Shown: positions 1 through 64,000 of the stretch, piece after piece
Numbering within the stretch: position 1 is the stretch's first letter
Layout: every line of letters starts with the position of its first letter
NCBI RefSeq assembly: GCF_018687075.1
Contig: NZ_CP061285.1
Location: 558,001-622,000, forward strand
DNA length: 64,000 nucleotides
Origin: Polynucleobacter sp. MWH-UH35A
GTDB taxonomy: Bacteria > Pseudomonadota > Gammaproteobacteria > Burkholderiales > Burkholderiaceae
Direction: 5' to 3'
Program-made: the position numbers and the translations under genes
The notes under the pieces: model-generated
Seen by the model: only the letters and a program-made list of their open reading frames with translations
Database searches by the model: none
Told to the model about the DNA's origin: nothing

Positions 1-204
1 TATACCCGCGGCACAATGCAGATAGCCAACATCATTCATAGTAGCGCTGCAATCTTGATGACTGCCATGGCAATGGGCCATATTTATATCGGTACGATCG
101 GTTCACAAGGATCAATCGACGGAATGAAGACTGGTTATGTAGATGCTACTTGGGCTAAAGAGCACCATGAGCTCTGGTACAACAAAGTGAATAAAAAGGG
201 ATAA
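1..204 (+). CDS. Formate dehydrogenase gamma subunit (cytochrome b), C-terminal part
   Basis: This is the last 67 codons of a gene whose start lies left of the window; the frame is open from base 1. The segment IIHSSAAILM followed by a hydrophobic stretch with GHIYIGTIG matches the final membrane helix and haem-b histidine region of FdnI/FdoI-type subunits. The tail KEHHELWY is typical of the family. The subunit anchors formate dehydrogenase in the inner membrane and passes electrons to quinone. The catalytic subunit should lie to the left. The tungstate-type transporter genes just downstream on the other strand fit a W- or Mo-dependent enzyme. Confidence 0.85.
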   Translation, partial: YTRGTMQIANIIHSSAAILMTAMAMGHIYIGTIGSQGSIDGMKTGYVDATWAKEHHELWYNKVNKKG

Positions 205-207
205 GCC

Positions 208-483
208 ATGAAAAAGATCATTGCTTTCACATTTAGTGCATTTGCTGCTGCTTCAGTGTTGGCAGCATTGCCACCGTTGACTCCTGAGCAAGCAGAAGCA
301 GCAGCTCTAGCGAAAGCCAAAACAGCTTATGGGGATAAGGTTGGCGCCTATAAATTATGCCTAGCCCAAAACAAAGTGGCGGATCAATTTAGAGTTCCAG
401 GTACGCCTGCGCCAGCGGCATGTACTGCACCACCTCCATTTACTCCGCCAGTAGCAGCGGCTGCGGCACCAGCGGCTAAGTAA
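208..483 (+). CDS. Small exported protein downstream of formate dehydrogenase
   Basis: 91 residues. A signal peptide (KK, then a hydrophobic run to about residue 20) precedes an Ala/Glu-rich helix and a Pro/Ala-rich tail. There are two cysteines, C51 and C72, which could form a disulfide. It starts three bases after the gamma-subunit stop, so it is very likely co-transcribed with formate dehydrogenase. I do not recognise a characterised family. Location after the membrane subunit suggests a periplasmic accessory or stability role, but that is inference from position only. Confidence 0.7.
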   Translation: MKKIIAFTFSAFAAASVLAALPPLTPEQAEAAALAKAKTAYGDKVGAYKLCLAQNKVADQFRVPGTPAPAACTAPPPFTPPVAAAAAPAAK

Positions 484-1200
484 TTAGTCCGCTAGCAACT
501 CCTGATGTAAGTAGCGTTTAGTTGCTTGTGTTTGGGGGTTGGTAAAGAAGGGGCCTACGGGTCCCTTTTCTTTTATCTCACCTTGATCGATAAAGATAAT
601 GTACTCAGCAAGCCTTTGAACTTGAGCAAGCTGATGCGATGAAAAAATTACATCTGCATCTTGTTGGTCAAATTGACGAATTAACTCTTCAACTTGCTCG
701 GTAGTGTTGGGATCTAAATTGGCAGTGGGTTCATCTAGCAAAACTAAATTTGGTTTTTGAAGAATCGCTCGTCCAAGGCAAAGCTTCTGTCTTTCGCCGG
801 CGGATAACTTCTGAGCTGGGCTATTGGCTAATGTACTTAATCCCACTTGCTCAATTACCCGTTCTATATCGGTATTAGTAATTGACGTATCTGCATCCCG
901 AACCATAGCTAGATTGGTTAAAGCAGAGGCTTTAATCATGGGTGTGTGATGCAAGACTAATGCAGTTTTTGTTTTAAAGGAGTAAGTGACCGTTCCACTA
1001 TCGGGCTTGATTAATCCATCTAAGACTTTTAAGAAGGTAGTCTTACCAGCACCATTTGGCCCAATACAGGCAGTAATTCTGTCTGCAGGAATGATGGCGT
1101 GTGGAATATTAAGAATGGTTCGTCCATTACTATTGACGATAACGTTCTTCAGTTCAATGAATTTTTCAAAGCTTTCCGTAGCTTCAATCAGATTATCCAT
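484..1200 (-). CDS. tupC: ABC transporter ATP-binding protein, tungstate (Tup) type
   Basis: ATPase with Walker A (GPNGAGKTT, about residues 47-55), signature LSAGERQ and Walker B LVLLDEPTANLD. The ATG at 1200 is preferred over one ten codons upstream because GGAG lies 7 bases before it. It also overlaps the end of the permease gene by 8 bases, which implies translational coupling. The permease neighbour is a single-subunit ModB/TupB-like protein. A TupA-type binding protein is encoded at 51765-52589, which supports tungstate or molybdate as substrate. The gene ends head-to-head with the formate dehydrogenase operon, a plausible user of the metal. Confidence 0.8.
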   Translation of the reverse strand: MDNLIEATESFEKFIELKNVIVNSNGRTILNIPHAIIPADRITACIGPNGAGKTTFLKVLDGLIKPDSGTVTYSFKTKTALVLHHTPMIKASALTNLAMVRDADTSITNTDIERVIEQVGLSTLANSPAQKLSAGERQKLCLGRAILQKPNLVLLDEPTANLDPNTTEQVEELIRQFDQQDADVIFSSHQLAQVQRLAEYIIFIDQGEIKEKGPVGPFFTNPQTQATKRYLHQELLAD

Positions 1201-1888
1201 AGCGACGCTCCGCAATGTGACGTACCGCAAAGGTAATTAGATTTGCCAATAAAACAATCATCAGAAGCACCATACCCAGTGCCAACGCTAAAGGTAGATC
1301 ACCCTTGCTAGTTTCTAGAGCAATAGCGGTGGTCATGGTTCTGGTGGAGTGATCAATATTGCCGCCGACGATCATCACTGCGCCAACCTCCGATATAGCT
1401 CTGGCTAGGCCAGCAAGTATGGCGATTGTGAGCGAGAAGCGGCAATCCCAGATCAGCCACTTAAAACGGGCTATGGGTGGCAACCTAAGGCTCAGAAACG
1501 AGTCTCGATGTATTTTCCAGGAGTCTTCCAGTATTTGTCGACTAAGGGCGGCAATTAACGGGGTTGTTAGCAATGTCTGAGCAACGATCATCCCTTTAGG
1601 TGTAAAAAGCCATCCCCAAGCCCCTAAGGGGCCAGAGCGAGATAGCATGAGGTACACCAAGACCCCAACGATGACTGTGGGTACACCCATCAGGGTATTG
1701 AGTGTCACAATAATTGTCTTTTTGCCACTAAATTTCTCTGTTGCTAGGAGGGCTCCGATGGGTAGGCCCACTAGCGTCCCTATGAGAAGGGCGGACAGGC
1801 TGACCTGGAGGGAAACTAATACGATCCCTAGGACCCCGCCATCTAATTGCGCGAGTAAGGATAGGGCGTCTTGAAAAGCTTTTAACAT
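1193..1888 (-). CDS. tupB: ABC transporter permease, tungstate (Tup) type
   Basis: 231 residues with about five or six hydrophobic helices. The cytoplasmic EAA-type loop is around ARAISEVGAVMIVGGNI, which is characteristic of the TupB/ModB/CysT permease group. The ISEVGAVMIVGGN sequence is especially like tungstate and molybdate permeases. It is transcribed first in a two-gene unit with the ATPase. No binding-protein gene lies next to it; the likely partners TupA and ModA are near 51.8-54.5 kb. A short perfect inverted repeat lies immediately upstream of the start codon. Confidence 0.8.
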   Translation of the reverse strand: MLKAFQDALSLLAQLDGGVLGIVLVSLQVSLSALLIGTLVGLPIGALLATEKFSGKKTIIVTLNTLMGVPTVIVGVLVYLMLSRSGPLGAWGWLFTPKGMIVAQTLLTTPLIAALSRQILEDSWKIHRDSFLSLRLPPIARFKWLIWDCRFSLTIAILAGLARAISEVGAVMIVGGNIDHSTRTMTTAIALETSKGDLPLALALGMVLLMIVLLANLITFAVRHIAERRYG

Positions 1889-1891
1889 GCG

Positions 1892-1906
1892 CTTGATTCT
1901 ATCAAG
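1892..1906. repeat. 15-bp inverted repeat before tupB
   Basis: CTTGAT-TCT-ATCAAG, a perfect 6-3-6 palindrome ending three bases upstream of the tupB start codon and inside the short divergent gap to the BFD-like gene. It could be an operator, or a hairpin in the leader that affects initiation at tupB. It does not match the palindrome found upstream of tupA, so a shared operator is not supported. Confidence 0.4.
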
Positions 1907-1954
1907 GCAATGGCAAAATGGCTGTAATGCGATTGATTTCCCTATTTTTGACCC

Positions 1955-2155
1955 ATGGCTGAACTTGTTTGCCTCTGTAATGAGGTTCTCGATATGGATT
2001 TACGTGAGTATTTAGATGCTCACCCCATAGACTCCATTGATGAGTTGCGGGAGCAGGCGTCCATTTGTAATAAATGTATGCAGTGTCAAGAAATCGTTGA
2101 GAGTGAAATTTACTTGGCCCGTGTTCGACGACAACGCGCCGCAGGACAGTTTTAA
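1955..2155 (+). CDS. BFD-like [2Fe-2S]-binding protein
   Basis: 66 residues with C6-x-C8 and C41-x2-C44, and an extra C38. The C-x-C, about 32-residue gap, C-x2-C spacing is that of bacterioferritin-associated ferredoxin (BFD) domains, which bind a [2Fe-2S] cluster. The family includes Bfd, which reduces stored iron in bacterioferritin, and BFD modules of NirB and NasB. No bacterioferritin gene is visible here, so the electron-transfer partner is unknown. Its stop overlaps the start of the next gene (TAATG), indicating an operon with the EEP protein and cardiolipin synthase. Confidence 0.75.
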   Translation: MAELVCLCNEVLDMDLREYLDAHPIDSIDELREQASICNKCMQCQEIVESEIYLARVRRQRAAGQF

Positions 2156-2907
2156 TGAGTGCCAATAAAACGACTCGATTCACTGTACTTAGTATGAATG
2201 TTCATAAAGGTTTATCGCCTTTGCATCGACATTCCACGATTTACCAGTTGCGACAAAAAATGCGCAGTCATTATCCTGACCTGCTTTTTTTGCAAGAGTT
2301 ACAGCAAGAACATCGAGGTAGGATTCGGCGTTTCAGTCAATGGCCTATGACAGAGCTAACGCACTTTCTCTCCGAAGATTTTTGGCATGATTGGCATTAT
2401 GGAAAGAATGTTGAGTATCGCGATGGTCATCATGGCAACGCCATACTTTCTAAACATCCCCAGCAAAAGGGAAATAACTACGACATTTCCGCATATCGAT
2501 TTGAGGGTCGTGGATTGTTGCATAGCATCACCAAGCTCGACGGACTAGACAGGCCTATCCATTGCTTTTGCGTGCATTTAGCGCTCTTCGAGCGGGGTAG
2601 GGAGCGCCAATTAGAGGCCATTATTGGACATATTCAAGATCTCGCTCAAAATGCCCCCACCATTGTTGCTGGTGACTTTAATGATTGGCGCAATCGCATC
2701 AGTGCCCCCATGAAGGCTGCTGGCTTTGATGAGGTATTTGAAGTGCTGACAGGTTCACCAGCTAAAACTTTTCCAAGTGTGAAGCCATTACTTCCAATGG
2801 ATCGTATTTATGTGCGTGGATTAAAAATTCATTCTGCACAGATTTTGCATGAATGGTTAAAACTATCGGATCACCTTGGCATTACTGCTGAATTGGAACT
2901 TGTATGA
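2155..2907 (+). CDS. Endonuclease/exonuclease/phosphatase family protein
   Basis: 250 residues of the EEP fold. Visible motifs are MNVHKGLSP (start of the fold), LQEL (the Glu metal ligand), HGNAILSK, AGDFNDWR and the C-terminal SDHLG catalytic Asp-His. The ATG overlaps the upstream stop, and its own TGA overlaps the cardiolipin synthase ATG. EEP proteins are also encoded beside cardiolipin synthase in Escherichia coli (ybhP beside clsB). A lipid- or nucleic-acid-phosphodiester substrate is therefore possible. No signal peptide is evident, so it is probably cytoplasmic. Confidence 0.8.
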   Translation: MSANKTTRFTVLSMNVHKGLSPLHRHSTIYQLRQKMRSHYPDLLFLQELQQEHRGRIRRFSQWPMTELTHFLSEDFWHDWHYGKNVEYRDGHHGNAILSKHPQQKGNNYDISAYRFEGRGLLHSITKLDGLDRPIHCFCVHLALFERGRERQLEAIIGHIQDLAQNAPTIVAGDFNDWRNRISAPMKAAGFDEVFEVLTGSPAKTFPSVKPLLPMDRIYVRGLKIHSAQILHEWLKLSDHLGITAELELV

Positions 2908-4379
2908 ATATTTTGTCGTTTATTTTTGGCTCTCTTTTTGGGTTCTCATTAATATGGGTGCCGATTGCTCATGTACTGATTGTGCTTGCTTTTGGAGTCC
3001 ACTTAATCTCTGTTAGAAGGCCAGTTGGCGTTGCTTTCGCATGGTTTTTGATTGTGATTCTCGTGCCTATCGTGGGTATTGCCTTATATATTCTGATTGG
3101 TGAGCGCCCAGTAGGGCGAAAGCTTACTCGCAAGATTATTCGCATGAACCGCGAATACGAAAAAATTACTGAGAATATGCGTCAAGAGTACATGGCTGAT
3201 AGGCAAAAACTACCGGTTGAGGGTAGGGCTCTTAGTCTTTTGGCTGAATCAAAAAATGGTTCACCAGTGGTGGCTGGTAACAAGATCGAGTTGCATACAA
3301 ATTCACTTAATATTCTGCAAAACTTTATCGATGAGATTAATCAGGCAAAAAAGAGCCTGCATCTCGAGTTTTATATATGGGCCTTAGGTGGAGACGCAGA
3401 TAGGGTTTGCGAGGCTCTTATTGCCGCTTCTAAACGGGGTGTCGCCTGTCAAGTATTGCTCGATTCCTTAGGTAGCAAAGATTGGTTTAAATCTGCATGG
3501 CCCGCACGTTTTCGTGCTGCGGGAATCAGGGTGACGGAGGCTTTGCCGATTCAGATTGGCCGCTTTCAGTTCCGTCGTGCGGATTTACGACTTCATCGGA
3601 AAATTTTTGTGATTGATGGGGCAATCGTCTGGACCGGCAGTATGAATTTAGTGGACCCTCGCACTTTTAAGCAGGACTCTGGAGTGGGTGAGTGGGTAGA
3701 TGCCATGGTACGTATCGAGGGCCCAGTTGCTGCACAATTCGAATTAACTTTTGCTTTTGACTGGAGTGTTGATGACCCCAGTATTACCAGCTTTAGGGAT
3801 TGCGAGCCGCCAGCATCGTCGCATGAAGGCGGTGCATTGGCTCAAGAATTTTCCTCTGGACCAGTTTATCGTGACGATATTTTGTACCAAGTCTTGCTGT
3901 CAGCCATCATGGATGCGCGCGAAGAGTTGACGATTACTACGCCATATTTTGGTCCTGATGATGGTTTGATTCAGGCTCTAATGGCAGCTGCTGCCAGGGG
4001 AGTTAAGGTAACCCTGGTGGTTCCCAAGTTAAATGATTCAACCCTAGTTGCATGGAGTAGTAAAAGTTTCTATGAAGATTTAATGAATGCGGGTGTGGTT
4101 ATCGCAGAGTTTCATGGTGGTCTGCTGCATACGAAGAGCTTATTGATTGATAAGCGTATTGCTATTTTTGGGTCTGTTAATTTTGATCAACGCAGCTTGC
4201 GACTCAATTTTGAGATCAGCTTAATTGTTTACAACGTGGATTTCTGTATCAAGTTAGAAAAGTTAATTGATTCTTATTTGGCGCAATCCGATTATGTCGA
4301 TCCTAAAGCCTGGGCAAAAAGACCTGTATGGCGTCGCTATCTTGAGAACGCGGCGCACCTAACTTCGCCGCTACTTTAA
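2904..4379 (+). CDS. cls: Cardiolipin synthase
   Basis: 491 residues. Two N-terminal membrane helices (about 5-25 and 38-60) are followed by two phospholipase D domains. The HKD motifs are H231-x-K233-x4-D238 and H409-x-K411-x4-D416, followed by GSMN and GSVN respectively. Length and the two N-terminal helices resemble ClsA rather than the soluble ClsB. The enzyme joins two phosphatidylglycerol molecules into cardiolipin and glycerol at the inner membrane. The ATGA overlap with the EEP gene implies coupled translation. The end overlaps the convergent CoA-transferase gene by four bases. Confidence 0.9.
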   Translation: MNILSFIFGSLFGFSLIWVPIAHVLIVLAFGVHLISVRRPVGVAFAWFLIVILVPIVGIALYILIGERPVGRKLTRKIIRMNREYEKITENMRQEYMADRQKLPVEGRALSLLAESKNGSPVVAGNKIELHTNSLNILQNFIDEINQAKKSLHLEFYIWALGGDADRVCEALIAASKRGVACQVLLDSLGSKDWFKSAWPARFRAAGIRVTEALPIQIGRFQFRRADLRLHRKIFVIDGAIVWTGSMNLVDPRTFKQDSGVGEWVDAMVRIEGPVAAQFELTFAFDWSVDDPSITSFRDCEPPASSHEGGALAQEFSSGPVYRDDILYQVLLSAIMDAREELTITTPYFGPDDGLIQALMAAAARGVKVTLVVPKLNDSTLVAWSSKSFYEDLMNAGVVIAEFHGGLLHTKSLLIDKRIAIFGSVNFDQRSLRLNFEISLIVYNVDFCIKLEKLIDSYLAQSDYVDPKAWAKRPVWRRYLENAAHLTSPLL

Positions 4380-5560
4380 ATTGCTCCGCTGGCTCGCATA
4401 TCAGCGATTTCAGACTCCGTTATTCCGAGCTCTTTCAAGATGGTATTCGTGTGTTCTCCTACTGCTGGGATAGGATCCATACGGTAGTTATAAGTGTCAT
4501 TAAGACCGGGGGGCAGTAGGGCGGAAATGACACCATTTGGAGAGTCTACTTCAGTCCAGCGATTGCGTGCCTTAAGTTGTTCATGCTTCCAAAGTCCCGC
4601 CATGTCATTGAGATGCGCATTTGCAATTTGCGCCTTCTCTAATCTTGCAATGAGTTGTTCGGAAGTGAGTTTGCTAAAGCAAGCATCAATAATCTCTAGA
4701 AGTTCAGCACGTTTTTCATTACGTTTGAAATTGCGATCAAAGCGCTCATCTTTAGCGAGCTCAGAATTCTCTAAGACAGTCTCGCAGAACTGCACCCATT
4801 CACGTTCATTTTGTAGGCCAAGCATGACAGTCTTGCCATCGCCAGCCTTAAATGGGCCATACGGATATATTGTTGCGTGGGATGCGCCATTTCTAGGGGG
4901 CGGCTCTGCGCCTTTATAGGCGTAATACATGGGAAAGTTCATCCACTCGCCAAGGGACTCCAACATAGAGATATCAATCACTGACCCCTTGCCGGTTTTC
5001 CCTCTTTGCAAAAGGGCTGCCAAGATATTGGTGTAGGCATACATTCCTGCTGCAATATCGGCAATGGAATTTCCTGCTTTACTCGGTGTTTCAGGGGTTC
5101 CGGTAACTGATAAGAATCCCGCCTCGCTTTGGATTAATAGATCGTAGGCTTTTTTATCTCGATATGGCCCATTATTGCCGTAGCCCGAAATATCACACAG
5201 AATGAGTTTTGGATTCTCTTTTTGTAAGAGCTCAGCCGTCAGGCCCATACGCGCAGCAGCTCCGGGTGCGAGGTTTTGCACTAAGACATCCGCAGTCTTT
5301 AATAAAGTCTTCAGTGTTGCAATTGCCGCTGGTTGCTTAAGGTCTAAAGTCAAACTTTCCTTAGATCGATTTACCCACACAAAATGTGAGCACAGTCCAT
5401 CCACTCGCGTATCGTATCCTCTGGCAAAGTCACCGCCACCAGGACGCTCTACCTTAATGACCCTAGCTCCCAAGTCTGCTAACTGACGAGTGCAGAAGGG
5501 GGCTGCAATGGCGTGCTCCAGGGAAACAACAGTAATACCGTCTAATGGACGAATACTCAT
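4376..5560 (-). CDS. CaiB/BaiF family CoA-transferase
   Basis: 394 residues of a class III CoA-transferase. Typical features are the N-terminal PLDGITVVSLEHAIAAPFCT-like region, the FVWVNRSKESLTLDL motif, and IDISMLES, where the family's catalytic aspartate sits. These enzymes move CoA between carboxylic acids. It follows an acyl-CoA dehydrogenase gene by 12 bases on the same strand, so both probably work on one organic acid: activation, then alpha-beta dehydrogenation. The substrate cannot be read from sequence. Confidence 0.85.
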   Translation of the reverse strand: MSIRPLDGITVVSLEHAIAAPFCTRQLADLGARVIKVERPGGGDFARGYDTRVDGLCSHFVWVNRSKESLTLDLKQPAAIATLKTLLKTADVLVQNLAPGAAARMGLTAELLQKENPKLILCDISGYGNNGPYRDKKAYDLLIQSEAGFLSVTGTPETPSKAGNSIADIAAGMYAYTNILAALLQRGKTGKGSVIDISMLESLGEWMNFPMYYAYKGAEPPPRNGASHATIYPYGPFKAGDGKTVMLGLQNEREWVQFCETVLENSELAKDERFDRNFKRNEKRAELLEIIDACFSKLTSEQLIARLEKAQIANAHLNDMAGLWKHEQLKARNRWTEVDSPNGVISALLPPGLNDTYNYRMDPIPAVGEHTNTILKELGITESEIADMRASGAI

Positions 5561-5572
5561 ATCAAGAACTCT

Positions 5573-6742
5573 CTAGAAAGATCTTGGGAGACCAAGAACA
5601 TGTTCAGCAATATAGGAGTAGATCAAATTCGTGGAGATTGGTGCTACTTGATAAAGGCGAGTTTCTCTGAACTTACGCTCCACATCATATTCGTTTGCAA
5701 ACCCAAAGCCACCATGAGTCTGAAGGCAGACGTTAGCTGCTTCCCATGAAGCTTTGGCGGCTAAGTATTTGGCCATATTGGCTTCTGGCCCACAGGGTTG
5801 ATGGTTATCAAATAGGTCGCAAGCCTTAAAGCGCATCAGATTGGCTGCTTCAGTTTCAATATAGCTTTCAGCAATCGGAAACTGAATCCCTTGATTTTTA
5901 CCAATAGGGCGATCAAAAACGACGCGATCATTGGCATAACGACGAGCGCGATCAATAAACCAGTAGGCATCACCAATACATTCAGCGGCGATCAGAACGC
6001 GCTCGGCATTTAAGCCATCGAGAATATATTTGAACCCCTGACCTTCAGTTCCAATCAGGTTCTCAGCGGGAATCTCAAGATTGTCGAAGAACACCTCGTT
6101 AGTTTCATGATTGACCATATTAGCAATTGGCCTTACTTCCATCCCTTTACCAATGGCATCGGCCAGATTGACGATAAAGATCGACATGCCTTCAGACTTG
6201 CGTTGCACCTCGCTCAGTGGAGTAGTGCGTGCCAGCAAAATCATCAAATCAGAGTGTTGGATTCTGGATATCCAAACCTTTTGACCATTCACAATGTACT
6301 TATCACCTTTTTTAATGGCGGTCGTTTTGAGTTTGGTTGTATCGGTTCCGGTGGTAGGCTCAGTAACAGCCATACTTTGAAGTCGCAGCTCCCCGGATGC
6401 AATTTTAGGGAGATATATTTTTTTCTGAGCTTCTGACCCATGACGTAATAGGGTGCCCATGTTGTACATCTGTCCATGACATGAGCCTGAGTTACCACCG
6501 GAAAAATTAATTTCTTCCATGATCACTGAGGCCTCAGCAAGTCCTAGTCCGGAGCCGCCATATTCTTCTGGAATGAGTGCAGCCAACCAGCCTGCCTTTG
6601 TCATTGCATCAACAAAAGCCTCTGGATAGCCTCTTTCATGATCAATTTTTTGCCAATAAGCAGAGTCAAAGGAGCTGCCAAGATCGCGTAATGCTTCACG
6701 CATTTCTTGATACTGGTCCGGCTTAGGAATAGGGTGGCTCAT
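5573..6742 (-). CDS. Acyl-CoA dehydrogenase family protein
   Basis: 389 residues with all acyl-CoA dehydrogenase regions: AVTEPTTGTDTTKLKT (FAD and substrate contacts), the KVWISR strand, and the C-terminal QTHGGFGFANEYDVER helix. The C-terminal position where medium-chain enzymes carry the catalytic Glu (YEGT) reads YQVAP. A Glu is instead present at residue 247 (GLNAERV), where isovaleryl-CoA dehydrogenase has its base. This suggests a branched or unusual acyl-CoA substrate. It is first in a two-gene unit with the CoA-transferase. Confidence 0.85.
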   Translation of the reverse strand: MSHPIPKPDQYQEMREALRDLGSSFDSAYWQKIDHERGYPEAFVDAMTKAGWLAALIPEEYGGSGLGLAEASVIMEEINFSGGNSGSCHGQMYNMGTLLRHGSEAQKKIYLPKIASGELRLQSMAVTEPTTGTDTTKLKTTAIKKGDKYIVNGQKVWISRIQHSDLMILLARTTPLSEVQRKSEGMSIFIVNLADAIGKGMEVRPIANMVNHETNEVFFDNLEIPAENLIGTEGQGFKYILDGLNAERVLIAAECIGDAYWFIDRARRYANDRVVFDRPIGKNQGIQFPIAESYIETEAANLMRFKACDLFDNHQPCGPEANMAKYLAAKASWEAANVCLQTHGGFGFANEYDVERKFRETRLYQVAPISTNLIYSYIAEHVLGLPRSF

Positions 6743-6902
6743 GAAGGTCTCAATTTATAGGTTTTATGGTGAATTTATCTTTCTAGGCATTAGTTTAAGC
6801 AAGAATTGAAAAAGTTGGGTATTGCTCAAAACAAGGCAAAATAGGCGATATGAAATTCAAGCACGAGCACTCGAATGCCATCAACTTAGGGTTTGTTATT
6901 TG

Positions 6903-7406
6903 ATGGAGCATTTGTTCGATCATTTTTTTGCTTGGTTCGAAATGCCCTCTGTTGGTTTGCCAGCAGTATTTCTGAGTTCATTTATTTCTGCGACTTTAAT
7001 ACCCGCTGGCTCAGAGCCAATCCTGTTTGGCTATATCACGCTGAACCCGCACTTATTTTGGGTTGCGATTATAGTTGCTACAGTCGGCAATACTTTGGGT
7101 GGTATGGTGGATTGGTGGCTAGGGGTCATTGCCCGCAATAGCTTTAAGACGATGGATGAGCCTCGCAATGGCCGCCTAAAGCGTTGGCTTGAGGAATGGG
7201 GGCCGAAGTTGTTGCTACTTTCCTGGCTGCCTGGGTTAGGCGACCCTTTATGTCTCGCGGCCGGGTGGTTAAAACTCCCTTGGCAGCCATGCCTCATTTA
7301 TATGTTTATTGGCAAGCTACTGCGTTTTATTACGCTTACATGGCTTTTAACTCTAGTTCCAGAAAGTTTCTGGCATCAACTAGGTCATTGGCTGCACCTC
7401 ATTTAA
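6903..7406 (+). CDS. YqaA family membrane protein (DedA-like)
   Basis: 167 residues from the ATG at 6903. The open frame extends 27 codons further upstream, but that part is hydrophilic and unlike the family. Features are a re-entrant-type hydrophobic segment with SSFISATLIPAGSE, then GNTLGGMVDWWLG and a C-terminal helix pair. Both motifs match YqaA, a relative of the DedA/SNARE-associated family. DedA relatives act in lipid-carrier or lipid flipping in the inner membrane; whether YqaA does is not established. No strong ribosome site is visible, so the start is uncertain. Confidence 0.7.
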   Translation: MEHLFDHFFAWFEMPSVGLPAVFLSSFISATLIPAGSEPILFGYITLNPHLFWVAIIVATVGNTLGGMVDWWLGVIARNSFKTMDEPRNGRLKRWLEEWGPKLLLLSWLPGLGDPLCLAAGWLKLPWQPCLIYMFIGKLLRFITLTWLLTLVPESFWHQLGHWLHLI

Positions 7407-8107
7407 ACCGCACAATACTTCTGCTGAATCTCATCATTATTTAATAAATTCTGAGCGGTGTCGTGAAACACAATCTCACCCTGATCTAGGATGTAAGCTC
7501 GATCAGAAATCTTCAAAGCTTGTTGCACGTTTTGTTCTACCAGCAGGATAGTCAGGCCCTGTTGTTTTAGCTTGGCGAACAACTCGAACATTTCATCAAC
7601 TAAGACCGGCATGATGCCTTCAGAAGGCTCATCTAGCAAAATCACCTTAGGCTTGCCAATCATTGCCCTAGCAATAGCCAGCATTTGTTGTTCGCCGCCT
7701 GACATCGAGGTGCCATCTTGATGAAGGCGCTCTTTGAGGCGTGGAAATATCTCGGCAATCTCATCAACTAATGCGCTCATATCGCCGACATTCTTTTTTG
7801 CGATCACCCCAAGCTCCAAATTTTCTTTAACAGTGAGTCCGGGAACGATGCGGCGATCCTCTGGAACGTATGCTAACCCTAAGTGGAAGCGTTCGTGAGC
7901 AGGTAAGTCTAAAAATGAAGTGCCATCAATTGAAGCTTTGCCTTCGCGCTTGGAGAGTAGGCCCATGAGCGAGCGCAATGTAGTAGTTTTACCTGCGCCA
8001 TTACGACCCATCAAAGTAACAATTTCACCTTTATTGACTTCAAGTGAGATGCCTTGCAATACATGACTGCGGTCATACCACGCGTTTAAATTTTCTACAC
8101 GCAACAT
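7403..8107 (-). CDS. livF: Branched-chain-type ABC transporter ATPase LivF
   Basis: 234 residues, the usual LivF length. Walker A is GRNGAGKTT, the signature is SGGEQQML, and Walker B is VILLDEPSEGIMP; the SEG after DEP is a LivF hallmark. It is last in a minus-strand transporter operon (SBP, livH, livM, livG, livF) that also carries catabolic genes upstream. The substrate may therefore be an aromatic or heterocyclic acid rather than leucine. Its last bases overlap the end of the convergent yqaA-like gene. Confidence 0.88.
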   Translation of the reverse strand: MLRVENLNAWYDRSHVLQGISLEVNKGEIVTLMGRNGAGKTTTLRSLMGLLSKREGKASIDGTSFLDLPAHERFHLGLAYVPEDRRIVPGLTVKENLELGVIAKKNVGDMSALVDEIAEIFPRLKERLHQDGTSMSGGEQQMLAIARAMIGKPKVILLDEPSEGIMPVLVDEMFELFAKLKQQGLTILLVEQNVQQALKISDRAYILDQGEIVFHDTAQNLLNNDEIQQKYCAV

Positions 8108-8121
8108 ATTTTGCTTTCTGT

Positions 8122-8877
8122 TTAACCTTGACCTAGGTACACACGACGTACCTCGGCGTTATTTTGGATTTCTTCTGGAGTGCCTTCGGCCAAAAACTCG
8201 CCGTGATGTAAAACGATAATGCGCTTACAAAGGCCCATAATGAGTTTCATCTTGTGTTCAACCAAGATCACAGTGCGCTCATTAGCAAGTGTACGAATGA
8301 GTTCCATCATGACCAATGTTTCTTCTGGAGACATGCCGGCAGTCGGTTCATCAAGCAGGAGCAAGCTTGGATTGCAGGCTAAAGCCATTGCAATCTCAAG
8401 GGCGCGCTGTTGGCCATGAGCTAGGTCGCCTGTTTTCTTGTTCCGTAGGTGCTCTAGATTAACTCGGCGTAGAAGTTGGTCGGCGAGTTCTATGGGGCCT
8501 GGATAGCTCTGCGCATTGCGGAGAAAGTTGTAGCGCGCCGTTTCCATTTGGGCGGCAACGCGGACATTTTCATGAACGCTCAGCTGTTTGAAGACATTTG
8601 TAATCTGGAAACTTTTAGAGATACCAATACGGGCAAACTCATGCTGCTGCATACCGGTGATATCTTTACCATTAAATAGAATCTGGCCGCTTGTAGGAGG
8701 AAATGCTCCGCTCAACACATTAAAGAATGTGCTTTTGCCAGCACCGTTTGGTCCAATGATGGCAGTCAGGGTTCCGGGCATAAAGCTGGTGGATACATCT
8801 TGCAATGCTTTGAACTTGCCAAAGCTTTTGCTAACGTGACGTGCTTCAAGAATGGGAGTAGTGGTTGGGCTATTCAT
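8122..8877 (-). CDS. livG: Branched-chain-type ABC transporter ATPase LivG
   Basis: 251 residues. Walker A is GPNGAGKST, the signature region is LAHGQQRALEIAMAL, and Walker B is LLLLDEPTAGMSPEE. The TAGM sequence and the AHGQQR signature are typical of LivG. The start codon overlaps the livM stop by one base, and 14 bases separate it from livF. It energises import together with LivF. Confidence 0.88.
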   Translation of the reverse strand: MNSPTTTPILEARHVSKSFGKFKALQDVSTSFMPGTLTAIIGPNGAGKSTFFNVLSGAFPPTSGQILFNGKDITGMQQHEFARIGISKSFQITNVFKQLSVHENVRVAAQMETARYNFLRNAQSYPGPIELADQLLRRVNLEHLRNKKTGDLAHGQQRALEIAMALACNPSLLLLDEPTAGMSPEETLVMMELIRTLANERTVILVEHKMKLIMGLCKRIIVLHHGEFLAEGTPEEIQNNAEVRRVYLGQG

Positions 8878-9836
8878 TATTTCGAATCCTGATTAATTTG
8901 TAACTTGCTCAGAATGGTTCCCCAGATCCCCTTAGGGAAGAACAGCACGAAGAACATGAAAACCACACCAACAACAGCCATCCAGTGTTTGGTAAAAGTG
9001 GTGACGACATCCTCTAGATAGAGCATGACTGCTGCGCCAATAAACGGGCCAAAGAATGTACCCATACCACCCAAGATGCTCATCATGACAGCTTGACCGG
9101 ATTGCAAGTAATGCAAAGAATCAATCGGCACAATAGAAAGGTGAAGGGCCCGCAATGAACCGGCTAAGCCACAAATAGCTGCTGACAAGACAAATACCAA
9201 TAGTTTGGTGCGAGCCACGTCGAATCCACAGGCTGCGGCGCGTTTTTCATTCTCACGAATGGCCTCCATCACGGCGCCTAAAGGAGAGCTCAGGATGCGA
9301 GAGATTAACCAAATTGCGATCACCACAAAAAATAGAATGATGTAGTACTTCACTAAAGGGTTTAAGAAGTCAGTCGGAATGCCAAGGATGTTGAATTCAT
9401 TGACGCGAACTCCGCGCAAACCATTCTCGCCACCAGTAAGGCTTTCTGCTTTGTAAAAAATGTAATACACGATTTGACCAAGCGCTAATGTCACCATGGA
9501 GAAGTAGATACCCCGAGTGCGGATAGCTAGATAACCCATGATGAGCCCACCAATGGCAGCACCAATAATCCCAACCAAAATTGCGGCACCCCATGGCATT
9601 CCGTAGTGAACAATGCCGATACCAGTGAGGTAACTGCCAATACCTAAAAATGCGGCATGGCCAAAAGAGAGAAGGCCCATATAACCAAAGAGCAAGTTGA
9701 AGCCCATGGCGAACAAACCAAAGATCAAAATATTGATTGCCAAAGCTTCGTACGGCATGATGAACGGAAAGATCGCCAAGAACAGCGTGCTAGCGAGTAC
9801 GCGATGGCGTGCGATGAGTTGTAAAAATGATTTCAT
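8877..9836 (-). CDS. livM: Branched-chain-type ABC transporter permease LivM
   Basis: 319 residues with about nine hydrophobic helices. Conserved LivM stretches are GLLSFGHAAFLGIGSY, IRTRGIYFSMVTLALGQ and GGENGLRG. It forms the inner-membrane channel with LivH. It lies 14 bases after livH and overlaps livG by one base. Confidence 0.88.
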   Translation of the reverse strand: MKSFLQLIARHRVLASTLFLAIFPFIMPYEALAINILIFGLFAMGFNLLFGYMGLLSFGHAAFLGIGSYLTGIGIVHYGMPWGAAILVGIIGAAIGGLIMGYLAIRTRGIYFSMVTLALGQIVYYIFYKAESLTGGENGLRGVRVNEFNILGIPTDFLNPLVKYYIILFFVVIAIWLISRILSSPLGAVMEAIRENEKRAAACGFDVARTKLLVFVLSAAICGLAGSLRALHLSIVPIDSLHYLQSGQAVMMSILGGMGTFFGPFIGAAVMLYLEDVVTTFTKHWMAVVGVVFMFFVLFFPKGIWGTILSKLQINQDSK

Positions 9837-9850
9837 ATATATACGGAGCC

Positions 9851-10735
9851 TTAGCCCATCGCTCCTGCTTTGCCAAATAAACCTTGTGGGCGAATTAACA
9901 ACACGACCGCCATCAATACAAAGATGGAGAGCTCTGCCAAGTCAGGGAAGAATAGAGAAGTCATGCTGTAGACAATACCTACAAATAAGCCGGCAACAAC
10001 AGCGCCTACTGGTGAGCCCATACCACCGACGACCGTTACTACAAAGGACTCAGCCAAAATCGGAATGCCCATTTCTGGATTAACTGAACGTGTTGGTGAG
10101 GCCAGAATGCCAGACAAGCCAGCAATTGCACATCCCAAACCAAAGACTAAGAGCCAAACCTTGGCAATATCAACGCCAAGCACCTTCACGATTTCTTGAT
10201 CTGCTGCACCTGCTTTGATGATGAGGCCATAGCGTGTTTTCTGAATGAAGAACCAGACACCCAGAATGATGATGGCAGTCGCAACTATTAAGAAGAGACG
10301 GTATTTGGGGAAAAAGCCAATGCCTACGTTCAATGTTCCGCCTAGACCCTCTGGGGTGATGGAAGGTAAGCCTTCGATGCCAAAGGTGACGCGCATCACT
10401 TCGATCAATACATAAGAAAGACCGAAGGTGAGTAGTAGAGGGTAATCTAGGCCGCGACCATAGAGCGGTCTCACTAAGAAACGCTCAGTGAGAAGTCCTA
10501 TGCCGCCTGTTATCAAAGGGGTGAGCACTAAGCTAAACCAAAAGCTTCCAGTGACGCCCAGGAAATAAACCCCTAAAAAAGCGCCCACCATAAAGAAGGC
10601 TCCATGAGCGAAGTTCACCACATTCAGCATGCCAAAAATTAGGCATAAACCTAGTGCTAGAAGTGCATAAATACTGCCTAAGGCGATGCCTGTAAGCAAT
10701 TGCATGCAAAGAAGTTCAAATGTAAGACCAGTCAT
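9851..10735 (-). CDS. livH: Branched-chain-type ABC transporter permease LivH
   Basis: 294 residues with about eight hydrophobic helices. Family sequences are GSIYALLALGLCLIFG, NFAHGAFFMVGAF and GGMGSPVGAVVAGLFVG. It follows the binding-protein gene after an 86-base gap that contains a hairpin, a common arrangement when the binding protein must be made in excess over the permease. Confidence 0.88.
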   Translation of the reverse strand: MTGLTFELLCMQLLTGIALGSIYALLALGLCLIFGMLNVVNFAHGAFFMVGAFLGVYFLGVTGSFWFSLVLTPLITGGIGLLTERFLVRPLYGRGLDYPLLLTFGLSYVLIEVMRVTFGIEGLPSITPEGLGGTLNVGIGFFPKYRLFLIVATAIIILGVWFFIQKTRYGLIIKAGAADQEIVKVLGVDIAKVWLLVFGLGCAIAGLSGILASPTRSVNPEMGIPILAESFVVTVVGGMGSPVGAVVAGLFVGIVYSMTSLFFPDLAELSIFVLMAVVLLIRPQGLFGKAGAMG

Positions 10736-10784
10736 AAATGTACTCAGAAAAACTCCCCGCTACCGACTGGTTTTGGGAAGTGGA

Positions 10785-10811
10785 TCAGGGTGAATGATTA
10801 ATCCACCCTGA
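10785..10811 (-). promoter_or_regulatory. Intercistronic hairpin between binding protein and livH
   Basis: TCAGGGTG, an 11-base loop, then CACCCTGA: a perfect 8-bp stem lying 10 bases past the binding-protein stop and upstream of livH. On the transcribed strand it is not followed by a U run, so it is more likely an mRNA-end stabiliser or partial attenuator than a full terminator. Confidence 0.5.
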
Positions 10812-10821
10812 AATTTTTGGA

Positions 10822-12057
10822 TTAGGCTTTGTGGCCTAGCTCTGCGCAAGAACGCATGTTTTTCTCAGTAGTAGGTTCAATCGTCAAAATATTGAAGACG
10901 TCATACTTGTCTTTCATATTCTTAGATTTGGACTCTACGATGATGACGGTTTGAACAGCTTGATGATCGCATTTGCGATAGTACTCAGGACCCTTGTACC
11001 AGTCGTATTTCATGTTTTCCATTGCTGTAACCACTTTTAGCGTGTCGGTGGACTTTGCAATCTTCACTCCAGCCAAGACGCTCTTCACACCTGCATAACC
11101 CAGTGCGCCGTAATCAGATGGCACGGAGCCGTTATACATTTTGCGGAAAGCATCATTAAATGCTTTTGCAGTCGGAATGCGATCCTCAAGACCCCAGTAA
11201 TAGGAGGTGCCACCGATGATGCCTTCAAAAGCTTCGGGCCCACCTGCTAGACGTGAGGTGTAAAGCAGTACCGGTGTCACAATCTTCATACTGGATTTAA
11301 GGCCGAAGTCAGTGCACTGCTTAGCGGCATTTACCAAGTCGCGACCAAAGTTACAGAGCACCAAAATGTCTGGGTTTAAGGCTTTAATACGTGGTAAGAA
11401 AGCGGAGTAATCAGATGCGCCTAATGGGTGACGAATGTCAGCCAACGTTGTTGCGCCCATTTCTTTGCCAGCACGCTCAAAAGCACGAACCATTTCATGG
11501 CCGTAAGCATAGTCAGCCGTTAAGAACACAATCTTTTTGCCAAAGCGAGGAATGGAGTAGCGTGCTACAGCACCAGCAGTCATTGTTGGGTTTAGTGCTT
11601 CATGGAACGTATACACACTCCAGTCTTTTGCTTCGTTAATCGCATCAGATTGGCTGATGGAGTTAAACAGAACCTTACGCTCTTTACATACTGCATTGAT
11701 TGAGAGTTGTGTAGCAGCAGAAAGTGAGCCAACAACAAAATTCACTTTATCTTTTTCAATCAACTCTAATGTGCGAGTTGCCGCCTCACCAGGATTGAGT
11801 TTGTCATCGCGCACCAAGAGTTCTGCTTTGCGTCCATTGAAACCGCCGGCATCATTAAATTCTTTGATAGCTAATTCAGCAGCTTTTACCTGGTCTTGCG
11901 CTTCCGCAGAGAATGGACCAGTTAAGGGTGTTGGAAAGCCGATCTTGATGGTGTCGGCTTGCGCATTTGCAACGTTTAACCAAAGTGGGGCGCTTGCTGC
12001 AGCTGCTCCACCAATCAACATCTGGCGTCTAGTTTGATTCGTTACTTTTTGTTTCAT
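10822..12057 (-). CDS. ABC transporter substrate-binding protein (LivK-like), Tat-exported
   Basis: 411 residues from the ATG at 12057. An in-frame ATG five codons upstream overlaps the ribosome site GGAGGAGA, so the later start is right. The N-terminus has a twin-arginine motif (QTRRQMLIGGAAAA) and an ANAQA cleavage region. The mature part has the type I periplasmic fold: IKIGFPTPLTGPFS, NDAGGFNGRKAELL, FVVGSLSAATQLS. Tat export and association with hydroxylase and monooxygenase genes favour an aromatic-type ligand over amino acids, but this is inference. Confidence 0.85.
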   Translation of the reverse strand: MKQKVTNQTRRQMLIGGAAAASAPLWLNVANAQADTIKIGFPTPLTGPFSAEAQDQVKAAELAIKEFNDAGGFNGRKAELLVRDDKLNPGEAATRTLELIEKDKVNFVVGSLSAATQLSINAVCKERKVLFNSISQSDAINEAKDWSVYTFHEALNPTMTAGAVARYSIPRFGKKIVFLTADYAYGHEMVRAFERAGKEMGATTLADIRHPLGASDYSAFLPRIKALNPDILVLCNFGRDLVNAAKQCTDFGLKSSMKIVTPVLLYTSRLAGGPEAFEGIIGGTSYYWGLEDRIPTAKAFNDAFRKMYNGSVPSDYGALGYAGVKSVLAGVKIAKSTDTLKVVTAMENMKYDWYKGPEYYRKCDHQAVQTVIIVESKSKNMKDKYDVFNILTIEPTTEKNMRSCAELGHKA

Positions 12058-12131
12058 GGTTGTCTCCTCCATATAAAACTTTGTTAAATAAGAATACTTT
12101 TGTTTTTCTAAATCTTAACTGAATGCGCCTT

Positions 12132-13373
12132 TCAATGTGCGGACTCAGGCACTGCTTTCCCTTGGGCTAATAGATCGCTGATATCAATCGCGGTTTCCGC
12201 CATTACAGTATCGGCATTTCTTTTGAGCTTCTCGTTATCCCTATTACCCTTGCTGCCCTGGGCTTGCATATAGCGTCCCAAATATTGCGCTCTAGCCACT
12301 ACTTGCTGTCCTAGTTTGAGTCGCTCATCGCTATAAGCATTCAGTGCTGCTGGGGTGGCTCCAAGTACGGCAATGTGCTTTGCAATTACCATGGCTTCAT
12401 CGCCTGCTTTGGTGACCCCCATTCCCACGTGAGGTCTGCCAACAAATGCTGCATCACCCATTAAGGCAATTCTGCCAAATACAATTTGTTCTGATCGCAC
12501 GTCATAAATTGCTTGTAAGAAGGGGGCTGCTGTTTTTTCAAGAATCTCGGCGTATTGCGGCGCCAGAATTTCTTGTGCCACTTTGCGCATATGCGCAATA
12601 TGCTTCCAGGAAACCTTGAGTGGTGGGATACCGGTGGGGTAATAATGGCCATCATCATCGGTCAGAAGACTTACCAGCTCCTCATGTTCCGATGCGGGGC
12701 GATACCATACAAAGTTATAACGACGCTTGCCTGGGCGAGTGTCATTGCCTGTGCCAGCAACTGGATACCCGAGCATTTGCTCGCCATTCGGTAAGCAAAA
12801 TCCAAAGCGATTAAATAGGGTCTCCAAGGTGTACTGAGATAAGCAGGCCTCATCGCACACACCACGCCAAGCAATATAGCCAGCGTATTCAGGTTGAATC
12901 TGCGGCGCGACTTGTGCTCTTACTGCGGAGCGTATGCCATCGGAAGCGATTAATAGCTCCGCATCATATTTACTGCCATCCTCACACAGCACATGCACAG
13001 CGTTCACATCTTGAGTAACGGTCTTTACTGTTTTGCCTTGAAGGTAGCGCTCGCTTGGGAAGCTTTCTTTGAGCATGTGATAGAGGCGGCTCCAGGAGGT
13101 AAGTACCTGAGGTAGATCCATTTCACCGAGGCTTTGGCCGTCTGCGCCTAAAGTGATGCGTTTGGTCACAGGAACGCCCAGAGTTTCGTCAACGGTGACC
13201 CCAGCTGCTCTTAATGCTTCTGCTAGGGCATCGTGCGTCACAATACCGGCGCCACGACCGTCTAGAGAGCCAACAGTCTTCTCTAGTAAGGTGACGTCAT
13301 GACCTTGTCGCAGCAAAATGTTTGCCGCAAATAATCCGCCAAGAGAGCCGCCAACAACTAGAATTTTTGCCAT
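12132..13373 (-). CDS. FAD-dependent aromatic monooxygenase, 2,6-dihydroxypyridine 3-hydroxylase-like
   Basis: 413 residues; the ATG at 13373 has AGGAG six bases upstream. Motifs are the FAD-binding GGSLGGLFAANIL at the N-terminus, ASDGIRSAVRAQ in the middle, and GDAAFVGRPHVGMGVTKAGDEA near residue 320. GRGAGIV and YAGYIAWRG recall 2,6-dihydroxypyridine 3-hydroxylase and related class A flavin hydroxylases. These insert one oxygen atom into a hydroxylated ring using NAD(P)H. The adjoining VOC gene and the divergent molybdenum hydroxylase would fit successive ring hydroxylations. The exact substrate is unknown. Confidence 0.75.
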   Translation of the reverse strand: MAKILVVGGSLGGLFAANILLRQGHDVTLLEKTVGSLDGRGAGIVTHDALAEALRAAGVTVDETLGVPVTKRITLGADGQSLGEMDLPQVLTSWSRLYHMLKESFPSERYLQGKTVKTVTQDVNAVHVLCEDGSKYDAELLIASDGIRSAVRAQVAPQIQPEYAGYIAWRGVCDEACLSQYTLETLFNRFGFCLPNGEQMLGYPVAGTGNDTRPGKRRYNFVWYRPASEHEELVSLLTDDDGHYYPTGIPPLKVSWKHIAHMRKVAQEILAPQYAEILEKTAAPFLQAIYDVRSEQIVFGRIALMGDAAFVGRPHVGMGVTKAGDEAMVIAKHIAVLGATPAALNAYSDERLKLGQQVVARAQYLGRYMQAQGSKGNRDNEKLKRNADTVMAETAIDISDLLAQGKAVPESAH

Positions 13374-13382
13374 CAATTTCTC

Positions 13383-13841
13383 CTATGCTGCTTTCGCATC
13401 TAAGGCAGTTTTTTCTGCTGCTGGATAGTTCAACTCAATCACAATGCCATTCGGATCATCCAAAAATATTTGATGGAGCCCTATAACAGGAACGGTTCGC
13501 TCGCGATAGGCAATATTTAATTTTTGAAGTAGGGCAATTTTTTCTTCCAAGCCAGTTGCAAAAAATGCGATGTGATCAACCGCCCCAGATCCATGTAGGG
13601 TACTAGGGTCGCGATCTCCTAAATATTTTTTGAGTCCATTCGGATCATTTTTATCAATAGCAATCAAGTGCAAGACTGCGTTAGCCCAACTACTTTCATC
13701 GCCGTTGTAAAGCCATACACCGGGAAACGGAAACTCTGGCCTTGGTCCAACAGTTAAGCCAAGCAATTGCTCATAAAACTCAGTTGTTTTTTCGATTTCG
13801 AGGCTGCGAATGGAGAAGTGATTGAGGCTTAAGTTAGACAT
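13383..13841 (-). CDS. VOC superfamily protein (glyoxalase/dioxygenase fold)
   Basis: 152 residues with the two beta-alpha-beta-beta-beta modules of the vicinal oxygen chelate fold. Candidate metal ligands are H8 (NHFSI), the His of VDHIAFF, the His of LHQIF and the Glu of VIELN. The ribosome site AAAGG lies five bases before the ATG. Family members isomerise, ring-cleave or modify electrophiles. Its position between the TetR gene and the flavin monooxygenase suggests action on an intermediate of the same pathway. It is short for a classical extradiol dioxygenase, so a glyoxalase-like role is equally possible. Confidence 0.75.
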   Translation of the reverse strand: MSNLSLNHFSIRSLEIEKTTEFYEQLLGLTVGPRPEFPFPGVWLYNGDESSWANAVLHLIAIDKNDPNGLKKYLGDRDPSTLHGSGAVDHIAFFATGLEEKIALLQKLNIAYRERTVPVIGLHQIFLDDPNGIVIELNYPAAEKTALDAKAA

Positions 13842-13852
13842 GATGACCTTTG

Positions 13853-14548
13853 TTATTGGGCAAATAGTGATTTGGCGGAATGAAGGTAAGACTGCACTCG
13901 ATCTCGAATGATTTCTTGTTCTGTATTAGGGCTCTCAGCTGCATAGATAGCTTGTCCGTAGATCCAGCGTCGCATACCGATATAGAAGATTCCACCATGC
14001 AGACCCATCAAAAATTCAAGCTCACGTTGCGTCGGCTTGGATGTATCTGATCTACCGCAATACTTACGAGTTTCGCGAATCAGTCTTGGTAACAAGCGTT
14101 TACGTAAAAGTTCGAAGAAGCGATCACTGATGGAGTGATCGCTCAGTCCCGAGAAAATCAAGATGCGAACAAAGTCATACGTCAAGACTGTGTTGGAATA
14201 GTCCAAGTAAAACGCATTGAATTTTTCTTCGGGCGTAAGTGACTCATCATCAAGTAACTCTTCCCACTCCGGTTTCCAACGAGACTCAAAAACCTCTTTG
14301 TAGACTTCCTGAATCAAAGCGTCTTTGGTTGGGAAATAGTGATAGAGCAGGGTATGGGTGATCCCGAGCTCTTTGGATAAATTTCTGAGCTGCCCATCAA
14401 CTCCATTTCTGGCAAAGAATTGAATGGCGCTGTCGACTATTTGGCGTTTCCGTTCGGCTGTCCCCATCCGCTTTCGGATTGGCGTTGTTCCACCCGCTGA
14501 AATTTCAGCATTATTTGGGCTGGAAACGCTATCTTCACTAAATCGCAT
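13853..14548 (-). CDS. TetR family transcriptional regulator
   Basis: 231 residues. The N-terminal helix-turn-helix is RKRQIVDSAIQFFARNGVD...LGITHTLLYHYFPTKDALIQEV, a standard TetR reading head. The C-terminal ligand domain is not assignable. It lies at the junction between the transporter/monooxygenase operon, of which it is the first gene, and the divergent molybdenum-hydroxylase genes. A 13-bp palindrome in the 112-base gap is a candidate operator, so it probably controls both directions and itself. Its effector is likely the pathway substrate. Confidence 0.85.
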   Translation of the reverse strand: MRFSEDSVSSPNNAEISAGGTTPIRKRMGTAERKRQIVDSAIQFFARNGVDGQLRNLSKELGITHTLLYHYFPTKDALIQEVYKEVFESRWKPEWEELLDDESLTPEEKFNAFYLDYSNTVLTYDFVRILIFSGLSDHSISDRFFELLRKRLLPRLIRETRKYCGRSDTSKPTQRELEFLMGLHGGIFYIGMRRWIYGQAIYAAESPNTEQEIIRDRVQSYLHSAKSLFAQ

Positions 14549-14605
14549 GGATTCTCAGGGTTTATCCGAATTTGGACTTATTGACCAAAAGTTAAATAAT
14601 GGTAC

Positions 14606-14618
14606 ATTGTTGAACAAT
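14606..14618. promoter_or_regulatory. Candidate TetR operator
   Basis: ATTGTT-G-AACAAT, a perfect 6-1-6 palindrome centred in the divergent gap between the TetR gene and the CoxG-like gene. Size, symmetry and position suit a TetR-type operator acting on both promoters. No binding data exist; this is a sequence-based proposal. Confidence 0.45.
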
Positions 14619-14660
14619 TGGTAGATAAGACTCTATTCGTACAAACCCCAAGGAGATCAA

Positions 14661-15116
14661 ATGGAATTAAATGGCGAGCAACTGATATCGGCTCCAATCC
14701 CAGAAGTATGGAAGGGTTTGAACGATATTGACGTCTTGGCCAAGTCTATTCCTGGCTGTGAGGAGATCAATCGGATCTCTCCAGATGAGATCCACGCCAA
14801 GGTGATGTTCAAGATTGGGCCCGTAAGAGCCCGTTTTGCCGGGAAATTACTCCTGAGCGACATCATTCCAGACCAATCTTGTTCAATGGCTTTTGAGGGG
14901 TCTGGCGGGGCGGCTGGATTTGCCAAAGGAAAGTCACGGGTAGAGCTAAAGCAGGCTGAAGGAGGCACTTTGGTTTCTTACACAACCGAAGCCTCGATTG
15001 GCGGCAAATTAGGTCAAATTGGCGGGCGCTTAATTAGCGCATCGGCCAAAAAGATTGCGGACGACTTTTTTCAGAAGTTTGCAAAAGAATTAGGCGGGGA
15101 GACAGTGGCGTTGTAG
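14661..15116 (+). CDS. CoxG-like SRPBCC family protein
   Basis: 151 residues of the CoxG branch of the START/SRPBCC fold: IPGCEEI, HAKVMFKIGPVRARFAGK and a Gly-rich centre SGGAAGFAKGKSRV. CoxG proteins are encoded with CO dehydrogenase and related molybdenum hydroxylases and help recruit or mature the enzyme at the membrane. This one lacks the C-terminal membrane anchor of Oligotropha CoxG. Ribosome site AAGGAG precedes the ATG. It is first in the plus-strand unit, followed after 146 bases by the FAD subunit gene. Confidence 0.8.
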   Translation: MELNGEQLISAPIPEVWKGLNDIDVLAKSIPGCEEINRISPDEIHAKVMFKIGPVRARFAGKLLLSDIIPDQSCSMAFEGSGGAAGFAKGKSRVELKQAEGGTLVSYTTEASIGGKLGQIGGRLISASAKKIADDFFQKFAKELGGETVAL

Positions 15117-15262
15117 TCATACGCTAGCAGTGAATAAAGAGTAGCAGCAAGACTCTAAAAAATAAAACTACAAAAAGTAGTTGTCGTAAACCAAGTAGCA
15201 AACAGAGCGGTACAAAAATATAAAGCTAAAAAAGCTAATGACATTGGTGGTGGAGGAGACGA

Positions 15263-16117
15263 ATGAAATCTGCAGCATTTGATTATGTAAAGCCTAAGGC
15301 ATTGCAGGAGGCATTATCTTTGCTTGAACAGGGCGGTGATGATGCTCGCTTAATTGCGGGCGGCCAAACTTTACTGGCTACCTTGAATATGCGCTTGTCT
15401 GAACCTAGCGTATTAATTGATATTACCGATGTAGCTGAGCTGAAGGGCATTTCTATTGTTGGTAACAGCCTGCGTATTGGTGCGTTAGTAACGCATACTG
15501 AAATTGAAGATTCGGAGTTGGTGGCAAAACATGCTCCGCTTTTAAAAGCAGCCGCCCCACATATTGCTCATCGGGCAATTCGCAATCTGGGCACCTGGGG
15601 CGGATCTTTAGCCTACGGTGATCCAGCCGCTGAGTGGCCTGCCTGCAGCTTGGCCTTGCGTGCAACCATGATTATTCATGGTCCAGCCGGCGAACGAAAA
15701 ATTCCAGCTAAGGATTTTTTTATCGATCTCTACACAACATCTTTAGAGTCCGATGAAATTTTGGTTGCCACTGAGATTCCGCTTGCAAGTCAGCAAGAGG
15801 TTTTTTATTTCCATGAGCTGGCCAGGCGTCATGGTGATTACGCAGTTGCTGGATTAGCTGCAACAGCACAAAAGCAAGGTGATGTTTTATCTAATTGTGC
15901 TTTTATATTCTTTTCGGTTGGCGCCACACCAGTGATGGCAACAAAAGCGCAGGACTTGGTAAATGGTCAAAAATTAAATGATCAATTGATTGCCAAAGCG
16001 GTAGCTGAAGCTCGCAATGAAATCGAAGCGATTGCCGATATCACTAATAGCGCAGAAGCCAAGCAACATTTAATTGGTGTTTTGCTTGAGCGTGGTCTCA
16101 AGCACATGATTGCTTAA
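15263..16117 (+). CDS. Molybdenum hydroxylase, FAD-binding medium subunit (CoxM-like)
   Basis: 284 residues with the two FAD-contact motifs of this family: IAGGQTLLATLNMR (about residue 32) and GTWGGSLAYGDPAAEWPA (about residue 112). The C-terminal domain is the CO dehydrogenase flavoprotein type. It takes electrons from the [2Fe-2S] subunit and passes them to an acceptor. A strong ribosome site (GGAGGAGA) precedes the ATG. Gene order medium, small, large (MSL) matches cox and nicotine/xanthine dehydrogenase operons. Confidence 0.88.
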   Translation: MKSAAFDYVKPKALQEALSLLEQGGDDARLIAGGQTLLATLNMRLSEPSVLIDITDVAELKGISIVGNSLRIGALVTHTEIEDSELVAKHAPLLKAAAPHIAHRAIRNLGTWGGSLAYGDPAAEWPACSLALRATMIIHGPAGERKIPAKDFFIDLYTTSLESDEILVATEIPLASQQEVFYFHELARRHGDYAVAGLAATAQKQGDVLSNCAFIFFSVGATPVMATKAQDLVNGQKLNDQLIAKAVAEARNEIEAIADITNSAEAKQHLIGVLLERGLKHMIA

Positions 16118-16148
16118 GCTCAATCATTATAAGAATTTGGAGATCAGA

Positions 16149-16658
16149 ATGAGTTTGAAGAAAAAAATTTCAATGACTGTGAATGGTCAACTGGTATGCG
16201 CAGAGATTGAGCCGCGCCGACATTTGGTGGATTTTTTACGTGAAGACCTTCATCTCAAAGGGCCTCATTTGGGTTGTGAGCAGGGCGCATGTGGAGCCTG
16301 CACTGTCAAAGTGAATGGGCAAATTATTCGTGGATGCCTTTTTTTGGCAGTCCAAGCAGACGGCAGCGTGGTTGAAACGGTTGAAGGGCTTACTAAGAGC
16401 GGTGTCTTAACCGATCTACAAGAGTCTTTTATGCGTCACAACGCAATGCAATGTGGCTTCTGTTCTTCCGGAATGTTGTTAGCTGCAGCGGAATTAATTG
16501 AGAGGCAGCCTAAGGCAACTCGCGAACAAGTGCGCGAGTGGATCTCCGGCAATTACTGCCGTTGTACTGGCTACCACTCGATTGTGGATGCGATTGTCGA
16601 CGTATTAGAAGTCCGAGCTAAGGGCCAAAAAATTAAACCCGTCCTCGCTAACGCTTAA
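16149..16658 (+). CDS. Molybdenum hydroxylase, [2Fe-2S] small subunit (CoxS-like)
   Basis: 169 residues from the ATG at 16149, which has GGAG upstream; an ATG 13 codons earlier would overlap the medium-subunit gene and gives no family sequence. Two [2Fe-2S] sites are complete: C43, C48, C51, C63 (plant-ferredoxin-like) and C102, C105, C137, C139 (the CxRC helical domain, GNYCRCTGY). It relays electrons from the molybdenum centre to FAD. Confidence 0.9.
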   Translation: MSLKKKISMTVNGQLVCAEIEPRRHLVDFLREDLHLKGPHLGCEQGACGACTVKVNGQIIRGCLFLAVQADGSVVETVEGLTKSGVLTDLQESFMRHNAMQCGFCSSGMLLAAAELIERQPKATREQVREWISGNYCRCTGYHSIVDAIVDVLEVRAKGQKIKPVLANA

Positions 16659-16676
16659 GGTATTAAGGAACGCATT

Positions 16677-19073
16677 ATGAATAAGCCAAGTGATTTAAAA
16701 GGAATGGTGCTTGATCCGGTAACAAACGATCAGCGTTATATCGGCCATAGTGAGCCGAGACATGGTGCTCGCCGTTTGCTTGAGGGTCAAGGTACTTACA
16801 TTGATGATATTCAATTGCCGCGCATGGCTCATGTAGTGTTTTGGCGCTCTCCAGTGGCACATATGAAGATCGGAAAAATTCATACAGATCATGCTAGCAA
16901 GATGCCAGGTGTGCTTGCAGTTGTTGATGGCGTGCAAATGGCAAAAATCTGTAAGCCTTGGGTTGCAACTTTAGGGCATCTCGCTGGCATGAAGTCTGCA
17001 CCACAACACGCGCTCGCAATTGATCGTGCGTGCTGGCAAGGTGAGCCGGTGGTTGCGGTGGTTGCTGAAACCAGAGCACAGGCAGAGGATGCTTTGCAGC
17101 ACATTGAGGTTGAGTGGGAGGAGTTGCCGGCGGTTGTTTCTATGGAAACTGCGTTAGATGCGGACACTCCAGTCATACATCCAGAGCTTGGTGACAATCT
17201 ATGTTTTACCCGCAGTCTAGATGTTGGTAATGTAGATGAGGTATTTGCGACAGCAGATGTGGTGGCTGAAGCTACCTTCGGATTTGGTCGCCATACTGGT
17301 GTCACCCTTGAGCCACGCTGCCAAATTGCGGATTACAGCCCTGGCGATCGTCGTTTGACGGTGTATCACTCTCAACAAGCGCCACACATGATGCAGGATT
17401 TATATTGCCGTCAGTTTGGATTATCTGAATCTGACGTGCATGTGATCTGCAAAGATGTAGGTGGCTCTTTTGGCATTAAAGTTCACGCATATCCAGATGA
17501 CTTTGCAACTGTGGGTCTCGCCATGATGTTAGAGCGCCCTGTAAAGTTTGTGGCGGATCGCTTGGAGTCATTTACAAGCGATATTCATGCGCGCGAGCAT
17601 CGCATTAAGGGCCGTATTGCTGCCAATAAGGCGGGCGATATCTTGGCTTTTGAGATTGATGACTTAACTGCTATCGGTCCTTATTCGATGTTCCCAAGAA
17701 CCAGTGCCATTGAAGGTAACCAGGTAGTGAATCTGGTTGGAGGTCCCTACAAGCATCAAAATTACCGTGCACATTTAAACGTAGTCTTCCAGAACAAAAC
17801 CCCAACGTGTCAGTATCGCGGGGTAGGCCATCCGATTGCCTGTGCAGTTACAGAAGGCTTGGTTGACTTGGCTGCGCAAAAATTGCAAATGGATCCACTG
17901 GAATTCCGCAAGCGAAATGTTATCCCTGATGATGCTTATCCATGCTCTGGAATTTCTGGGATTAAGTTAGAAGTTCTTTCGCATCAGCAATGCCTCAATA
18001 CCATTGAAAAAATGATGGACTATCCAGCATTGCGTAAGGAGCAGGCTGAATTGCGAAAGAAAGACATATATCGCGGGATTGGGTTTGCAACCTTAATTGA
18101 GTTAACGAATCCGAGTCCCGCTTTCTATGGAGTAGGCGGTGCTCGTATTGCTTCTCAGGATGGTGCTACCGTGCGCATGGACCCTAGTGGTGTGGTTTCG
18201 GTATTGATTGGTGTTGGAGAGCAAGGTCAGGGGACCGAAGGTATCTACACGCAAATCGCCGCTGATTCTGTGGGCGTCTCCATTGATCAAGTTCGTATTG
18301 TTACTGGCGATACTGATGTCACTCCTTATGGCGGCGGTACTTGGGCGTCACGTGGCGCTGGCGTTGGTGGTGAAGCAGTTCTCTTGGCGTCACAAGCTTT
18401 GCAAGAAAATATCCTAAAGCTTGCTGGTGCTATTTTGAATCGACCAGTTACAGAATTAATGGCGCGCCGTGGTCACATCCTAGACAAAGCAACTGGCGAG
18501 CAGTTGCTGCCATTTAGTGAGGTGGGAAGAGTAGGTTATTTCCGCACGGATACTCTGCCAGCGGGGTTCTCTGCTGATCTTATGGTGACACGTCACTATA
18601 CCCAAAAAGATTACCCATTTATTTTTACCAATGGCGTTCAAGCCTCTTATGTTGAAGTCGATCCAGACACTGGTTTTGTGAAGTTATTAAAACATTGGGC
18701 GGTTGAGGATTGTGGTCGAGTAATTAATCCGATGTTGGTAAATGAACAAGTCCGTGGTGCAATTGTTCAGGGTATCGGTGGTGTTCTATTCGAAGAGTGT
18801 CTCTATGATGAAAGTGGTTTACTGCGGAACGGCAGCATGGCTGACTATTTAGTTCCAATGGCTAATGAGATGCCAGATATTGAAGTTGCTCACGTAGAGA
18901 CTCCAACGCAATCATCCAAATTGGGCGCCAAGGGGGCGGGTGAGGCTGGTACAGCAGGTGCGCCGGGTGCAGTTCAAAACGCTATCAATGATGCTCTGGC
19001 ACCATTGAACGCAAGCGTCTTTGACCAGCCCATCACCTCCGAAAAGATCCTGCGGGCGCTCAAGAAAATTTAA
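16677..19073 (+). CDS. Molybdenum hydroxylase, molybdopterin-binding large subunit (CoxL-like, not CO dehydrogenase)
   Basis: 798 residues. The substrate loop reads C378-QYRGVGH-385, unlike the AYxCSFR loop of true CO dehydrogenase (form I) and slightly different from the AYRGAGR of form II enzymes. The molybdenum-cytosine-dinucleotide contacts GEQGQGTEGIYTQIAAD and the catalytic Glu E756 (GAKGAGEAG) are present. The enzyme therefore probably hydroxylates a carbon next to nitrogen or another aromatic/aldehyde carbon, using water as oxygen source. No signal peptide is seen, so it acts in the cytoplasm. The neighbouring flavin hydroxylase and importer suggest a catabolic pathway. Confidence 0.88.
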   Translation: MNKPSDLKGMVLDPVTNDQRYIGHSEPRHGARRLLEGQGTYIDDIQLPRMAHVVFWRSPVAHMKIGKIHTDHASKMPGVLAVVDGVQMAKICKPWVATLGHLAGMKSAPQHALAIDRACWQGEPVVAVVAETRAQAEDALQHIEVEWEELPAVVSMETALDADTPVIHPELGDNLCFTRSLDVGNVDEVFATADVVAEATFGFGRHTGVTLEPRCQIADYSPGDRRLTVYHSQQAPHMMQDLYCRQFGLSESDVHVICKDVGGSFGIKVHAYPDDFATVGLAMMLERPVKFVADRLESFTSDIHAREHRIKGRIAANKAGDILAFEIDDLTAIGPYSMFPRTSAIEGNQVVNLVGGPYKHQNYRAHLNVVFQNKTPTCQYRGVGHPIACAVTEGLVDLAAQKLQMDPLEFRKRNVIPDDAYPCSGISGIKLEVLSHQQCLNTIEKMMDYPALRKEQAELRKKDIYRGIGFATLIELTNPSPAFYGVGGARIASQDGATVRMDPSGVVSVLIGVGEQGQGTEGIYTQIAADSVGVSIDQVRIVTGDTDVTPYGGGTWASRGAGVGGEAVLLASQALQENILKLAGAILNRPVTELMARRGHILDKATGEQLLPFSEVGRVGYFRTDTLPAGFSADLMVTRHYTQKDYPFIFTNGVQASYVEVDPDTGFVKLLKHWAVEDCGRVINPMLVNEQVRGAIVQGIGGVLFEECLYDESGLLRNGSMADYLVPMANEMPDIEVAHVETPTQSSKLGAKGAGEAGTAGAPGAVQNAINDALAPLNASVFDQPITSEKILRALKKI

Positions 19074-19090
19074 GATCCAGTCGATCCTGG

Positions 19091-19118
19091 CACCCCCCAA
19101 GGATTGTCTTGCGGGGTG
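19091..19118 (+). terminator. Probable terminator after the molybdenum hydroxylase genes
   Basis: CACCCCCCAAG and CTTGCGGGGTG pair over 10 bp with one mismatch around a six-base loop, 18 bases past the large-subunit stop. The following bases (GTCCTTT) are only weakly U-rich, so termination may be partial. Confidence 0.5.
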
Positions 19119-19197
19119 GTCCTTTACATCCTGTAACATCAAGTTTTGGGGTAAATCAGCTGATGCGCCCTCTGGTTAACTTGATACGGTAAAAGAA

Positions 19198-19974
19198 ATG
19201 TCCACATTAAAAGGTAAAACAGCCCTCGTCACTGGCTCCACTAGCGGTATTGGTTTAGGTATGGCTATCGCATTAGCGAAGCAGGGTGTCAATATTATGG
19301 TTAATGGTTTTGGCGAGAAAGATGAGGCTATTGCCAAAATTAAAGCTTGTGGAGTGGAGGTTGATTACCACGGCGCTGATATGAGCAAACCTGCTGAAAT
19401 CGCAGATCTCATTCAGCAAACAGAAAAGCGCTTTGGATCATTGGATATTCTTATTAACAATGCTGGCATTCAGTACACGGCGAACATTGAAGAGTTTCCG
19501 ACAGATAAATGGGATGCCATTATTGCGATTAACTTGAGCTCTGCATTCCACACAACGCATCACGCATTGCCTGGTATGAAAAAACGTAATTGGGGCCGCA
19601 TCATCAATATTGCCTCGGTACATGGTTTAGTGGCGTCTACTCAGAAGTCCGCCTATGTTGCCGCTAAGCATGGCATCGTTGGTCTTACCAAAGTGACTGC
19701 GCTAGAAAATGCACGCACTGGAGTTACTTGTAATGCAATTTGCCCAGGTTGGGTTTTAACGCCATTAGTGCAAAAGCAAGTAGATGCTCGTGCAGAGCGC
19801 GAAGGTATCTCCAATGAGGCAGCTAAGACTGCTTTGGTTTCTGAAAAGCAACCATCTGGTGAATTTGTTAGTCCTGAACAACTAGCTGCATTGGCAGTAT
19901 TTCTTTGTGGTCCGGATGCTTCAGAGGTTCGTGGTGTGGCCTGGAATATGGATGGCGGTTGGACTGCCCAATAA
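19198..19974 (+). CDS. bdhA: 3-hydroxybutyrate dehydrogenase
   Basis: 258 residues of the short-chain dehydrogenase fold. It has the TGSTSGIGLGMA cofactor loop, NNAG, an active-site Ser in NIASVHGLVAS, and YVAAK. The C-terminus QPSGEFVSPEQLAALAVFL and VRGVAWNMDGGW is the signature of betaproteobacterial D-3-hydroxybutyrate dehydrogenases. It oxidises 3-hydroxybutyrate to acetoacetate with NAD+ during use of polyhydroxybutyrate; a phasin gene at 39706 fits. It has its own upstream gap, so it need not belong to the molybdenum-hydroxylase unit. Confidence 0.88.
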   Translation: MSTLKGKTALVTGSTSGIGLGMAIALAKQGVNIMVNGFGEKDEAIAKIKACGVEVDYHGADMSKPAEIADLIQQTEKRFGSLDILINNAGIQYTANIEEFPTDKWDAIIAINLSSAFHTTHHALPGMKKRNWGRIINIASVHGLVASTQKSAYVAAKHGIVGLTKVTALENARTGVTCNAICPGWVLTPLVQKQVDARAEREGISNEAAKTALVSEKQPSGEFVSPEQLAALAVFLCGPDASEVRGVAWNMDGGWTAQ

Positions 19975-20084
19975 AGCGTCCTAAGTGTCTATTTTTAGTA
20001 AGAATTCTGGATTTTAGGGTGCTCAAACAAAATTAGCAGAATCGTTTATAGTTAGACCCATTATTACTTATAGGAGATCCTTAA

Positions 20085-20678
20085 ATGGCCTCAATCTTGA
20101 CCTCTTTAGGGCGCACCGTTTTAGCGGGCTTTGTCCTTCTTGTTTTAATTATTCTTGCTTTGGGCGGCAACTTTAGTTCTGCTGAGCTCCCATTTGTTTT
20201 CCGTTGGTTGCACGTGATGTTTGGTGTGATGTGGATCGGTTTGCTTTGGTACTTTAACTTTGTGCAAATTCCGTCTATGCCAAAGATTCCAGATGAGCAA
20301 AAACCAGCAATTGGCAAAGTAATTGCGCCAACAGCATTGTTCTGGTTCCGTTACGCAGCATTATTCACGGTAGTAACAGGCTTGATTGTTGCTGGCTTGA
20401 GTGGATATTTGCATCAAGCTTTCACATTGCAAGCACCGTTCCGCGCAATCGGTTTAGGTATGTGGATTGCTTTGGTAATGGCTTTCAATGTTTGGTTCAT
20501 CATTTGGCCAAATCAAAAACGCGCTCTTGGCATTGTTGCTGTTGAAGCTGATGTCAAAGCAAAGTCAGCTCGCGTTGCAATGTTGACATCCCGTTTGAAT
20601 ACATTGTTATCAGTACCAATGTTGTTCTTGATGGTTGCTCAATCCCACAACACCACTTGGTTTGTGATCGTTTCTTAA
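20085..20678 (+). CDS. PuuD-like integral membrane protein
   Basis: 197 residues with about five hydrophobic helices. The sequence FRWLHVMFGVMWIGLLWYFNFVQIPS resembles the membrane domain of urate hydroxylase PuuD. Full-length PuuD has a C-terminal cytochrome c domain (CxxCH); this protein has none, so urate oxidation is not supported. The conserved His and Trp-rich helix could still bind haem. Ribosome site AGGAGA precedes the ATG, and a strong terminator follows. Function unknown. Confidence 0.65.
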   Translation: MASILTSLGRTVLAGFVLLVLIILALGGNFSSAELPFVFRWLHVMFGVMWIGLLWYFNFVQIPSMPKIPDEQKPAIGKVIAPTALFWFRYAALFTVVTGLIVAGLSGYLHQAFTLQAPFRAIGLGMWIALVMAFNVWFIIWPNQKRALGIVAVEADVKAKSARVAMLTSRLNTLLSVPMLFLMVAQSHNTTWFVIVS

Positions 20679-20698
20679 TCACTGCCAACTGCATATTA

Positions 20699-20724
20699 AA
20701 AAGGCCCGCAATTGCGGGCCTTTT
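20699..20724. terminator. Rho-independent terminator
   Basis: A 26-base perfect palindrome, AAAAGGCCCGCAA and its complement, ending in TTTT. It lies between convergent genes and, being symmetrical with A/T tails on both sides, can serve both the PuuD-like gene and the rubredoxin reductase gene. Confidence 0.85.
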
Positions 20725-20754
20725 GTTTGCTCAATCGATTTGATTTAAGGATGC

Positions 20755-21924
20755 TTAAGTCAGAATTGGAGGGAGCTCCTTCGTCAGGGTGCTACGTTGT
20801 GCAGTAGCGGTACCCATCAACGCAAAGCCTAGCAATTTGCCATCAGGAGATTCAAAACGAGCCTCAAGACCCCCTTCAACTGGAGTGGTAGACCATTTGC
20901 CTTGAGCGCCTTTGGCTGGAGGAGAAACTACAGTAGCTAAAGCAGGTGTCTTCACCATCACTGGCATCGCTGGATACGTTAGCGAGGTAGTTTGTCCAAT
21001 TAATGTGAGGGCTAATGCTCTTGCTGCTTGCATGATAGGCATGACGTAAGGCAACACCAAACCATCAACCTCTGCACAATCTCCAAGAGAAAAAATATTT
21101 TCGATATTGGTTTCCAGTACTCGATTAACTTGAATGCCAACTCCAGTATTGATGCCAGTAGCCTTTGCTAATTCCACTCTGGGTTTTAGACCAACGGCCG
21201 AGAGAAATACGTCACAAGAGATGCTGTTGCCATTGGCTAGAGTTACTTGCAACGAATTGCCTTGGCGGTCAATTGTTTGAACAGTTGTAGAAAGGTGCCA
21301 ACGCACACCAGCTGCGCTTAATTTTCCCTGTAGCTCCTGGGCAGCAACCTCCGGCAGTAGACGTCCTAAAGCCTGAGAAGCCAAATCAATTACATCTACT
21401 TCATATCCGCCTAGCACTAGATCGTTGGCAAACTCACACCCAATCAGACCTGCGCCCAGAATGGCAATTTTCTTTTTCCCAGTAATCGCGGTGCGAAAGC
21501 GCGCATAGTCTTCAAGATCATTGACAGTGATGACTTCGTTAGCAGCACTGCCTTGTAGCGGTAAGCGTATTTGATCTGCACCCAAAGCTAGGACAAGCTT
21601 ACCGTAGGGCACTTCACCTTTATTGGTTTGTATGGTGCGCGCACTAGGATTAATTGAGCTGACATCACATTCACCAATGACGGTCATCTCTAGTTGCGCT
21701 GCCATACCATCAGCGGGCGTAGAGATTAATTGCGCTGCTTCTTTCTTGCTAGCCAATGCAGTAGAAAGCATTGGCTTTGAATAGAAGTATCCAGGCTCTC
21801 GCGTTACCAGTGTGATGGGCACCGCCTTATCCAATTTACGAATTTCTCGAATCAGGGTGTAGCCAGCCAATCCGCTGCCAATGATGACGATCGCGGATTG
21901 GGATTGAGGGGTGGTTTGATCCAA
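20755..21924 (-). CDS. Rubredoxin reductase (FAD/NAD(P)-dependent oxidoreductase)
   Basis: About 389 residues. The FAD motif VIIGSGLAGYTLIREIRKL is at the N-terminus, the NAD(P) motif ILGAGLIGCEFA at about 160, and FSLGDCAEV near 280. These match rubredoxin reductases (AlkT/RubB type). No ATG fits: the start is TTG, either at 21924 with GGAG nine bases upstream, or at 21939 without a ribosome site. It lies downstream of rubrerythrin and rubredoxin in one unit. It would take NAD(P)H electrons to rubredoxin and on to rubrerythrin. Confidence 0.82.
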   Translation of the reverse strand: MDQTTPQSQSAIVIIGSGLAGYTLIREIRKLDKAVPITLVTREPGYFYSKPMLSTALASKKEAAQLISTPADGMAAQLEMTVIGECDVSSINPSARTIQTNKGEVPYGKLVLALGADQIRLPLQGSAANEVITVNDLEDYARFRTAITGKKKIAILGAGLIGCEFANDLVLGGYEVDVIDLASQALGRLLPEVAAQELQGKLSAAGVRWHLSTTVQTIDRQGNSLQVTLANGNSISCDVFLSAVGLKPRVELAKATGINTGVGIQVNRVLETNIENIFSLGDCAEVDGLVLPYVMPIMQAARALALTLIGQTTSLTYPAMPVMVKTPALATVVSPPAKGAQGKWSTTPVEGGLEARFESPDGKLLGFALMGTATAQRSTLTKELPPILT

Positions 21925-21961
21925 AGCTAGGCTCTCCAAAAAGACGAGTGGTGAATAGGGT

Positions 21962-21989
21962 GTAAAGGACGTAAAGGACGTAAGGGCGT
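21962..21989. repeat. Short tandem repeat in the rubredoxin-reductase gap
   Basis: GTAAAGGAC is repeated twice exactly, then in degenerate form (GTAAGGGC, GTAAAG), within the 93-base gap upstream of the reductase gene. On the transcribed strand this is a run of GTCCTTTAC units, poor in ribosome-site potential. It may be a replication-slippage product; no function is evident. Confidence 0.55.
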
Positions 21990-22017
21990 AAAGAGTATTA
22001 AGGGTTCTGAGCTGAAA

Positions 22018-22185
22018 TTAGCTTATTTGAACCATCTCGAAGTCTGCTTTTGCAACGCCACAGTCCGGGCACTCCCAGTCCTCGGGTACATCAGCCCAAA
22101 GGGTACCAGCAGGAATGCCGTCTTCTGGGATGCCTTTTGCTTCGTCGTAAATATAGCCGCATACGATACATTGGTACTTTTTCAT
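22018..22185 (-). CDS. Rubredoxin
   Basis: 55 residues, starting [18 protein letters not shown]. The four iron-binding cysteines C6-x2-C9 and C39-x2-C42 sit in the standard YxCxxCGYxYD and WECPDCG contexts. It is a one-electron carrier with an Fe(Cys)4 centre. It lies between rubrerythrin (61 bases upstream) and rubredoxin reductase, exactly where an electron link from NAD(P)H to rubrerythrin is needed. It is a complete, normal-length rubredoxin. Confidence 0.93.
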
Positions 22186-22246
22186 CTAGATTCCTTAAAT
22201 AGTTTGTTCATTTTAGATTTAATTTCTAAATATTTCTGCTGTGCTC

Positions 22247-22732
22247 TTATTGAGTTGCAAATGCCTTCGCTTTTTCTAGTGCTTGCTTGTAATGATTAGC
22301 ATGGCGCTCTTCAACGTTTGCCAATGCTGCAAAGCGTTTTGCTGCTTTTGCCAAAGTCGCTTGAAACTGCTCAGCATGTTCTTTTGATTCCGCAATTTGC
22401 TCATCAATCTCTTGGATTGCAGCAGCGTTACCTTCCTCTGCTGCCGTTTTACGAAAGGATGGATACATTTCTGTGTATTCATAAGTTTCGCCCTCAATCG
22501 CAATCTCTAAAGCGCGCGTTGGGGTGATGGTGTTTGCGGGGTAGAGTAAGTCCAAGTGACCAAAAGCATGCATGACCTCCTGTTCCGCTGTCGCTTCAAA
22601 TATCTTAGCGGTTTCTTCATCGCCGGCAGCGCGGGCCAATTTTGCGAAGTAGCGGTACTTTATGTGGGCCATAGATTCGCCAGCAAAGGCGGATTCTAAG
22701 TTTTGGATAGTTTTGATTGCTGGTCGTGTCAT
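22247..22732 (-). CDS. Rubrerythrin (diiron peroxidase domain only)
   Basis: 161 residues of the ferritin-like four-helix bundle. Iron-ligand signatures are E19 in FAGESMAHIKY, E52-x2-H55 (AEQEVMHAFGH), the GETYEYTEMYPSF helix, and E115-x3-H119 (ESKEH). Classical rubrerythrin has a C-terminal rubredoxin domain, which is absent here; a separate rubredoxin gene follows. The enzyme reduces hydrogen peroxide to water. It is divergent from oxyR, so peroxide induction is likely. AAGGGA precedes the ATG. Confidence 0.9.
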   Translation of the reverse strand: MTRPAIKTIQNLESAFAGESMAHIKYRYFAKLARAAGDEETAKIFEATAEQEVMHAFGHLDLLYPANTITPTRALEIAIEGETYEYTEMYPSFRKTAAEEGNAAAIQEIDEQIAESKEHAEQFQATLAKAAKRFAALANVEERHANHYKQALEKAKAFATQ

Positions 22733-22842
22733 TTCAATTCCCTTTTAAATTCAATGTCCGTTTGTTGAGGCGTATTTACTTCTTTCTCAACCATGCATGA
22801 AGTGTGCGCTGAATTTATTAATCAGTCCAATGAATCATTGTG

Positions 22843-22868
22843 ATAGTATTAATCTAATAAATCGATAA
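22843..22868. promoter_or_regulatory. Candidate OxyR-binding site
   Basis: ATAG-N7-CTAA-N7-ATAA in the divergent gap between rubrerythrin and oxyR matches three of the four spaced tetrads of the OxyR consensus (ATAG-N7-CTAT-N7-ATAG-N7-CTAT), with two single-base differences. It is about ten bases before the oxyR start, a position suited to autoregulation. Confidence 0.4.
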
Positions 22869-22878
22869 CGGAGGCGGT

Positions 22879-23787
22879 ATGGCTTATTTACCATCTTTAA
22901 GGCAGCTGGGCTATTTCGTCGCACTGGCTAAGGAACTCAATTTCACACGTGCAGCCCAAGCCTGTTTTGTCGGTCAATCAACTTTAAGTGCTGGTTTAAA
23001 AGAGCTGGAGGATGCACTTGGAATTCATTTAGTGGAGCGTGATCGTCAAAACGTATCCATCACCCCAGTTGGGTTGGAAGTTCTCGCACGTGCCAAAGTA
23101 ATCTTGGCGGCTTCTGAGGATCTGGTTGAGTATGCGGGCGCAACCGGTAAACCAATGACTGCCACTATTCGCTTGGGCGTCATACCTACCATTGCTCCAT
23201 TTTTATTGCCAACAGTGTTGCCAGAAATTCGCACTCGTTTTCCAGATCTCAAAGTTACGTTGCGAGAAGATCTCACTGCCAACTTACTTTCTAGATTGGC
23301 TGAGCATAAGCTAGACTTTGCTTTAATTGCTTTGCCGTATGACGTAGATGGTTTGCTGGTTCAGGAATTATTTGATGATCCTTTTTGGTTGGTCGCAAAA
23401 GAGGGCGACCCAGCCCTAAAAGGAAAGGTAGTAACTTTGCCTGCCAAGATGGCTGAACGACTTCTCTTATTGGAAGAGGGGCACTGCCTGCGAGAGCATA
23501 GCCTGCAAGCGTGTAAGCGGGCTGATATTCGTAAGGCAGAAGGCTTGGAGGCGACTAGCCTGCTGACCTTGTTGCAAATGGTGGAGTCTGGTCTCGGTAT
23601 TGCTTTGCTCCCCGGAATGGCAGTTCACAGCAGTCTTTTGAATAATTCTGAACTGGTGGCAAAGGAGTTGGCATCACCAGCACCGAAAAGAGTGATTGCT
23701 TTGGTGGCAAGACCATCTACCGCACACGCCCAAGAATTTCATGCGTTAGCAGACTGTATTCGGGAGCAATGTGGAGCGGGGGTTTAA
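22879..23787 (+). CDS. oxyR: Hydrogen peroxide-responsive LysR regulator OxyR
   Basis: 302 residues. The N-terminal LysR helix-turn-helix (LNFTRAAQACFVGQSTLSAGL) is followed by a regulatory domain with C203 and C212 in GHCLREHSLQAC. This is the same nine-residue spacing as the redox cysteines C199 and C208 of Escherichia coli OxyR. Peroxide forms a disulfide between them and switches the protein to an activator. The strong ribosome site GGAGG precedes the ATG. The divergent rubrerythrin operon is a probable target. Confidence 0.92.
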   Translation: MAYLPSLRQLGYFVALAKELNFTRAAQACFVGQSTLSAGLKELEDALGIHLVERDRQNVSITPVGLEVLARAKVILAASEDLVEYAGATGKPMTATIRLGVIPTIAPFLLPTVLPEIRTRFPDLKVTLREDLTANLLSRLAEHKLDFALIALPYDVDGLLVQELFDDPFWLVAKEGDPALKGKVVTLPAKMAERLLLLEEGHCLREHSLQACKRADIRKAEGLEATSLLTLLQMVESGLGIALLPGMAVHSSLLNNSELVAKELASPAPKRVIALVARPSTAHAQEFHALADCIREQCGAGV

Positions 23788-23815
23788 GCAATCAATCCCG
23801 TTCTAACAGGTGGGA

Positions 23816-23992
23816 TTATTTTTTGTCTTCCGGATCTTTTAAAAGATCGTATTGATTGGCCACCAGTAGTAGCGCTAGAGATGCGCAGCCCATCGCAAAA
23901 AATTGCCATTGGTGCAACATGGCAGTTCCCACCACCGTCATCAAGACGGTCCAGCCGACAGCCATCTTGGCTTTTTTAGATAGTGGCTTCAT
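23816..23992 (-). CDS. Small inner-membrane protein, 58 residues
   Basis: A short open frame with the ribosome site AGGAG six bases before its ATG. The protein has a basic N-terminus (KPLSKKAK), two closely spaced hydrophobic segments (about 11-25 and 31-46) and an acidic/basic tail. This is a two-helix hairpin with both ends probably in the cytoplasm. It lies just upstream of nothing else on its strand and converges on oxyR. No family is recognised. Confidence 0.65.
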   Translation of the reverse strand: MKPLSKKAKMAVGWTVLMTVVGTAMLHQWQFFAMGCASLALLLVANQYDLLKDPEDKK

Positions 23993-24010
23993 TTATTGCT
24001 CCTGCTTAAT

Positions 24011-24547
24011 TTAGGCGCGTACCTTATTCAACATACGACGAAGTGTATCGTCCTTTATGACGTAATGTTGCCATAAGCCTGCTAAGGCATGAATGCCGAT
24101 CAAAAAATAGAGCGTGTTCCCTAAAAATTCATGAATGCCTTCAACGACTTTTTTCATCTCCGGATTGGGCGTCACGAATTGAGGCCATACCAAGCCAAAG
24201 AAGTGGATTTCTTTACCGCCATATTGAAAATACAGAAGGCCAAAAATGGGTGAGATCAAAAGTAGGGCATATAGTAGCCAATGCATTGCCTTGGCCAATG
24301 AGACAAACATTGGTTTTGGGTTCGTTGGCACAGGAACGCCATACTTTATGCGAATCATTAGGCGAAGAGCCATCGCAATAAAGATGAGTTGACCAATCAC
24401 CCCATGGACTGTTTTGCATAGCTCACGAGGTTCACTTCCTTTGGGGAATTGTCCCCTGAGCTCGATGACTACAAAAGCAGCCGCAACCAGAAGGGCAACA
24501 AACCAATGAAAGAAGATCGAAGCGGGGTGGTATTTGGTTGTTGACAT
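24011..24547 (-). CDS. Cytochrome b561 family protein
   Basis: 178 residues from the ATG at 24547; an ATG twelve codons upstream abuts the Fur box and leaves no room for a leader. The four-helix b561 pattern is clear: HPASIFFHWFVALLV, CKTVHGVIGQLIFIA, AMHWLLYALLLISP and GIHEFLGNTLYFLIGIHALAGLWQHY. The His pairs are the haem-b ligands. Such proteins move electrons between quinol and partners at the inner membrane, including superoxide. A good Fur box upstream suggests induction under iron limitation. Confidence 0.85.
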   Translation of the reverse strand: MSTTKYHPASIFFHWFVALLVAAAFVVIELRGQFPKGSEPRELCKTVHGVIGQLIFIAMALRLMIRIKYGVPVPTNPKPMFVSLAKAMHWLLYALLLISPIFGLLYFQYGGKEIHFFGLVWPQFVTPNPEMKKVVEGIHEFLGNTLYFLIGIHALAGLWQHYVIKDDTLRRMLNKVRA

Positions 24548-24586
24548 TGTGCTTGGGTATTGGGTGTTAGATGGATTCATCATAAA

Positions 24587-24601
24587 TGATAATGAATCTC
24601 A
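24587..24601. promoter_or_regulatory. Candidate Fur box upstream of cytochrome b561
   Basis: TGATAATGAATCTCA matches 12 of 14 defined positions of the 7-1-7 Fur consensus (TGATAAT-n-ATTATCA). It lies about 40 bases upstream of the chosen b561 start, the right place to block its promoter when iron is plentiful. Confidence 0.6.
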
Positions 24602-24645
24602 TTAACATTGACAATACTAGGGACATTTCCCTAGAACAAGCAAAA

Positions 24646-24837
24646 TTAGGTATTGAGTCTGACTTTGGCGCTGAGTTCGTTTTCGGCGCCGCGTTTATCA
24701 ACCTGAGACAGCCTAAGAGCCTCCACCTCAAAATCAAGCTGACCAGGATGAAATTCTGCATCGTTGTGTAGGTGGATGACATAGGTCCAAACCAACTCAC
24801 GACCACGGTTTTTAAATACATCCACTACACGTTTCAT
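24646..24837 (-). CDS. Small hypothetical protein, 63 residues
   Basis: A soluble, charged protein (VWTYVIHLHNDAEFHPGQLD centrally) with no signal peptide or membrane segment. It lies on the same strand 24 bases after the DUF4239 gene and could be its co-transcribed neighbour. A weak AAAGG precedes the ATG. Overlapping frames on both strands look less protein-like. No family is recognised; the periodic charge pattern is the main reason to think it is real. Confidence 0.5.
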   Translation of the reverse strand: MKRVVDVFKNRGRELVWTYVIHLHNDAEFHPGQLDFEVEALRLSQVDKRGAENELSAKVRLNT

Positions 24838-24861
24838 CTGGGTTGCCTTTAGGGGTGAATC

Positions 24862-25662
24862 TTATTTTTTGCTGATGGATGGGGTGCTGGCATTCATCTG
24901 TTGCGTTAAGTTATTTTTCAGCGCCACTAAATTTCTGGCCTCAATGCGAATGACTCCGCCTCTTGGGCTGTCGATATCGGCAATTAAGAAAAACGAAACC
25001 GAAATGATAAAAGGGAAGATCATGAATAGGCCGGTGTTCTTCTCGAAATTGCGCGCACCAAATCCAACTAGTAGATTGGCGCAAATAGCGATCGCCGCCA
25101 TTAATCCCCAAGCCGTTGAGGGAATGCGATTCCACCAAGCTGCCTGAACATAGCCTTGGGAATTAATCACATCATTCATACCAGAAGCAACGAGCGCCAT
25201 AGTGGCGGTGTTTTGCGTTTTAACGGTTGGCAGAATCTCGTTCCAAAGAGCGGTTTGAAGTTGATCTGTCTTATTGCGAATCTCTTGAATCTTCTCGGGG
25301 CTTTGTTTGGAGTAAAACAGAATGCGCTGATCGATGTATTGCAGCAAGAGATCTTTAGTGGCTTCAGCTGGCTTTGGGGGAAGGAGATCTGCGCGTAAAT
25401 ATTCAGTTCCAATAGCGTTTGCCTCACCTTCTTCAAAAATTTCTCGCTGATCATGGCGATCAATGGCCATTGAAAAAGTAAAGCCAATAATCAAGGCCAG
25501 CAAGGTCAAGGTGGCTGTCTGAATGATGCCTAGATCTTCAGAAGTCTCAGTATCTTTTGTGCGATACCGGCTCAGTGCGCTATGTCCAAACCAAACAGCA
25601 CAAGCGAATACTGCAAATGAGACTGCAAAGATAGCAAGAGGGTGATTGAGCAGGTGAAAAAT
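24862..25662 (-). CDS. DUF4239 (bestrophin-like) membrane protein with apparent ATT start
   Basis: 266 residues if started at the ATT at 25660-25662. Two N-terminal helices (about 8-25 and 45-64), a soluble helical middle and two C-terminal helices are the DUF4239 layout. The first helix, after HLLNHPLAIFAV, is typical of family N-termini but has no ATG, GTG or TTG before it. The first such codon (TTG at 25509) would delete helix 1. The ATT follows directly, in frame, after the TAA of lldD, with AGGA nine bases upstream. Function is unknown; related proteins are proposed anion channels. Confidence 0.65.
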   Translation of the reverse strand: MFHLLNHPLAIFAVSFAVFACAVWFGHSALSRYRTKDTETSEDLGIIQTATLTLLALIIGFTFSMAIDRHDQREIFEEGEANAIGTEYLRADLLPPKPAEATKDLLLQYIDQRILFYSKQSPEKIQEIRNKTDQLQTALWNEILPTVKTQNTATMALVASGMNDVINSQGYVQAAWWNRIPSTAWGLMAAIAICANLLVGFGARNFEKNTGLFMIFPFIISVSFFLIADIDSPRGGVIRIEARNLVALKNNLTQQMNASTPSISKK

Positions 25663-26808
25663 TTAAAAAGTTCCTGGATACAAAATATCTTTAGTTACGT
25701 TCTGAATATCGCGATGACCAGTAAACGCCATGGTGATGTCCAGTTCGTTGTGTATTAGTTCTAAGCACTTGGTTACACCAGCTTCGCCCATGGCGCCCAA
25801 GCCATACAAGAATGGGCGACCAATCATGGTACCGCGCGCACCCAGCGCCCACGCTTTGAGAACATCCTGACCGGAGCGAATGCCCCCGTCCATCCAGACT
25901 TCGATATCTTTGCCAACAGCATCCACGATTCCGGGTAAGGCTTGAATGCTAGAAACGGCGCCATCTAATTGGCGACCACCATGATTGGAGACTATCAAGG
26001 CATCTGCTCCCGAGTTTGCGGCTAAACGAGCATCACCTTCGTCCAAGATTCCTTTGATGATGAGCTTTCCACCCCACAGTTTTTTGATCCACTCAACGTC
26101 GCCCCAATTCAGGCCTGGATCGAATTGCTCTGCAGTCCAGGAGGATAGGGAGGACATATTCCCAACACCGGTTGCATGACCAACAATATTGCGAAAGGTT
26201 CTGCGGGGGGTCATAGCCATACCCAAGCACCAGCGTGGCTTAGTTGCCATATTGATCATATTGGCAATTGTTAGCTTCGGAGGTGCTGATAGACCATTCT
26301 TCAAATCTTTATGGCGCTGTCCCAGAATTTGTAGATCCAACGTCAGAACCAAGGCAGAACATTTTGCTGCTTTGGCGCGTTCAATTAATCGCTCGATAAA
26401 ACCGCGGTCTTTCATCACATACAGTTGAAACCAAAATGGTTTTGTTGTGCGCTCTGCCACGTCTTCAATTGAGCAAATACTCATAGTGGATAAGCAGAAT
26501 GGCACACCAAACTTCTCTGCAGCTCTAGCCGCCAAAATTTCACCGTCAGCGTGCTGCATACCGGTGAGGCCGGTAGGAGCGAGAGCAACAGGCATAGCAA
26601 CTTCTTGACCGACCATGGTTGTTTTGGTGGTGCGATTGGTCATATCTACTGCTACGCGCTGACGTAATTTAATTTTTTGAAAATCGGATTCATTGGCGCG
26701 ATAGGTTGACTCAGTCCATGATCCTGAGTCAGCATAGTCATAGAACATCTTGGGAGTGCGTTTTTGATGGAGGACTCGCAAGTCTTCTATATTGGTGATG
26801 ATTGCCAC
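25663..26808 (-). CDS. lldD: FMN-dependent L-lactate dehydrogenase
   Basis: 381 residues of the FMN alpha-hydroxyacid dehydrogenase family. Motifs are the N-terminal YDYADSGSWTE, ALAPTGLTGMQHADGE, the catalytic SNHGGRQLDGA (His as base, Arg for carboxylate) and WMDGGIRSGQDVLKAWALGA. It oxidises L-lactate to pyruvate and reduces the quinone pool at the inner membrane. Mandelate or glycolate are alternative substrates in the family. It is followed directly by the DUF4239 gene in the same frame. Confidence 0.85.
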   Translation of the reverse strand: MAIITNIEDLRVLHQKRTPKMFYDYADSGSWTESTYRANESDFQKIKLRQRVAVDMTNRTTKTTMVGQEVAMPVALAPTGLTGMQHADGEILAARAAEKFGVPFCLSTMSICSIEDVAERTTKPFWFQLYVMKDRGFIERLIERAKAAKCSALVLTLDLQILGQRHKDLKNGLSAPPKLTIANMINMATKPRWCLGMAMTPRRTFRNIVGHATGVGNMSSLSSWTAEQFDPGLNWGDVEWIKKLWGGKLIIKGILDEGDARLAANSGADALIVSNHGGRQLDGAVSSIQALPGIVDAVGKDIEVWMDGGIRSGQDVLKAWALGARGTMIGRPFLYGLGAMGEAGVTKCLELIHNELDITMAFTGHRDIQNVTKDILYPGTF

Positions 26809-26953
26809 AATGATTCCTTCTGTTTGATGCTTTTTGACAAACTAAAAGCTTAATTTAAGCTCTATCTTAGCAATACCAGGGATTTGTTTCTACAATGCTA
26901 GGGTATCCCTTGCTTGGGGACCTCAAATAACTACTTCCCCAATAAGCGCCTGA

Positions 26954-27856
26954 ATGCACCAACTGAATTTCTCTACCATTCTTTCCTTGCTTACAGCCAC
27001 TGCTTTGTGGGCGGGTAATGCAATCGCTGGCCGTGTATTGGTGGGTAGCATCTCTCCAATTACCTTAAGTGCAGTACGTTGGGGATTGGCTGCTGTGTTT
27101 TTGCTTCCTTTGGGCTGGCGTGTCTTTGTGCCGAGCAGCGCCTTATGGCGAAATAAGAAACGTTTTCTGCTCTTGGGTTTATTTGGAGTGGGTAGTTATA
27201 ACGTACTGCTCTATCTTGCTCTCCAAACCTCCACTGCAATTAATGTCACGTTGATTGGTGCCAGTATGCCGATTTGGATGTTATTCATCGGCGCTGTGTT
27301 TTATCAGGTCAAGCCGAGCATCTTGCAAATGGTTGGTGCTGTAGTAAGTTTGCTGGGCGTTGGAATTGTGCTCACACGCGGGGATCTGGCATCTTTACTG
27401 TCTATGCAAATGGTGGTGGGCGATCTTTTGATTATGTTAGCCACTATCTTGTGGGCTTTTTATAGTTGGATGCTAAGTCGTCCTGGAGCTAGCAATGAAC
27501 GTCAATGGCCGTGGGCTGAATTTTTGATGGCGCAGGTTACGGTGGGATTATTGTGGACGGGTTTTTTTGACGGCTTTGAAATCGCAACGGGCCATGCTTT
27601 TATTGACCTCAATTGGTGGACTGCCTCATTGATTGTCTTTGTAGCTATTGGACCTTCGCTGATCGCCTATCGCTGCTGGGGTTTTGGTGTCAATGGGGCG
27701 GGACCTACGGTGGCAGCTTTTTTTGCCAATTTCATCCCCTTATTTACGGCACTTCTATCTGCTGCGATGCTTGGCGAACCTCCACAGCTCTTTCATGGAC
27801 TTGCCTTTGGACTTATTGTTGCGGGCATTGTGATTTCTTCAAAGCGAGCTCAGTAA
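26954..27856 (+). CDS. EamA/DMT family transporter
   Basis: 300 residues with ten hydrophobic helices arranged as two EamA repeats: ALWAGNAIAGRVLVGSISPITLSAVRWGLA in the first, and the PTVAAFFANFIPLFTALLSA region in the second. DMT proteins export small metabolites such as amino acids; the substrate is unknown. It stands alone, with a weak terminator after it. Confidence 0.8.
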   Translation: MHQLNFSTILSLLTATALWAGNAIAGRVLVGSISPITLSAVRWGLAAVFLLPLGWRVFVPSSALWRNKKRFLLLGLFGVGSYNVLLYLALQTSTAINVTLIGASMPIWMLFIGAVFYQVKPSILQMVGAVVSLLGVGIVLTRGDLASLLSMQMVVGDLLIMLATILWAFYSWMLSRPGASNERQWPWAEFLMAQVTVGLLWTGFFDGFEIATGHAFIDLNWWTASLIVFVAIGPSLIAYRCWGFGVNGAGPTVAAFFANFIPLFTALLSAAMLGEPPQLFHGLAFGLIVAGIVISSKRAQ

Positions 27857-27879
27857 AGCTAGGAAAACGGTTGAAATTA

Positions 27880-27898
27880 CCCTTTTAGAAGGGGTTTT
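27880..27898 (+). terminator. Weak terminator after EamA gene
   Basis: CCCTT-TTAG-AAGGG, a 5-bp stem followed by GTTTT, 23 bases past the stop. The stem is short, so termination may be incomplete. Confidence 0.4.
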
Positions 27899-27971
27899 AA
27901 GCCTAAGTCCCCAAAAAAGTCGTAAATCAGTATCATTTAGGGCTAATCACAGAAATTCCTAGGAAATTACT

Positions 27972-29120
27972 ATGCCAGGCCTACTTCCCAATGTTGATCC
28001 AGACGGTTTATTAGAGTTCTCGGTTGTGTATACCGACCGCTCCTTAAATCACATGTCTGAAGAGTTCAAGCGTGTAATGGTTGATATTTCTAGCGTCCTT
28101 AAAGATGCTTACAACGCGAGCTCTGCAGTCATTGTTCCTGGTAGCGGTACCTTTGGTATGGAGGCGGTTGCCCGTCAATTTGCTAATAATGAGAAATGCT
28201 TGGTCTTGCGCAATGGCTGGTTTAGTTATCGCTGGACTCAAATCTTTGATTTGGCAAATATTACTAAGGATGTTACCGTTCTCAAGGGGCATCAATTAGA
28301 AGATTCAGTACAGGGTGTATTCGCACCAGCTCCTATTGAGGAAGTGGTGGCATTTATCAAGAAAGAAAAACCAGCGGTTGTCTTTGCGCCGCACGTAGAA
28401 ACTTCTGCCGGCATTATTCTTCCAGACGATTACCTCAAGGCGGTTGGCGAAGCGGTACGTGCTGTAAATGGCTTGTTTGTATTGGACTGCATTGCCTCTG
28501 GTGCAATGTGGGTTGATATGAAGGCTTGCAATGTTGATATGCTCATTACTGCGCCACAAAAGGGTTGGAGTAGTTCTCCATGTTGCGCATTGATCGCTCT
28601 TGGTGATCGCGCTCGTGAGCGTATTGAGGCAACTCAAAGCAGTAGTTTTTCTATGGATTTGAAAAAATGGCTTCAGATCATGGAGGCATACGAAAAAGGC
28701 GGTCATGTCTATCACACAACCATGCCTACAGACGCTTTAAAGATTTTGCGAAATGTGATGAAAGAGACTCAGTCACTTGGATTTGCATCCCTGAAAGCGA
28801 AGCAAGTGGAATTGGGTGCCAAGGTTCGTAAACTTTTAGAATCAAAAGGCTATAGCTCAGTATCTGCCCAGGGTTTCCAAGCTCCTGGCGTAGTTGTTAG
28901 CTATACCAAAGACCCTGATATTCAATCTGGCAAGAAGTTCATTGCATTAGGTATGCAAACTGCTGCGGGTGTTCCTTTGCAGTGTGACGAGCGCCCTGAT
29001 TTCCGCACCTTCCGTCTGGGATTGTTTGGCTTGGAAAAGTTGGCGCACATTGATCGCACGGTGGGTCATCTTGCAGCTGCATTGGAAAAAATTACCGAGA
29101 CTGAAGCGCAGCCTGCATAA
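27972..29120 (+). CDS. Class V aminotransferase, alanine/serine-glyoxylate type
   Basis: 382 residues of the PLP fold type I, class V group. Recognisable stretches are VPGSGTFGMEAVARQF, FAPHVETSAGI, VLDCIASGAMWVDM and the PLP lysine K197 in APQKGWSSSPCC. GLFGLEKL near the C-terminus is typical of alanine-glyoxylate and serine-glyoxylate aminotransferases. The enzyme would convert glyoxylate to glycine with alanine or serine as donor; phosphonate-type relatives make exact assignment uncertain. AGGAAA precedes the ATG and a strong terminator follows. Confidence 0.8.
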   Translation: MPGLLPNVDPDGLLEFSVVYTDRSLNHMSEEFKRVMVDISSVLKDAYNASSAVIVPGSGTFGMEAVARQFANNEKCLVLRNGWFSYRWTQIFDLANITKDVTVLKGHQLEDSVQGVFAPAPIEEVVAFIKKEKPAVVFAPHVETSAGIILPDDYLKAVGEAVRAVNGLFVLDCIASGAMWVDMKACNVDMLITAPQKGWSSSPCCALIALGDRARERIEATQSSSFSMDLKKWLQIMEAYEKGGHVYHTTMPTDALKILRNVMKETQSLGFASLKAKQVELGAKVRKLLESKGYSSVSAQGFQAPGVVVSYTKDPDIQSGKKFIALGMQTAAGVPLQCDERPDFRTFRLGLFGLEKLAHIDRTVGHLAAALEKITETEAQPA

Positions 29121-29144
29121 CAATCTAGGTAATTTAGCTTTAAA

Positions 29145-29174
29145 AATAAAGGCCATCAGATGATGGCCTTTATT
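29145..29174. terminator. Bidirectional rho-independent terminator
   Basis: AATAAAGGCCATCA and its exact complement around a GA loop: a 14-bp stem with A/T tails on both sides. It lies between the convergent aminotransferase and haem-binding protein genes and can stop both. Confidence 0.88.
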
Positions 29175-29189
29175 AATTTACCGATCGCT

Positions 29190-29819
29190 TTATCTAGCAA
29201 GTGGATTGGGAGTGGCTTCACCAATCTTGTAAAGCGTGTTGTGATCCACGTGATGGAATAGTTCTACTTGGTCCTTAATCTTCATCACGGTGTCTTGCTC
29301 ATAAGACCACGTGCCGTCATCGTGAATCGAAACCTGAATTCGAAATTCGACTGTCCTAAAAGCGTAATCCAAGAATGGGTTTGATGAGATTCCAGCGCAA
29401 CGATCATCCTCTTTGGCATGAAGCTCAAATTGATTTGCATTTGGCGCCGCTGTTCCACTTGCCATCGTAATCATGCCGCGGGGGATACTGAGGGTGTGAA
29501 TGATATTGCCAGTCGCTGGCTCCCATAACCAGTAGCCAACCTGATCATGATAGGTCTTTACTTGGTCGGGTTTGGTGATGTGCGTGTGGTACCTCAAGCC
29601 ATAAAACAATTGAGGGCCATTCGTTTGAGGGTCAATCGGTTGAAGCTCAATACGCTCTACGTAGGCTTGCTTCTTAGGGCCTTCGGCTTTGGGTTTGACA
29701 TCCAAGCCACGGGTGCCTTCCCATATTCCCGCCATACCGGTCAATGGTCCGAGTTGCTCTAGCGTGTTCACTGAGTAACCTTGGGGTTCTGTAAAAATAT
29801 CGCTCGGGAAATTTCCCAT
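29190..29819 (-). CDS. Nitrobindin-like haem-binding beta-barrel protein
   Basis: 209 residues from the ATG at 29819, which has AGGAGG six bases upstream; a TTG two codons earlier is not needed. The GPLTGMAGIWEGTRGLD start and the later VGYWLWEPATGNIIHTLSIPRG match the FABP-like haem-binding beta-barrel family related to nitrobindin/THAP4. Members bind haem b with an open distal side and react with nitric oxide or peroxynitrite. No signal peptide, so cytoplasmic. The role here is inferred from family only. Confidence 0.7.
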   Translation of the reverse strand: MGNFPSDIFTEPQGYSVNTLEQLGPLTGMAGIWEGTRGLDVKPKAEGPKKQAYVERIELQPIDPQTNGPQLFYGLRYHTHITKPDQVKTYHDQVGYWLWEPATGNIIHTLSIPRGMITMASGTAAPNANQFELHAKEDDRCAGISSNPFLDYAFRTVEFRIQVSIHDDGTWSYEQDTVMKIKDQVELFHHVDHNTLYKIGEATPNPLAR

Positions 29820-29900
29820 AAGCAACCTCCTAAAAATGAAGCATTTCTCTCAAATTTTTGAGTATTATCAAATTATCCACAAACTATCTTGGAGAATTAC

Positions 29901-30185
29901 ATGATTTCTCGTTTCGCTCGCTTGAGCATAGCCTCCCTTGTTTCTGCAGCTATTGGCGTTGCTCCTATCTCTGTAATGGCTGCTGATCCGGCTCCTGCGC
30001 CAGCGCCAGCGCCTGCGGCAGCACCTGTGGCCGCCCCAGTAACAACCCCTGCTGCAACCCCAGCTGAGAAATCTGCTGAGAAGAAGGCAAAGAAGAAAGC
30101 AAAGAAAGAGAAGAAAGCTGAGAAAAAAGCGAAAAAGAAATCAAAAAAGAAATCTAAAGCTGCTGCCGACGCAGCCGTTCAGTAA
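29901..30185 (+). CDS. Exported Ala/Pro- and Lys-rich low-complexity protein
   Basis: 94 residues from the ATG at 29901 (TTGGAG upstream supplies the ribosome site). A signal peptide ends at SVMAADPA. It is followed by a Pro-Ala repeat tract and then a long KKAKKEKKAEKK-type basic tail. The tail resembles histone H1-like repeats, but the signal peptide sends it out of the cytoplasm. A role in binding polyanions such as lipopolysaccharide or DNA at the surface is conceivable. No family is recognised. Confidence 0.75.
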   Translation: MISRFARLSIASLVSAAIGVAPISVMAADPAPAPAPAPAAAPVAAPVTTPAATPAEKSAEKKAKKKAKKEKKAEKKAKKKSKKKSKAAADAAVQ

Positions 30186-30202
30186 TTCGCCGTCAGCCCC
30201 TC

Positions 30203-31180
30203 TTAATTGAGGGGTTCTGCACCATCAAAGTCATCCGATCTTTTGGGATCTGGTGACTTTTTTGTTGCGCCATCATTACGTACCAGTAACCACATTGCTA
30301 CTATGACTAGAGCCATGCCGCTTATCTGAGTCCACGTAATTGGCTCTGACAGAATTAAATAGCCCATAAAAATGGTAGACACTGGGCCGAGTATTCCAGC
30401 TTGAGCTACTAGCGGTGAGCCAATGCGGTTGATGGCAATCATGATGAGCAGCATCGGAATGACGGTGCATAAGCTGGCGTTAAGTAGGCTAAACCAATAG
30501 ATTAGCGGCAGTTGTTCAAAAATTGCTAATGGATTATGAATGGTGGACTGCGCAATGCTGAGGACAGCTGAGGCAGAGCTGGCATAAACGACCAGACGAA
30601 CGCTACCAATCCGTTTTACCATCTCGCCGGCGCCAATCATATAAGCCGCATATGAACATGCACTGCCAAATACGAGCGCCATGCCAAACCAAGCGCTGAT
30701 TCCTGTGGAGCTGGCATCTTGAATGAAGACGATAAATACCCCGATATAGCCAACAACCAGTGCATACCACTGCAAGCGGGAGATGGGTTTCTTTAGTACG
30801 AAATAGGAGATCAGCAGAACAATCGTTGGCGTGAGATATAAAACAATTCTCTCCAGGCCTACTGAAATGTATTGAAGTCCTAAGAAATCGATATAACTGG
30901 ATAAGAAGTATCCTAAAAATCCCAGGAAAAACAATTTACCGCGATCAAGCCATGTGATTGGACTCATTGCTTTTCGACGGGATTCCCACCAGAAAATTCC
31001 CCAAAACAATGGGAGCGCCATGAGCATGCGCAATGCTAAAAGAGTTTCTGCATTTGCACCGTATTCAAAGGCCAGTTTCACTAGAATGGCTTTTCCCGAA
31101 AAAAGCATGGAGCCTACACCAGCCATCAGAATGCCATAGAGATAACGTCGGTGGTGATGTGCTGCGCTTACGGAATGCAT
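30203..31180 (-). CDS. EamA/DMT family transporter
   Basis: 325 residues with ten hydrophobic helices in two EamA repeats. ILMAGVGSMLFSGKAILVKLAFEYGA starts the first, and GSPLVAQAGILGPVSTIFMGYLILSEPIT ends the second. It is probably a small-molecule exporter of unknown substrate. It follows the nnrD gene by 6 bases on the same strand, so it is likely co-transcribed. The ATG at 31180 is chosen over the GTG just before it. Confidence 0.8.
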   Translation of the reverse strand: MHSVSAAHHHRRYLYGILMAGVGSMLFSGKAILVKLAFEYGANAETLLALRMLMALPLFWGIFWWESRRKAMSPITWLDRGKLFFLGFLGYFLSSYIDFLGLQYISVGLERIVLYLTPTIVLLISYFVLKKPISRLQWYALVVGYIGVFIVFIQDASSTGISAWFGMALVFGSACSYAAYMIGAGEMVKRIGSVRLVVYASSASAVLSIAQSTIHNPLAIFEQLPLIYWFSLLNASLCTVIPMLLIMIAINRIGSPLVAQAGILGPVSTIFMGYLILSEPITWTQISGMALVIVAMWLLVRNDGATKKSPDPKRSDDFDGAEPLN

Positions 31181-31186
31181 CACTAT

Positions 31187-32071
31187 TTATAACAGCTTAT
31201 TAAGCAATGCTCGCATTTCTAAAATGGTCTCAGAGGGAGTAAGGCCAATAGGACCCACTCCTTTATTGACGAGATTATCTGCTGCTCTGGCATGAAGCTC
31301 AACTGCAATCCCTGTGGCTTGCCACAAATCTATATGATGGCGAATTCCTTGGCCGGCTATAGCAGCAATGCTTCCCGTCAGAACATCTCCCATGCCGCCA
31401 GTGCCCATCCCAGGGTTGCCAGCAAGGCATTGCAAGGGCGCATGTTGTGGGGAGGCAATGAGTGTGTGCTGTCCTTTAAGAACCACAATCGATTGTGTGA
31501 TTTCAACAAGTCGTTGAATGGCACCTAGGCGATTGGCTTGAATGTTTTCAGTGGAGGCCTTTAAAAGTTTTGCTGCTTCACCTGGGTGAGGGGTGAGAAC
31601 GGTAAGTTCTGGAAAGTTGAAGTTGCGTTTCTGCAAGCACGTCAATAACTTATCAGATTCACCAATGAGATTGAGTGCATCCGCATCGATTACCAAAGGG
31701 ATTTTTTGGGAAGCAAGCACCTCCTCTAAATATTGGGATGCTAAGTCAGATTTTCCAAGGCCTGGACCGATGGCAATGACATCAGGGTTGGCGGCATCAA
31801 GAGTTGTATGAACATTCTCTGAAGCAAGACGAATCATCAGTTCCGGATGATCAACATCGGCGTGCGCTGAGTTGGGGTCCAGCATTTCCAAGATAGTCCA
31901 GCCAGCACCTAGGTGCAAGCAAGCCTTGCCTGCCAAAAGAAGGGCGCCTGCCATTCCCGGTGCGCCACCGATTAATATAACTTTGCCTGCATTGCCTTTA
32001 TGTTCTGCAGGCTCGCGTTTTAGTCGCTTTACTAAGCTCAGTACATCAAGGGTGGTAGGTTCGAAATTCAT
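31187..32071 (-). CDS. nnrD: ADP-dependent NAD(P)H-hydrate dehydratase
   Basis: 294 residues of the YjeF C-terminal/ribokinase-like fold. Diagnostic motifs are KVILIGGAPGMAGALLLAG, VIDADALNL, LTPHPGEAAKLL and the catalytic GNPGMGTGGMGDVLTG. It repairs damaged NAD(P)H hydrates using ADP. The epimerase domain (NnrE) is not fused, so only the C-terminal half of bifunctional Nnr is present. Confidence 0.9.
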   Translation of the reverse strand: MNFEPTTLDVLSLVKRLKREPAEHKGNAGKVILIGGAPGMAGALLLAGKACLHLGAGWTILEMLDPNSAHADVDHPELMIRLASENVHTTLDAANPDVIAIGPGLGKSDLASQYLEEVLASQKIPLVIDADALNLIGESDKLLTCLQKRNFNFPELTVLTPHPGEAAKLLKASTENIQANRLGAIQRLVEITQSIVVLKGQHTLIASPQHAPLQCLAGNPGMGTGGMGDVLTGSIAAIAGQGIRHHIDLWQATGIAVELHARAADNLVNKGVGPIGLTPSETILEMRALLNKLL

Positions 32072-32135
32072 ATGACTAGTATCGCTCTGATTGCAGAGGT
32101 CTTGAGCTCATTATAGGAAAGAGTATGCTGGGAAT

Positions 32136-33551
32136 ATGAAGATCCAATTTCTGGGTGCGGCGGGTGAGGTAACAGGCTCACGCCATTTGGTGGAGGCAAT
32201 GCTTTCTGGGAAGCCAAGGCGCTTCATGGTTGACTATGGCATGTTTCAGGGTGGGCGCGAAGCAACTAATAAGAATTTAGAGTGCTTGCCATTCTCGCCA
32301 AAGGATCTTGATTTTGTTGTGCTCACCCATGCACATATTGATCATAGCGGCTTACTACCACGTCTTTGCGCTCAGGGATTTACTGGACCTATTTACTGTA
32401 CAAATGCCAGCTTTGAGTTGTTGAAAATTCTCTTGCTCGATAGCGCTCACTTACAGCGTGCCGATGTTGAGCGGGCTGAACGAAAAATAAAGGCAGGTAA
32501 GTGGCGTGGCGAGGTGCCAGTTGCTCTCTACACCAGAGAAGAAGTGGAGATGGCTTTATCCCAGTTTGTGCCTTTGGAATATCAGCAATCAGTAGAGCTG
32601 ATTTCAGGAGTTCAGTTGGAATTTCTAAATGCTGGACATATTTTGGGCTCTGCTATAGCGGTTATCGATATCACTGAAGATGGGGCCAAGAAAAAACGCT
32701 GCGTATTTTCTGGGGACATTGGTATGAAGGGCAAAGTGTTGATGCCCGACCCCGATCTGGTAAGAGATGCTGATGTGGTTATTGTCGAGTCTACTTATGG
32801 GGACCGCCTACACCGAAGCTTGCAGGATACAGAGGATGAGTTGGTTGAGGTAATTCATTCAACGATGACCGCGCATGGCAATGTCGTAATGCCTGCATTT
32901 GCAGTGGGGCGTACACAAGAAATACTCTTTCTCTTGATTGATTTGGTGAGAAGAGGGCGTTTACCCCATTTAAGTATTTGGGTAGATTCACCAATGGCTA
33001 CTGCAGCAACGCATCTCACACAGCATTTCTTCTTGCAATTAGACGGACAATCTCAAGCCACTTTTGATTGGTATAAAGCCAATCCGAATGCAGTCGATCT
33101 TCGTTTTATTGCTGATGTTGAGGAATCTAAAGCGCTGAATAAAATTAAGGGTGGTGCGATCATTGTTTCGGCTAGCGGTATGTGTGATGCGGGTCGTATT
33201 GTTCATCATCTCGCTAGCAATTTGCCCCGAGCGCAAAATGCTGTTGTGATTACTGGATTTCAGGCTTATGGCAGTCTGGGAAGGCGCTTGGTGGATAAGG
33301 TGCAGAAAGTTCGATTATTTGGCGAGGAGGTGCCTGTTCGAGCTTCGATACATACTATTGGAGGATTGTCAGCTCATGCTGATCAGGCTGGTTTATTGGA
33401 TTGGCTCAAGGGTTTTGAGCGGGATCCAAACGTAGTATTTGTAGTGCATGGCGAACCAGAGTCATCTTCCGTTTTGGCTCAATGCATTCGAGATGAGTTG
33501 CATTGGCACAATGTCATCATTCCCGAGCGCTTACATACTTATGAGTGTTAA
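32136..33551 (+). CDS. Metallo-beta-lactamase/beta-CASP RNase-like protein
   Basis: 471 residues. The MBL motif HAHIDHSG (about residue 66) and later metal ligands are followed by a beta-CASP domain (FAVGRTQEILFLL, VDSPMAT) and the C-terminal zinc-dependent RNA-specificity domain (GGLSAHADQAGLLDW, VVHGEPES). This is the bacterial CPSF-100/YSH1-like group. The family contains RNA exo/endonucleases, so RNA processing is likely; substrate unknown. GGGAAT precedes the ATG. Confidence 0.85.
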   Translation: MKIQFLGAAGEVTGSRHLVEAMLSGKPRRFMVDYGMFQGGREATNKNLECLPFSPKDLDFVVLTHAHIDHSGLLPRLCAQGFTGPIYCTNASFELLKILLLDSAHLQRADVERAERKIKAGKWRGEVPVALYTREEVEMALSQFVPLEYQQSVELISGVQLEFLNAGHILGSAIAVIDITEDGAKKKRCVFSGDIGMKGKVLMPDPDLVRDADVVIVESTYGDRLHRSLQDTEDELVEVIHSTMTAHGNVVMPAFAVGRTQEILFLLIDLVRRGRLPHLSIWVDSPMATAATHLTQHFFLQLDGQSQATFDWYKANPNAVDLRFIADVEESKALNKIKGGAIIVSASGMCDAGRIVHHLASNLPRAQNAVVITGFQAYGSLGRRLVDKVQKVRLFGEEVPVRASIHTIGGLSAHADQAGLLDWLKGFERDPNVVFVVHGEPESSSVLAQCIRDELHWHNVIIPERLHTYEC

Positions 33552-33563
33552 ATCAGGCTGGAT

Positions 33564-34301
33564 TTAGTCAGCTACTTTAGCGCCCTGAATATTGTGGTGT
33601 TTCATGGCATCAGCTACAAAGCCAGATTGCTTTAATTCTTCAATGACGCTGCTAAGGTAAGCGGTGGTACTTTCATAAAGTGCCCTAGATTTAGGAATGC
33701 CAATCGCTTGATTAATCACCATAAAACGTCCAGGCAACATGCGTAAGCCTTCATAGCGCTTTGCGTCATTCTCTAATTGTTGTTTTACGCCTGCGGCTAC
33801 ATTCCCTTTGCCGGACATAAAGTCATCAATCACTGCTTGTGAGCTGGCGGCACGAAGGAGGCTGGCATTCCTAATCTCGCGCGTGAGGTAAAGGTCATAA
33901 GCGCTACCTTTACCAACTACGATTTCGGTGCCAGCAACGTCTACCTCCTCATTGACCTTCAGCGGCGATGCGGCTTTGACCATATAGGCGCCTTCAATCT
34001 GAATATAGGCAGGTGTGTAGCTAATATCTGCGCCACGAACCGGATCAATCGCCACAAATACCAAATCAATGTCTCCAGTCTTCACGGCATCGACTGTAGC
34101 GCCTGCGGTTTTAAAGGGGATGAGTTGCACTGGCAATGCAATTCTCCTGCCAATCTCATTGGCAATATCAATCGTCACGCCATATAAACGTTTTGTTGTT
34201 TGGTCCTCATTAGCAAGAATGGGATTGCCCAAATTAATACCAACACGCACAGTGCCAGTTGGCGCAAAAGAAGAGAGTGAGGAAGGGTCAATAGTTTTCA
34301 T
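33564..34301 (-). CDS. Amino-acid-type substrate-binding protein (SBP_bac_3) without signal peptide
   Basis: 245 residues of the type II periplasmic-binding fold: TVRVGINLGNPIL, GVTIDIANEIGRR, VDAVKTGDIDLVFVAIDPVR, and the hinge sequence GKGSAYDLYL. The N-terminus (MKTIDPSSLSSFAPTG) is hydrophilic, so there is no export signal, and no permease or ATPase gene is near. It may be a cytoplasmic ligand-binding protein or an enzyme such as a cyclohexadienyl-dehydratase-like relative. I cannot assign the ligand. Confidence 0.7.
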   Translation of the reverse strand: MKTIDPSSLSSFAPTGTVRVGINLGNPILANEDQTTKRLYGVTIDIANEIGRRIALPVQLIPFKTAGATVDAVKTGDIDLVFVAIDPVRGADISYTPAYIQIEGAYMVKAASPLKVNEEVDVAGTEIVVGKGSAYDLYLTREIRNASLLRAASSQAVIDDFMSGKGNVAAGVKQQLENDAKRYEGLRMLPGRFMVINQAIGIPKSRALYESTTAYLSSVIEELKQSGFVADAMKHHNIQGAKVAD

Positions 34302-34340
34302 AGCGAGAGACGGTTGGCTTGATCAAAATAAGGGAATAAA

Positions 34341-34364
34341 AAAACCGCGGCGCACCGCGGTTTT
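34341..34364. terminator. Rho-independent terminator
   Basis: AAAACCGCGG-CGCA-CCGCGGTTTT, a perfect 10-bp stem with a 4-base loop, preceded by further As. It lies 16 bases downstream of the 66-residue membrane protein gene on the minus strand, with a T run following the stem in that direction. Confidence 0.85.
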
Positions 34365-34380
34365 CCCTATGCCTACAGTA

Positions 34381-34581
34381 TTACTTCTTAGCGTCAGCCG
34401 CAGGCGCTGCTGCTGGAGCTGCTGGAGCAGCAGGAGCATCTTTTTTGGCTTCTTCCATGTGCGCAGCTTCTGAACCATGTTTTTCGCCACCCATGTCAAT
34501 GTCGCCATCACCTTTGAGGAGTAAATAGGCTGTGGCACCAATTAAGACTAGTACCATGATGATGATTGAACGGTTGCTCAT
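34381..34581 (-). CDS. Small membrane-anchored Ala/Pro-rich protein
   Basis: 66 residues. One N-terminal helix (SIIIMVLVLIGATAYLLL) is followed by a short acidic/His segment and a low-complexity Ala-Pro tail. It is probably a single-pass inner-membrane protein with the tail in the periplasm. GGAAAAGC precedes the ATG, and a strong terminator follows, supporting a real gene. No family is recognised. Confidence 0.65.
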   Translation of the reverse strand: MSNRSIIIMVLVLIGATAYLLLKGDGDIDMGGEKHGSEAAHMEEAKKDAPAAPAAPAAAPAADAKK

Positions 34582-34745
34582 TGCTTTTCCTTCGATTTGG
34601 TTGAAATTACGCCAATATTAACTCGGGAAGAGCGCTGGGTAAATCCCAAAAAGCCCTAGCCCCCCATATCTGCAGCAGAAATAGGTATTAACACTAGTTT
34701 GGGGCGCGAGTTAAGATGGTCTTAACTACATCGAGAAGGTTGCAT

Positions 34746-35603
34746 ATGAGCCCAAAGTTACCCGTCCATAACTCACAGACGATTACTGATTTTTTACATC
34801 TTCACCCTGGTCAAATATCCGAGGGGGACTCAGACGACTCCTATAAATTTGCTTTTGATGATGAAGCATTTTTGGCTCGTAGAGAGACAATGGGTATTCG
34901 CTTCGAATTGGAGCTTCTTAAGCCCGAGGTTCTCCTCAAAGAGCATGGCATTGAACATACGATTACGGTATTTGGCTCCACTCGTTTTATCAGTCATGAG
35001 CAAGCTGTGGAGTTGAGGGAAAGAGCTAAGACCCCAGAAGAAATTGCGGCCGCTAATAAAGCGCTATTGCATAGCAAGTATTATGAATCTGCGCGGGAGT
35101 TTGGGGCTTTGGTAGCAGCTTATAACGCTACTCAAAATAAAGACTCCAACAAGCTTCATATTTGCACGGGCGGTGGGCCTGGAATAATGGAGGCTGCAAA
35201 CCGAGGGGCATTCGAAGTAGGCGATCAAACTATCGGTTTCAATATCAGTCTTCCTAGAGAGCAGCACCCCAATCCATACATCAGCCCCGGATTAAGTTTT
35301 CGTTTTCATTACTTTGCACTGCGTAAGATGCATTTCATGTTGCGCGCCAGAGCAATTGTTGCCTATCCAGGGGGTTTTGGTTCCTTTGATGAGTTATTTG
35401 AAGTGTTAACTCTGATTCAGACAAAGAAAGTGGTTCCTATCCCAGTCATATTAGTGGGCAAAGGATATTGGCAAGAAATGGTGAACTTTAATCACATGGT
35501 GGAATTTGGCGTGATTGATCGGGAAGATTTGGAAAGTATCCATTTTTCAGAAACGGCCGAGGAAGCCTGGCGAGTCATACAAGGCTGGTATCAGTTGGGT
35601 TAA
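34746..35603 (+). CDS. LOG family protein (Rossmann fold, possible nucleotide 5'-monophosphate phosphoribohydrolase)
   Basis: 285 residues from the ATG at 34746, which has GAGAAGG six bases upstream; an ATG ten codons earlier lacks a site. The LOG/TIGR00730 motifs GGGPGIMEAANRGA and PGGFGSFDELFE (the PGGxGTxxE active site, with Ser for Thr) are present. Related enzymes release free bases from nucleoside monophosphates (cytokinin-activating LOG, PpnN). The N-terminal extension of about 80 residues resembles the longer bacterial branch. Confidence 0.85.
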   Translation: MSPKLPVHNSQTITDFLHLHPGQISEGDSDDSYKFAFDDEAFLARRETMGIRFELELLKPEVLLKEHGIEHTITVFGSTRFISHEQAVELRERAKTPEEIAAANKALLHSKYYESAREFGALVAAYNATQNKDSNKLHICTGGGPGIMEAANRGAFEVGDQTIGFNISLPREQHPNPYISPGLSFRFHYFALRKMHFMLRARAIVAYPGGFGSFDELFEVLTLIQTKKVVPIPVILVGKGYWQEMVNFNHMVEFGVIDREDLESIHFSETAEEAWRVIQGWYQLG

Positions 35604-35629
35604 CCGTATCCCCCTGTAAAATCTGTGCC

Positions 35630-36142
35630 ATGCATCCATCACAAGTAAGCCTCGCCACCTCCCTTGATCTCCCGGGCTATCTATTGGGTGGTGCTATGTT
35701 GTTGTTGGTCATGGTTTTTCATGGTGTGCTGCTATTGCAGATTGCAAAACGCTATGAAGTCAAAACCTTTCTGTATTTGGCTGAAAAAAAATATTCAGCA
35801 GTCGCAATCTGTTTCTACATTAGTGTCTTCTGCTTGTTCTTAACCCATATCGCTGAAATTCTGATTTGGGGTATTGCTTTGTATGTATTTAAATTATTGC
35901 CTGTCTTAGGCCAAAGCATTCTATTTAGCGGTAGTACCTACACTGCGATGGGGTTTATGGAAGACACTCTGCCCGATGGCTGGAAGATGCTTGCAGTCAT
36001 CATTGCATTTTCTGGAATGTTTTCTTTTGCATGGACTGCATCAGTCATGATTTCGATGACTAAGAACTTCCGCCAAGCCTATACCAAGATTCATATGAGA
36101 AAACTGAATATCTCATCTGACATCATTGATCGTTTTGAGTAA
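35630..36142 (+). CDS. Two-pore-domain/ion-channel-like membrane protein
   Basis: 170 residues with four hydrophobic stretches. Between helices 3 and 4 is a re-entrant segment SGSTYTAMGFMEDTLPDGWK. It resembles the pore loop of Ion_trans_2 proteins, but the potassium-filter TxGYGD is replaced by TAMGFME. Selectivity for potassium is therefore doubtful. The gene lies between the LOG gene and a flavoprotein gene with short gaps, suggesting co-transcription. Confidence 0.6.
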   Translation: MHPSQVSLATSLDLPGYLLGGAMLLLVMVFHGVLLLQIAKRYEVKTFLYLAEKKYSAVAICFYISVFCLFLTHIAEILIWGIALYVFKLLPVLGQSILFSGSTYTAMGFMEDTLPDGWKMLAVIIAFSGMFSFAWTASVMISMTKNFRQAYTKIHMRKLNISSDIIDRFE

Positions 36143-36155
36143 CCCATGATTAAGC

Positions 36156-37373
36156 ATGAGTAAAACTTGGGATGCCATCATCATTGGTGGTGGTGCCGCA
36201 GGCCTATTTTGTGCTGGGGTAGCTGGTCAACTCGGTAAAAAAGTGCTGGTGCTTGATCACGCAGCAGTGCTAGGTGAAAAGATTCGCATCAGCGGTGGTG
36301 GACGTTGCAACTTTACTAACTTGCATAGCAGCCCAGCGAATTTCCTATCTCTTAATCAACATTTTGTTAAAAGTGCACTAGCGCGGTATCCTGCGGCCGA
36401 GTTTATTAAGTTGGTCAGCGCTCATGGCATTCATTACCATGAGAAACACCAAGGCCAATTGTTCTGCGATGACTCAGCGAAGCAGATCATCGATATGCTG
36501 TTTTCTGAGTCCGCCAAAGGAAAAGTAACCATACGTAACCCAGTGTCAGTGCAGTCTATTTCTCAAGAGGGTGGGCAATGGGTTGTGCGGACCGACGCAG
36601 GCATTGAAAAGACAAAAGCAGTAGTGATGGCTACAGGCGGTCTGCCAGTCCCTGCTATTGGAGCAACAGCATATTCACTAGATATTGCAAAGCAGTTTGG
36701 CTTAAACGTAGTGGACCCCAGACCTGCTTTAGTGCCGCTCTCATTTACTGCAGATCATTTTGGTGATCTTAGTGAGTTAGCGGGTCTGAGTGTCCCCGTT
36801 CGAATTGCCGCAGGCTCTAAAGGCCATCGGTATGGTGCTTGTAGGTTCAATGAGGATCTGCTACTGACGCACAAAGGACTATCTGGCCCCGCAGTTTTAC
36901 AAGCAAGTAGTTATTGGCAGGAAGGTGAGCCAATTCAGATTGATTGGCTTGGTGCCGTAGAGCGTCCTGGCGGATTTAACTGTGATGCGCTCTTTAATAA
37001 TGAAGAGAATCGCCTAAAACTGACTGAAACGATTTTGGCATCAGTAATGCCGCAGCGCCTAGCAAAAGCATTTACAGATCAGAGGGGATTGACGGGTCGT
37101 AGATGGGCGGAAGTATCTAAAAAGGATCGACAGTCACTGAAAGAGTTAATCACCAATTGGTCGGTAAAGCCGGCAGGAACCTTGGGATGGAAAAAGGCCG
37201 AGGTAATGCTAGGCGGTGTGGATACGAAAGAGCTTGATAGCCAAAGCATGATGTCACGCAAACATCCGGGCCTTTTCTTTATTGGTGAGTGCGTAGATGT
37301 TACTGGTCATTTGGGTGGTCATAACTTTCAATGGGCCTGGGCAAGTGGCTTTGCTTGCGCAAACGCTCTGTAA
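36156..37373 (+). CDS. HI0933/YhiN family flavoprotein
   Basis: 405 residues. An N-terminal FAD motif (IIGGGAAGLFCAGVAGQLG) is followed by the family hallmark RISGGGRCNFTN near residue 48 and the C-terminal GECVDVTGHLGGHNFQWAWASG. The HI0933 family is widespread but has no settled reaction; NAD(P)H-linked reduction is presumed. It starts 13 bases after the channel-like gene. Confidence 0.82.
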   Translation: MSKTWDAIIIGGGAAGLFCAGVAGQLGKKVLVLDHAAVLGEKIRISGGGRCNFTNLHSSPANFLSLNQHFVKSALARYPAAEFIKLVSAHGIHYHEKHQGQLFCDDSAKQIIDMLFSESAKGKVTIRNPVSVQSISQEGGQWVVRTDAGIEKTKAVVMATGGLPVPAIGATAYSLDIAKQFGLNVVDPRPALVPLSFTADHFGDLSELAGLSVPVRIAAGSKGHRYGACRFNEDLLLTHKGLSGPAVLQASSYWQEGEPIQIDWLGAVERPGGFNCDALFNNEENRLKLTETILASVMPQRLAKAFTDQRGLTGRRWAEVSKKDRQSLKELITNWSVKPAGTLGWKKAEVMLGGVDTKELDSQSMMSRKHPGLFFIGECVDVTGHLGGHNFQWAWASGFACANAL

Positions 37374-37413
37374 CAAATAGATCCGATCTAGTTCGCTTAC
37401 TTAGCGTGCTTGC

Positions 37414-38169
37414 CTATCGCCTCTTCTTTTCCCGGGAGCGGATGTTTAAAAGCTCCACGGATAGTGAAAACGCCATCGCAACATAAACATATCCTTTGGG
37501 AATATGAACCCCCATACCTTCAGCAATTAAAACGACACCTACGACCGTCAGAAATGACAAAGCCAGCACTTTGATAGAGGGATGACGATGCACAAAATCC
37601 CCAATAGGCTTTGCGGCGACGAGCATGATGAGCACAGAAGCTAATACGGCTGCAATCATGACGCTAATTTGGTCGACCATGCCTACTGCTGTAATCACGC
37701 TATCCAATGAAAAAATGATATCCAGTAGGCCAATTTGTAAGACGGAGCCAATAAATAAGGTCATCATCGATTTGCCGCTATTTTGACCCTTTGCATTACC
37801 GTGATCTTCGTGATGTTCGCCAACCTCAACCTCTGTATAAATTTCTTTAGAGGCCTTCCAGATCAAGAAGAATCCACCAAGCAATAGGATTAAGTCTCGA
37901 CCGCTAATAGATTTTTCAGCAATACTAAAGAGTGGTTCGGTAAGGCCCATCACCCAAGATAGGCTAAGCAATAGAAGAATGCGCGTGACTAAAGCGAAAA
38001 TTAGACCAAAGCGACGTACTCTTTCTCGAATCTCTGCAGGAAGTCTGTTGGCGATAACGCTAATAAAGATGATGTTATCAATGCCTAAAATAATTTCTAG
38101 AGCGGATAGCGTGAGAAAGGCGATCCATACATTTGGGTCGCTAAAAAGCTGCAGTATGCTTTCGATCAT
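37414..38169 (-). CDS. TerC family membrane protein
   Basis: 251 residues with seven or more hydrophobic helices. The paired acidic motifs of TerC, ALEIILGIDNIIFISV and IIFSLDSVITAVGM, are both present. A His-rich acidic loop (EVGEHHEDHGN) lies between them. TerC relatives such as MntP-like Alx export manganese or load it on secreted enzymes; a metal-export role is likely here. It is divergent from a Bug-protein gene. Confidence 0.85.
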   Translation of the reverse strand: MIESILQLFSDPNVWIAFLTLSALEIILGIDNIIFISVIANRLPAEIRERVRRFGLIFALVTRILLLLSLSWVMGLTEPLFSIAEKSISGRDLILLLGGFFLIWKASKEIYTEVEVGEHHEDHGNAKGQNSGKSMMTLFIGSVLQIGLLDIIFSLDSVITAVGMVDQISVMIAAVLASVLIMLVAAKPIGDFVHRHPSIKVLALSFLTVVGVVLIAEGMGVHIPKGYVYVAMAFSLSVELLNIRSREKKRR

Positions 38170-38232
38170 TTTTTACTTTGCTGTTGTGGCCTTAAGGTAA
38201 AGTGTAGCCAAGTAAATTAAATACTTTGCTCT

Positions 38233-39210
38233 ATGTATAAGCCCACACAAATAATCAGGATATTGCTACTCAGCGCAGTAGCACTTTTGGGCACTCATTC
38301 AGCAATTGCAGCCTATCCCGATAAACCCATCAAGATCATCATTGGATTTCCTGCGGGAGGGCCCTTAGATGCGCATATTCGTCTTCTGGTTGATAAATTG
38401 CAGAGCTCCCTGGGTCAAACGGTAATTGTTGATTACAAGGCGGGTGCGGGAGGTGCGGTCGGGGCTCAATTTGTCATGCAATCACCACCCGATGGATATA
38501 CCGTGCTGTTGGCAAATACGGGGACGATGGTTATCAATCCTGCCATCTATACAAAATCACCCTATGACACCTTAAAGGATTTTCAGCCGATTGCCAGAAC
38601 TGCACAGCAACCACTTGCGTTAATCGTAAATAAAGATGTGCAAGCCAACACACTCAAAGAGTTTGTGGCTTATGCAAAAGCCAATCCTGGAAAGTTGAAT
38701 TACGGCTCGGCTGGCAATGGTGGAATTTCTCATTTGGTACCCGAGATGCTCAAGAGTGATACGGGAATATTTATGGTGCATATTCCTTTTAAAGGAAGTG
38801 CGCCAGCATTTACAGATTTGATTGCGGGCCATGTGCAATTTATGGCGGAGTCCGTGCCGCAAGCAGCTAATTATGCCAAGCAAGGCAAAGTGAAAGCGTT
38901 GGCTGTGACTAGTGCCAAACGTAACCCAGCCTTGCCGAATACACCTACCGTAATTGAAACCGGGGTTGCTAACTTGGATGTTGTTGGTTTCTATGGAATC
39001 CTAGCCCCCAAGGGAACGCCACCCGAAGCGGTAAATAAGTTAAGTCAGGCATTTAAAGAAACGTTGGAATCACCTGACATCCAGAAAAAAATTATTGATC
39101 AAGGCGCTGATCCTGCTTACTTAAATGCCGAACAATTTACAAAGTTCCTTAGCGCAGAAATGCCGCGTTGGGCCAAGGCTGTGAAACAGGCCGGTGCTAA
39201 GCTCGACTAA
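38233..39210 (+). CDS. Bug family (TctC) substrate-binding protein
   Basis: 325 residues. A signal peptide ends at AIAAYP. The mature part has the Bug hallmarks: YPDKPIKIIIGFPAGGPLDAHIR, VDYKAGAGGAVGAQFV, SPPDGYTVLLANT and YAKANPGKLNYGSAGNGG. Bug proteins bind carboxylates or amides for TctAB-type transporters or sensors. No tctAB genes are in the window, so it is an orphan here. It ends one base before the convergent globin gene. Confidence 0.88.
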   Translation: MYKPTQIIRILLLSAVALLGTHSAIAAYPDKPIKIIIGFPAGGPLDAHIRLLVDKLQSSLGQTVIVDYKAGAGGAVGAQFVMQSPPDGYTVLLANTGTMVINPAIYTKSPYDTLKDFQPIARTAQQPLALIVNKDVQANTLKEFVAYAKANPGKLNYGSAGNGGISHLVPEMLKSDTGIFMVHIPFKGSAPAFTDLIAGHVQFMAESVPQAANYAKQGKVKALAVTSAKRNPALPNTPTVIETGVANLDVVGFYGILAPKGTPPEAVNKLSQAFKETLESPDIQKKIIDQGADPAYLNAEQFTKFLSAEMPRWAKAVKQAGAKLD

Positions 39211-39211
39211 T

Positions 39212-39601
39212 TTAGTTAGGTTGATTTCTCATCCAGTCAGCAGTATTCAAAAAAGACTCCTCCAGTTGCTTTGCGGCGTTGCCATCTATGCCGCATTCTT
39301 CCATTGCTTTGTACATGCAAGCAAGCCACTGATTTCGTTCTTTCATGCCGATCTTGAATGGGAGGTGGCGGGCTCTGAGCATTGGATGGCCATACTTGGG
39401 TGAGTAGATATCAGGACCCCCCATCCAGCCGGTCAGGAAAAACTTCAATTTTTCTCGGGAAGTCGATAAATCCTGAGGGTGCATTGCCCGCAAATCCTCA
39501 AAAATTGGCTCCAAAGCCATTAAATCGTAAAAACGATCCACTAATTCATCGATTTTGTCGATTCCGCCTATGGATTCATAAATGGAGGTTCTTGTAGTCA
39601 T
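39212..39601 (-). CDS. Group II truncated haemoglobin
   Basis: 129 residues with the group II pattern: FYDLMALEP, FFLTGWMGGPDIYSPKYGHPMLRARHLPF, then the conserved Trp in RNQWLACM. H79 is the proximal haem ligand. Group II globins bind oxygen and nitric oxide and are linked to nitrosative or low-oxygen stress. The adjoining Bug gene is convergent and unrelated. Confidence 0.92.
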   Translation of the reverse strand: MTTRTSIYESIGGIDKIDELVDRFYDLMALEPIFEDLRAMHPQDLSTSREKLKFFLTGWMGGPDIYSPKYGHPMLRARHLPFKIGMKERNQWLACMYKAMEECGIDGNAAKQLEESFLNTADWMRNQPN

Positions 39602-39705
39602 ATTGTCATTTTAATGCGGTAATTTAGGCAATTTGGCAGTTGGCTCAATTCGGTATAGAGTTAAACATCGAAGTCTTCTTAACACTAATTTAAAGGAGCA
39701 TAAAA

Positions 39706-40233
39706 ATGGATGCAAAAGAACTTCAAAAATGGCAACGTGAAAAAGCAAAAGAATTATTCGATTATTCGCACACTTTGCTTGAGGCAGCCAAAAAATTAAG
39801 CGAGCATCATTTGGCTGAGATTGAGTGGGGCATGAAAAACGCTCTAGAAAGCGCCAAGTCTGCCGCAAAGAATGATTTGGCCAAACTCAAGGATCTGCAA
39901 GAGGAGGCTGCAAAAGAGACGGCGAAACGTGCTGCTGCCTATCAAAAGAAAGTGAAGTCAGTACTCAAGGAGCTTGGTGATGGTGCTGCTGATGAAACTG
40001 AAAAGCATCTGGAAAAGGTTCGCAGCTCTCTAGTAACTTGGCTTGAGGATGCTGAGAATAAAATGCCAGCACATGCCGATAAGTTATCGAAGGTGGTTCA
40101 CGAAATGTCAGTGACTGGGCAGAATATGTTCAAGGAAGGACGTCGCATTGTGAATCAAGTGGCTGAGACAGCAGAAAAGAATATCGATGAGTTGGTTAAA
40201 AAATCTGGGGCCAAAAAGAAATCGGGCGATTAA
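39706..40233 (+). CDS. Phasin-like protein
   Basis: 175 residues, almost entirely amphipathic helix. It is rich in Lys, Ala and Glu and free of Cys, with a Lys-rich tail (KKSGAKKKSGD) like PhaP-type phasins. Phasins coat polyhydroxybutyrate granules. The bdhA gene elsewhere in the window supports polyhydroxybutyrate metabolism. A strong ribosome site (AAAGGAG) and a strong terminator suggest high expression. Confidence 0.75.
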   Translation: MDAKELQKWQREKAKELFDYSHTLLEAAKKLSEHHLAEIEWGMKNALESAKSAAKNDLAKLKDLQEEAAKETAKRAAAYQKKVKSVLKELGDGAADETEKHLEKVRSSLVTWLEDAENKMPAHADKLSKVVHEMSVTGQNMFKEGRRIVNQVAETAEKNIDELVKKSGAKKKSGD

Positions 40234-40257
40234 CCCATTCTGTTGATATACAAAACC

Positions 40258-40292
40258 AAAGCCGCTTCAGAAATGAGGCGGCTTTTTTATTT
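40258..40292 (+). terminator. Rho-independent terminator after phasin
   Basis: AAAGCCGCTTCA-GAAA-TGAGGCGGCTTT, a 12-bp stem with one G-U pair, followed by a run of Ts. It overlaps the 3' end of the convergent small Trp-rich protein gene. Confidence 0.88.
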
Positions 40293-40508
40293 CCATCCCT
40301 GTAGCCACAGTTCAGTATTAGTAAGATCACGCCAAGCAATTTGGGTGGTTTTCTTGGAATAGACCGCTTCAATTTCCACAAATTCAATTTTTCCGTCGGG
40401 CAACTCCGGAAGAATCACCTTGCTAACAAGGAAATGCTTTTGTTTGGCAATCGGCTTTACTGCAGTCCATTTTGTGAGGAGCAATTTCTTGGGGCTCAAT
40501 CGATTCAT
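40287..40508 (-). CDS. TIGR02450-type Trp-rich small protein
   Basis: 73 residues from the ATG at 40508 (MNRLSPKKLLLTKWTAV); a TTG six codons upstream is the alternative. The LLTKWTAV start and the EIEAVYSKK and WRDL segments match the TIGR02450 family of small proteins with conserved tryptophans. The family has no known function. It is soluble, without a signal peptide. Confidence 0.7.
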   Translation of the reverse strand: MNRLSPKKLLLTKWTAVKPIAKQKHFLVSKVILPELPDGKIEFVEIEAVYSKKTTQIAWRDLTNTELWLQGWK

Positions 40509-40529
40509 TGCTAGATTTTTATCCAACCT

Positions 40530-40847
40530 TTATAAGGCTGCGCATTGGTATTCTTGCCCGTTACTCAGAAGTAGTCCTGAGGAGGGTGTGAAAGTGATGC
40601 TAGATTGCGTGGTATGGGCTGGACACTTTTGATCAAAATAACTTTGATTTCCTAGGCTGCCACAGTAATCAAGCTTGGCATTTTTAAATTCCATCTGGGC
40701 CTTGCGAAGCACCATAGAAATTTTATTCTCGCTTGGGGACTGGCAGCTCCAGGTGGTGTAGGTTTCTCGTTCGCAGGCGCAAAGACCAAATAATAGGCAT
40801 GCAGAAGCAAGAAAGCGGATGGAGGCTGAACTAATCAAAGGGCGCAT
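40530..40847 (-). CDS. Putative small lipoprotein
   Basis: 105 residues. The N-terminal hydrophobic segment ends at LFGLCACERE; L-C-A-C fits a relaxed lipobox with C25 as the lipid-bearing residue. The mature part has four further cysteines (about C34, C62, C75 and C103), probably two disulfides in the periplasm. It is upstream of the Trp-rich gene on the same strand. Function unknown. Confidence 0.6.
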   Translation of the reverse strand: MRPLISSASIRFLASACLLFGLCACERETYTTWSCQSPSENKISMVLRKAQMEFKNAKLDYCGSLGNQSYFDQKCPAHTTQSSITFTPSSGLLLSNGQEYQCAAL

Positions 40848-40973
40848 TTCCTAAGAATAGCGATTTTTTCAATATTCTGCCCAAGACCAGAGTTTGGTAT
40901 TACTATTTACGACAGATCGTTTAAAGAACGTATCAGTATTAATAAAAAATCAATAAAAATTAAAGGAGACGCT

Positions 40974-42023
40974 GTGGATACAACTCGGAGAGATGCGCTC
41001 AAGTTGGGTGCAACTGCTGCTGTGAGTGGCATGTTTATTTCAAATGCGATTGCTGCCCCTGACGGTCGTCAACCTATCGTGGTTGAGCCAATGACAGGCA
41101 AGGCAGGCTTTCGTATTGCCAACTACTTGCCCAAAATGGGTGCTACTTCAAGATTGGGTTTGGTAACCAATGACGGTATGGTTGTTGATATTCCCGCTGA
41201 AGCGGCCCGTCAAAAAGTGCAGCTCTCATTTGATCCAACATCCACCATTTCATTGGCCGCATCAGGCAATCGAGGGCTTACTGAACTAGCTGCACTATTT
41301 AAGGGTCGTGGCTCTAATTTGCAAAACGTGAATCAAGTTATTTTGTTATCACCGATTCCTAAGCCGCAAAGCAATATCTATTGTGTGGGTTGGAATTACT
41401 TAGATCACTTCGACGAAGGCAAAGACAGACGCGCTGATCAAGGTGTCAAAGAATATCCAAAGGTGCCCGTTCTCTTCACCAAAGGTGTACAAACGATGAA
41501 TGGCCCATTTGACCCCATTCCATATGACGGTAGTTACTCCACGATGATTGACTGGGAAGCAGAGCTAGCGGTAGTGATTGGCAAGAAGGGCAAGAATATT
41601 GCTGAAGAAAACGCCATGGATTATGTTTTTGGCTACGCTGCCTATAACGATACAACTGCTCGCGATGTTCAGCAAAAACGCCACTCTGGTCAGTGGTTTA
41701 AAGGTAAGAGCTTAGATGGTCACGGTCCGATGGGTCCGTGGATTGTGACGGCTGGTGGCGTGAATTTGGATGACACCCGCATCATCTGTCGTGTCAATGG
41801 TGTTGAAAAGCAAAACGCTAGCTACAAGCAAATGTACTTCAAGATTCCAGTGGTGATTGCTGAGCTTTCCCGCAGCCTAACGCTGATGCCAGGAGACATC
41901 ATTGCTACTGGCACTCCTGCTGGAGTTGGTTACAGCAGAAAGCCTCCAGAGTTCTTAAAGCCAGGTGACAGTATGGAAACAGAAATTACGGGGATTGGCA
42001 TCATTCGCAACAAGATCGCTTAA
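40974..42023 (+). CDS. Tat-exported fumarylacetoacetate hydrolase family protein
   Basis: 349 residues from a GTG start with AAAGGAGA upstream. The N-terminus TTRRDALKLGATAAVSG with AIAA cleavage is a twin-arginine signal. The catalytic domain has the FAH metal site (IDWEAELAVVIG), VFGYAAYNDTTARD and SLDGHGPMGPW, then TGTPAGVG. FAH-fold enzymes cleave or decarboxylate beta-diketo acids and need a divalent metal. They are normally cytoplasmic; periplasmic export is unusual. The folded-protein route (Tat) fits a metalloenzyme loaded inside the cell. Confidence 0.85.
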   Translation: MDTTRRDALKLGATAAVSGMFISNAIAAPDGRQPIVVEPMTGKAGFRIANYLPKMGATSRLGLVTNDGMVVDIPAEAARQKVQLSFDPTSTISLAASGNRGLTELAALFKGRGSNLQNVNQVILLSPIPKPQSNIYCVGWNYLDHFDEGKDRRADQGVKEYPKVPVLFTKGVQTMNGPFDPIPYDGSYSTMIDWEAELAVVIGKKGKNIAEENAMDYVFGYAAYNDTTARDVQQKRHSGQWFKGKSLDGHGPMGPWIVTAGGVNLDDTRIICRVNGVEKQNASYKQMYFKIPVVIAELSRSLTLMPGDIIATGTPAGVGYSRKPPEFLKPGDSMETEITGIGIIRNKIA

Positions 42024-42073
42024 TTCAATAAGTAAATCCCTAGAAGAGCAGTGGCAAGGACGGCAGAGAATGC

Positions 42074-43663
42074 TTACAGGACCCAGAAGTGGTGGGTGCC
42101 GTCCTTACCCAGTTGCTCTACTAAACCAAATTCCCAATCCAAATACGCCTGCATCGCTGCGGGATCAACATTAGTGCCTTCATAAGGACGCTTATAGCGA
42201 TCCAGAGGAGGTGAGGCTAAATGGCTTGGACCTTTTTCCAGTGCTAAGCCTGCATTTGTCCACGCAAGATTGCCGCCTTCTAAAACAAGTACCTCGGCAT
42301 TGGTGAGTGTTTGCAGTTCTTCAGCGGCAAAGTAGCTCAGTTCGCTCGGTGAACTACTAATGACATAGCGATCAACCTCAGGGATATTTTTCAAAGCATC
42401 AGCAAGTTGAGAGCGCAAGGCAAACCAACTACCGGGTATATGTCCTTTAACGTAATTTGCATGGGTGCTGAAATCAATAGCAATCGTATTGCTATCGTTT
42501 TTAAGCCAATTGGAAACAGTTATCGCATCTGCGCTTGCAATCGTTGGAAGGGTGGGCAAAGAGGGTTTCCAAGCGCCTTTCTCCGTAAGATGAGATGAGC
42601 TAAAGCCGTCAAGCACATACACATCCCATGCCATCTGCGCCAACCAAGAGGCTGGCATATTGGCGCGCACTCCGCCGCCGCTAGGATCCACCAAAACAAT
42701 ACGAGCACCCCGAACTGGAGCAACCATTTCCGTTTCTTGTACTAACTGTCCACCTGGCACCGATCTAAATCCGGGGAGATGACCCGCCTCATATTCTTCT
42801 GGAGTGCGAGTGTCAAAGAAATAGGTGGTTCGATCGATTTGACTTTTCCAAGTTTGAACGTCACTTAGATCAGCGCGCTTGACGCCCGCTCTATCGGCAA
42901 CACTGCGGGCACGATTTGCGGCATCGCTCTTGGTTGCTTCACTGACTTCCTGAAACTTTCTGCTTTGACCTTTATCTAACGCTTGCCCTGCAAGGGTCCA
43001 GCCAATCGTACCATTGCGCAATGCATGAACTTCGTTCGGAATGCCTGCGTTTATCAGCGACTGAGTGCCAATGATGCTGCGAGTTCTGCCAGCACAGTTC
43101 ACAATTACTTTGGTTTGTGGATTGGGGGCTAATTCAGGTAGGCGAAGTACAAGCTCTGCACCAGGAACGCTAATTCCTGTTGGAATGCTCATGGTGTTGT
43201 ATTCATCAAAGCGCCGAACATCGACTACAACAACATCTTCTTTTGTATCGATTAATTGTTTTACTTCTTGTGCAGATAGAGAAGGCGTGTGGCGCTTAGA
43301 TTCGACTAGCTCACCAAAAGACTTGCTGGGTACATTGACATCCTTAAAAACTTCACCGCCGGCTGCCTTCCATGCCTTGACGCCGCCCTCAAATACAGAA
43401 ACATCAGAGTAGCCAAGTTGAATTAAACGCTCAGCTGCGAGTTGGGCAAAACCTTCGCCATCATCCAAGGTAACAATCGGCACAGTTTTCTTTGGTAGTT
43501 TTGCGTAAGCATCGATTTCAATTCTGGAGAGGGGTAGGTTTGCAGCAAATAGCGGATGCTCTTGTGCATGGGGATCTTCCTCGCGTACATCTAATAACGC
43601 AATTTCTTCTTTATTAAGCAGTTTATTGCGAACAAAGGAGTAGTTCTTGGTCTGAATGATCAT
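42074..43663 (-). CDS. Four-domain rhodanese-like protein with one catalytic cysteine
   Basis: 529 residues with four rhodanese modules at about 7-105, 128-235, 265-360 and 375-475. Each has the DVR/DTR-type strand (LLDVREED, VVDVRRFDEY, FFDTRTPEEY, AIDFSTHANY). Only the second keeps the active-site loop cysteine, C190 in NCAGRTRS. The others have Asp or Ser there, and C190 is the only Cys in the protein. It may be a sulfurtransferase with three structural modules. No signal peptide. Ribosome site AGAGA precedes the ATG. Confidence 0.85.
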   Translation of the reverse strand: MIIQTKNYSFVRNKLLNKEEIALLDVREEDPHAQEHPLFAANLPLSRIEIDAYAKLPKKTVPIVTLDDGEGFAQLAAERLIQLGYSDVSVFEGGVKAWKAAGGEVFKDVNVPSKSFGELVESKRHTPSLSAQEVKQLIDTKEDVVVVDVRRFDEYNTMSIPTGISVPGAELVLRLPELAPNPQTKVIVNCAGRTRSIIGTQSLINAGIPNEVHALRNGTIGWTLAGQALDKGQSRKFQEVSEATKSDAANRARSVADRAGVKRADLSDVQTWKSQIDRTTYFFDTRTPEEYEAGHLPGFRSVPGGQLVQETEMVAPVRGARIVLVDPSGGGVRANMPASWLAQMAWDVYVLDGFSSSHLTEKGAWKPSLPTLPTIASADAITVSNWLKNDSNTIAIDFSTHANYVKGHIPGSWFALRSQLADALKNIPEVDRYVISSSPSELSYFAAEELQTLTNAEVLVLEGGNLAWTNAGLALEKGPSHLASPPLDRYKRPYEGTNVDPAAMQAYLDWEFGLVEQLGKDGTHHFWVL

Positions 43664-43704
43664 GCTGTCTCTTTATTGTTTGGTATTTTTTTAAACTACT
43701 TTGC

Positions 43705-44679
43705 TTAATCTAACTTGGCGCCAGATTTTTTAACAACTTCACCCCAGCGCGTAATTTCTTGGTTGATGTAAGCGGCCAACTCAGGGCGCGTCAGCTTGGG
43801 GACGGTTGCACCCATAGCTGCCCAACGCTCTTTGATTTCTGGGGAGGCCAGTGCTGTCTGCACCTCAGCAGTCATCTTATCGATAATTTCTTTTGGCGTA
43901 CCTTTGATCGCCCACATGGCATACCAACTGCTCACAATGAAATTCGTTATCCCTAATTCTTGAGCGGTTGGCACATTCGGAAATGCATCTACTCTTTTAG
44001 AGGTTGCAACTGCGACTGCAATCAGTTGACCATTCTTAATAAATGGCGCTGCACCTGCAAGTGTGTCAAACATCATGTCGACTTGACCTGCTACCAGATC
44101 TTGAAGAGCGGGTCCTGTCCCACGATAAGGAATATGGGTAATGAATAATTTGTTTTGCATCTTAAAGAGTTCGCCCGTTAAGTGCTGCGAGGTGCCATTG
44201 CCCGTGGATGCATAGTTGTATTTCCCGGGATGTTTGCGAATCTCTTCCATGATGGACTTCAAATCATTCTTTGGAAACTTAGTGGGATTCACAACGATGA
44301 CATGGGGAACGCTGCCAATGATTGCGATAGGCTCAAAATCTTTGGTGATGTCATAGGAAAGATTGGTATACATGCTTGGTGCAATCGAATGATGCACCGC
44401 ACCAAGAAGCCAGGTATATCCATCAGGCGCCATTTTTGCTGCGACTGCAGCACCGAGAGTTCCGCCTGCGCCACCACGGTTATCAACCACGATAGAGTCA
44501 TTTAATTGGACTGAAAGTTGCTTTGCTAAAGGGCGCCCAAATGCGTCTACAGCCCCGCCTGGGGGGAATGGGTTAATAAAGGTGATTGGTTTATTGGGGG
44601 CAGGCCAGGGGCTGGTTTGTGCATTAGCTGTGAGCGCCAAAAGGGCGCCAATAACGAATGGAAGGATTTTTCTGAGCAT
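43705..44679 (-). CDS. Bug family (TctC) substrate-binding protein
   Basis: 324 residues with a signal peptide ending ALTANAQT. Bug hallmarks are PITFINPFPPGGAVDAFGRP, VDNRGGAGGTLGAAVAA, APDGYTWLLGAVHHS and YNYASTGNGTSQHL. It follows the rhodanese gene upstream on the same strand (transcribed first), separated by 41 bases, so co-transcription is possible. No TctAB partner is present. Confidence 0.88.
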   Translation of the reverse strand: MLRKILPFVIGALLALTANAQTSPWPAPNKPITFINPFPPGGAVDAFGRPLAKQLSVQLNDSIVVDNRGGAGGTLGAAVAAKMAPDGYTWLLGAVHHSIAPSMYTNLSYDITKDFEPIAIIGSVPHVIVVNPTKFPKNDLKSIMEEIRKHPGKYNYASTGNGTSQHLTGELFKMQNKLFITHIPYRGTGPALQDLVAGQVDMMFDTLAGAAPFIKNGQLIAVAVATSKRVDAFPNVPTAQELGITNFIVSSWYAMWAIKGTPKEIIDKMTAEVQTALASPEIKERWAAMGATVPKLTRPELAAYINQEITRWGEVVKKSGAKLD

Positions 44680-44837
44680 TTTTGCTTTCCTTGGGCTGTT
44701 TTGACGATTGGGACTATTTTGGCTGAACCCTTAAATATAAGAGTTATCCCTGATTTAGGGGGCGATTTTCTATGCTTTTTATAGAGATATACTGACTCGG
44801 CTGTCAGGGAAATATTCAATTGTTAATAGGAGACGAG

Positions 44838-45026
44838 ATGTCACAACACGATACATTGTTGACTGCTTTTGAAACTTACAAAGCTGAAAACGAAAAATTC
44901 ATTGAAAAGGGCATTAAGGCATCTGCTGCGCGTGCACGTAAGGCCTTGCAAGAGATTGCTGGCGCATGCAAAGAGCGTCGTAAAGAAATTACTGCTGCTA
45001 AAGAAGCAATGGAAGCTAAGAAGTAA
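44838..45026 (+). CDS. Small helical Lys/Ala-rich protein
   Basis: 62 residues from the ATG at 44838, which has AGGAGA six bases upstream. The protein is one or two amphipathic helices rich in Lys, Ala and Glu (KAENEKFIEKGIKASAARARK), without membrane or export signal. A histone-like or nucleoid-binding role is possible from composition, but no family is recognised. Its strong ribosome site and terminator suggest an abundant product. Confidence 0.65.
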   Translation: MSQHDTLLTAFETYKAENEKFIEKGIKASAARARKALQEIAGACKERRKEITAAKEAMEAKK

Positions 45027-45046
45027 TTCTCTCTTCAGACCGATTG

Positions 45047-45078
45047 AAAAGCCTAGCCTTTATAAGCTAGGCTTTTTT
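45047..45078 (+). terminator. Rho-independent terminator
   Basis: AAAAGCCTAGC, an 8-base loop, then GCTAGGCTTTTTT: an 11-bp stem with a T run, 20 bases after the small helical protein gene. Confidence 0.87.
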
Positions 45079-45103
45079 ACTTGTAGCGTAGATCTCAGCG
45101 GGC

Positions 45104-45394
45104 TTAGATGGCCACGCTGAATAGGGTGAGCTTCATTGCTTTGCTGCGAATGGGTACGAGCAATTGGTATTCAGAACTATTGGCCCAAGCATGAGCATCT
45201 TGCACGCTGGGAAACTCCAGCTCTACAAATGTGTTGAATGGCGCTGCGCCCAGTTCATTCCAAAATAGCTCTGCAACTGAGCCACGGTTTTTGATTGCGC
45301 CCTTATAGAGTTCCACCGTTTTGCCAACCTGAGATCGGTATTGTTCAAAGGCGCCTTGATCATTCAACTCCATTAACCCAATTACTTTAACCAT
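45104..45394 (-). CDS. DUF1330 family protein
   Basis: 96 residues from the second of two adjacent ATGs; GGAG lies five bases before it. It is a ferredoxin-like alpha-beta fold of the dimeric alpha-beta barrel type: MVKVIGLMELND, YRSQVGKTVELYKG and FPSVQDAHAWANSSEYQ. DUF1330 proteins have no settled role; some relatives are monooxygenases or dehydratases. It is divergent from the cupin gene. Confidence 0.7.
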   Translation of the reverse strand: MVKVIGLMELNDQGAFEQYRSQVGKTVELYKGAIKNRGSVAELFWNELGAAPFNTFVELEFPSVQDAHAWANSSEYQLLVPIRSKAMKLTLFSVAI

Positions 45395-45454
45395 CATGAC
45401 TCCTTAGGAAGATTGCTAAATGCTAAGAGAGTATATCCACGCTATAGTGAGCGT

Positions 45455-45733
45455 ATGAATTCAGAGCAATTTCTGCAGTTACTTCGCCTAGATGGGTTTC
45501 CTGATCCAGTAGAGGTTCAGCAGATTCCTAATGGCAGGCTAGACGTACATGAACACCCCTTTGAGGTGATGGCGCTTGTCATTGAAGGTGATATCACCAT
45601 CGACATCGATGGGGTGAGTAAGGATTACAAGGCTGGCGAGATTTTCCATCTGGAGTTTAAAGAGCCTCATGCAGAATCTTATGGCCCTCAAGGTGTGAAA
45701 TACTTGGCATCAAGAAAACAAATAAACAAATAA
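45455..45733 (+). CDS. Cupin domain protein
   Basis: 92 residues from the ATG at 45455. A single cupin barrel: HEHPFEVMALVIEGDITIDIDG carries the first metal-binding motif (H-x-H, Glu), and FHLEFKEPHAESYGP carries the second. It is short, probably a dimeric metal-binding protein of unknown activity. It lies 27 bases before the mmsB gene on the same strand. Confidence 0.7.
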   Translation: MNSEQFLQLLRLDGFPDPVEVQQIPNGRLDVHEHPFEVMALVIEGDITIDIDGVSKDYKAGEIFHLEFKEPHAESYGPQGVKYLASRKQINK

Positions 45734-45760
45734 GCAATAAATAAAAAGGTTAGGAACATT

Positions 45761-46639
45761 ATGAAAATCGGATTTATTGGACTAGGCAATATGGGTTTAC
45801 CAATGGCGCTGAACTTATTAAAAGCGGGTTATCAGGTCACTGGCTTTGATTTAGTCAAGAACCAGTTAGATGCGTTTGCTACAGCTGGCGGCGTGGTTGC
45901 AATCAGTGCCAATGAGACCGCAAAAGATGCGGATGTGGTAATTAGTATGTTGCCCGCTTCACGTCATGTGGAAGGTTTGTACCTTGGTGACGCAGGCTTG
46001 TTAGTCAATGCAAATCCTAAGACCCTGCTAATGGATTGCTCAACAATCTCTCCCAAAGTTGCGCAAACAGTTGCTGCTGCAGCAAAGGCAAAAGGTTTTG
46101 TCATGATTGATGCCCCAGTTTCTGGTGGGACTGCAGGGGCGCAAGACGGCACCTTAACGTTTATGGTTGGCGGCGATGCAAGTGCACTTGAGTGTGCACG
46201 CCCATTGCTAGAGAAGATGGGCAAGAATATCTTTCATGCAGGTAGTAATGGGGCGGGGCAGACCGTTAAAGTCTGTAACAACATGCTCTTGGGAATTCAG
46301 ATGCTGGGTACTAGTGAGGCACTACGCCTAGGCATTGCCAATGGCATGGATCCTAAAGTATTGTCTGACATCATGTCGAAAAGCTCAGGGCGTAATTGGG
46401 CTTTAGAGCTATACAACCCTTGTCCGGGAGTAATGGAAAATGTGCCATCTTCAAATGGCTATGTGGGCGGCTTTGGCGTAGACCTGATGCTTAAGGATTT
46501 AGGCTTAGCAGTTGAGAATGCTGAAAATCTAGATGCTAGCGTACCACTTGGAAAGCTGGCGCAACAGCTTTATGAGAAACACAGCCAAGCAGGTAATGGC
46601 CAGTTGGATTTCTCAAGCGTCTTTAATCTCAAGAAATAG
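45761..46639 (+). CDS. mmsB: 3-hydroxyisobutyrate dehydrogenase
   Basis: 292 residues of the beta-hydroxyacid dehydrogenase family. Motifs are KIGFIGLGNMGLPMALNLLKAGY (NAD binding), MIDAPVSGGTAGAQDGTL (substrate), and the catalytic Lys in GQTVKVCNNMLLG. The C-terminal KDLGLAVENAENL and full length match MmsB, which oxidises 3-hydroxyisobutyrate in valine degradation. Tartronate semialdehyde reductase is a close alternative. Ribosome site AGGA precedes the ATG. Confidence 0.85.
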   Translation: MKIGFIGLGNMGLPMALNLLKAGYQVTGFDLVKNQLDAFATAGGVVAISANETAKDADVVISMLPASRHVEGLYLGDAGLLVNANPKTLLMDCSTISPKVAQTVAAAAKAKGFVMIDAPVSGGTAGAQDGTLTFMVGGDASALECARPLLEKMGKNIFHAGSNGAGQTVKVCNNMLLGIQMLGTSEALRLGIANGMDPKVLSDIMSKSSGRNWALELYNPCPGVMENVPSSNGYVGGFGVDLMLKDLGLAVENAENLDASVPLGKLAQQLYEKHSQAGNGQLDFSSVFNLKK

Positions 46640-46665
46640 TCGAAGAGATAAGTCTAAGAAAAAAC

Positions 46666-46689
46666 TTAAGAAACCACTTAAGAAACCAC
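46666..46689. repeat. 12-bp tandem duplication covering the selD stop
   Basis: TTAAGAAACCAC occurs twice in tandem. Read on the minus strand, the selD end GTG-GTT-TCT-TAA is copied once more in frame directly after the stop. The result is a backup in-frame stop, probably from replication slippage. Confidence 0.7.
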
Positions 46690-47745
46690 TAAGGGCTTTT
46701 CTTGACGCTTGCTCATTTGTCCAATGACACGGGCGCCTAAGGAGTGGTGTTGATTAAATATATCGAGCACCTCTTTGACGCTATCGGGGCTACAAGAGAC
46801 TAGTAGGCCGCCACTAGTTTGTGGATCCGTTAATAGGGCGCGTTGAGCTGGTGTGAAGTCTGCTGGAATGGCTACTTCATCACCATAGCTGAGCCAATTT
46901 CTATCTGAAGCGCCAGTAATCACACCGCCATCAGCTAGTGTTTGAACGTTGGAAAGTAAAGGCACTTGGCTCCAGTCAATGTGCGCTGTGCAGTTCGAGC
47001 CTCGAGCTAACTCTAGGGTATGACCAGCCAGACCAAAGCCGGTGACATCCGTTAACGCATGTACGCCAGCTAGCTTTGCTAGATCAGGGCCAGCAGAATT
47101 GAGTTTGGTGGTATTCGAGATCATCTCTCGATATCCGTCTGGGCCTAATAGGTCTTTTTTAAGTGCAGCAGATAAAACGCCAACACCCAATGGTTTTCCG
47201 AGAATGAGTACATCGCCTGGTTTGGCGCTCGCATTACTCTTTACACGCTGAGGATCAACAATACCTATTGCTACTAAACCATAGATAGGTTCAACAGAAT
47301 CAATCGTATGTCCACCAGCAATTGGAATGCCAGCGCTACGACAAGCTTCGGCACCGCCTTCTAAAATTCTGGCAATGGTTTTATTGGATAAGATCTTAAT
47401 AGGCATGCCGACTAAGGCAAGGGCAAATAAAGGCGTGCCTCCCATTGCATAGATATCGCTAATGGCATTAGTAGCTGCAATTTTTCCAAAGTCAAAGGGA
47501 TCATCCACAATCGGCATAAAAAAGTCCGTAGTAGCTACGATGGCCTGTGACTCATTGATTTGATAAACGGCGGCATCATCAGAAGTTGCAATACCAATGA
47601 GCAACTCTTTTGGAAAAGGGAGTTGCGGTACATTTTTAAGGATCTCAGAGAGAACGCCAGGAGCAATCTTGCAACCACACCCTCCACCATGAGAGAGGGA
47701 TGTGAGGCGTGGTTCGGTTCCTAATATTTCTGTGCTTTGACTCAT
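46678..47745 (-). CDS. selD: Selenide, water dikinase
   Basis: 355 residues. The N-terminal active-site loop HGGGCGCKIAP has C23 and K26, equivalent to C17 and K20 of Escherichia coli SelD; this is the cysteine rather than selenocysteine form. The ATP-binding region TTDFFMPIVDDPFDFG and GGHTIDSVEPIYG are present. It makes selenophosphate for selenocysteine or 2-selenouridine. Neither selAB nor mnmH lies in the window. Confidence 0.92.
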   Translation of the reverse strand: MSQSTEILGTEPRLTSLSHGGGCGCKIAPGVLSEILKNVPQLPFPKELLIGIATSDDAAVYQINESQAIVATTDFFMPIVDDPFDFGKIAATNAISDIYAMGGTPLFALALVGMPIKILSNKTIARILEGGAEACRSAGIPIAGGHTIDSVEPIYGLVAIGIVDPQRVKSNASAKPGDVLILGKPLGVGVLSAALKKDLLGPDGYREMISNTTKLNSAGPDLAKLAGVHALTDVTGFGLAGHTLELARGSNCTAHIDWSQVPLLSNVQTLADGGVITGASDRNWLSYGDEVAIPADFTPAQRALLTDPQTSGGLLVSCSPDSVKEVLDIFNQHHSLGARVIGQMSKRQEKPLVVS

Positions 47746-47771
47746 GCTAGATATTCTAAACGTGGATTTGC

Positions 47772-49052
47772 TTAACGATGAGTGCTTCTTTTAGCTGGGC
47801 CGCTGCGCTTTGCCGGAGTCTTCTTGGTCGGCGCCCCACCAGAGCCAGCAGGTCTTGGCCTTCTAGACTGTTGGTGTTGTTGGCTGCGGAGTTGAATGGG
47901 TTGCGCCACGGCATTGGGGTCGGGCTCAAACCCTGCGATTACTTCCTGCGGTAATTTTTGCTTAATGAGCTTTTCAATATCTCTAAGCATTTGGTGTTCG
48001 TCGACGCATACCAATGACACTGCCACACCATTTGATCCTGCGCGACCAGTGCGCCCAATGCGATGCACATAGTCCTCAGGTACGTTTGGAAGATCGTAAT
48101 TAACAACGTGAGGAAGTTGGTCAATATCAATACCGCGTGCAGCAATATCGGTGGCAACTAACGCAGTTAATTTACCAGCCTTAAAGTCGGCTAATGCTTT
48201 AGTGCGGGCAGATTGACTTTTATTGCCATGGATGGCCATGCTCGTTATGCCATCTTTTTCGAGTTGAGTCACTAACTTATTGGCGCCATGTTTAGTACGA
48301 GTAAAAACCAGCACCTGCTTCCAGTCATTGCTCTTAATCAGATGGGCTAAAAGCGGATGTTTCTTGGTTCTATCTACTGGGTGAATGAGTTGCGCAATCG
48401 CTTCATTAGTGCTGTTACTGCGGGCCACTTCAATTAACTCCGGCGCGTTTAATAGACCATCGGCCAATTTTTTGATTTCAGTAGAGAAGGTGGCGGAGAA
48501 GAGAAGGTTCTGCCGCTTCTTGGGGAGGGCTGCCAAGATTTTCTTAATGTCGCGCAAGAAGCCCATATCGAGCATACGATCTGCTTCATCCAGAACCAGA
48601 ATTTCTATGTGATTGAGTGAGACGAAATTTTGTGACATCAAATCCAATAGACGACCTGGTGTAGCAACCAAAATATCCAGGCCGGCAGCAATCGCTTTAA
48701 TTTGAGGGTTGGCACCAACGCCACCAAAGATCACAGTAGACTTTAAGCCGGTGTATTTGCCGTAGGTCTCAACTGATTCTTGAACTTGAGCTGCTAGCTC
48801 TCGTGTTGGTGTGAGGATTAAGACACGCAGTAGGCGTTTGCCAGAACTTACATTGGAAGTGCTTAAGCGCTGCAGAATCGGTAGAGTAAAGCCGGCGGTT
48901 TTCCCTGTACCAGTTTGTGCCGCAGCTAATAGGTCGCCGCCTTTTAATACGGCTGGAATCGATTTTGCTTGAATCGGGGTGGGGCTGGTATAGCCCTCCT
49001 CTTTGATGGCGCGAAGAATGGGTTCTGATAAACCAAGATCTGTAAATAACAT
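47772..49052 (-). CDS. rhlE: DEAD-box RNA helicase, RhlE type
   Basis: 426 residues from the ATG at 49052; a TTG three codons earlier is less likely. All helicase motifs are visible: Q motif ([19 protein letters not shown]), [21 protein letters not shown] and [10 protein letters not shown]. The basic Arg/Pro/Lys tail ([11 protein letters not shown]) probably binds RNA. RhlE acts in ribosome assembly and RNA decay. Confidence 0.9.
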
Positions 49053-49195
49053 AGGGACCAATGATGTATTGACCCGTATTCAACGTATTAAAAAATCGAC
49101 TATCCCGGTCAATGGGGTGAGCTGCCACGCCAATGCGCTTGCAGTAAGAAGTTCTATTTTAAGTCACCAACCCTATAAGCTAGGAAATGAGTGGA

Positions 49196-49774
49196 TTACG
49201 CAGGATTCCAGAGGTTTGGTACCACGGTATTGGCATAACCAGAGACAAACGATTTCTCTGCTCCGGTGACAGGATCAAATACCGAGCGATGAATGCGCCC
49301 AATATTGCCACCATATACATGAATGCTGATCGAGGTCTGGTTGGGCAGGCTATTTTCGACAACATGAATATCATGTGTATCTGGAGAGACGGTGTCCACG
49401 TGTCCAGGTAGGCTGATGCAAGCTTTCCCAGCTTTGAAGCTACCATCCGCTTGGCGATAGTAGGGCGTGCCTGTTTCTTTCCCGCGCAGCTGACCAATCA
49501 TTCCCCAAACGGTGTGGTTGTGTAAAGGCGTTTTCTGTCCTGGACCCCACACAAAGCTCACAACCGAGAATCGGTCTAGCGGGTCGGCATATAGGAGGTA
49601 TTGCTGGTAATACTGTGGATGAGGCTTGGTAAATACTTCAGGTAGCCAATCATCTGTTGCAACCAGTTTCTCAAGTATTTTTTTGCCGTCACTAAAAATT
49701 ATCTCTTCACTTGGTTGTTTCTCGAGCATAAGGCTGAGCTCTTTAACAAAAGTCAGCAATTTACCGTCAGACAT
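49196..49774 (-). CDS. Cysteine dioxygenase-like cupin (thiol dioxygenase)
   Basis: 192 residues from the ATG at 49774, which has GGAG six bases upstream. A longer frame with an N-terminal hydrophobic stretch overlaps the thioesterase gene and is not credible. The iron site is PLHNHTVWG plus a later His (SISIHVYGG), in a double-stranded beta-helix. Such enzymes oxidise thiols such as cysteine or 3-mercaptopropionate to sulfinates. It follows the thioesterase gene by 16 bases. Confidence 0.82.
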   Translation of the reverse strand: MSDGKLLTFVKELSLMLEKQPSEEIIFSDGKKILEKLVATDDWLPEVFTKPHPQYYQQYLLYADPLDRFSVVSFVWGPGQKTPLHNHTVWGMIGQLRGKETGTPYYRQADGSFKAGKACISLPGHVDTVSPDTHDIHVVENSLPNQTSISIHVYGGNIGRIHRSVFDPVTGAEKSFVSGYANTVVPNLWNPA

Positions 49775-49790
49775 TTTTTGCTCCATGACA

Positions 49791-50222
49791 TTACTCATCC
49801 TGGAATACGCAATCTGGCCATGCCTTGGGTTTGAGTGTATTGGTATCAACGCAAACAATATGGAGCACAGCACTAGCAATCACTTGGAATTCTTCGCTGT
49901 CAGGTAGCTTTCTTTGCGCAGTCTGTTTCACAGTCACTTGAGTGCGACCACGATGCTCAATCACTTGATCTATGTATAGCAAGTCATCTAAACGCCCTGG
50001 TTTATAGAAATTCATGGTGAGTTCGCGCAGTGGCATCACCATCGTAAATTCATTCGCAAGCTTAGTAGGGCTTAGTCCCCGTTGAGCCAGCCACTCTGCA
50101 CGACTGCGTTCAAATATCTCCAGATAGCGTCCGTGATAGACAAAACCCGCGGCATCAGTATCGGAATAGCAAACACGATGTGTGTAGATAAAGGCTGGGT
50201 TTTTTGAGTGGGTAGTAGTCAT
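49791..50222 (-). CDS. Acyl-CoA thioesterase, YbgC/4-hydroxybenzoyl-CoA type
   Basis: 143 residues of the hot-dog fold. The signature YSDTDAAGFVYHGRYLEIFERSRAEWL carries the catalytic Asp (DxxGxVxxxxY). It hydrolyses acyl-CoA or acyl-ACP, with short-chain or aromatic acyl groups likely. It sits between the GNAT and thiol-dioxygenase genes in a tight three-gene unit. Confidence 0.88.
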   Translation of the reverse strand: MTTTHSKNPAFIYTHRVCYSDTDAAGFVYHGRYLEIFERSRAEWLAQRGLSPTKLANEFTMVMPLRELTMNFYKPGRLDDLLYIDQVIEHRGRTQVTVKQTAQRKLPDSEEFQVIASAVLHIVCVDTNTLKPKAWPDCVFQDE

Positions 50223-50228
50223 TGCTTG

Positions 50229-50666
50229 CTAGGTCAAATTGGGTAATAAGAGAATCATATTACGATGCGGAATACCTGCCTCGTCATAGGTATCCCCTTG
50301 TGCTTGAAAGCCCAGTTTTTCATAAAAAGGAATGGCAGTCAGCTGGGAGTGCAGAATGATGGTCTTTGCCCCTTGATGGATAGCTAGTCCAACCAGCTTT
50401 TCTAGGATTTGTTTACCTATGCCCATGCCTCTAGATGGGGTCAATACGGCCATACGCCCAATTTGGCACTGGCCCTCACCCAAATCCACCAGTCTTCCTG
50501 TGCCAATACACTGTGCATCTTGGTAAGCCAAGACATGGGTGGCGGATGGGTCAAATTGATCTAATTCAAGCTCGGCGGGCACCCTTTGTTCTTGAATGAA
50601 GACTGCCTGGCGTACCCCAAAGGCATCTACCTTAGCCTCTCGCCACGGTTTAATCAGTAATTCCAA
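50229..50666 (-). CDS. GNAT family N-acetyltransferase
   Basis: 145 residues from a TTG start with AGGGG about ten bases upstream. GNAT motif A is present (GRMAVLTPSRGMGIGKQILEKLVG), with IILHSQLTAIPFYEKLGFQAQGDTYDEAGIPHRNM following. The C-terminal pattern is that of ElaA-like acetyltransferases. Acceptor unknown. It is first in the unit with the thioesterase. Confidence 0.8.
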   Translation of the reverse strand: MELLIKPWREAKVDAFGVRQAVFIQEQRVPAELELDQFDPSATHVLAYQDAQCIGTGRLVDLGEGQCQIGRMAVLTPSRGMGIGKQILEKLVGLAIHQGAKTIILHSQLTAIPFYEKLGFQAQGDTYDEAGIPHRNMILLLPNLT

Positions 50667-50828
50667 GATTCAAAATCCCCTTATTTTTGGATTCCGTAAT
50701 AATTTAACAAATCAGTAGGTGGGTGGAGATTGCTTATTGCTGTGCAAAACTGCCTTAATCCATGGTTACAATGGATCGTGGTTCTGAACAGGACCCATCC
50801 AAAACTTATTACTCAATTAGGAGTTATC

Positions 50829-51410
50829 TTGAAGAAATCTTTATTAGCTGGTTTGTTTGCGGCAGTGGGCATTACTTTTGCAAGTTCTGTATTTGCACAA
50901 CTTCCAACGAAGATGTTGCCTTTGGCAGCAGACGTTATCGTTTTGAGCGCAGCGGTTGATTCAGTTGACGCAAAGAAGCGTGTTGTTGTTTTGAAAGATG
51001 CAAATGGTAATTTGGTGCAGATGAATGTTGCTAAATCTGTGAATGATTTAGATAAGGTTAAAAAGGGCGACGTGTTCATGGTTGAGCATGCGCAAGCAGT
51101 TGCTGTTGGATTAACGGCTGCTGGTAAAGATCAAAAACCAGGTGTCTCTGGTGTGCGTTCTGTAGTAATCGCTGGCAAAGGTTCTGCTAAACCTTTTGAA
51201 GAGACAACAGAAACGGTATACGCAACTGTCAAGATTTCCACCATCGATCAAAAGACACGCATCGTTACTTTTGCAATGCCCAACGGTGAAAAGCAAAAAG
51301 TTAAAGTGGACCCATCCGTTCTTGGTCTTGAAAAGTTCAAGGCTGGTGACGACGTTATGGTTGAGTTCGTTGACGACACAGCTATTGGCTTTGTAATGCC
51401 GAAGAAGTAA
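50829..51410 (+). CDS. Exported protein with two internal repeats
   Basis: 193 residues from a TTG with AGGAG five bases upstream; the open frame extends 33 codons further but that part is not protein-like. The signal peptide KKSLLAGLFAAVGITFASSVFAQ follows directly. The mature chain holds two copies of one small beta domain. VDAKKRVVVLKDANGNLV...KVKKGDVFMVEHAQAVAVGL (about 40-95) is echoed by IDQKTRIVTFAMPNGEKQ...KFKAGDDVMVEFVDDTAIGF (about 135-190). Probably periplasmic, function unknown. A terminator follows. Confidence 0.7.
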   Translation: MKKSLLAGLFAAVGITFASSVFAQLPTKMLPLAADVIVLSAAVDSVDAKKRVVVLKDANGNLVQMNVAKSVNDLDKVKKGDVFMVEHAQAVAVGLTAAGKDQKPGVSGVRSVVIAGKGSAKPFEETTETVYATVKISTIDQKTRIVTFAMPNGEKQKVKVDPSVLGLEKFKAGDDVMVEFVDDTAIGFVMPKK

Positions 51411-51452
51411 ACATTAATCAGTAACTCAATGGCTGGGTAGTTCACCAGCAAC

Positions 51453-51479
51453 AAAAAAGCCCGCTATGCGGGCTTTTTT
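51453..51479. terminator. Bidirectional rho-independent terminator
   Basis: AAAAAAGCCCGC-TAT-GCGGGCTTTTTT: a 12-bp stem with tails on both sides, between the repeat-protein gene and the convergent Mop gene. Confidence 0.9.
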
Positions 51480-51510
51480 ACATCTAAATAAGGTGCAATG
51501 TGGTACCTGC

Positions 51511-51735
51511 TTAGGCGTCTTTGGCAATCATGACATCAGAAGCTTTGATTACTGCCCAGGCCTGATCTCCAACCTTTAGGTTGAGCTCATCAACCGCTTC
51601 ATTGGTGATAGAGGCTGTAACAATATGACCGCCGCCAATGTCGATCTTCACATGAGAGGTGGTCTGGCCCATTTTGAGTTCAACTACTTTACCGTTCAGA
51701 GTGTTGCGAGCACTAAGTTTGACTTTGAGTTCCAT
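51511..51735 (-). CDS. Molybdate/tungstate-binding protein (Mop, TOBE domain)
   Basis: 74 residues of a single TOBE/Mop domain: MELKVKLSARNTLNGKVVELKMG, TSHVKIDIGGGHIVTASIT, AWAVIKASDVMIAKD. Such molbindins assemble into hexamers that store molybdate or tungstate in the cytoplasm. It follows tupA by 29 bases on the same strand, so the two form an operon. AAGGAGAA precedes the ATG. Confidence 0.92.
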   Translation of the reverse strand: MELKVKLSARNTLNGKVVELKMGQTTSHVKIDIGGGHIVTASITNEAVDELNLKVGDQAWAVIKASDVMIAKDA

Positions 51736-51764
51736 GATTTCTCCTTGTTTGTATGGTTAGAATT

Positions 51765-52589
51765 TTACTTCTTCGCATTAGGAAAGAAGAGTTGCTCGCC
51801 ATCAATTTTGTAACTAGCAATCACATCTTGCCCATTCTTGGAAATTAGCCAATCAATGAATTCCTGACCTTGTGCTTTTTTCACATGAGGGAATTTTGCT
51901 GGATTGACCAACATTACACCGTATTGATTAAAGAGCTTCGGATCACCTTGTACCAAAATGACGAGATCACCACGATTCTTGAAGCTGAGCCAAGTGCCGC
52001 GGTCTGCCAAGATGTAGCCATTCATTGCTGATGCTGTATTAAGGGCAGGGCCCATGCCAGAACCAGTTTCCTTGTACCAGGCTGGCCCAGGTGAAACGGA
52101 GATTCCAGCACCTTTCCAGTAACGCAATTCTGCAGCATGCGTGCCGCTCTTATCACCGCGAGATATGAATGGCGCTTGCGCTGCAGAAATCTTTTGAAAT
52201 GCCGCTTGGATATCCTTGCCGCCACCGACTTTTGCCGGATCGGATTTGGGCCCAATCAAAATAAAGTCGTTGTACATCACTTCGTAGCGCTTGGTCGAAT
52301 AACCTTCTTCCACGAATTTTTCTTCGGCAGGTTTGTCATGAACAAATACGACATCTGCATCGCCACGACGACCAATATCTAATGCTTGGCCAGTACCGAC
52401 AGCAACAACCTTCACCTCAATGCCAGTCTTCATTTTAAAAATTGGCAGCATGTAATTAAAAAGGCCGGATTGTTCGGTGGAGGTGGTGGAGGACACCACA
52501 ATACTTTTTTCTTGGGCGTATAACTCAAACGATGTAATGGATAGGGCTGCTAGTGCCGTAAGGAATAGTTTGCGAATCATTTTTTTCAT
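51765..52589 (-). CDS. tupA: Tungstate ABC transporter substrate-binding protein
   Basis: 274 residues. A signal peptide ends at SFELYAQE. The sequence SIVVSSTTSTEQSGLFNYMLPIF is the TupA ligand-site signature (TTTS-like), followed by GTGQALDIGRRGDADVVFVHD. TupA binds tungstate with very high affinity. The matching permease and ATPase (tupBC) are not here but at 484-1888. It is divergent from a regulator gene and co-directional with Mop. Confidence 0.88.
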   Translation of the reverse strand: MKKMIRKLFLTALAALSITSFELYAQEKSIVVSSTTSTEQSGLFNYMLPIFKMKTGIEVKVVAVGTGQALDIGRRGDADVVFVHDKPAEEKFVEEGYSTKRYEVMYNDFILIGPKSDPAKVGGGKDIQAAFQKISAAQAPFISRGDKSGTHAAELRYWKGAGISVSPGPAWYKETGSGMGPALNTASAMNGYILADRGTWLSFKNRGDLVILVQGDPKLFNQYGVMLVNPAKFPHVKKAQGQEFIDWLISKNGQDVIASYKIDGEQLFFPNAKK

Positions 52590-52631
52590 GTCTGCACTCT
52601 AAGTAGTTGATTAAATGTCTATCATCGCATA

Positions 52632-52646
52632 CATTAATACTTAATG
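52632..52646. promoter_or_regulatory. Candidate operator between tupA and its divergent regulator
   Basis: CATTAA-TAC-TTAATG, a perfect 6-3-6 palindrome flanked by GCATA and TATGC (imperfectly symmetric). It lies in the 76-base gap between tupA and the HTH-PBP regulator gene, 20 bases before the regulator start. Position and symmetry suggest binding by that regulator. Confidence 0.45.
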
Positions 52647-52665
52647 AATATGCAAAAGATTACAT

Positions 52666-53688
52666 ATGCAAATTGAAGTGCGACCAACCCTAATTGTTAA
52701 GACCAAAGCTGAAGGAAAAACCTCGGTGGACCTCATTTGGCTTGCTCAGTTGCTCAAAGATATTGGTGGCGGCAGCTCTCTAGTAATTGCCAGCAAGAAA
52801 TCAGGTACTTCCTATAGGGGAGCCTGGGGAAAATTAAATCAGGTTGAAGATGAATTAGGTATGCCGCTGATTGTTCGGACAAAAGGTCATGGGTCTAAAT
52901 TGACTGAATTCGGTACATTTTTAATTCAGTTTATTGAAGACATGCAAGCGGGGTATCTGAAGTACGATGCCCAGTACCATGATCTTCTGGTAAAAGAGAT
53001 TCAGAAAATACAAAAGTCAGAAAGAATTCGTTGGAAATTTTTCTCCAGTAGTGATTCCATTATTCAAAAAGCAGCTGGAGAAATAAAAGGAGTTGAGCTC
53101 AAGATTGCGGGCTCAGGCGAATCTTTGGAGAAGCTTCTGAACAATGAGGCACACATTGCTGGATATCATGTTTCTGACCCTGGTAGTTCGAAGGCAATCT
53201 ATCAGCGCTTATCAAAAAATAATATTGAAATTTATCCCGTGATGAAACGCATCCAAGGATTGATTGTCAAAAAGGGAAATCCACTACATATTCGTTCGGT
53301 TGAGGATTTGATGGGCAAAAGGATTCGATTTATTAATCGACAGATTGGGTCCGGGACTCGATTGTTGTTGGATCAGCTTCTCATGGAGGAAGGGGTCGAT
53401 CCATTGGAAATTAACGGTTACTTGCATGAAGAGTTTACCCATTCAGCCGTCGCCAACGCCATACTCGCTGGCAAAGCTGATGTTGGTTTGGGGGTCAAGA
53501 ACATTGCTATCGAAAACGGCTTGGGTTTTGTGCCCTTAAGAGATGAAATTTTCTTTATTGCGATGCATAAAGAGATGGCAGCCCAATCAGTTTCATCTAA
53601 ATTGATACGCAAAATCCGAAGTTCTTCTGGAGAGACTCCAGGTTATAAGGCGGTTAGCTTAAATAGACAAATTCAGGAATGGCTGTAG
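52666..53688 (+). CDS. HTH regulator with periplasmic-binding-like domain (ModE/TunR-like)
   Basis: 340 residues. A ModE/LysR-type winged helix-turn-helix (TSYRGAWGKLNQVEDELGMPLIVRTKGHGSKLTEFG, about 47-85) is fused to a PBP-like domain (about 110-340; SGESLEKLLNNEAHIAGYHVSDP, FINRQIGSGTRLLLDQLL, ANAILAGKADVGLGVKN). Regulators of this layout sense metal oxyanions or molybdenum cofactor precursors. Its position between tupA and modA suggests it controls molybdate/tungstate uptake. Confidence 0.8.
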   Translation: MQIEVRPTLIVKTKAEGKTSVDLIWLAQLLKDIGGGSSLVIASKKSGTSYRGAWGKLNQVEDELGMPLIVRTKGHGSKLTEFGTFLIQFIEDMQAGYLKYDAQYHDLLVKEIQKIQKSERIRWKFFSSSDSIIQKAAGEIKGVELKIAGSGESLEKLLNNEAHIAGYHVSDPGSSKAIYQRLSKNNIEIYPVMKRIQGLIVKKGNPLHIRSVEDLMGKRIRFINRQIGSGTRLLLDQLLMEEGVDPLEINGYLHEEFTHSAVANAILAGKADVGLGVKNIAIENGLGFVPLRDEIFFIAMHKEMAAQSVSSKLIRKIRSSSGETPGYKAVSLNRQIQEWL

Positions 53689-53737
53689 TTTTCTTGAGGC
53701 TTTTATATAGCGCCGAATCTACTAGAATGGACTGCAT

Positions 53738-54493
53738 ATGATCATGCGACTCCTTGCCTTCTTTGCGACATTTTGGCTTTTTACTGCCAGTGCACTTGCA
53801 CAGGTATCGACTGTCGCGGTTGCCGCAAACATGAAGGATGCCTTTGCGGAAATCATGACCTCATTTAGATCTACAGGCAGGCCGGAGATGAGGGTGGTTT
53901 ATGGCTCCTCCGGCAACTTCACGACGCAGATTATGAATGGCGCTCCATTTAATTTGTTTATTTCTGCCGACGAGTATTTCCCAAGCGAGCTCTATAAAAA
54001 TGGCAAGACAGTAGATGAGGGCGTTATATATGCCATTGGTAAGTTAGCCATTATTACTAAATCCTCTTCGGGTATCGACTTACTGGACGGTAAAGCAGAT
54101 ATTGCAAAAGCGATTGCTAAGGCCAATAAGGTTGCGATTGCAAAACCTGAGCTTGCGCCCTATGGTAGGGCGGCAGTTCAGTATTTAAAAGCAGAAGGTC
54201 TTTGGGATCTTGCCAAAGATAAGTTGGTTTATGCCGATAATATTGGCGCCGCTACAGCCTACGTGGTGAGTGGTGCGGCTGATATTGGATTTACTGCTTT
54301 TTCTTTGGCAAAGTCACCAGAACTTGTAAAGCAAACCCGTTTCGTATTGGTGGATTCTAAGTTTTATGATCCCATTAAGCAGCGCATGGTTCTCATCAAA
54401 GGTGCGCCTCCAGAGGCGGTTGATTTGTATCGCTTCATGCAGGGGTCTCAGGCCAAAGCTATTCTGCAAAAATACGGTTACACCACTCCTTAG
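53738..54493 (+). CDS. modA: Molybdate ABC transporter substrate-binding protein
   Basis: 251 residues with a signal peptide ending ASALAQVS. ModA features are VAVAANMKDAFAEIMTSF, YGSSGNFTTQIMNGAPFNLFISADE, KVAIAKPELAPYGRAAVQYL and NIGAATAYVVSGAADIGFTA. It delivers molybdate. No modB or modC is adjacent, so it may use the TupBC pair at 484-1888 or genes outside the window. It follows the regulator gene by 49 bases. Confidence 0.88.
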   Translation: MIMRLLAFFATFWLFTASALAQVSTVAVAANMKDAFAEIMTSFRSTGRPEMRVVYGSSGNFTTQIMNGAPFNLFISADEYFPSELYKNGKTVDEGVIYAIGKLAIITKSSSGIDLLDGKADIAKAIAKANKVAIAKPELAPYGRAAVQYLKAEGLWDLAKDKLVYADNIGAATAYVVSGAADIGFTAFSLAKSPELVKQTRFVLVDSKFYDPIKQRMVLIKGAPPEAVDLYRFMQGSQAKAILQKYGYTTP

Positions 54494-54504
54494 ATCATTC
54501 CGGA

Positions 54505-55137
54505 TTACTTGGGTGCTCTCATGTATTGAAGCATTTCTTGTAAAGCTTCTTTGGGCGAATGGCGTAGTTGTGTAACAACCGCCTCGAAGTCCTCGGCAGG
54601 GCGATTCTGACTGAGCTTAAATTTTCCAACTAAGCTCTTGATATCGATCTCAATGCCGATAATGGCCTTGAGCATGGTTTGTACATATTCTTCGGGGGCG
54701 TCATCTAACTTCCATGTTGACTGATATGTAGGTTCGTGAATATCAGTCATTTGTGAAACGTGGCTTCTGAGCCATTGTGGGTCATCAATCAACTTGATGG
54801 TGCCTTCAGCATGCGCTACAGCATAGTTCCAAGTTGGAACTACTTTTCCACTCTCTTGCTTGGATGGGTACCAAGATGGCGTTACGTAAGCATTCGGTCC
54901 ATTAAATATTGCTGTAACAGAAGGATTGCCGCTACTCGCAAGTTTGGTTAGTGGATTCATCTTGGCGATATGACCGTATAGCTTGGTTCTATCTGCGCTC
55001 AACATCAATGGGAGGTGGTTCACTTCTAGATGACCGTCTATATTCCCCGCAATAATGGCAAGAGGGTATTCGGCAATCAATTGAGCCAGTATTGCAGGAT
55101 CTTCAACGAGAAAATGTTTTGGTAAGTACATAGTCAT
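54505..55137 (-). CDS. FMN-binding negative transcriptional regulator, PaiB family
   Basis: 210 residues: MYLPKHFLVEDPAILAQLIAEYPLAIIA, HLPLML, HIAKMNPLTKLA, TPSWYPSK and WNYAVAHAEGTIKLIDD are PaiB/YhdV hallmarks. The fold is an FMN-binding split barrel. In Bacillus it acts as a transcriptional regulator; in proteobacteria the role is not established. It ends 11 bases from modA and converges with it. Confidence 0.85.
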   Translation of the reverse strand: MTMYLPKHFLVEDPAILAQLIAEYPLAIIAGNIDGHLEVNHLPLMLSADRTKLYGHIAKMNPLTKLASSGNPSVTAIFNGPNAYVTPSWYPSKQESGKVVPTWNYAVAHAEGTIKLIDDPQWLRSHVSQMTDIHEPTYQSTWKLDDAPEEYVQTMLKAIIGIEIDIKSLVGKFKLSQNRPAEDFEAVVTQLRHSPKEALQEMLQYMRAPK

Positions 55138-55251
55138 TCAGATTATGGAATATGTGAATCAGTATGCATTAATCCACCTGTTTTTGTTTTGGATCAAGCC
55201 CCTAGGCCCTTAAATGCGGCATTATTCATGTTAAATCGCCCTTTAGACGAA

Positions 55252-55266
55252 TGATATTCATTCTCA
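55252..55266. promoter_or_regulatory. Candidate Fur box upstream of feoAB
   Basis: TGATATTCATTCTCA matches 12 of 14 defined positions of the 7-1-7 Fur consensus and lies 45 bases before the feoA start, where binding would repress ferrous iron uptake in iron-replete cells. Confidence 0.65.
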
Positions 55267-55311
55267 TTTGTCGTTATAATGACCCATACACAAGCTAAAA
55301 AAGCAGATTGA

Positions 55312-55557
55312 ATGAATTTGGACCAGGTCGACTTAGGCAGTCTTTATCGCGTCAGTGAAATCAATGCCCCCAAAGGCGCCCCTCAAATTAAGGGGCAGTT
55401 GGAGGATATTGGCTTTTTGCCTGGTGAGCAGGTAACGGTATTGCGCAAAGGTCTTTTGGGTAAAGGGCCTTATATGGTTCGCGTGGGTGCATCTACTTTT
55501 GCATTACGCCAATCTGAGGCGCGTCTGATTTTGGTTGAATCTGCAGCGCATGTCTGA
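55312..55557 (+). CDS. feoA: Ferrous iron transport protein A
   Basis: 81 residues of the SH3-like FeoA fold: LYRVSEINAPKGAPQIKGQLEDIGFLPGEQVTVL, then GPYMVRVGASTFALRQSEARLILV. It is the small cytoplasmic partner of FeoB. Its stop overlaps the feoB start (ATGTCTGA), so translation is coupled. A Fur box lies upstream. Confidence 0.9.
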   Translation: MNLDQVDLGSLYRVSEINAPKGAPQIKGQLEDIGFLPGEQVTVLRKGLLGKGPYMVRVGASTFALRQSEARLILVESAAHV

Positions 55558-57463
55558 AGCTAAAGTTCATTTTTATTCGAGTGATCCGCTCGTAGCCTTA
55601 TTGGGTAATCCCAATTGTGGCAAAACTGCTTTATTCAATTTATTGACTGGTAGTCGACAGAAGGTTGCCAACTATTCCGGTGTAACTGTTGAGCGCAAAG
55701 AAGGACGTCTATCCCTTGAGTCCGGTAAAAATATTCGCATTCTGGATTTGCCCGGCGCCTATAGTCTTTACCCTAGATCGCTTGATGAGCGTGTAACTTG
55801 CAATGTACTACTTGGAAGGGCTGAGGGCGAGAAGCGCCCAGATTTAGTTGTTTGCGTATTGAGCGCCATGAATCTGCGTCGCAATTTACGCTTAGTGCTT
55901 GCGGCAAAGCGCTTGGGTCTGCCTTGTATCGTTGTTCTCAATATGCTCGATATTGCCAAGCGACAGGGCTTGCAGATTGATACTGCTGCGCTATCGAATG
56001 AATTGGGTTTGCCAGCACTCACCAGCGTTGGCATTCAAGCAGATGGTGCCGATGAGATTAAGCGCTTTTTATCAAACTTGGACTGGCGCAATCTCAATGG
56101 CCTGCGCACTGGTACAAGCGACGCCACTCTGGAAAATGTGGCATCTCATATTGCCCATACTGAAACCGACAACATTCAAGTGCAAAGAATTTTGCAAAAC
56201 CTCAAGCTTGATCAAATCATTCCTGACCAGTTGAGCGATCGATTGGATGCGGTGTTGCTTCACCCAGTCTTTGGTCCTTTGATTTTGGTGGCGTTGCTCT
56301 TTTGCATCTTCCAAGCGGTATTTAGCTGGGCCACCGTACCCATGGATCTCATTAAGACAGCAGTCGAGTATTTAGGGGCGCAGATTGTGGAGCTGCTGCC
56401 AAATGGTTGGCTACGTAGTTTATTAATCAATGGCATTTTGGCAGGCTTAGGTGGCGTGGTGATTTTTTTGCCACAAATTTTGATTCTGTTCTTCTTTATC
56501 TTGTTGCTTGAAGAATCTGGCTACCTTCCAAGAGCAGCTTATTTGCTCGATCGGGTGATGGGATCCGTTGGACTCTCTGGTCGATCCTTTATTCCATTGC
56601 TGTCTAGTTTTGCTTGTGCTATTCCAGGCATCATGGCCACACGAAGTATTTCTAATGCGCGCGATCGCATGGTGACCATTTTGATTGCACCTATGATGAC
56701 CTGCTCTGCGCGTTTACCGGTCTACGCCTTATTAATCTCTGCATTCATTCCTGAGCAAAAGCTCTGGGCTGGTATTGATCTACAGGGCTTGGTGCTATTT
56801 TTGCTCTACCTTGCTGGAATATTGGGCGCGATGGCTGTAGCCTGGATTCTGAAGCGCTTTACTAGCGAGCAATTTAAGATGAATGCGCTCATGATGGAGT
56901 TGCCAAGTTATCACTTGCCACGCATAGGTAATTTAGCTATCAGCTTGTGGCAACGTGCAGAGATATTCCTGCGTCGTGTCGGTGGAATTATTTTGCTCAT
57001 GACCGTTGGTTTGTGGGCACTATCTAGTTTTCCATTTCCACCTGAAGGTGCGACAGGGTCGCCGATTCAATATAGTTTTGCTGGCATGATTGGACAAGCC
57101 CTCGCACACATCTTCTCGCCGATTGGCTTTAATTGGCAAATCAGTATTGCTTTAGTGCCAGGTATGGCCGCTCGTGAAGTTGTAGTCAGCTCACTGGCAA
57201 CGGTATATGCGCTTTCTAGTTCAAGCGTAGACGCAACAGAGGCATTGATCCCTTTAATTTCTAGTGGCTGGTCTTTGGCTACTGCATTGTCTTTGCTGGC
57301 CTGGTTTGTATTTGCACCACAGTGTTTATCGACTATCGCAGCGGTTAAGCGCGAGACAGGCGGATGGAAGATTCCAGTCATTATGCTTAGCTACTTATTT
57401 GGCTTAGCTTACTTGGCAGCCTTCATAACCTATCAGCTTGCTAGCGCCCTTGGATTGGCCTAA
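55550..57463 (+). CDS. feoB: Ferrous iron transporter B
   Basis: 637 residues from the ATG overlapping the feoA stop. The N-terminal G domain has G1 (GNPNCGKTALFN), G3 (DLPGAYSL) and G4 (NMLD). The membrane part carries the conserved SFACAIPGIMATR and PMMTCSARLPVY gate motifs. The protein is shorter than the 773-residue Escherichia coli FeoB, mainly in the spacer after the G domain. No feoC gene follows. It imports Fe2+ across the inner membrane. Confidence 0.93.
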   Translation: MSEAKVHFYSSDPLVALLGNPNCGKTALFNLLTGSRQKVANYSGVTVERKEGRLSLESGKNIRILDLPGAYSLYPRSLDERVTCNVLLGRAEGEKRPDLVVCVLSAMNLRRNLRLVLAAKRLGLPCIVVLNMLDIAKRQGLQIDTAALSNELGLPALTSVGIQADGADEIKRFLSNLDWRNLNGLRTGTSDATLENVASHIAHTETDNIQVQRILQNLKLDQIIPDQLSDRLDAVLLHPVFGPLILVALLFCIFQAVFSWATVPMDLIKTAVEYLGAQIVELLPNGWLRSLLINGILAGLGGVVIFLPQILILFFFILLLEESGYLPRAAYLLDRVMGSVGLSGRSFIPLLSSFACAIPGIMATRSISNARDRMVTILIAPMMTCSARLPVYALLISAFIPEQKLWAGIDLQGLVLFLLYLAGILGAMAVAWILKRFTSEQFKMNALMMELPSYHLPRIGNLAISLWQRAEIFLRRVGGIILLMTVGLWALSSFPFPPEGATGSPIQYSFAGMIGQALAHIFSPIGFNWQISIALVPGMAAREVVVSSLATVYALSSSSVDATEALIPLISSGWSLATALSLLAWFVFAPQCLSTIAAVKRETGGWKIPVIMLSYLFGLAYLAAFITYQLASALGLA

Positions 57464-57541
57464 TTGTTTTTGATCAACGCAGTGCAGATATCCTCAATTT
57501 GAGATACATTCTTAATCATTCATTCGTTAAGAGGTGTCCAG

Positions 57542-57934
57542 ATGCGCTTTAAGTCCTTTATCTCTTTGGTGTCATGTCTAGCAGCCGTATGCGGCTCAAG
57601 TCTAGCAATGGCCCAATCTGGCGAGAATACCTACAAACAAGTCTGCGCAAATTGCCACGCTACTGGCGTTCTCAATGCCCCAAAATTTGGCGACAAAGCC
57701 AAATGGAAGTCATTAATAGCTGAGGGTCAGGTAGAGTTGACAGGGCATGCTTATTTTGGCGTGCGAGGAATGCCGCCCAAAGGGGGCAGCCCCAACCTGA
57801 GTGTTGAGGGCTTTGCTAATGCTTTAGTTTATATGGTCAATAACTCGGGTGGAAATTGGAGTCCACCAGATGCTAAAACGCTAGCAGCTATCAATAACGA
57901 AGTTGAAGCACGCAAAGCGGGCCTGAAAAAGTAA
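57542..57934 (+). CDS. Cytochrome c5-type periplasmic cytochrome
   Basis: 130 residues with a signal peptide ending AMAQSG. The haem site is C35-x2-C38-H39 (VCANCHATG), and M80 or nearby in VRGMPPKGG is the likely axial Met. The short class I fold with GVRGMPPKG resembles cytochrome c5. It is a periplasmic electron carrier. AGAGGTG precedes the ATG. It converges on a Bug gene. Confidence 0.88.
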   Translation: MRFKSFISLVSCLAAVCGSSLAMAQSGENTYKQVCANCHATGVLNAPKFGDKAKWKSLIAEGQVELTGHAYFGVRGMPPKGGSPNLSVEGFANALVYMVNNSGGNWSPPDAKTLAAINNEVEARKAGLKK

Positions 57935-57939
57935 GCCTA

Positions 57940-58941
57940 TCAATCTGATTTGATATTGGCGTCCTTCACTACCTTGCCCCACATAGCTAATTCATTGTGA
58001 ATGCGCTTGGCAGATTCTGCTGGCGACAAAAAGTTTACATAGACACCAGCGGCTAACATGCGCTCTTGTACTTCAGGGCGTTGCAAGATGATCTTGATAT
58101 CTGCACTGAGTTTATCGATGATGGGTTTAGGTGTTCCTGCTGGAGCCAAAATACCAAACATACTCACCACGTCAAAGTTTGGCAAACCTGTAGCTTCAGT
58201 GACCGTGGGAACATCAGGTAGTTGACTAATGCGTTTAGCGGTAGTCACAGCAAGGGGCCTAAGCTGACCTGCTTGAATAAATTGCAAGGCTGCAGGCACT
58301 GTTTCAGACATGGTGAGCACTTGTCCGCCCACTAAATCAGTCATAGCGGGGCCGCTGCCTTTATAGGGAACGTGCAATAGATCTAAGCCAAGCTGATAGC
58401 GAAACATTTCCATGGCAAGTCGCTGTGGGGCACCAGCGCCTGACGAAGCAAATGTTAGCTTACCCGGATTTGCTTTGGCATAAGCGATGAACTCTTTCAT
58501 ATTCTTTACAGGGACTGATGGGTTCACCACAAAAACCAATGGCACAACTCCCACCACGTCAACTGGCGTGAAGTCTTTCTCCAAGTTGTATTTGATCTTA
58601 TCTTTATCAAGATTTGCATTAATGGAGTGCGATGTCAGCGCCCCCATTAACAGCGTGTAACCATCGGCTGGAGATTTAGCAACCATATCGGCGCCGATAT
58701 TGCCGCTATCCCCCGCACGGTTATCAGGTACGACCTGTTGATTTAGTGATTTGGAGAGTTCTTGCGCCATGATTCGCCCAATGACATCAGTGGCACCACC
58801 AGGCGGATAGGGTATTACCAATTTAATGGGCTTGTCTGGATAGTTTTTGATTGTGGCGCTATTGGTTTGGGCTAGCAAGGGCGCGCAAATGAAGCCAGTA
58901 CAAAGAAGTAGGCCAAGGCCTTTAATAATAGGTTGTCTCAT
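57940..58941 (-). CDS. Bug family (TctC) substrate-binding protein
   Basis: 333 residues. A signal peptide ends at PLLAQTNS. Hallmarks are YPDKPIKLVIPYPPGGATDVIGR, VPDNRAGDSGNIGADMVAKS, PADGYTLLMGALTSHS and YAKANPGKLTFASSGAG. It is a periplasmic carboxylate-type binding protein with no TctAB genes nearby. Confidence 0.88.
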   Translation of the reverse strand: MRQPIIKGLGLLLCTGFICAPLLAQTNSATIKNYPDKPIKLVIPYPPGGATDVIGRIMAQELSKSLNQQVVPDNRAGDSGNIGADMVAKSPADGYTLLMGALTSHSINANLDKDKIKYNLEKDFTPVDVVGVVPLVFVVNPSVPVKNMKEFIAYAKANPGKLTFASSGAGAPQRLAMEMFRYQLGLDLLHVPYKGSGPAMTDLVGGQVLTMSETVPAALQFIQAGQLRPLAVTTAKRISQLPDVPTVTEATGLPNFDVVSMFGILAPAGTPKPIIDKLSADIKIILQRPEVQERMLAAGVYVNFLSPAESAKRIHNELAMWGKVVKDANIKSD

Positions 58942-59047
58942 TTTGTATTTTTAATAGTGGGGTAAGAAGGGATTTTCTACTATCTACGGTATAAAAATTC
59001 ATGCGCTGCGTCAATGATTTCTAAATTTCCCTAACTACAATGGGCAA

Positions 59048-59329
59048 ATGACTTTAGAGCCACACCAAATTGAGATGATTGGTTATTGCGCTGCATTCTT
59101 GACCACCATAGCCTTTTTGCCCCAAGCAATTCAGTCTTGGCGTACCCGAGACCTTTCGGGGATTTCATTGGGGATGTACTCTTTGTTTACGGTGGGCGTG
59201 GGTTTGTGGTTAGTTTATGGCCTCATTATTGAAAAGTGGCCCCTCATACTGGCAAATGCGATGACCTTTGCTTTAGCGCTTAGTATTTTGTTGCTGAAAT
59301 TGCGTCATACTTCCAAGTATCAGAAATAA
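59048..59329 (+). CDS. SemiSWEET transporter
   Basis: 93 residues with three hydrophobic helices and the PQ-loop FLPQAIQSWRTRDLSGIS in helix 1, followed by GLWLVYGLIIEKWPLILANAMTF. This is one triple-helix bundle; two copies form a transporter. SemiSWEETs move sugars across the inner membrane by facilitated diffusion. It starts a unit with the FAA-hydrolase gene 35 bases downstream. Confidence 0.88.
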   Translation: MTLEPHQIEMIGYCAAFLTTIAFLPQAIQSWRTRDLSGISLGMYSLFTVGVGLWLVYGLIIEKWPLILANAMTFALALSILLLKLRHTSKYQK

Positions 59330-59364
59330 AACATGTATCCATCAAAATTCTTTGAAAGGTTTTT

Positions 59365-60057
59365 ATGTCTTCAGCATTTGTGATTGAACCACCAGCAGTG
59401 ATTTCTTTGCCAGTAACAGGCGATACTCGACGCTTTGCGGTGAATCGCATTTACTGCGTGGGCCGTAACTATGCAGATCATGCGCGCGAGATGGGTCATG
59501 ATCCTGATCGTGAGCCCCCTTTCTTTTTTATGAAGCCTGCTAATTCGATTGTGACGGATGGTAAAGATATGGCATATCCAAGCCTATCGAGCGATGTGCA
59601 CCATGAGATCGAAATGGTGGTGGCGATAGGCAAGGGTGGTGCAAATATTTCTGCTGATAAAGCACTAGACCATGTCTATGGTTATGGAGTTGGTTTAGAT
59701 ATGACTCGCCGTGACCTACAAGGCGAGGCAAAGAAAATGGGTCGCCCCTGGGATACAGGCAAGGCGTTTGATCAGTCGGCTCCTTGTGGCGAGATTACGC
59801 CTGCAAGTCAATGTGGCCATCCGGCTAAGGGCGCTGTTAAGCTTTTAGTGAACGGTGAGGTTCGTCAAGAAGGCGATCTCAATCAACTGATATGGAATGT
59901 TCCCGACACCATCGCGTATCTCTCTACCTTATTCACTTTAGAACCGGGTGACCTTATTTTCTCAGGCACTCCAGCAGGAGTAGGGCCGGTGAAAAAGGGT
60001 GATGTTCTCGAGGGCAGCGTTGCAGGCTTGGCAAACTTAAAGACAAAAATTCTGTAA
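59365..60057 (+). CDS. Fumarylacetoacetate hydrolase family protein, cytoplasmic
   Basis: 230 residues. FAH-fold motifs are YCVGRNYADHAREMG, FMKPANSIV, HHEIEMVVAIGKGG (metal ligands) and FSGTPAGVGPV near the C-terminus. It lacks any signal peptide, unlike the paralogue at 40974. Likely a hydrolase or isomerase/decarboxylase of aromatic breakdown products such as fumarylpyruvate. GAAAGG precedes the ATG. Confidence 0.85.
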   Translation: MSSAFVIEPPAVISLPVTGDTRRFAVNRIYCVGRNYADHAREMGHDPDREPPFFFMKPANSIVTDGKDMAYPSLSSDVHHEIEMVVAIGKGGANISADKALDHVYGYGVGLDMTRRDLQGEAKKMGRPWDTGKAFDQSAPCGEITPASQCGHPAKGAVKLLVNGEVRQEGDLNQLIWNVPDTIAYLSTLFTLEPGDLIFSGTPAGVGPVKKGDVLEGSVAGLANLKTKIL

Positions 60058-60113
60058 ATGCAAAAGAGGCTTGGGACGATACATGCCCTAGGGTCTGAGT
60101 TGCAGTAATCGTT

Positions 60114-60893
60114 TTACTTGCCTACCCACTGGGGTGGACGACCTTCCAAGAAGGCATTCACGCCCTCCTTAAAGTCTTTGCTGTTATAGGTCTCTCGCAT
60201 GAGATCTGTGCAGTCCGGAAGATTGCTTTGAAGTAAGCGGGCTAATGTGAGCTTGCTTGCTTTTTGAGTGATTGGCGCTAGAGCTGCCAGTTTCTCAGCA
60301 AGCGCATTGACAGATGTTCGAAGATCTGCAGCTTCTGCGGTTTGGTAGAGAAATCCTGACTCTAATAATTCTGGTGCTTTGATCAGTTCTGCTGTCAGCA
60401 GCATTTTTTTAACCAACGGAATCCCAAGGTGCGCTGCAAGCCAGGAAAGATTGCTTGGCGATAAACAGTTTCCTAAAGTCTTCGCAACAGGTATACCAAA
60501 GCGAGCATCTGGAGTTGAAATACGAAAATCACAAGCGGTCGCCATTAAAAGCCCACTGCCTACCGCCAAACCTTCAATCATGGCAATAGTTGGCAGAGGT
60601 AGTTGTTGCAGGGAGGCAAAGATGTGGTCAACAGCCACCTCATAAGCCTCATCTTTTTTAAGGCCAACAAATTGTTCGATGTCACTGCCAGATACAAACG
60701 CTTTATCTCCTGCCCCCCGCAATATAGTGACTCGAATAGCCTCATTTGTAGCTAATGAATCACAAATCTGCTTAAGCTCTTCATACATCGGCCAAGTTAG
60801 TGCGTTGCGGGCAGCCGGATTATTAAAGGTCACCCATGCAATCATTCCATCGATTTCTAGATCCAAGCAGGGCGGGGTGGAGTGAATAGTCAT
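60114..60893 (-). CDS. Enoyl-CoA hydratase/isomerase family protein
   Basis: 259 residues of the crotonase fold. The CoA and oxyanion-hole motifs are GAGDKAFVSGSDIEQFVGL and IEGLAVGSGLLMATACDFRIS. The segment LGNCLSPSNLSWLAAHLG lacks the catalytic Glu expected near the family's second position, so the exact reaction (hydratase or isomerase) is uncertain. Standing alone, divergent from the DUF5993 gene. Confidence 0.82.
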   Translation of the reverse strand: MTIHSTPPCLDLEIDGMIAWVTFNNPAARNALTWPMYEELKQICDSLATNEAIRVTILRGAGDKAFVSGSDIEQFVGLKKDEAYEVAVDHIFASLQQLPLPTIAMIEGLAVGSGLLMATACDFRISTPDARFGIPVAKTLGNCLSPSNLSWLAAHLGIPLVKKMLLTAELIKAPELLESGFLYQTAEAADLRTSVNALAEKLAALAPITQKASKLTLARLLQSNLPDCTDLMRETYNSKDFKEGVNAFLEGRPPQWVGK

Positions 60894-61004
60894 GGAGCTA
60901 TTCTAAACAATCGCTTGTCAGTAGATCCATATAAAAGACCACTCCTTAAACCCTGTAATACCTCTTTTGGTGATACGTCGAGTGTCGTGCGCTAGAATTC
61001 TCCT

Positions 61005-61163
61005 ATGTATATGTTTCTACCCTTTCTGACAGCTTTTATCGGACTTGTTCTAGTCTGGTTTGAGAAGCGTCTTGCAGGCTTGGTAGTTTTGGCAATTACC
61101 GTTGGGATACTGTTGGTTTGGTTCCGTTTTCATGCAACTAGCCACCTCAACATTAGTCTGTAA
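61005..61163 (+). CDS. DUF5993 family small membrane protein
   Basis: 52 residues: MYMFLPFLTAFIGLVLVWFEKR, then LAGLVVLAITVGILLVWFRFHATSHL. Two hydrophobic helices are joined by a short basic turn, and the C-terminus reads FHATSHLNISL. This matches DUF5993, a family often encoded just before disulfide-bond formation protein B. The stop is five bases before the dsbB-like GTG. Function is unknown; the pairing suggests a small subunit or partner of the disulfide oxidase. Confidence 0.75.
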   Translation: MYMFLPFLTAFIGLVLVWFEKRLAGLVVLAITVGILLVWFRFHATSHLNISL

Positions 61164-61168
61164 ACGCC

Positions 61169-61732
61169 GTGACTAGACATTCTTTTCCCTCATTAGCAGC
61201 CCTAGGAAATCAGCTTGCCTTATTGGCTGTTGTTGGCGTTTCGTCTTATGCGTTTTTTGATCAGCTGTATTTTGGTGAGCTACCTTGCCCCTTGTGTTTA
61301 ATGCAGCGCATTGGGTTTGTGGTCATTGGTTTCGCCTTGGTTTTAAATATTCGTTGCGGCGCACATTCCGCTCACTACGGCTGGGGCATTATCGGCGGTC
61401 TAGTTGGCATGATGGTTTCTTTGCGTCAAGTGCTGATTCATGTTTTACCTGGCGATAAAGGGTATGGAACCACTTTTCTAGAGTTGCATTTTTATACTTG
61501 GGCCTATGTTGGTTATACCGGCTTGTTACTCGGTTTAGCAGTTCTCTTGATGCTACCTAATCGCGATGTTCGCTCGCGCTCTTGGTTTGCAAATGCTTTG
61601 ATAATTATTTTTATACTTTTAGTATTTGGAAATCTTCTTTCCACTTTACTAGAATGCGGTATTGGTCCTTGTGATGACACTCCCACGAAATACAAGGGTT
61701 TGATATGGCTTCGCTCCTACCTTGGTTTTTAA
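61169..61732 (+). CDS. DsbB family disulfide oxidase with C-terminal cysteine pair
   Basis: 187 residues from a GTG. After helix 1, the P1-loop motif C40-PL-C43-LMQR is the quinone-linked pair of DsbB. The second pair of classical DsbB lies in the loop between helices 3 and 4, but here that loop (about 93-112) has no Cys. Instead C163 and C168 (ECGIGPC) follow an extra helix (about 141-158) that would put them in the periplasm. The protein is therefore a five-helix DsbB variant. It reoxidises a DsbA-like protein with quinone. It follows the DUF5993 gene by five bases. Confidence 0.82.
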   Translation: MTRHSFPSLAALGNQLALLAVVGVSSYAFFDQLYFGELPCPLCLMQRIGFVVIGFALVLNIRCGAHSAHYGWGIIGGLVGMMVSLRQVLIHVLPGDKGYGTTFLELHFYTWAYVGYTGLLLGLAVLLMLPNRDVRSRSWFANALIIIFILLVFGNLLSTLLECGIGPCDDTPTKYKGLIWLRSYLGF

Positions 61733-61768
61733 CTTAGACATTTCGGTCTAGTTCTCAGTAAATCAAAT

Positions 61769-62767
61769 ATGCAATACTCCAGGGCTTGTAAGCAACTCCT
61801 GCTTTTCTGTCTAGCGTTGCTGGTGACTATTAGTGCTCATGGGCAATCTAAATCAGTAGCGAATTCCGCTTGGCCGCGGCAGCCAATTCGGATTATTGTT
61901 ACCTTTACGCCAGGTGGTGCGCCTGATATCTTAGCGCGTGTATTAGCAGAAAGCTGGCAGCAGAGTCTGGGTGTGCCGGTGCTAGTAGAGAACAAGCCAG
62001 GTTATGGTGGCAATATAGGCGCAGATATAGTTGCTAAGAGCGAGCCTGATGGCTACACCTTATTGATTGGTACGGTGGGCATACATGCCATTAATGGTGC
62101 GCTGTATGAAAAGATGTCTTTTGATCCTGTGAAGGATTTCACGCCCATCAGTTTTTTAGCTAGCACGCCGAACGTATTGATCGTCAATAAAAAATTAGGC
62201 GTCAGCAATCTTCATGAATTAATTGAACTGGCAAAGGCAAAGCCAAACCAACTCACTTTTGGCTCTTCTGGGGTTGGCACCTCACTACATATGTCTGGTG
62301 AATTGTTTAAGGAAATGGCGGGCGTACAGATCAGGCATATCCCATACAAAGGACGTGCTCAATCGCTGCCTGACTTACTCAGCGGTCGCATTTCAATGCT
62401 CTTTGATAACCTGTCATCCTCTTTGGCTTTAATTAAAGCAGGCGAAGTTCAGGCATTGGGCGTCACCACATTAAAGCGTTCACATGCTGCCCCGGAAATT
62501 CCGACCCTAGCAGAGCAAGGGCTGACTGGTTTTGAAGCGGTATCTTGGTTTTCTTTAATGGCGCCAGCAAATTTGCCGCCCCAGATTCAAATGCGCTTAA
62601 ATCAAATGGTGCACCAAACCTTGGCTAACCCTGAGGTGAAATCCCGTCTTCTGGCTGGCGGCCTCGATCCTGCGCCTGGCAGTCCAAAAGATCTTTCTAA
62701 GCTGATTTCCTCAGAAGCAAGCAAATGGGGAAGGGTGGTGCAGCAATCGGGTGCAAAATTAGAGTAG
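61769..62767 (+). CDS. Bug family (TctC) substrate-binding protein
   Basis: 332 residues. A signal peptide ends at ISAHGQSK. Hallmarks are WPRQPIRIIVTFTPGGAPDILAR, VENKPGYGGNIGADIVAKS, EPDGYTLLIGTVGIHA and AKAKPNQLTFGSSGVGTSLH. Binding protein for an unknown carboxylate; no TctAB genes in view. It starts 36 bases after the DsbB-like gene. Confidence 0.88.
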   Translation: MQYSRACKQLLLFCLALLVTISAHGQSKSVANSAWPRQPIRIIVTFTPGGAPDILARVLAESWQQSLGVPVLVENKPGYGGNIGADIVAKSEPDGYTLLIGTVGIHAINGALYEKMSFDPVKDFTPISFLASTPNVLIVNKKLGVSNLHELIELAKAKPNQLTFGSSGVGTSLHMSGELFKEMAGVQIRHIPYKGRAQSLPDLLSGRISMLFDNLSSSLALIKAGEVQALGVTTLKRSHAAPEIPTLAEQGLTGFEAVSWFSLMAPANLPPQIQMRLNQMVHQTLANPEVKSRLLAGGLDPAPGSPKDLSKLISSEASKWGRVVQQSGAKLE

Positions 62768-62905
62768 CAAAAGGTGTTCGCGCCTCTTTTCAATAAATAT
62801 TTATTTTCTTGTCAGCTTGACCAGATTTGAAGCGTTATTGCTAGTAAGACCAGTAAAAATTAAAATAAATTCATACAGATATACAAGACCAATATATGGG
62901 GGTCG

Positions 62906-63343
62906 ATGATGAAGCGCATTAATCAATTCAGACTTTTAGGGCTTGCCGTAATGGCTTTATTGCTAGCTTCGCCCGTGATAGCTCAGGCAGGTAATGTAGG
63001 CTGGAATGTATCCGTTGGCGGTGGCTATGGTGGTTGGCGTCCAGCACCATATGGTTTTTATGGCCGCGGCTGGGGTCCAGGTTGGGGTGGTAATTGGGCT
63101 TATGCTGGACCTTATTACGGCCCTTACGCTGGTTACTATGCTCCGCCAGTGGTGTATTCACCACCCGTAGTGGCTTATGCTCCACCCCCGCAACCCATGG
63201 TTTTGGCTGCGCAACCACAACCCGCAGTTTGGTATTACTGTGCTGCTAGCGGCAAGTATTTCCCATATGTGCAAGAGTGCCCAAGTGGTTGGCAAACTCA
63301 GTCTGCAACTCCTCCCACAGGTAATGCCCAGTTACAGCACTAA
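62906..63343 (+). CDS. Exported Gly/Tyr/Pro-rich protein
   Basis: 145 residues with a signal peptide ending SPVIAQAG. The mature chain is low-complexity Gly-Trp-Tyr then Pro-Pro-Val-Tyr, closing with WYYCAASGKYFPYVQECPSGWQ. This Cys-paired C-terminal motif occurs in many betaproteobacterial envelope proteins. Probably an outer-envelope or surface protein. A G-rich ribosome site precedes the double ATG. Confidence 0.72.
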   Translation: MMKRINQFRLLGLAVMALLLASPVIAQAGNVGWNVSVGGGYGGWRPAPYGFYGRGWGPGWGGNWAYAGPYYGPYAGYYAPPVVYSPPVVAYAPPPQPMVLAAQPQPAVWYYCAASGKYFPYVQECPSGWQTQSATPPTGNAQLQH

Positions 63344-63397
63344 ATATATTTCATTCAATATATTTAGAATTCCAGAATAGCGAAGGATTTATTTGTA

Positions 63398-63859
63398 ATG
63401 AAACGATTTACTCGAAACGCAGTGTTAACCGCATCAGTTATTGCGTCATTATCTGCCTGCGTATCCGCCCCAACCGGCCCAACTGTCGCGATCATGCCGC
63501 GCGAAGGAAAGCCGTTCGAAGTATTTCAGCAAGAAGATAAAGTATGTAGAGAGTTTGCTGCAAATGCCGTGAAAGATACTGGTGATGCCGCTCTTAAAGA
63601 GGGTGTGACGAGCGCAGCTTTGGCAGCCGCTCTTGGTGCCGCTGCTGGTGCTGTGATTGGTGGCGGAAGTCATACAGGTGTTGGGACTGGTGCGGGGGTG
63701 GGATTGTTAGGTGGTTCTGCAATCGGTGCCATGAATGCCTCTGGCAAACAAAACCAAGCGCAAGCCCAATACAACATTGCCTACCAGCAGTGCATGTATT
63801 CCAAAGGTAATCAAGTTCCTAGTTATGCAACGCCTGCCCCAGGATCAAACTATCGTTAA
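63398..63859 (+). CDS. Glycine-zipper lipoprotein
   Basis: 153 residues. The lipobox LSAC puts the lipid-bearing Cys at C21. The middle has an Ala/Gly-zipper (AALGAAAGAVIGGGSHTGVGTGAGVGLLGGSAIGA, split here only by residues in the pattern) that forms a membrane-associated hairpin, as in SlyB/OmpA-like envelope lipoproteins. Role: probably outer-membrane integrity. AAGGA precedes the ATG. Confidence 0.78.
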   Translation: MKRFTRNAVLTASVIASLSACVSAPTGPTVAIMPREGKPFEVFQQEDKVCREFAANAVKDTGDAALKEGVTSAALAAALGAAAGAVIGGGSHTGVGTGAGVGLLGGSAIGAMNASGKQNQAQAQYNIAYQQCMYSKGNQVPSYATPAPGSNYR

Positions 63860-63878
63860 GCCCTAGGGTATTTGCTGT

Positions 63879-64000
63879 CTAGGTTTCTACTGGCGGATGT
63901 GTTTTCTCATAGCGCTCCGCCGTTCTTCTGAAGAGGTAGAGTAAGAAGCATGCAGCCAAACCTAGGCTCAAGCTATTGCCTGCCCAAAAGCCATTAGCGC
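63879..64000 (-). CDS. C-terminal part of an unidentified membrane protein
   Basis: The last 39 codons and stop of a gene that starts right of the window. The visible part is a hydrophobic helix (SLSLGLAACFLLYLFRR) after NGFWAG, then a charged tail ERYEKTHPPVET. It is the final transmembrane segment and cytoplasmic tail of a transporter-like protein, but the family cannot be told from this fragment. Confidence 0.55.
   Translation of the reverse strand, partial: ANGFWAGNSLSLGLAACFLLYLFRRTAERYEKTHPPVET

Follow-up and report, generated by a model that had tools for sequence, protein, structure and literature searches.

Between positions 7403 and 19073 of the window (64,000 nt of the Polynucleobacter sp. 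MWH-UH35A genome, GCF_018687075.1, NZ_CP061285.1 positions 558,001–622,000, forward strand; all coordinates refer to this window), two divergent units comprising 12 intact open frames lie on either side of a 112-bp gap at 14549–14660. The original prediction had described two divergent units around a single gap, and all 12 of its genes were confirmed as open frames at the places it had given. Its assignments of a TetR regulator, a VOC protein, an FAD monooxygenase, a binding protein, CoxG and a three-subunit Mo hydroxylase likewise agree with Pfam/NCBIfam matches. Together, the genes appear to form a cassette that imports and degrades an N-heteroaromatic ring compound. The four importer genes listed first were assigned by Urt/Liv family matches and are collinear in 13 genus loci (L033–L045).

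7403–8107, minus strand: LivF/UrtE-type importer ATPase
8122–8877, minus strand: LivG/UrtD-type ATPase
8877–9836, minus strand: LivM/UrtC-type permease
9851–10735, minus strand: LivH/UrtB-type permease
10822–12072, minus strand: periplasmic binding protein carrying a Tat-like TRRQML motif (Peripla_BP_6 PF13458, 1.3e-83; motif scan)
12132–13376, minus strand: FAD monooxygenase (FMO), 2,6-dihydroxypyridine-3-hydroxylase family (PF22607, PF01494; PRK07236; 2vou profile and fold matches)
13383–13841, minus strand: VOC protein, proposed ring-opening metalloenzyme (PF00903, VOC/glyoxalase; conserved H8, H58, H90, E136; model)
13853–14548, minus strand: TetR regulator (PF00440)
14583–14623, no strand: operator-like inverted repeat GACCAA...TTGGTA within the divergent gap (alignment)
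14661–15116, plus strand: CoxG-like SRPBCC protein (PF06240, 4.5e-28)
15263–16117, plus strand: MoM, the Mo hydroxylase's FAD subunit (PF00941, PF03450)
16149–16658, plus strand: MoS, two-[2Fe-2S] subunit (PF01799, PF00111); the ATG at 16149 is the most likely start, in preference to the TTG given further upstream in the ORF list
16677–19073, plus strand: MoL, Mo-cofactor subunit, quinoline-2-oxidoreductase-like (YRGVG loop; cysteine loop of CO dehydrogenase absent)
7407–19127, no strand: presence/absence unit, approximate extent (the alignment to empty site L199 ends at 7412 and resumes at 19128)

Enzymes, importer and divergent gap

MoM, MoS and MoL supply the FAD, two [2Fe-2S] and Mo-cofactor subunits of a xanthine-oxidase-type Mo hydroxylase, including a GAGEAG region, which carries the catalytic Glu of the family. 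The best PDB match of MoL is quinoline 2-oxidoreductase (1t3q, 450 bits), with CO dehydrogenase second by a small margin (8uem, 431 bits); the active-site loop, YRGVG, is shared with quinoline 2-oxidoreductase. In CO dehydrogenases this loop reads YRCSF (1ffu) or YACSF (8uem) and holds the active-site cysteine of CoxL. CO oxidation by a CoxLMS enzyme with CoxG, a reading in line with the CoxG-like gene and the high scores of MoL against CO dehydrogenase models and structures, is therefore highly improbable: the loop of MoL argues against a CO dehydrogenase, and model scores fall far under the CO dehydrogenase cut-offs. The CoxG-like protein is probably an assembly or membrane-tethering helper of the Mo hydroxylase.

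By sequence, profile and fold, the nearest characterised relative of the FMO is 2,6-dihydroxypyridine 3-hydroxylase (DHPH, 2vou), matched over ~370 residues. Its profile score (222 bits; 1.4e-64 to 2vou) compares with 105 bits for HpxO and 96 for NicC; the fold ranking also places DHPH before HpxO, and the predicted model superposes on 2vou with a TM score of 0.84. Since identity is only ~30% (29.8% to pAO1 dhpH, below ortholog level), transfer of the DHPH substrate is weak, and activity on 2,6-dihydroxypyridine is putative. The sequence of Mo hydroxylation followed by flavin monooxygenation, which the original prediction had put forward, fits these nearest relatives of the two enzymes.

The FMO has a fixed partner. 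Among 86 distinct FMO genes, the neighbour is a VOC gene in 81 and a cupin gene in five, and in the 46 related loci holding both FMO and VOC, the two are adjacent on one strand in every case, a layout not due to chance. In the loci seen, VOC occurs in betaproteobacteria and cupin in alphaproteobacteria, so the swap may have been a single event. The VOC fold (predicted model, pLDDT 89) and four candidate metal ligands, H8, H58, H90 and E136, conserved in 72 of 72 proteins, point to a metal-dependent VOC enzyme, with metal binding predicted from sequence and model. Fold matches are generic, including glyoxalases, Fos enzymes and drug-binding proteins; among the sequence matches listed there is no close relative with a known function, and the best 120 of 1732 homologs carry equally generic names (VOC, glyoxalase, dioxygenase-like). 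In line with the original prediction, neither the cassette nor the recurrent neighbours that were scanned yielded another candidate for ring opening. A role of the VOC protein as the ring-opening enzyme is plausible, because it invariably accompanies the FMO in the loci seen except where a cupin stands in its place.

All five importer subunits score higher on Urt-type than on Liv models and lie under the cut-offs of both, none reaching the curated Liv cut-offs for a branched-chain amino acid importer; 'Liv' is therefore a family label that carries no substrate meaning. The binding protein, previously described as Tat-exported, does carry a Tat-like TRRQML motif, with the strict pattern found in only 36 of the 59 related binding proteins scanned; several of those missing it still carry RR or RRR. 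In the TetR–CoxG gap, the inverted repeat, a pattern picked after the alignment had been viewed, resembles an operator. TetR may repress both divergent operons through this one putative operator, with the substrate or an intermediate releasing it.

Conservation of the cassette within and outside the genus

Across 121 genomes of the genus, 60 contain both MoL and FMO, one MoL only, three FMO only and 57 neither (Fisher p 1e-29, uncorrected for relatedness). The 60 include G259, in which both halves are broken, and G342 was left out of the MoL list before counting, its sole match being a 34% paralog. Both halves are in pieces in G259 and G094 alike. At six empty sites (L199–L204), the whole cassette is missing from between the same neighbours, leaving DedA and SDR genes adjacent in all six inspected. 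This co-occurrence, joint decay and the empty site show that the two units are one cassette in this genus. In G390, an FMO–VOC pair occurs without the Mo half and faces an alpha/beta hydrolase, for which 2,6-dihydroxypseudooxynicotine hydrolase is the top PDB match; L050 also has such a hydrolase. A recent foreign island is not supported, as the G+C content (0.45–0.49) matches the surroundings and the flanking genes are the same in 13 of 13 fetched intact genus loci, although G373 (L208) and P. kasalickyi (L119) carry the cassette elsewhere or with another importer.

The cassette layout recurs in other Burkholderiales. Of the related Mo loci, 46 of 80 carry FMO and VOC, and in 36 of these four or more importer genes reach at least 55%; in three Ramlibacter loci the Mo genes, VOC, FMO and importer all run in the same direction. 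A further 22 of the 80 have a TRAP importer instead and no FMO–VOC, and TRAP is absent from all 46 loci with FMO and VOC. FMO is missing (E 1e-30) from 20 of the 22 TRAP-locus genomes, so the Mo product can be used without FMO or VOC. Two loci (L085, L093) combine the Mo half and an ABC importer with no adjoining FMO. Conversely, 18 of the 19 loci fetched outside the genus have the FMO–VOC pair and no ortholog of MoL; a distant MoS homolog is present in six of the 18 (L048–L065), and on three plasmids Mo hydroxylases of the cytochrome-c type are found close to the pair. These neighbours, like the hydrolase of G390 and L050, speak for the pyridine-type reading given below. The link between the two units that had been proposed from layout thus holds in the genus and in many other Burkholderiales, and strict linkage fails elsewhere. 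Separation of the halves in homologous neighbourhoods, which the original prediction had named as evidence against it, was seen in part outside the genus, as TRAP-type Mo loci and as FMO–VOC pairs without Mo genes.

The flanking CaiB, acyl-CoA dehydrogenase (AcdH), SDR and PuuD-like genes are unlikely to be pathway members, because the flanks remain in the six inspected cassette-free genomes and are absent from the 16 regions that were fetched past LivF in other genera. On the other hand, homologs of AcdH and CaiB (71–73%) occur close to L129, a TRAP-type locus, those of CaiB (45–60%) also occur close to L117, L127 and L136, and in G094 the decay of the cassette extends to AcdH, SDR and CaiB, which are broken or missing. 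Among the neighbours scanned outside the genus, the recurrent families are MutL, VTT/DedA, AmiC, QueG, TctC receptors, XdhC and an ABC permease, together with an aldehyde dehydrogenase in four genomes (mutually 32–35%) and, in two Ramlibacter genomes, a CocE/NonD hydrolase.

A proposed pathway and its alternatives

The nicotine plasmid pAO1 of Paenarthrobacter is one of the nearest known parallels. Its lower pathway (KDH, DHPONH, DHPH, PKC cyclase, NIT) shares with the cassette a Mo hydroxylase, an SRPBCC/CoxG gene in the run and a ring-opening-slot gene directly upstream of a DHPH-family FMO; kdhC, a Dabb gene, the cyclase, dhpH, the SRPBCC gene and the amidase are consecutive. An excerpt of PMC6214936 places a proposed ring-opening cyclase in this slot beside the FMO. 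That cyclase is of the PF04199 family, whereas the cassette has VOC there, and unlike the pAO1 run it has its own ABC importer and TetR. No DHPON hydrolase, PF04199 cyclase or amidase is found among the cassette's frames. The window's genome encodes three CN-hydrolases, one of which, outside the cassette, matches the amidase of pAO1 at 35% identity across 204 residues; its best model is deaminated-glutathione amidase, under the cut-off.

On balance, we consider it probable, if only just, that the cassette works as a self-contained unit for the catabolism of an N-heteroaromatic compound, most likely of pyridine type, in which import is followed by Mo- and FMO-dependent hydroxylation and VOC-dependent ring opening. 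From the nearest relatives, we infer the following order of steps. The ABC importer would take up the substrate, MoM–MoS–MoL would add oxygen at a carbon adjoining the ring nitrogen, and the FMO would hydroxylate the resulting di-oxygenated ring in a DHPH-like reaction. The VOC metalloprotein may then cleave the tri-oxygenated ring through dioxygenation or hydrolysis. By analogy with pAO1, the end product is perhaps 2-oxoglutaramate. A nitrilase-family amidase with its gene elsewhere could convert this to 2-oxoglutarate, and such an end would account for no other catabolic gene being consistently kept beside the cassette.

The main rival, a purine route, would use the same enzymes differently: the Mo enzyme would oxidise a (methyl)xanthine at C8, the FMO would oxidise the (methyl)urate, as HpxO and TmuM do, to an unstable hydroxyisourate, and VOC or cupin would act on that product, later steps being spontaneous or encoded elsewhere. 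The caffeine C-8 cluster of Pseudomonas CBB1 (CdhABC-TmuM-TmuH-TmuD), as described in an excerpt of PMC4408171, has this Mo-then-flavin order and an unstable hydroxyisourate product; HpxO ranks second for our FMO by fold and profile, and just beyond the cassette there is a urate-oxidase membrane domain of PuuD type. The Methylobacterium cluster on pMRAD01 (MoL 65%, binding protein 67%, importer 59–63%, CoxG, TetR, FMO 45%) differs in that a cupin replaces VOC; there and on pNMS14P1, which carries the same Mo enzyme (65% MoL), importer, CoxG, TetR and FMO (43–45% for the two), the genes adjoin uraH, uraH, uraD, an Asp/Glu racemase and an NCS1 permease. The adjoining uraH and uraD genes favour purine-type chemistry in these relatives, but homologs of them occur among the fetched loci only in L090 and L181 (E 1e-10), and uraH (PF00576) and uraD (PF09349) have no match in the window's genome (positive controls, 4/14 each). 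With the FMO clearly closer to DHPH than to HpxO, and the PuuD-like gene also present in six inspected cassette-free genomes, we regard a purine substrate in Polynucleobacter as unlikely.

We find it harder still to credit two functionally separate modules at one locus, in which TetR would control a Mo hydroxylase that has an importer of its own, and the FMO–VOC pair would serve another compound. The 22 TRAP-type loci, the two ABC-importer loci where no FMO adjoins, and the FMO–VOC pairs without MoL, in G390 as in the non-genus loci, are what this would lead one to expect; yet the halves are kept, lost and decayed jointly in the genus, Ramlibacter has them in a single run, and TRAP is absent from the 46 loci with FMO and VOC. 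Within either a pyridine or a purine route, and so not exclusive of them, VOC might instead protect against or remove a reactive FMO product, or act as an isomerase. Its glyoxalase, Fos and drug-binding matches are consistent with this, as is the formation of a pigment, nicotine blue, from trihydroxypyridine in the pAO1 system (PMC6214936), but the invariant candidate ligands and the missing rival for ring opening make it a rather doubtful role.

Returning to the pyridine-type pathway, we tentatively propose, as a possibility some way short of probable, that VOC and, in the alphaproteobacteria seen, the cupin are a new kind of ring opener for tri-oxygenated pyridines, replacing the unrelated cyclase of nicotine and 2-hydroxypyridine pathways, and that with three enzymes the cassette could bring a common dissolved N-heteroaromatic of freshwater close to central metabolism. 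We found no published description of the cassette in the open-licence literature. It is common in these small-genome freshwater bacteria, occurring in 60 of the 121 genus genomes drawn, and it recurs across Burkholderiales. The constant partner of the FMO, whether VOC or cupin, represents a testable, possibly new, ring-opening step; and since in most genus loci seen the cassette comes and goes whole between one and the same pair of genes, strains that have it and strains that lack it form a natural experiment on the compound that it serves.

Layout, regulatory gap and oxyanion-uptake genes

The genome that holds the window consists of one contig of 1.96 Mb, and the twelve genes predicted at window positions 7403–19073 are indeed all intact there, arranged as two divergent units. 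The minus-strand unit reads, in order, TetR, a VOC protein, a flavin monooxygenase (FMO), a binding protein, LivH, LivM, LivG and LivF, while the plus-strand unit contains CoxG and the FAD (MoM), [2Fe-2S] (MoS) and Mo-cofactor (MoL) subunits of a molybdenum hydroxylase. ARAGORN predicts a tRNA-Trp within the MoM coding frame (15588–15679), which is probably a false positive. Our search, confined to open-licence literature, found no description of this cassette.

TetR and CoxG are separated by 112 bp, with a conserved core containing an inverted repeat at window positions 14583–14623. The inverted-repeat pattern, which was picked after the alignment had been seen, matches once in the window, compared with 0.21 matches expected. 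Of 86 TetR-bearing loci, 36 have the motif ACCAA...TTGGT in the 250 bp upstream of TetR, versus 54 of 4300 random windows; 30 of the 36 loci are from Polynucleobacter or close to it, and six come from other genera (L118, L130, L142, L150, L159 and L163).

The window also encodes several proteins related to oxyanion uptake, and it is possible that these uptake genes (484–1888 and 51765–54493) supply molybdenum or tungsten for the molybdenum hydroxylase:

484–1888, TupB-like permease and ATPase, oxyanion uptake
51765–52589, TupA-like binding protein, oxyanion uptake
52666–53688, regulator-like protein with HTH_1 and PBP-like domains
53738–54493, ModA, oxyanion uptake

Several binding proteins of the Bug type (tripartite tricarboxylate transporter), a family assigned by eye, are encoded in the same 64 kb (38233, 43705, 57940 and 61769).

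The cassette is a unit within Polynucleobacter

Among 299 genomes of the family, FMO was detected in 16 genomes of the genus and MoL in 15, all belonging to those 16; the sixteenth (G094) retains only broken pieces. Across 121 genomes of the genus, 60 encode both FMO and MoL (including G259, where both are broken), 57 neither, one MoL only (G394, 73% complete) and three FMO only (G361, 78% complete; G094, broken; and G390), a co-occurrence with a Fisher p of 1.2e-29 when relatedness is ignored. G342 was left out of the MoL list because its sole match is a 34% MoL paralog.

All 13 fetched relatives whose copies are intact (L033–L045) share one gene order from CaiB through MoL and SDR. Both halves are fragmented in G259 (L046) and G094 (L047), which keep DedA and the PuuD-like gene whole; the breakage in G094 extends to AcdH, SDR and rubrerythrin, and CaiB was not found. 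Decay in these two loci affects the cassette in its entirety, with most genes in pieces and TetR still whole and open. DedA adjoins SDR in all six cassette-free genomes inspected (of 57), and at one such empty site (L199) the alignment continues directly from window position 7412 to 19128. Collinear intact loci, joint decay, the DedA-SDR adjacency and the L199 junction together show that the cassette is a presence/absence unit, whose limits agree with the coordinates originally predicted. The empty sites also argue that the flanking CaiB and AcdH lie outside it. Exceptions of place are G373 and P. kasalickyi, with different flanks or another importer.

In other genera, CaiB homologs occur near Mo or FMO genes in L129, L127, L136 and L117, and in L129 an AcdH homolog (73%) does so too. 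L127 is a Limnohabitans-like locus in a record titled Akkermansia muciniphila MAG, and its contig is probably misbinned.

The two halves in other genera

Scanning named genomes with the MoL alignment, we kept the best 80 of 503 relatives. FMO and VOC occur in 46 of these 80 Mo loci, in every case as neighbours on one strand, and 36 of the 46 also have four or more importer genes at ≥55%; in three Ramlibacter loci, Mo genes, VOC, FMO and importer all run in one direction. A further 22 of the 80 have a TRAP importer and lack FMO and VOC, none of the 46 has a TRAP importer, and the remaining 12 are truncated or other. The TRAP label changes five times on a MoL tree built by a quick method and containing some long branches, implying that importer swaps recur. 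A search at E 1e-30 detected no FMO in 20 of the 22 genomes with TRAP-type loci. A TRAP importer with the same Mo hydroxylase, seen in these 22 loci of L096–L175, is present also in L091 and L092. Two further loci, L085 and L093, have Mo genes and an ABC importer but no FMO alongside.

In the reverse direction, 57 genomes outside the genus had an FMO match, and we fetched 19 of them. The VOC-FMO pair stands without a MoL ortholog in 18 (L048–L065), in each case adjoined by a DUF485/ActP symporter of the SSF family, while the remaining locus (L066, FMO 40%) has no VOC. Some plasmid VOC-FMO loci also carry an amidohydrolase, an alkene reductase and a cytochrome-c-type Mo hydroxylase.

The original prediction had linked the two divergent units. 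Within the genus, co-occurrence, joint decay and empty sites uphold this link; outside it, TRAP-type loci without FMO, together with L085 and L093, are real evidence against an obligatory coupling of the halves.

The partner of the monooxygenase and the substrate class

Of 86 distinct FMO genes from the fetched loci (≥41.5% identity), 81 have a VOC gene on the same strand at most 400 bp away, and in five, all alphaproteobacteria, a cupin of one family takes its place; none of the 86 has both or neither. Since many loci in this set are from Polynucleobacter and the swap tracks class, independent events are few. On pAO1, the Paenarthrobacter nicotine plasmid, a PF04199 cyclase gene directly precedes dhpH; we found no homolog of this cyclase in any other fetched locus. 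The authors of the pAO1 account (PMC6214936) propose ring cleavage for the cyclase and report that it resembles the trihydroxypyridine-processing HpoH. Because three unrelated proteins (VOC, cupin and cyclase) share one slot beside FMO, we assign ring opening to that slot. The VOC model (pLDDT 89) resembles many VOC proteins equally, including L-DOPA dioxygenase and glyoxalases. Its residues H8, H58, H90 and E136, which from knowledge of the VOC family we take to be candidate metal binders, are kept in 72 of 72 sequences.

The FMO profile matches 2,6-dihydroxypyridine hydroxylase best (E 1.4e-64, at 30% identity), then HpxO (4e-29) and NicC (2e-26), and its fold overlays 2vou with a TM of 0.84. 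For MoL, the best PDB relative is quinoline 2-oxidoreductase (450 bits), with a CO dehydrogenase close behind (431 bits); MoL has YRGVG as in the former, whereas the latter has its cysteine at that place. In the cassette-free G390, FMO (75%) and VOC (84%) lie elsewhere (L205, 4470–11321). They face an alpha/beta hydrolase whose nearest relative is 2,6-dihydroxypseudooxynicotine (DHPON) hydrolase (E 4e-28), with a CocE/NonD hydrolase and a flavin reductase close by; in two Ramlibacter loci, a relative (54–55%) of this CocE/NonD hydrolase comes after LivF. These nearest relatives and the G390 hydrolase neighbours point to pyridine chemistry.

Methylobacterium plasmids (L090 and L181), on which this Mo/FMO/importer set stands alongside uraH, uraH, uraD, an NCS1 permease and an Asp/Glu racemase, point to purines instead. 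However, neither the uraH nor the uraD family was found in the window's genome, and the other fetched loci hold no homologs of the Methylobacterium uraH and uraD. One of these Methylobacterium strains comes from a Coffea arabica root. In the window, 20085–20678 encodes a 197-aa protein that aligns to a portion of the PuuD-type urate oxidase N-terminal domain (PF06181, 2.7e-14), a gene also present in all six inspected cassette-free genomes. The specific end product is speculative. Among mechanisms for the cassette, a three-step scheme of pyridine type has the best support, and we rate it somewhat above even chances.
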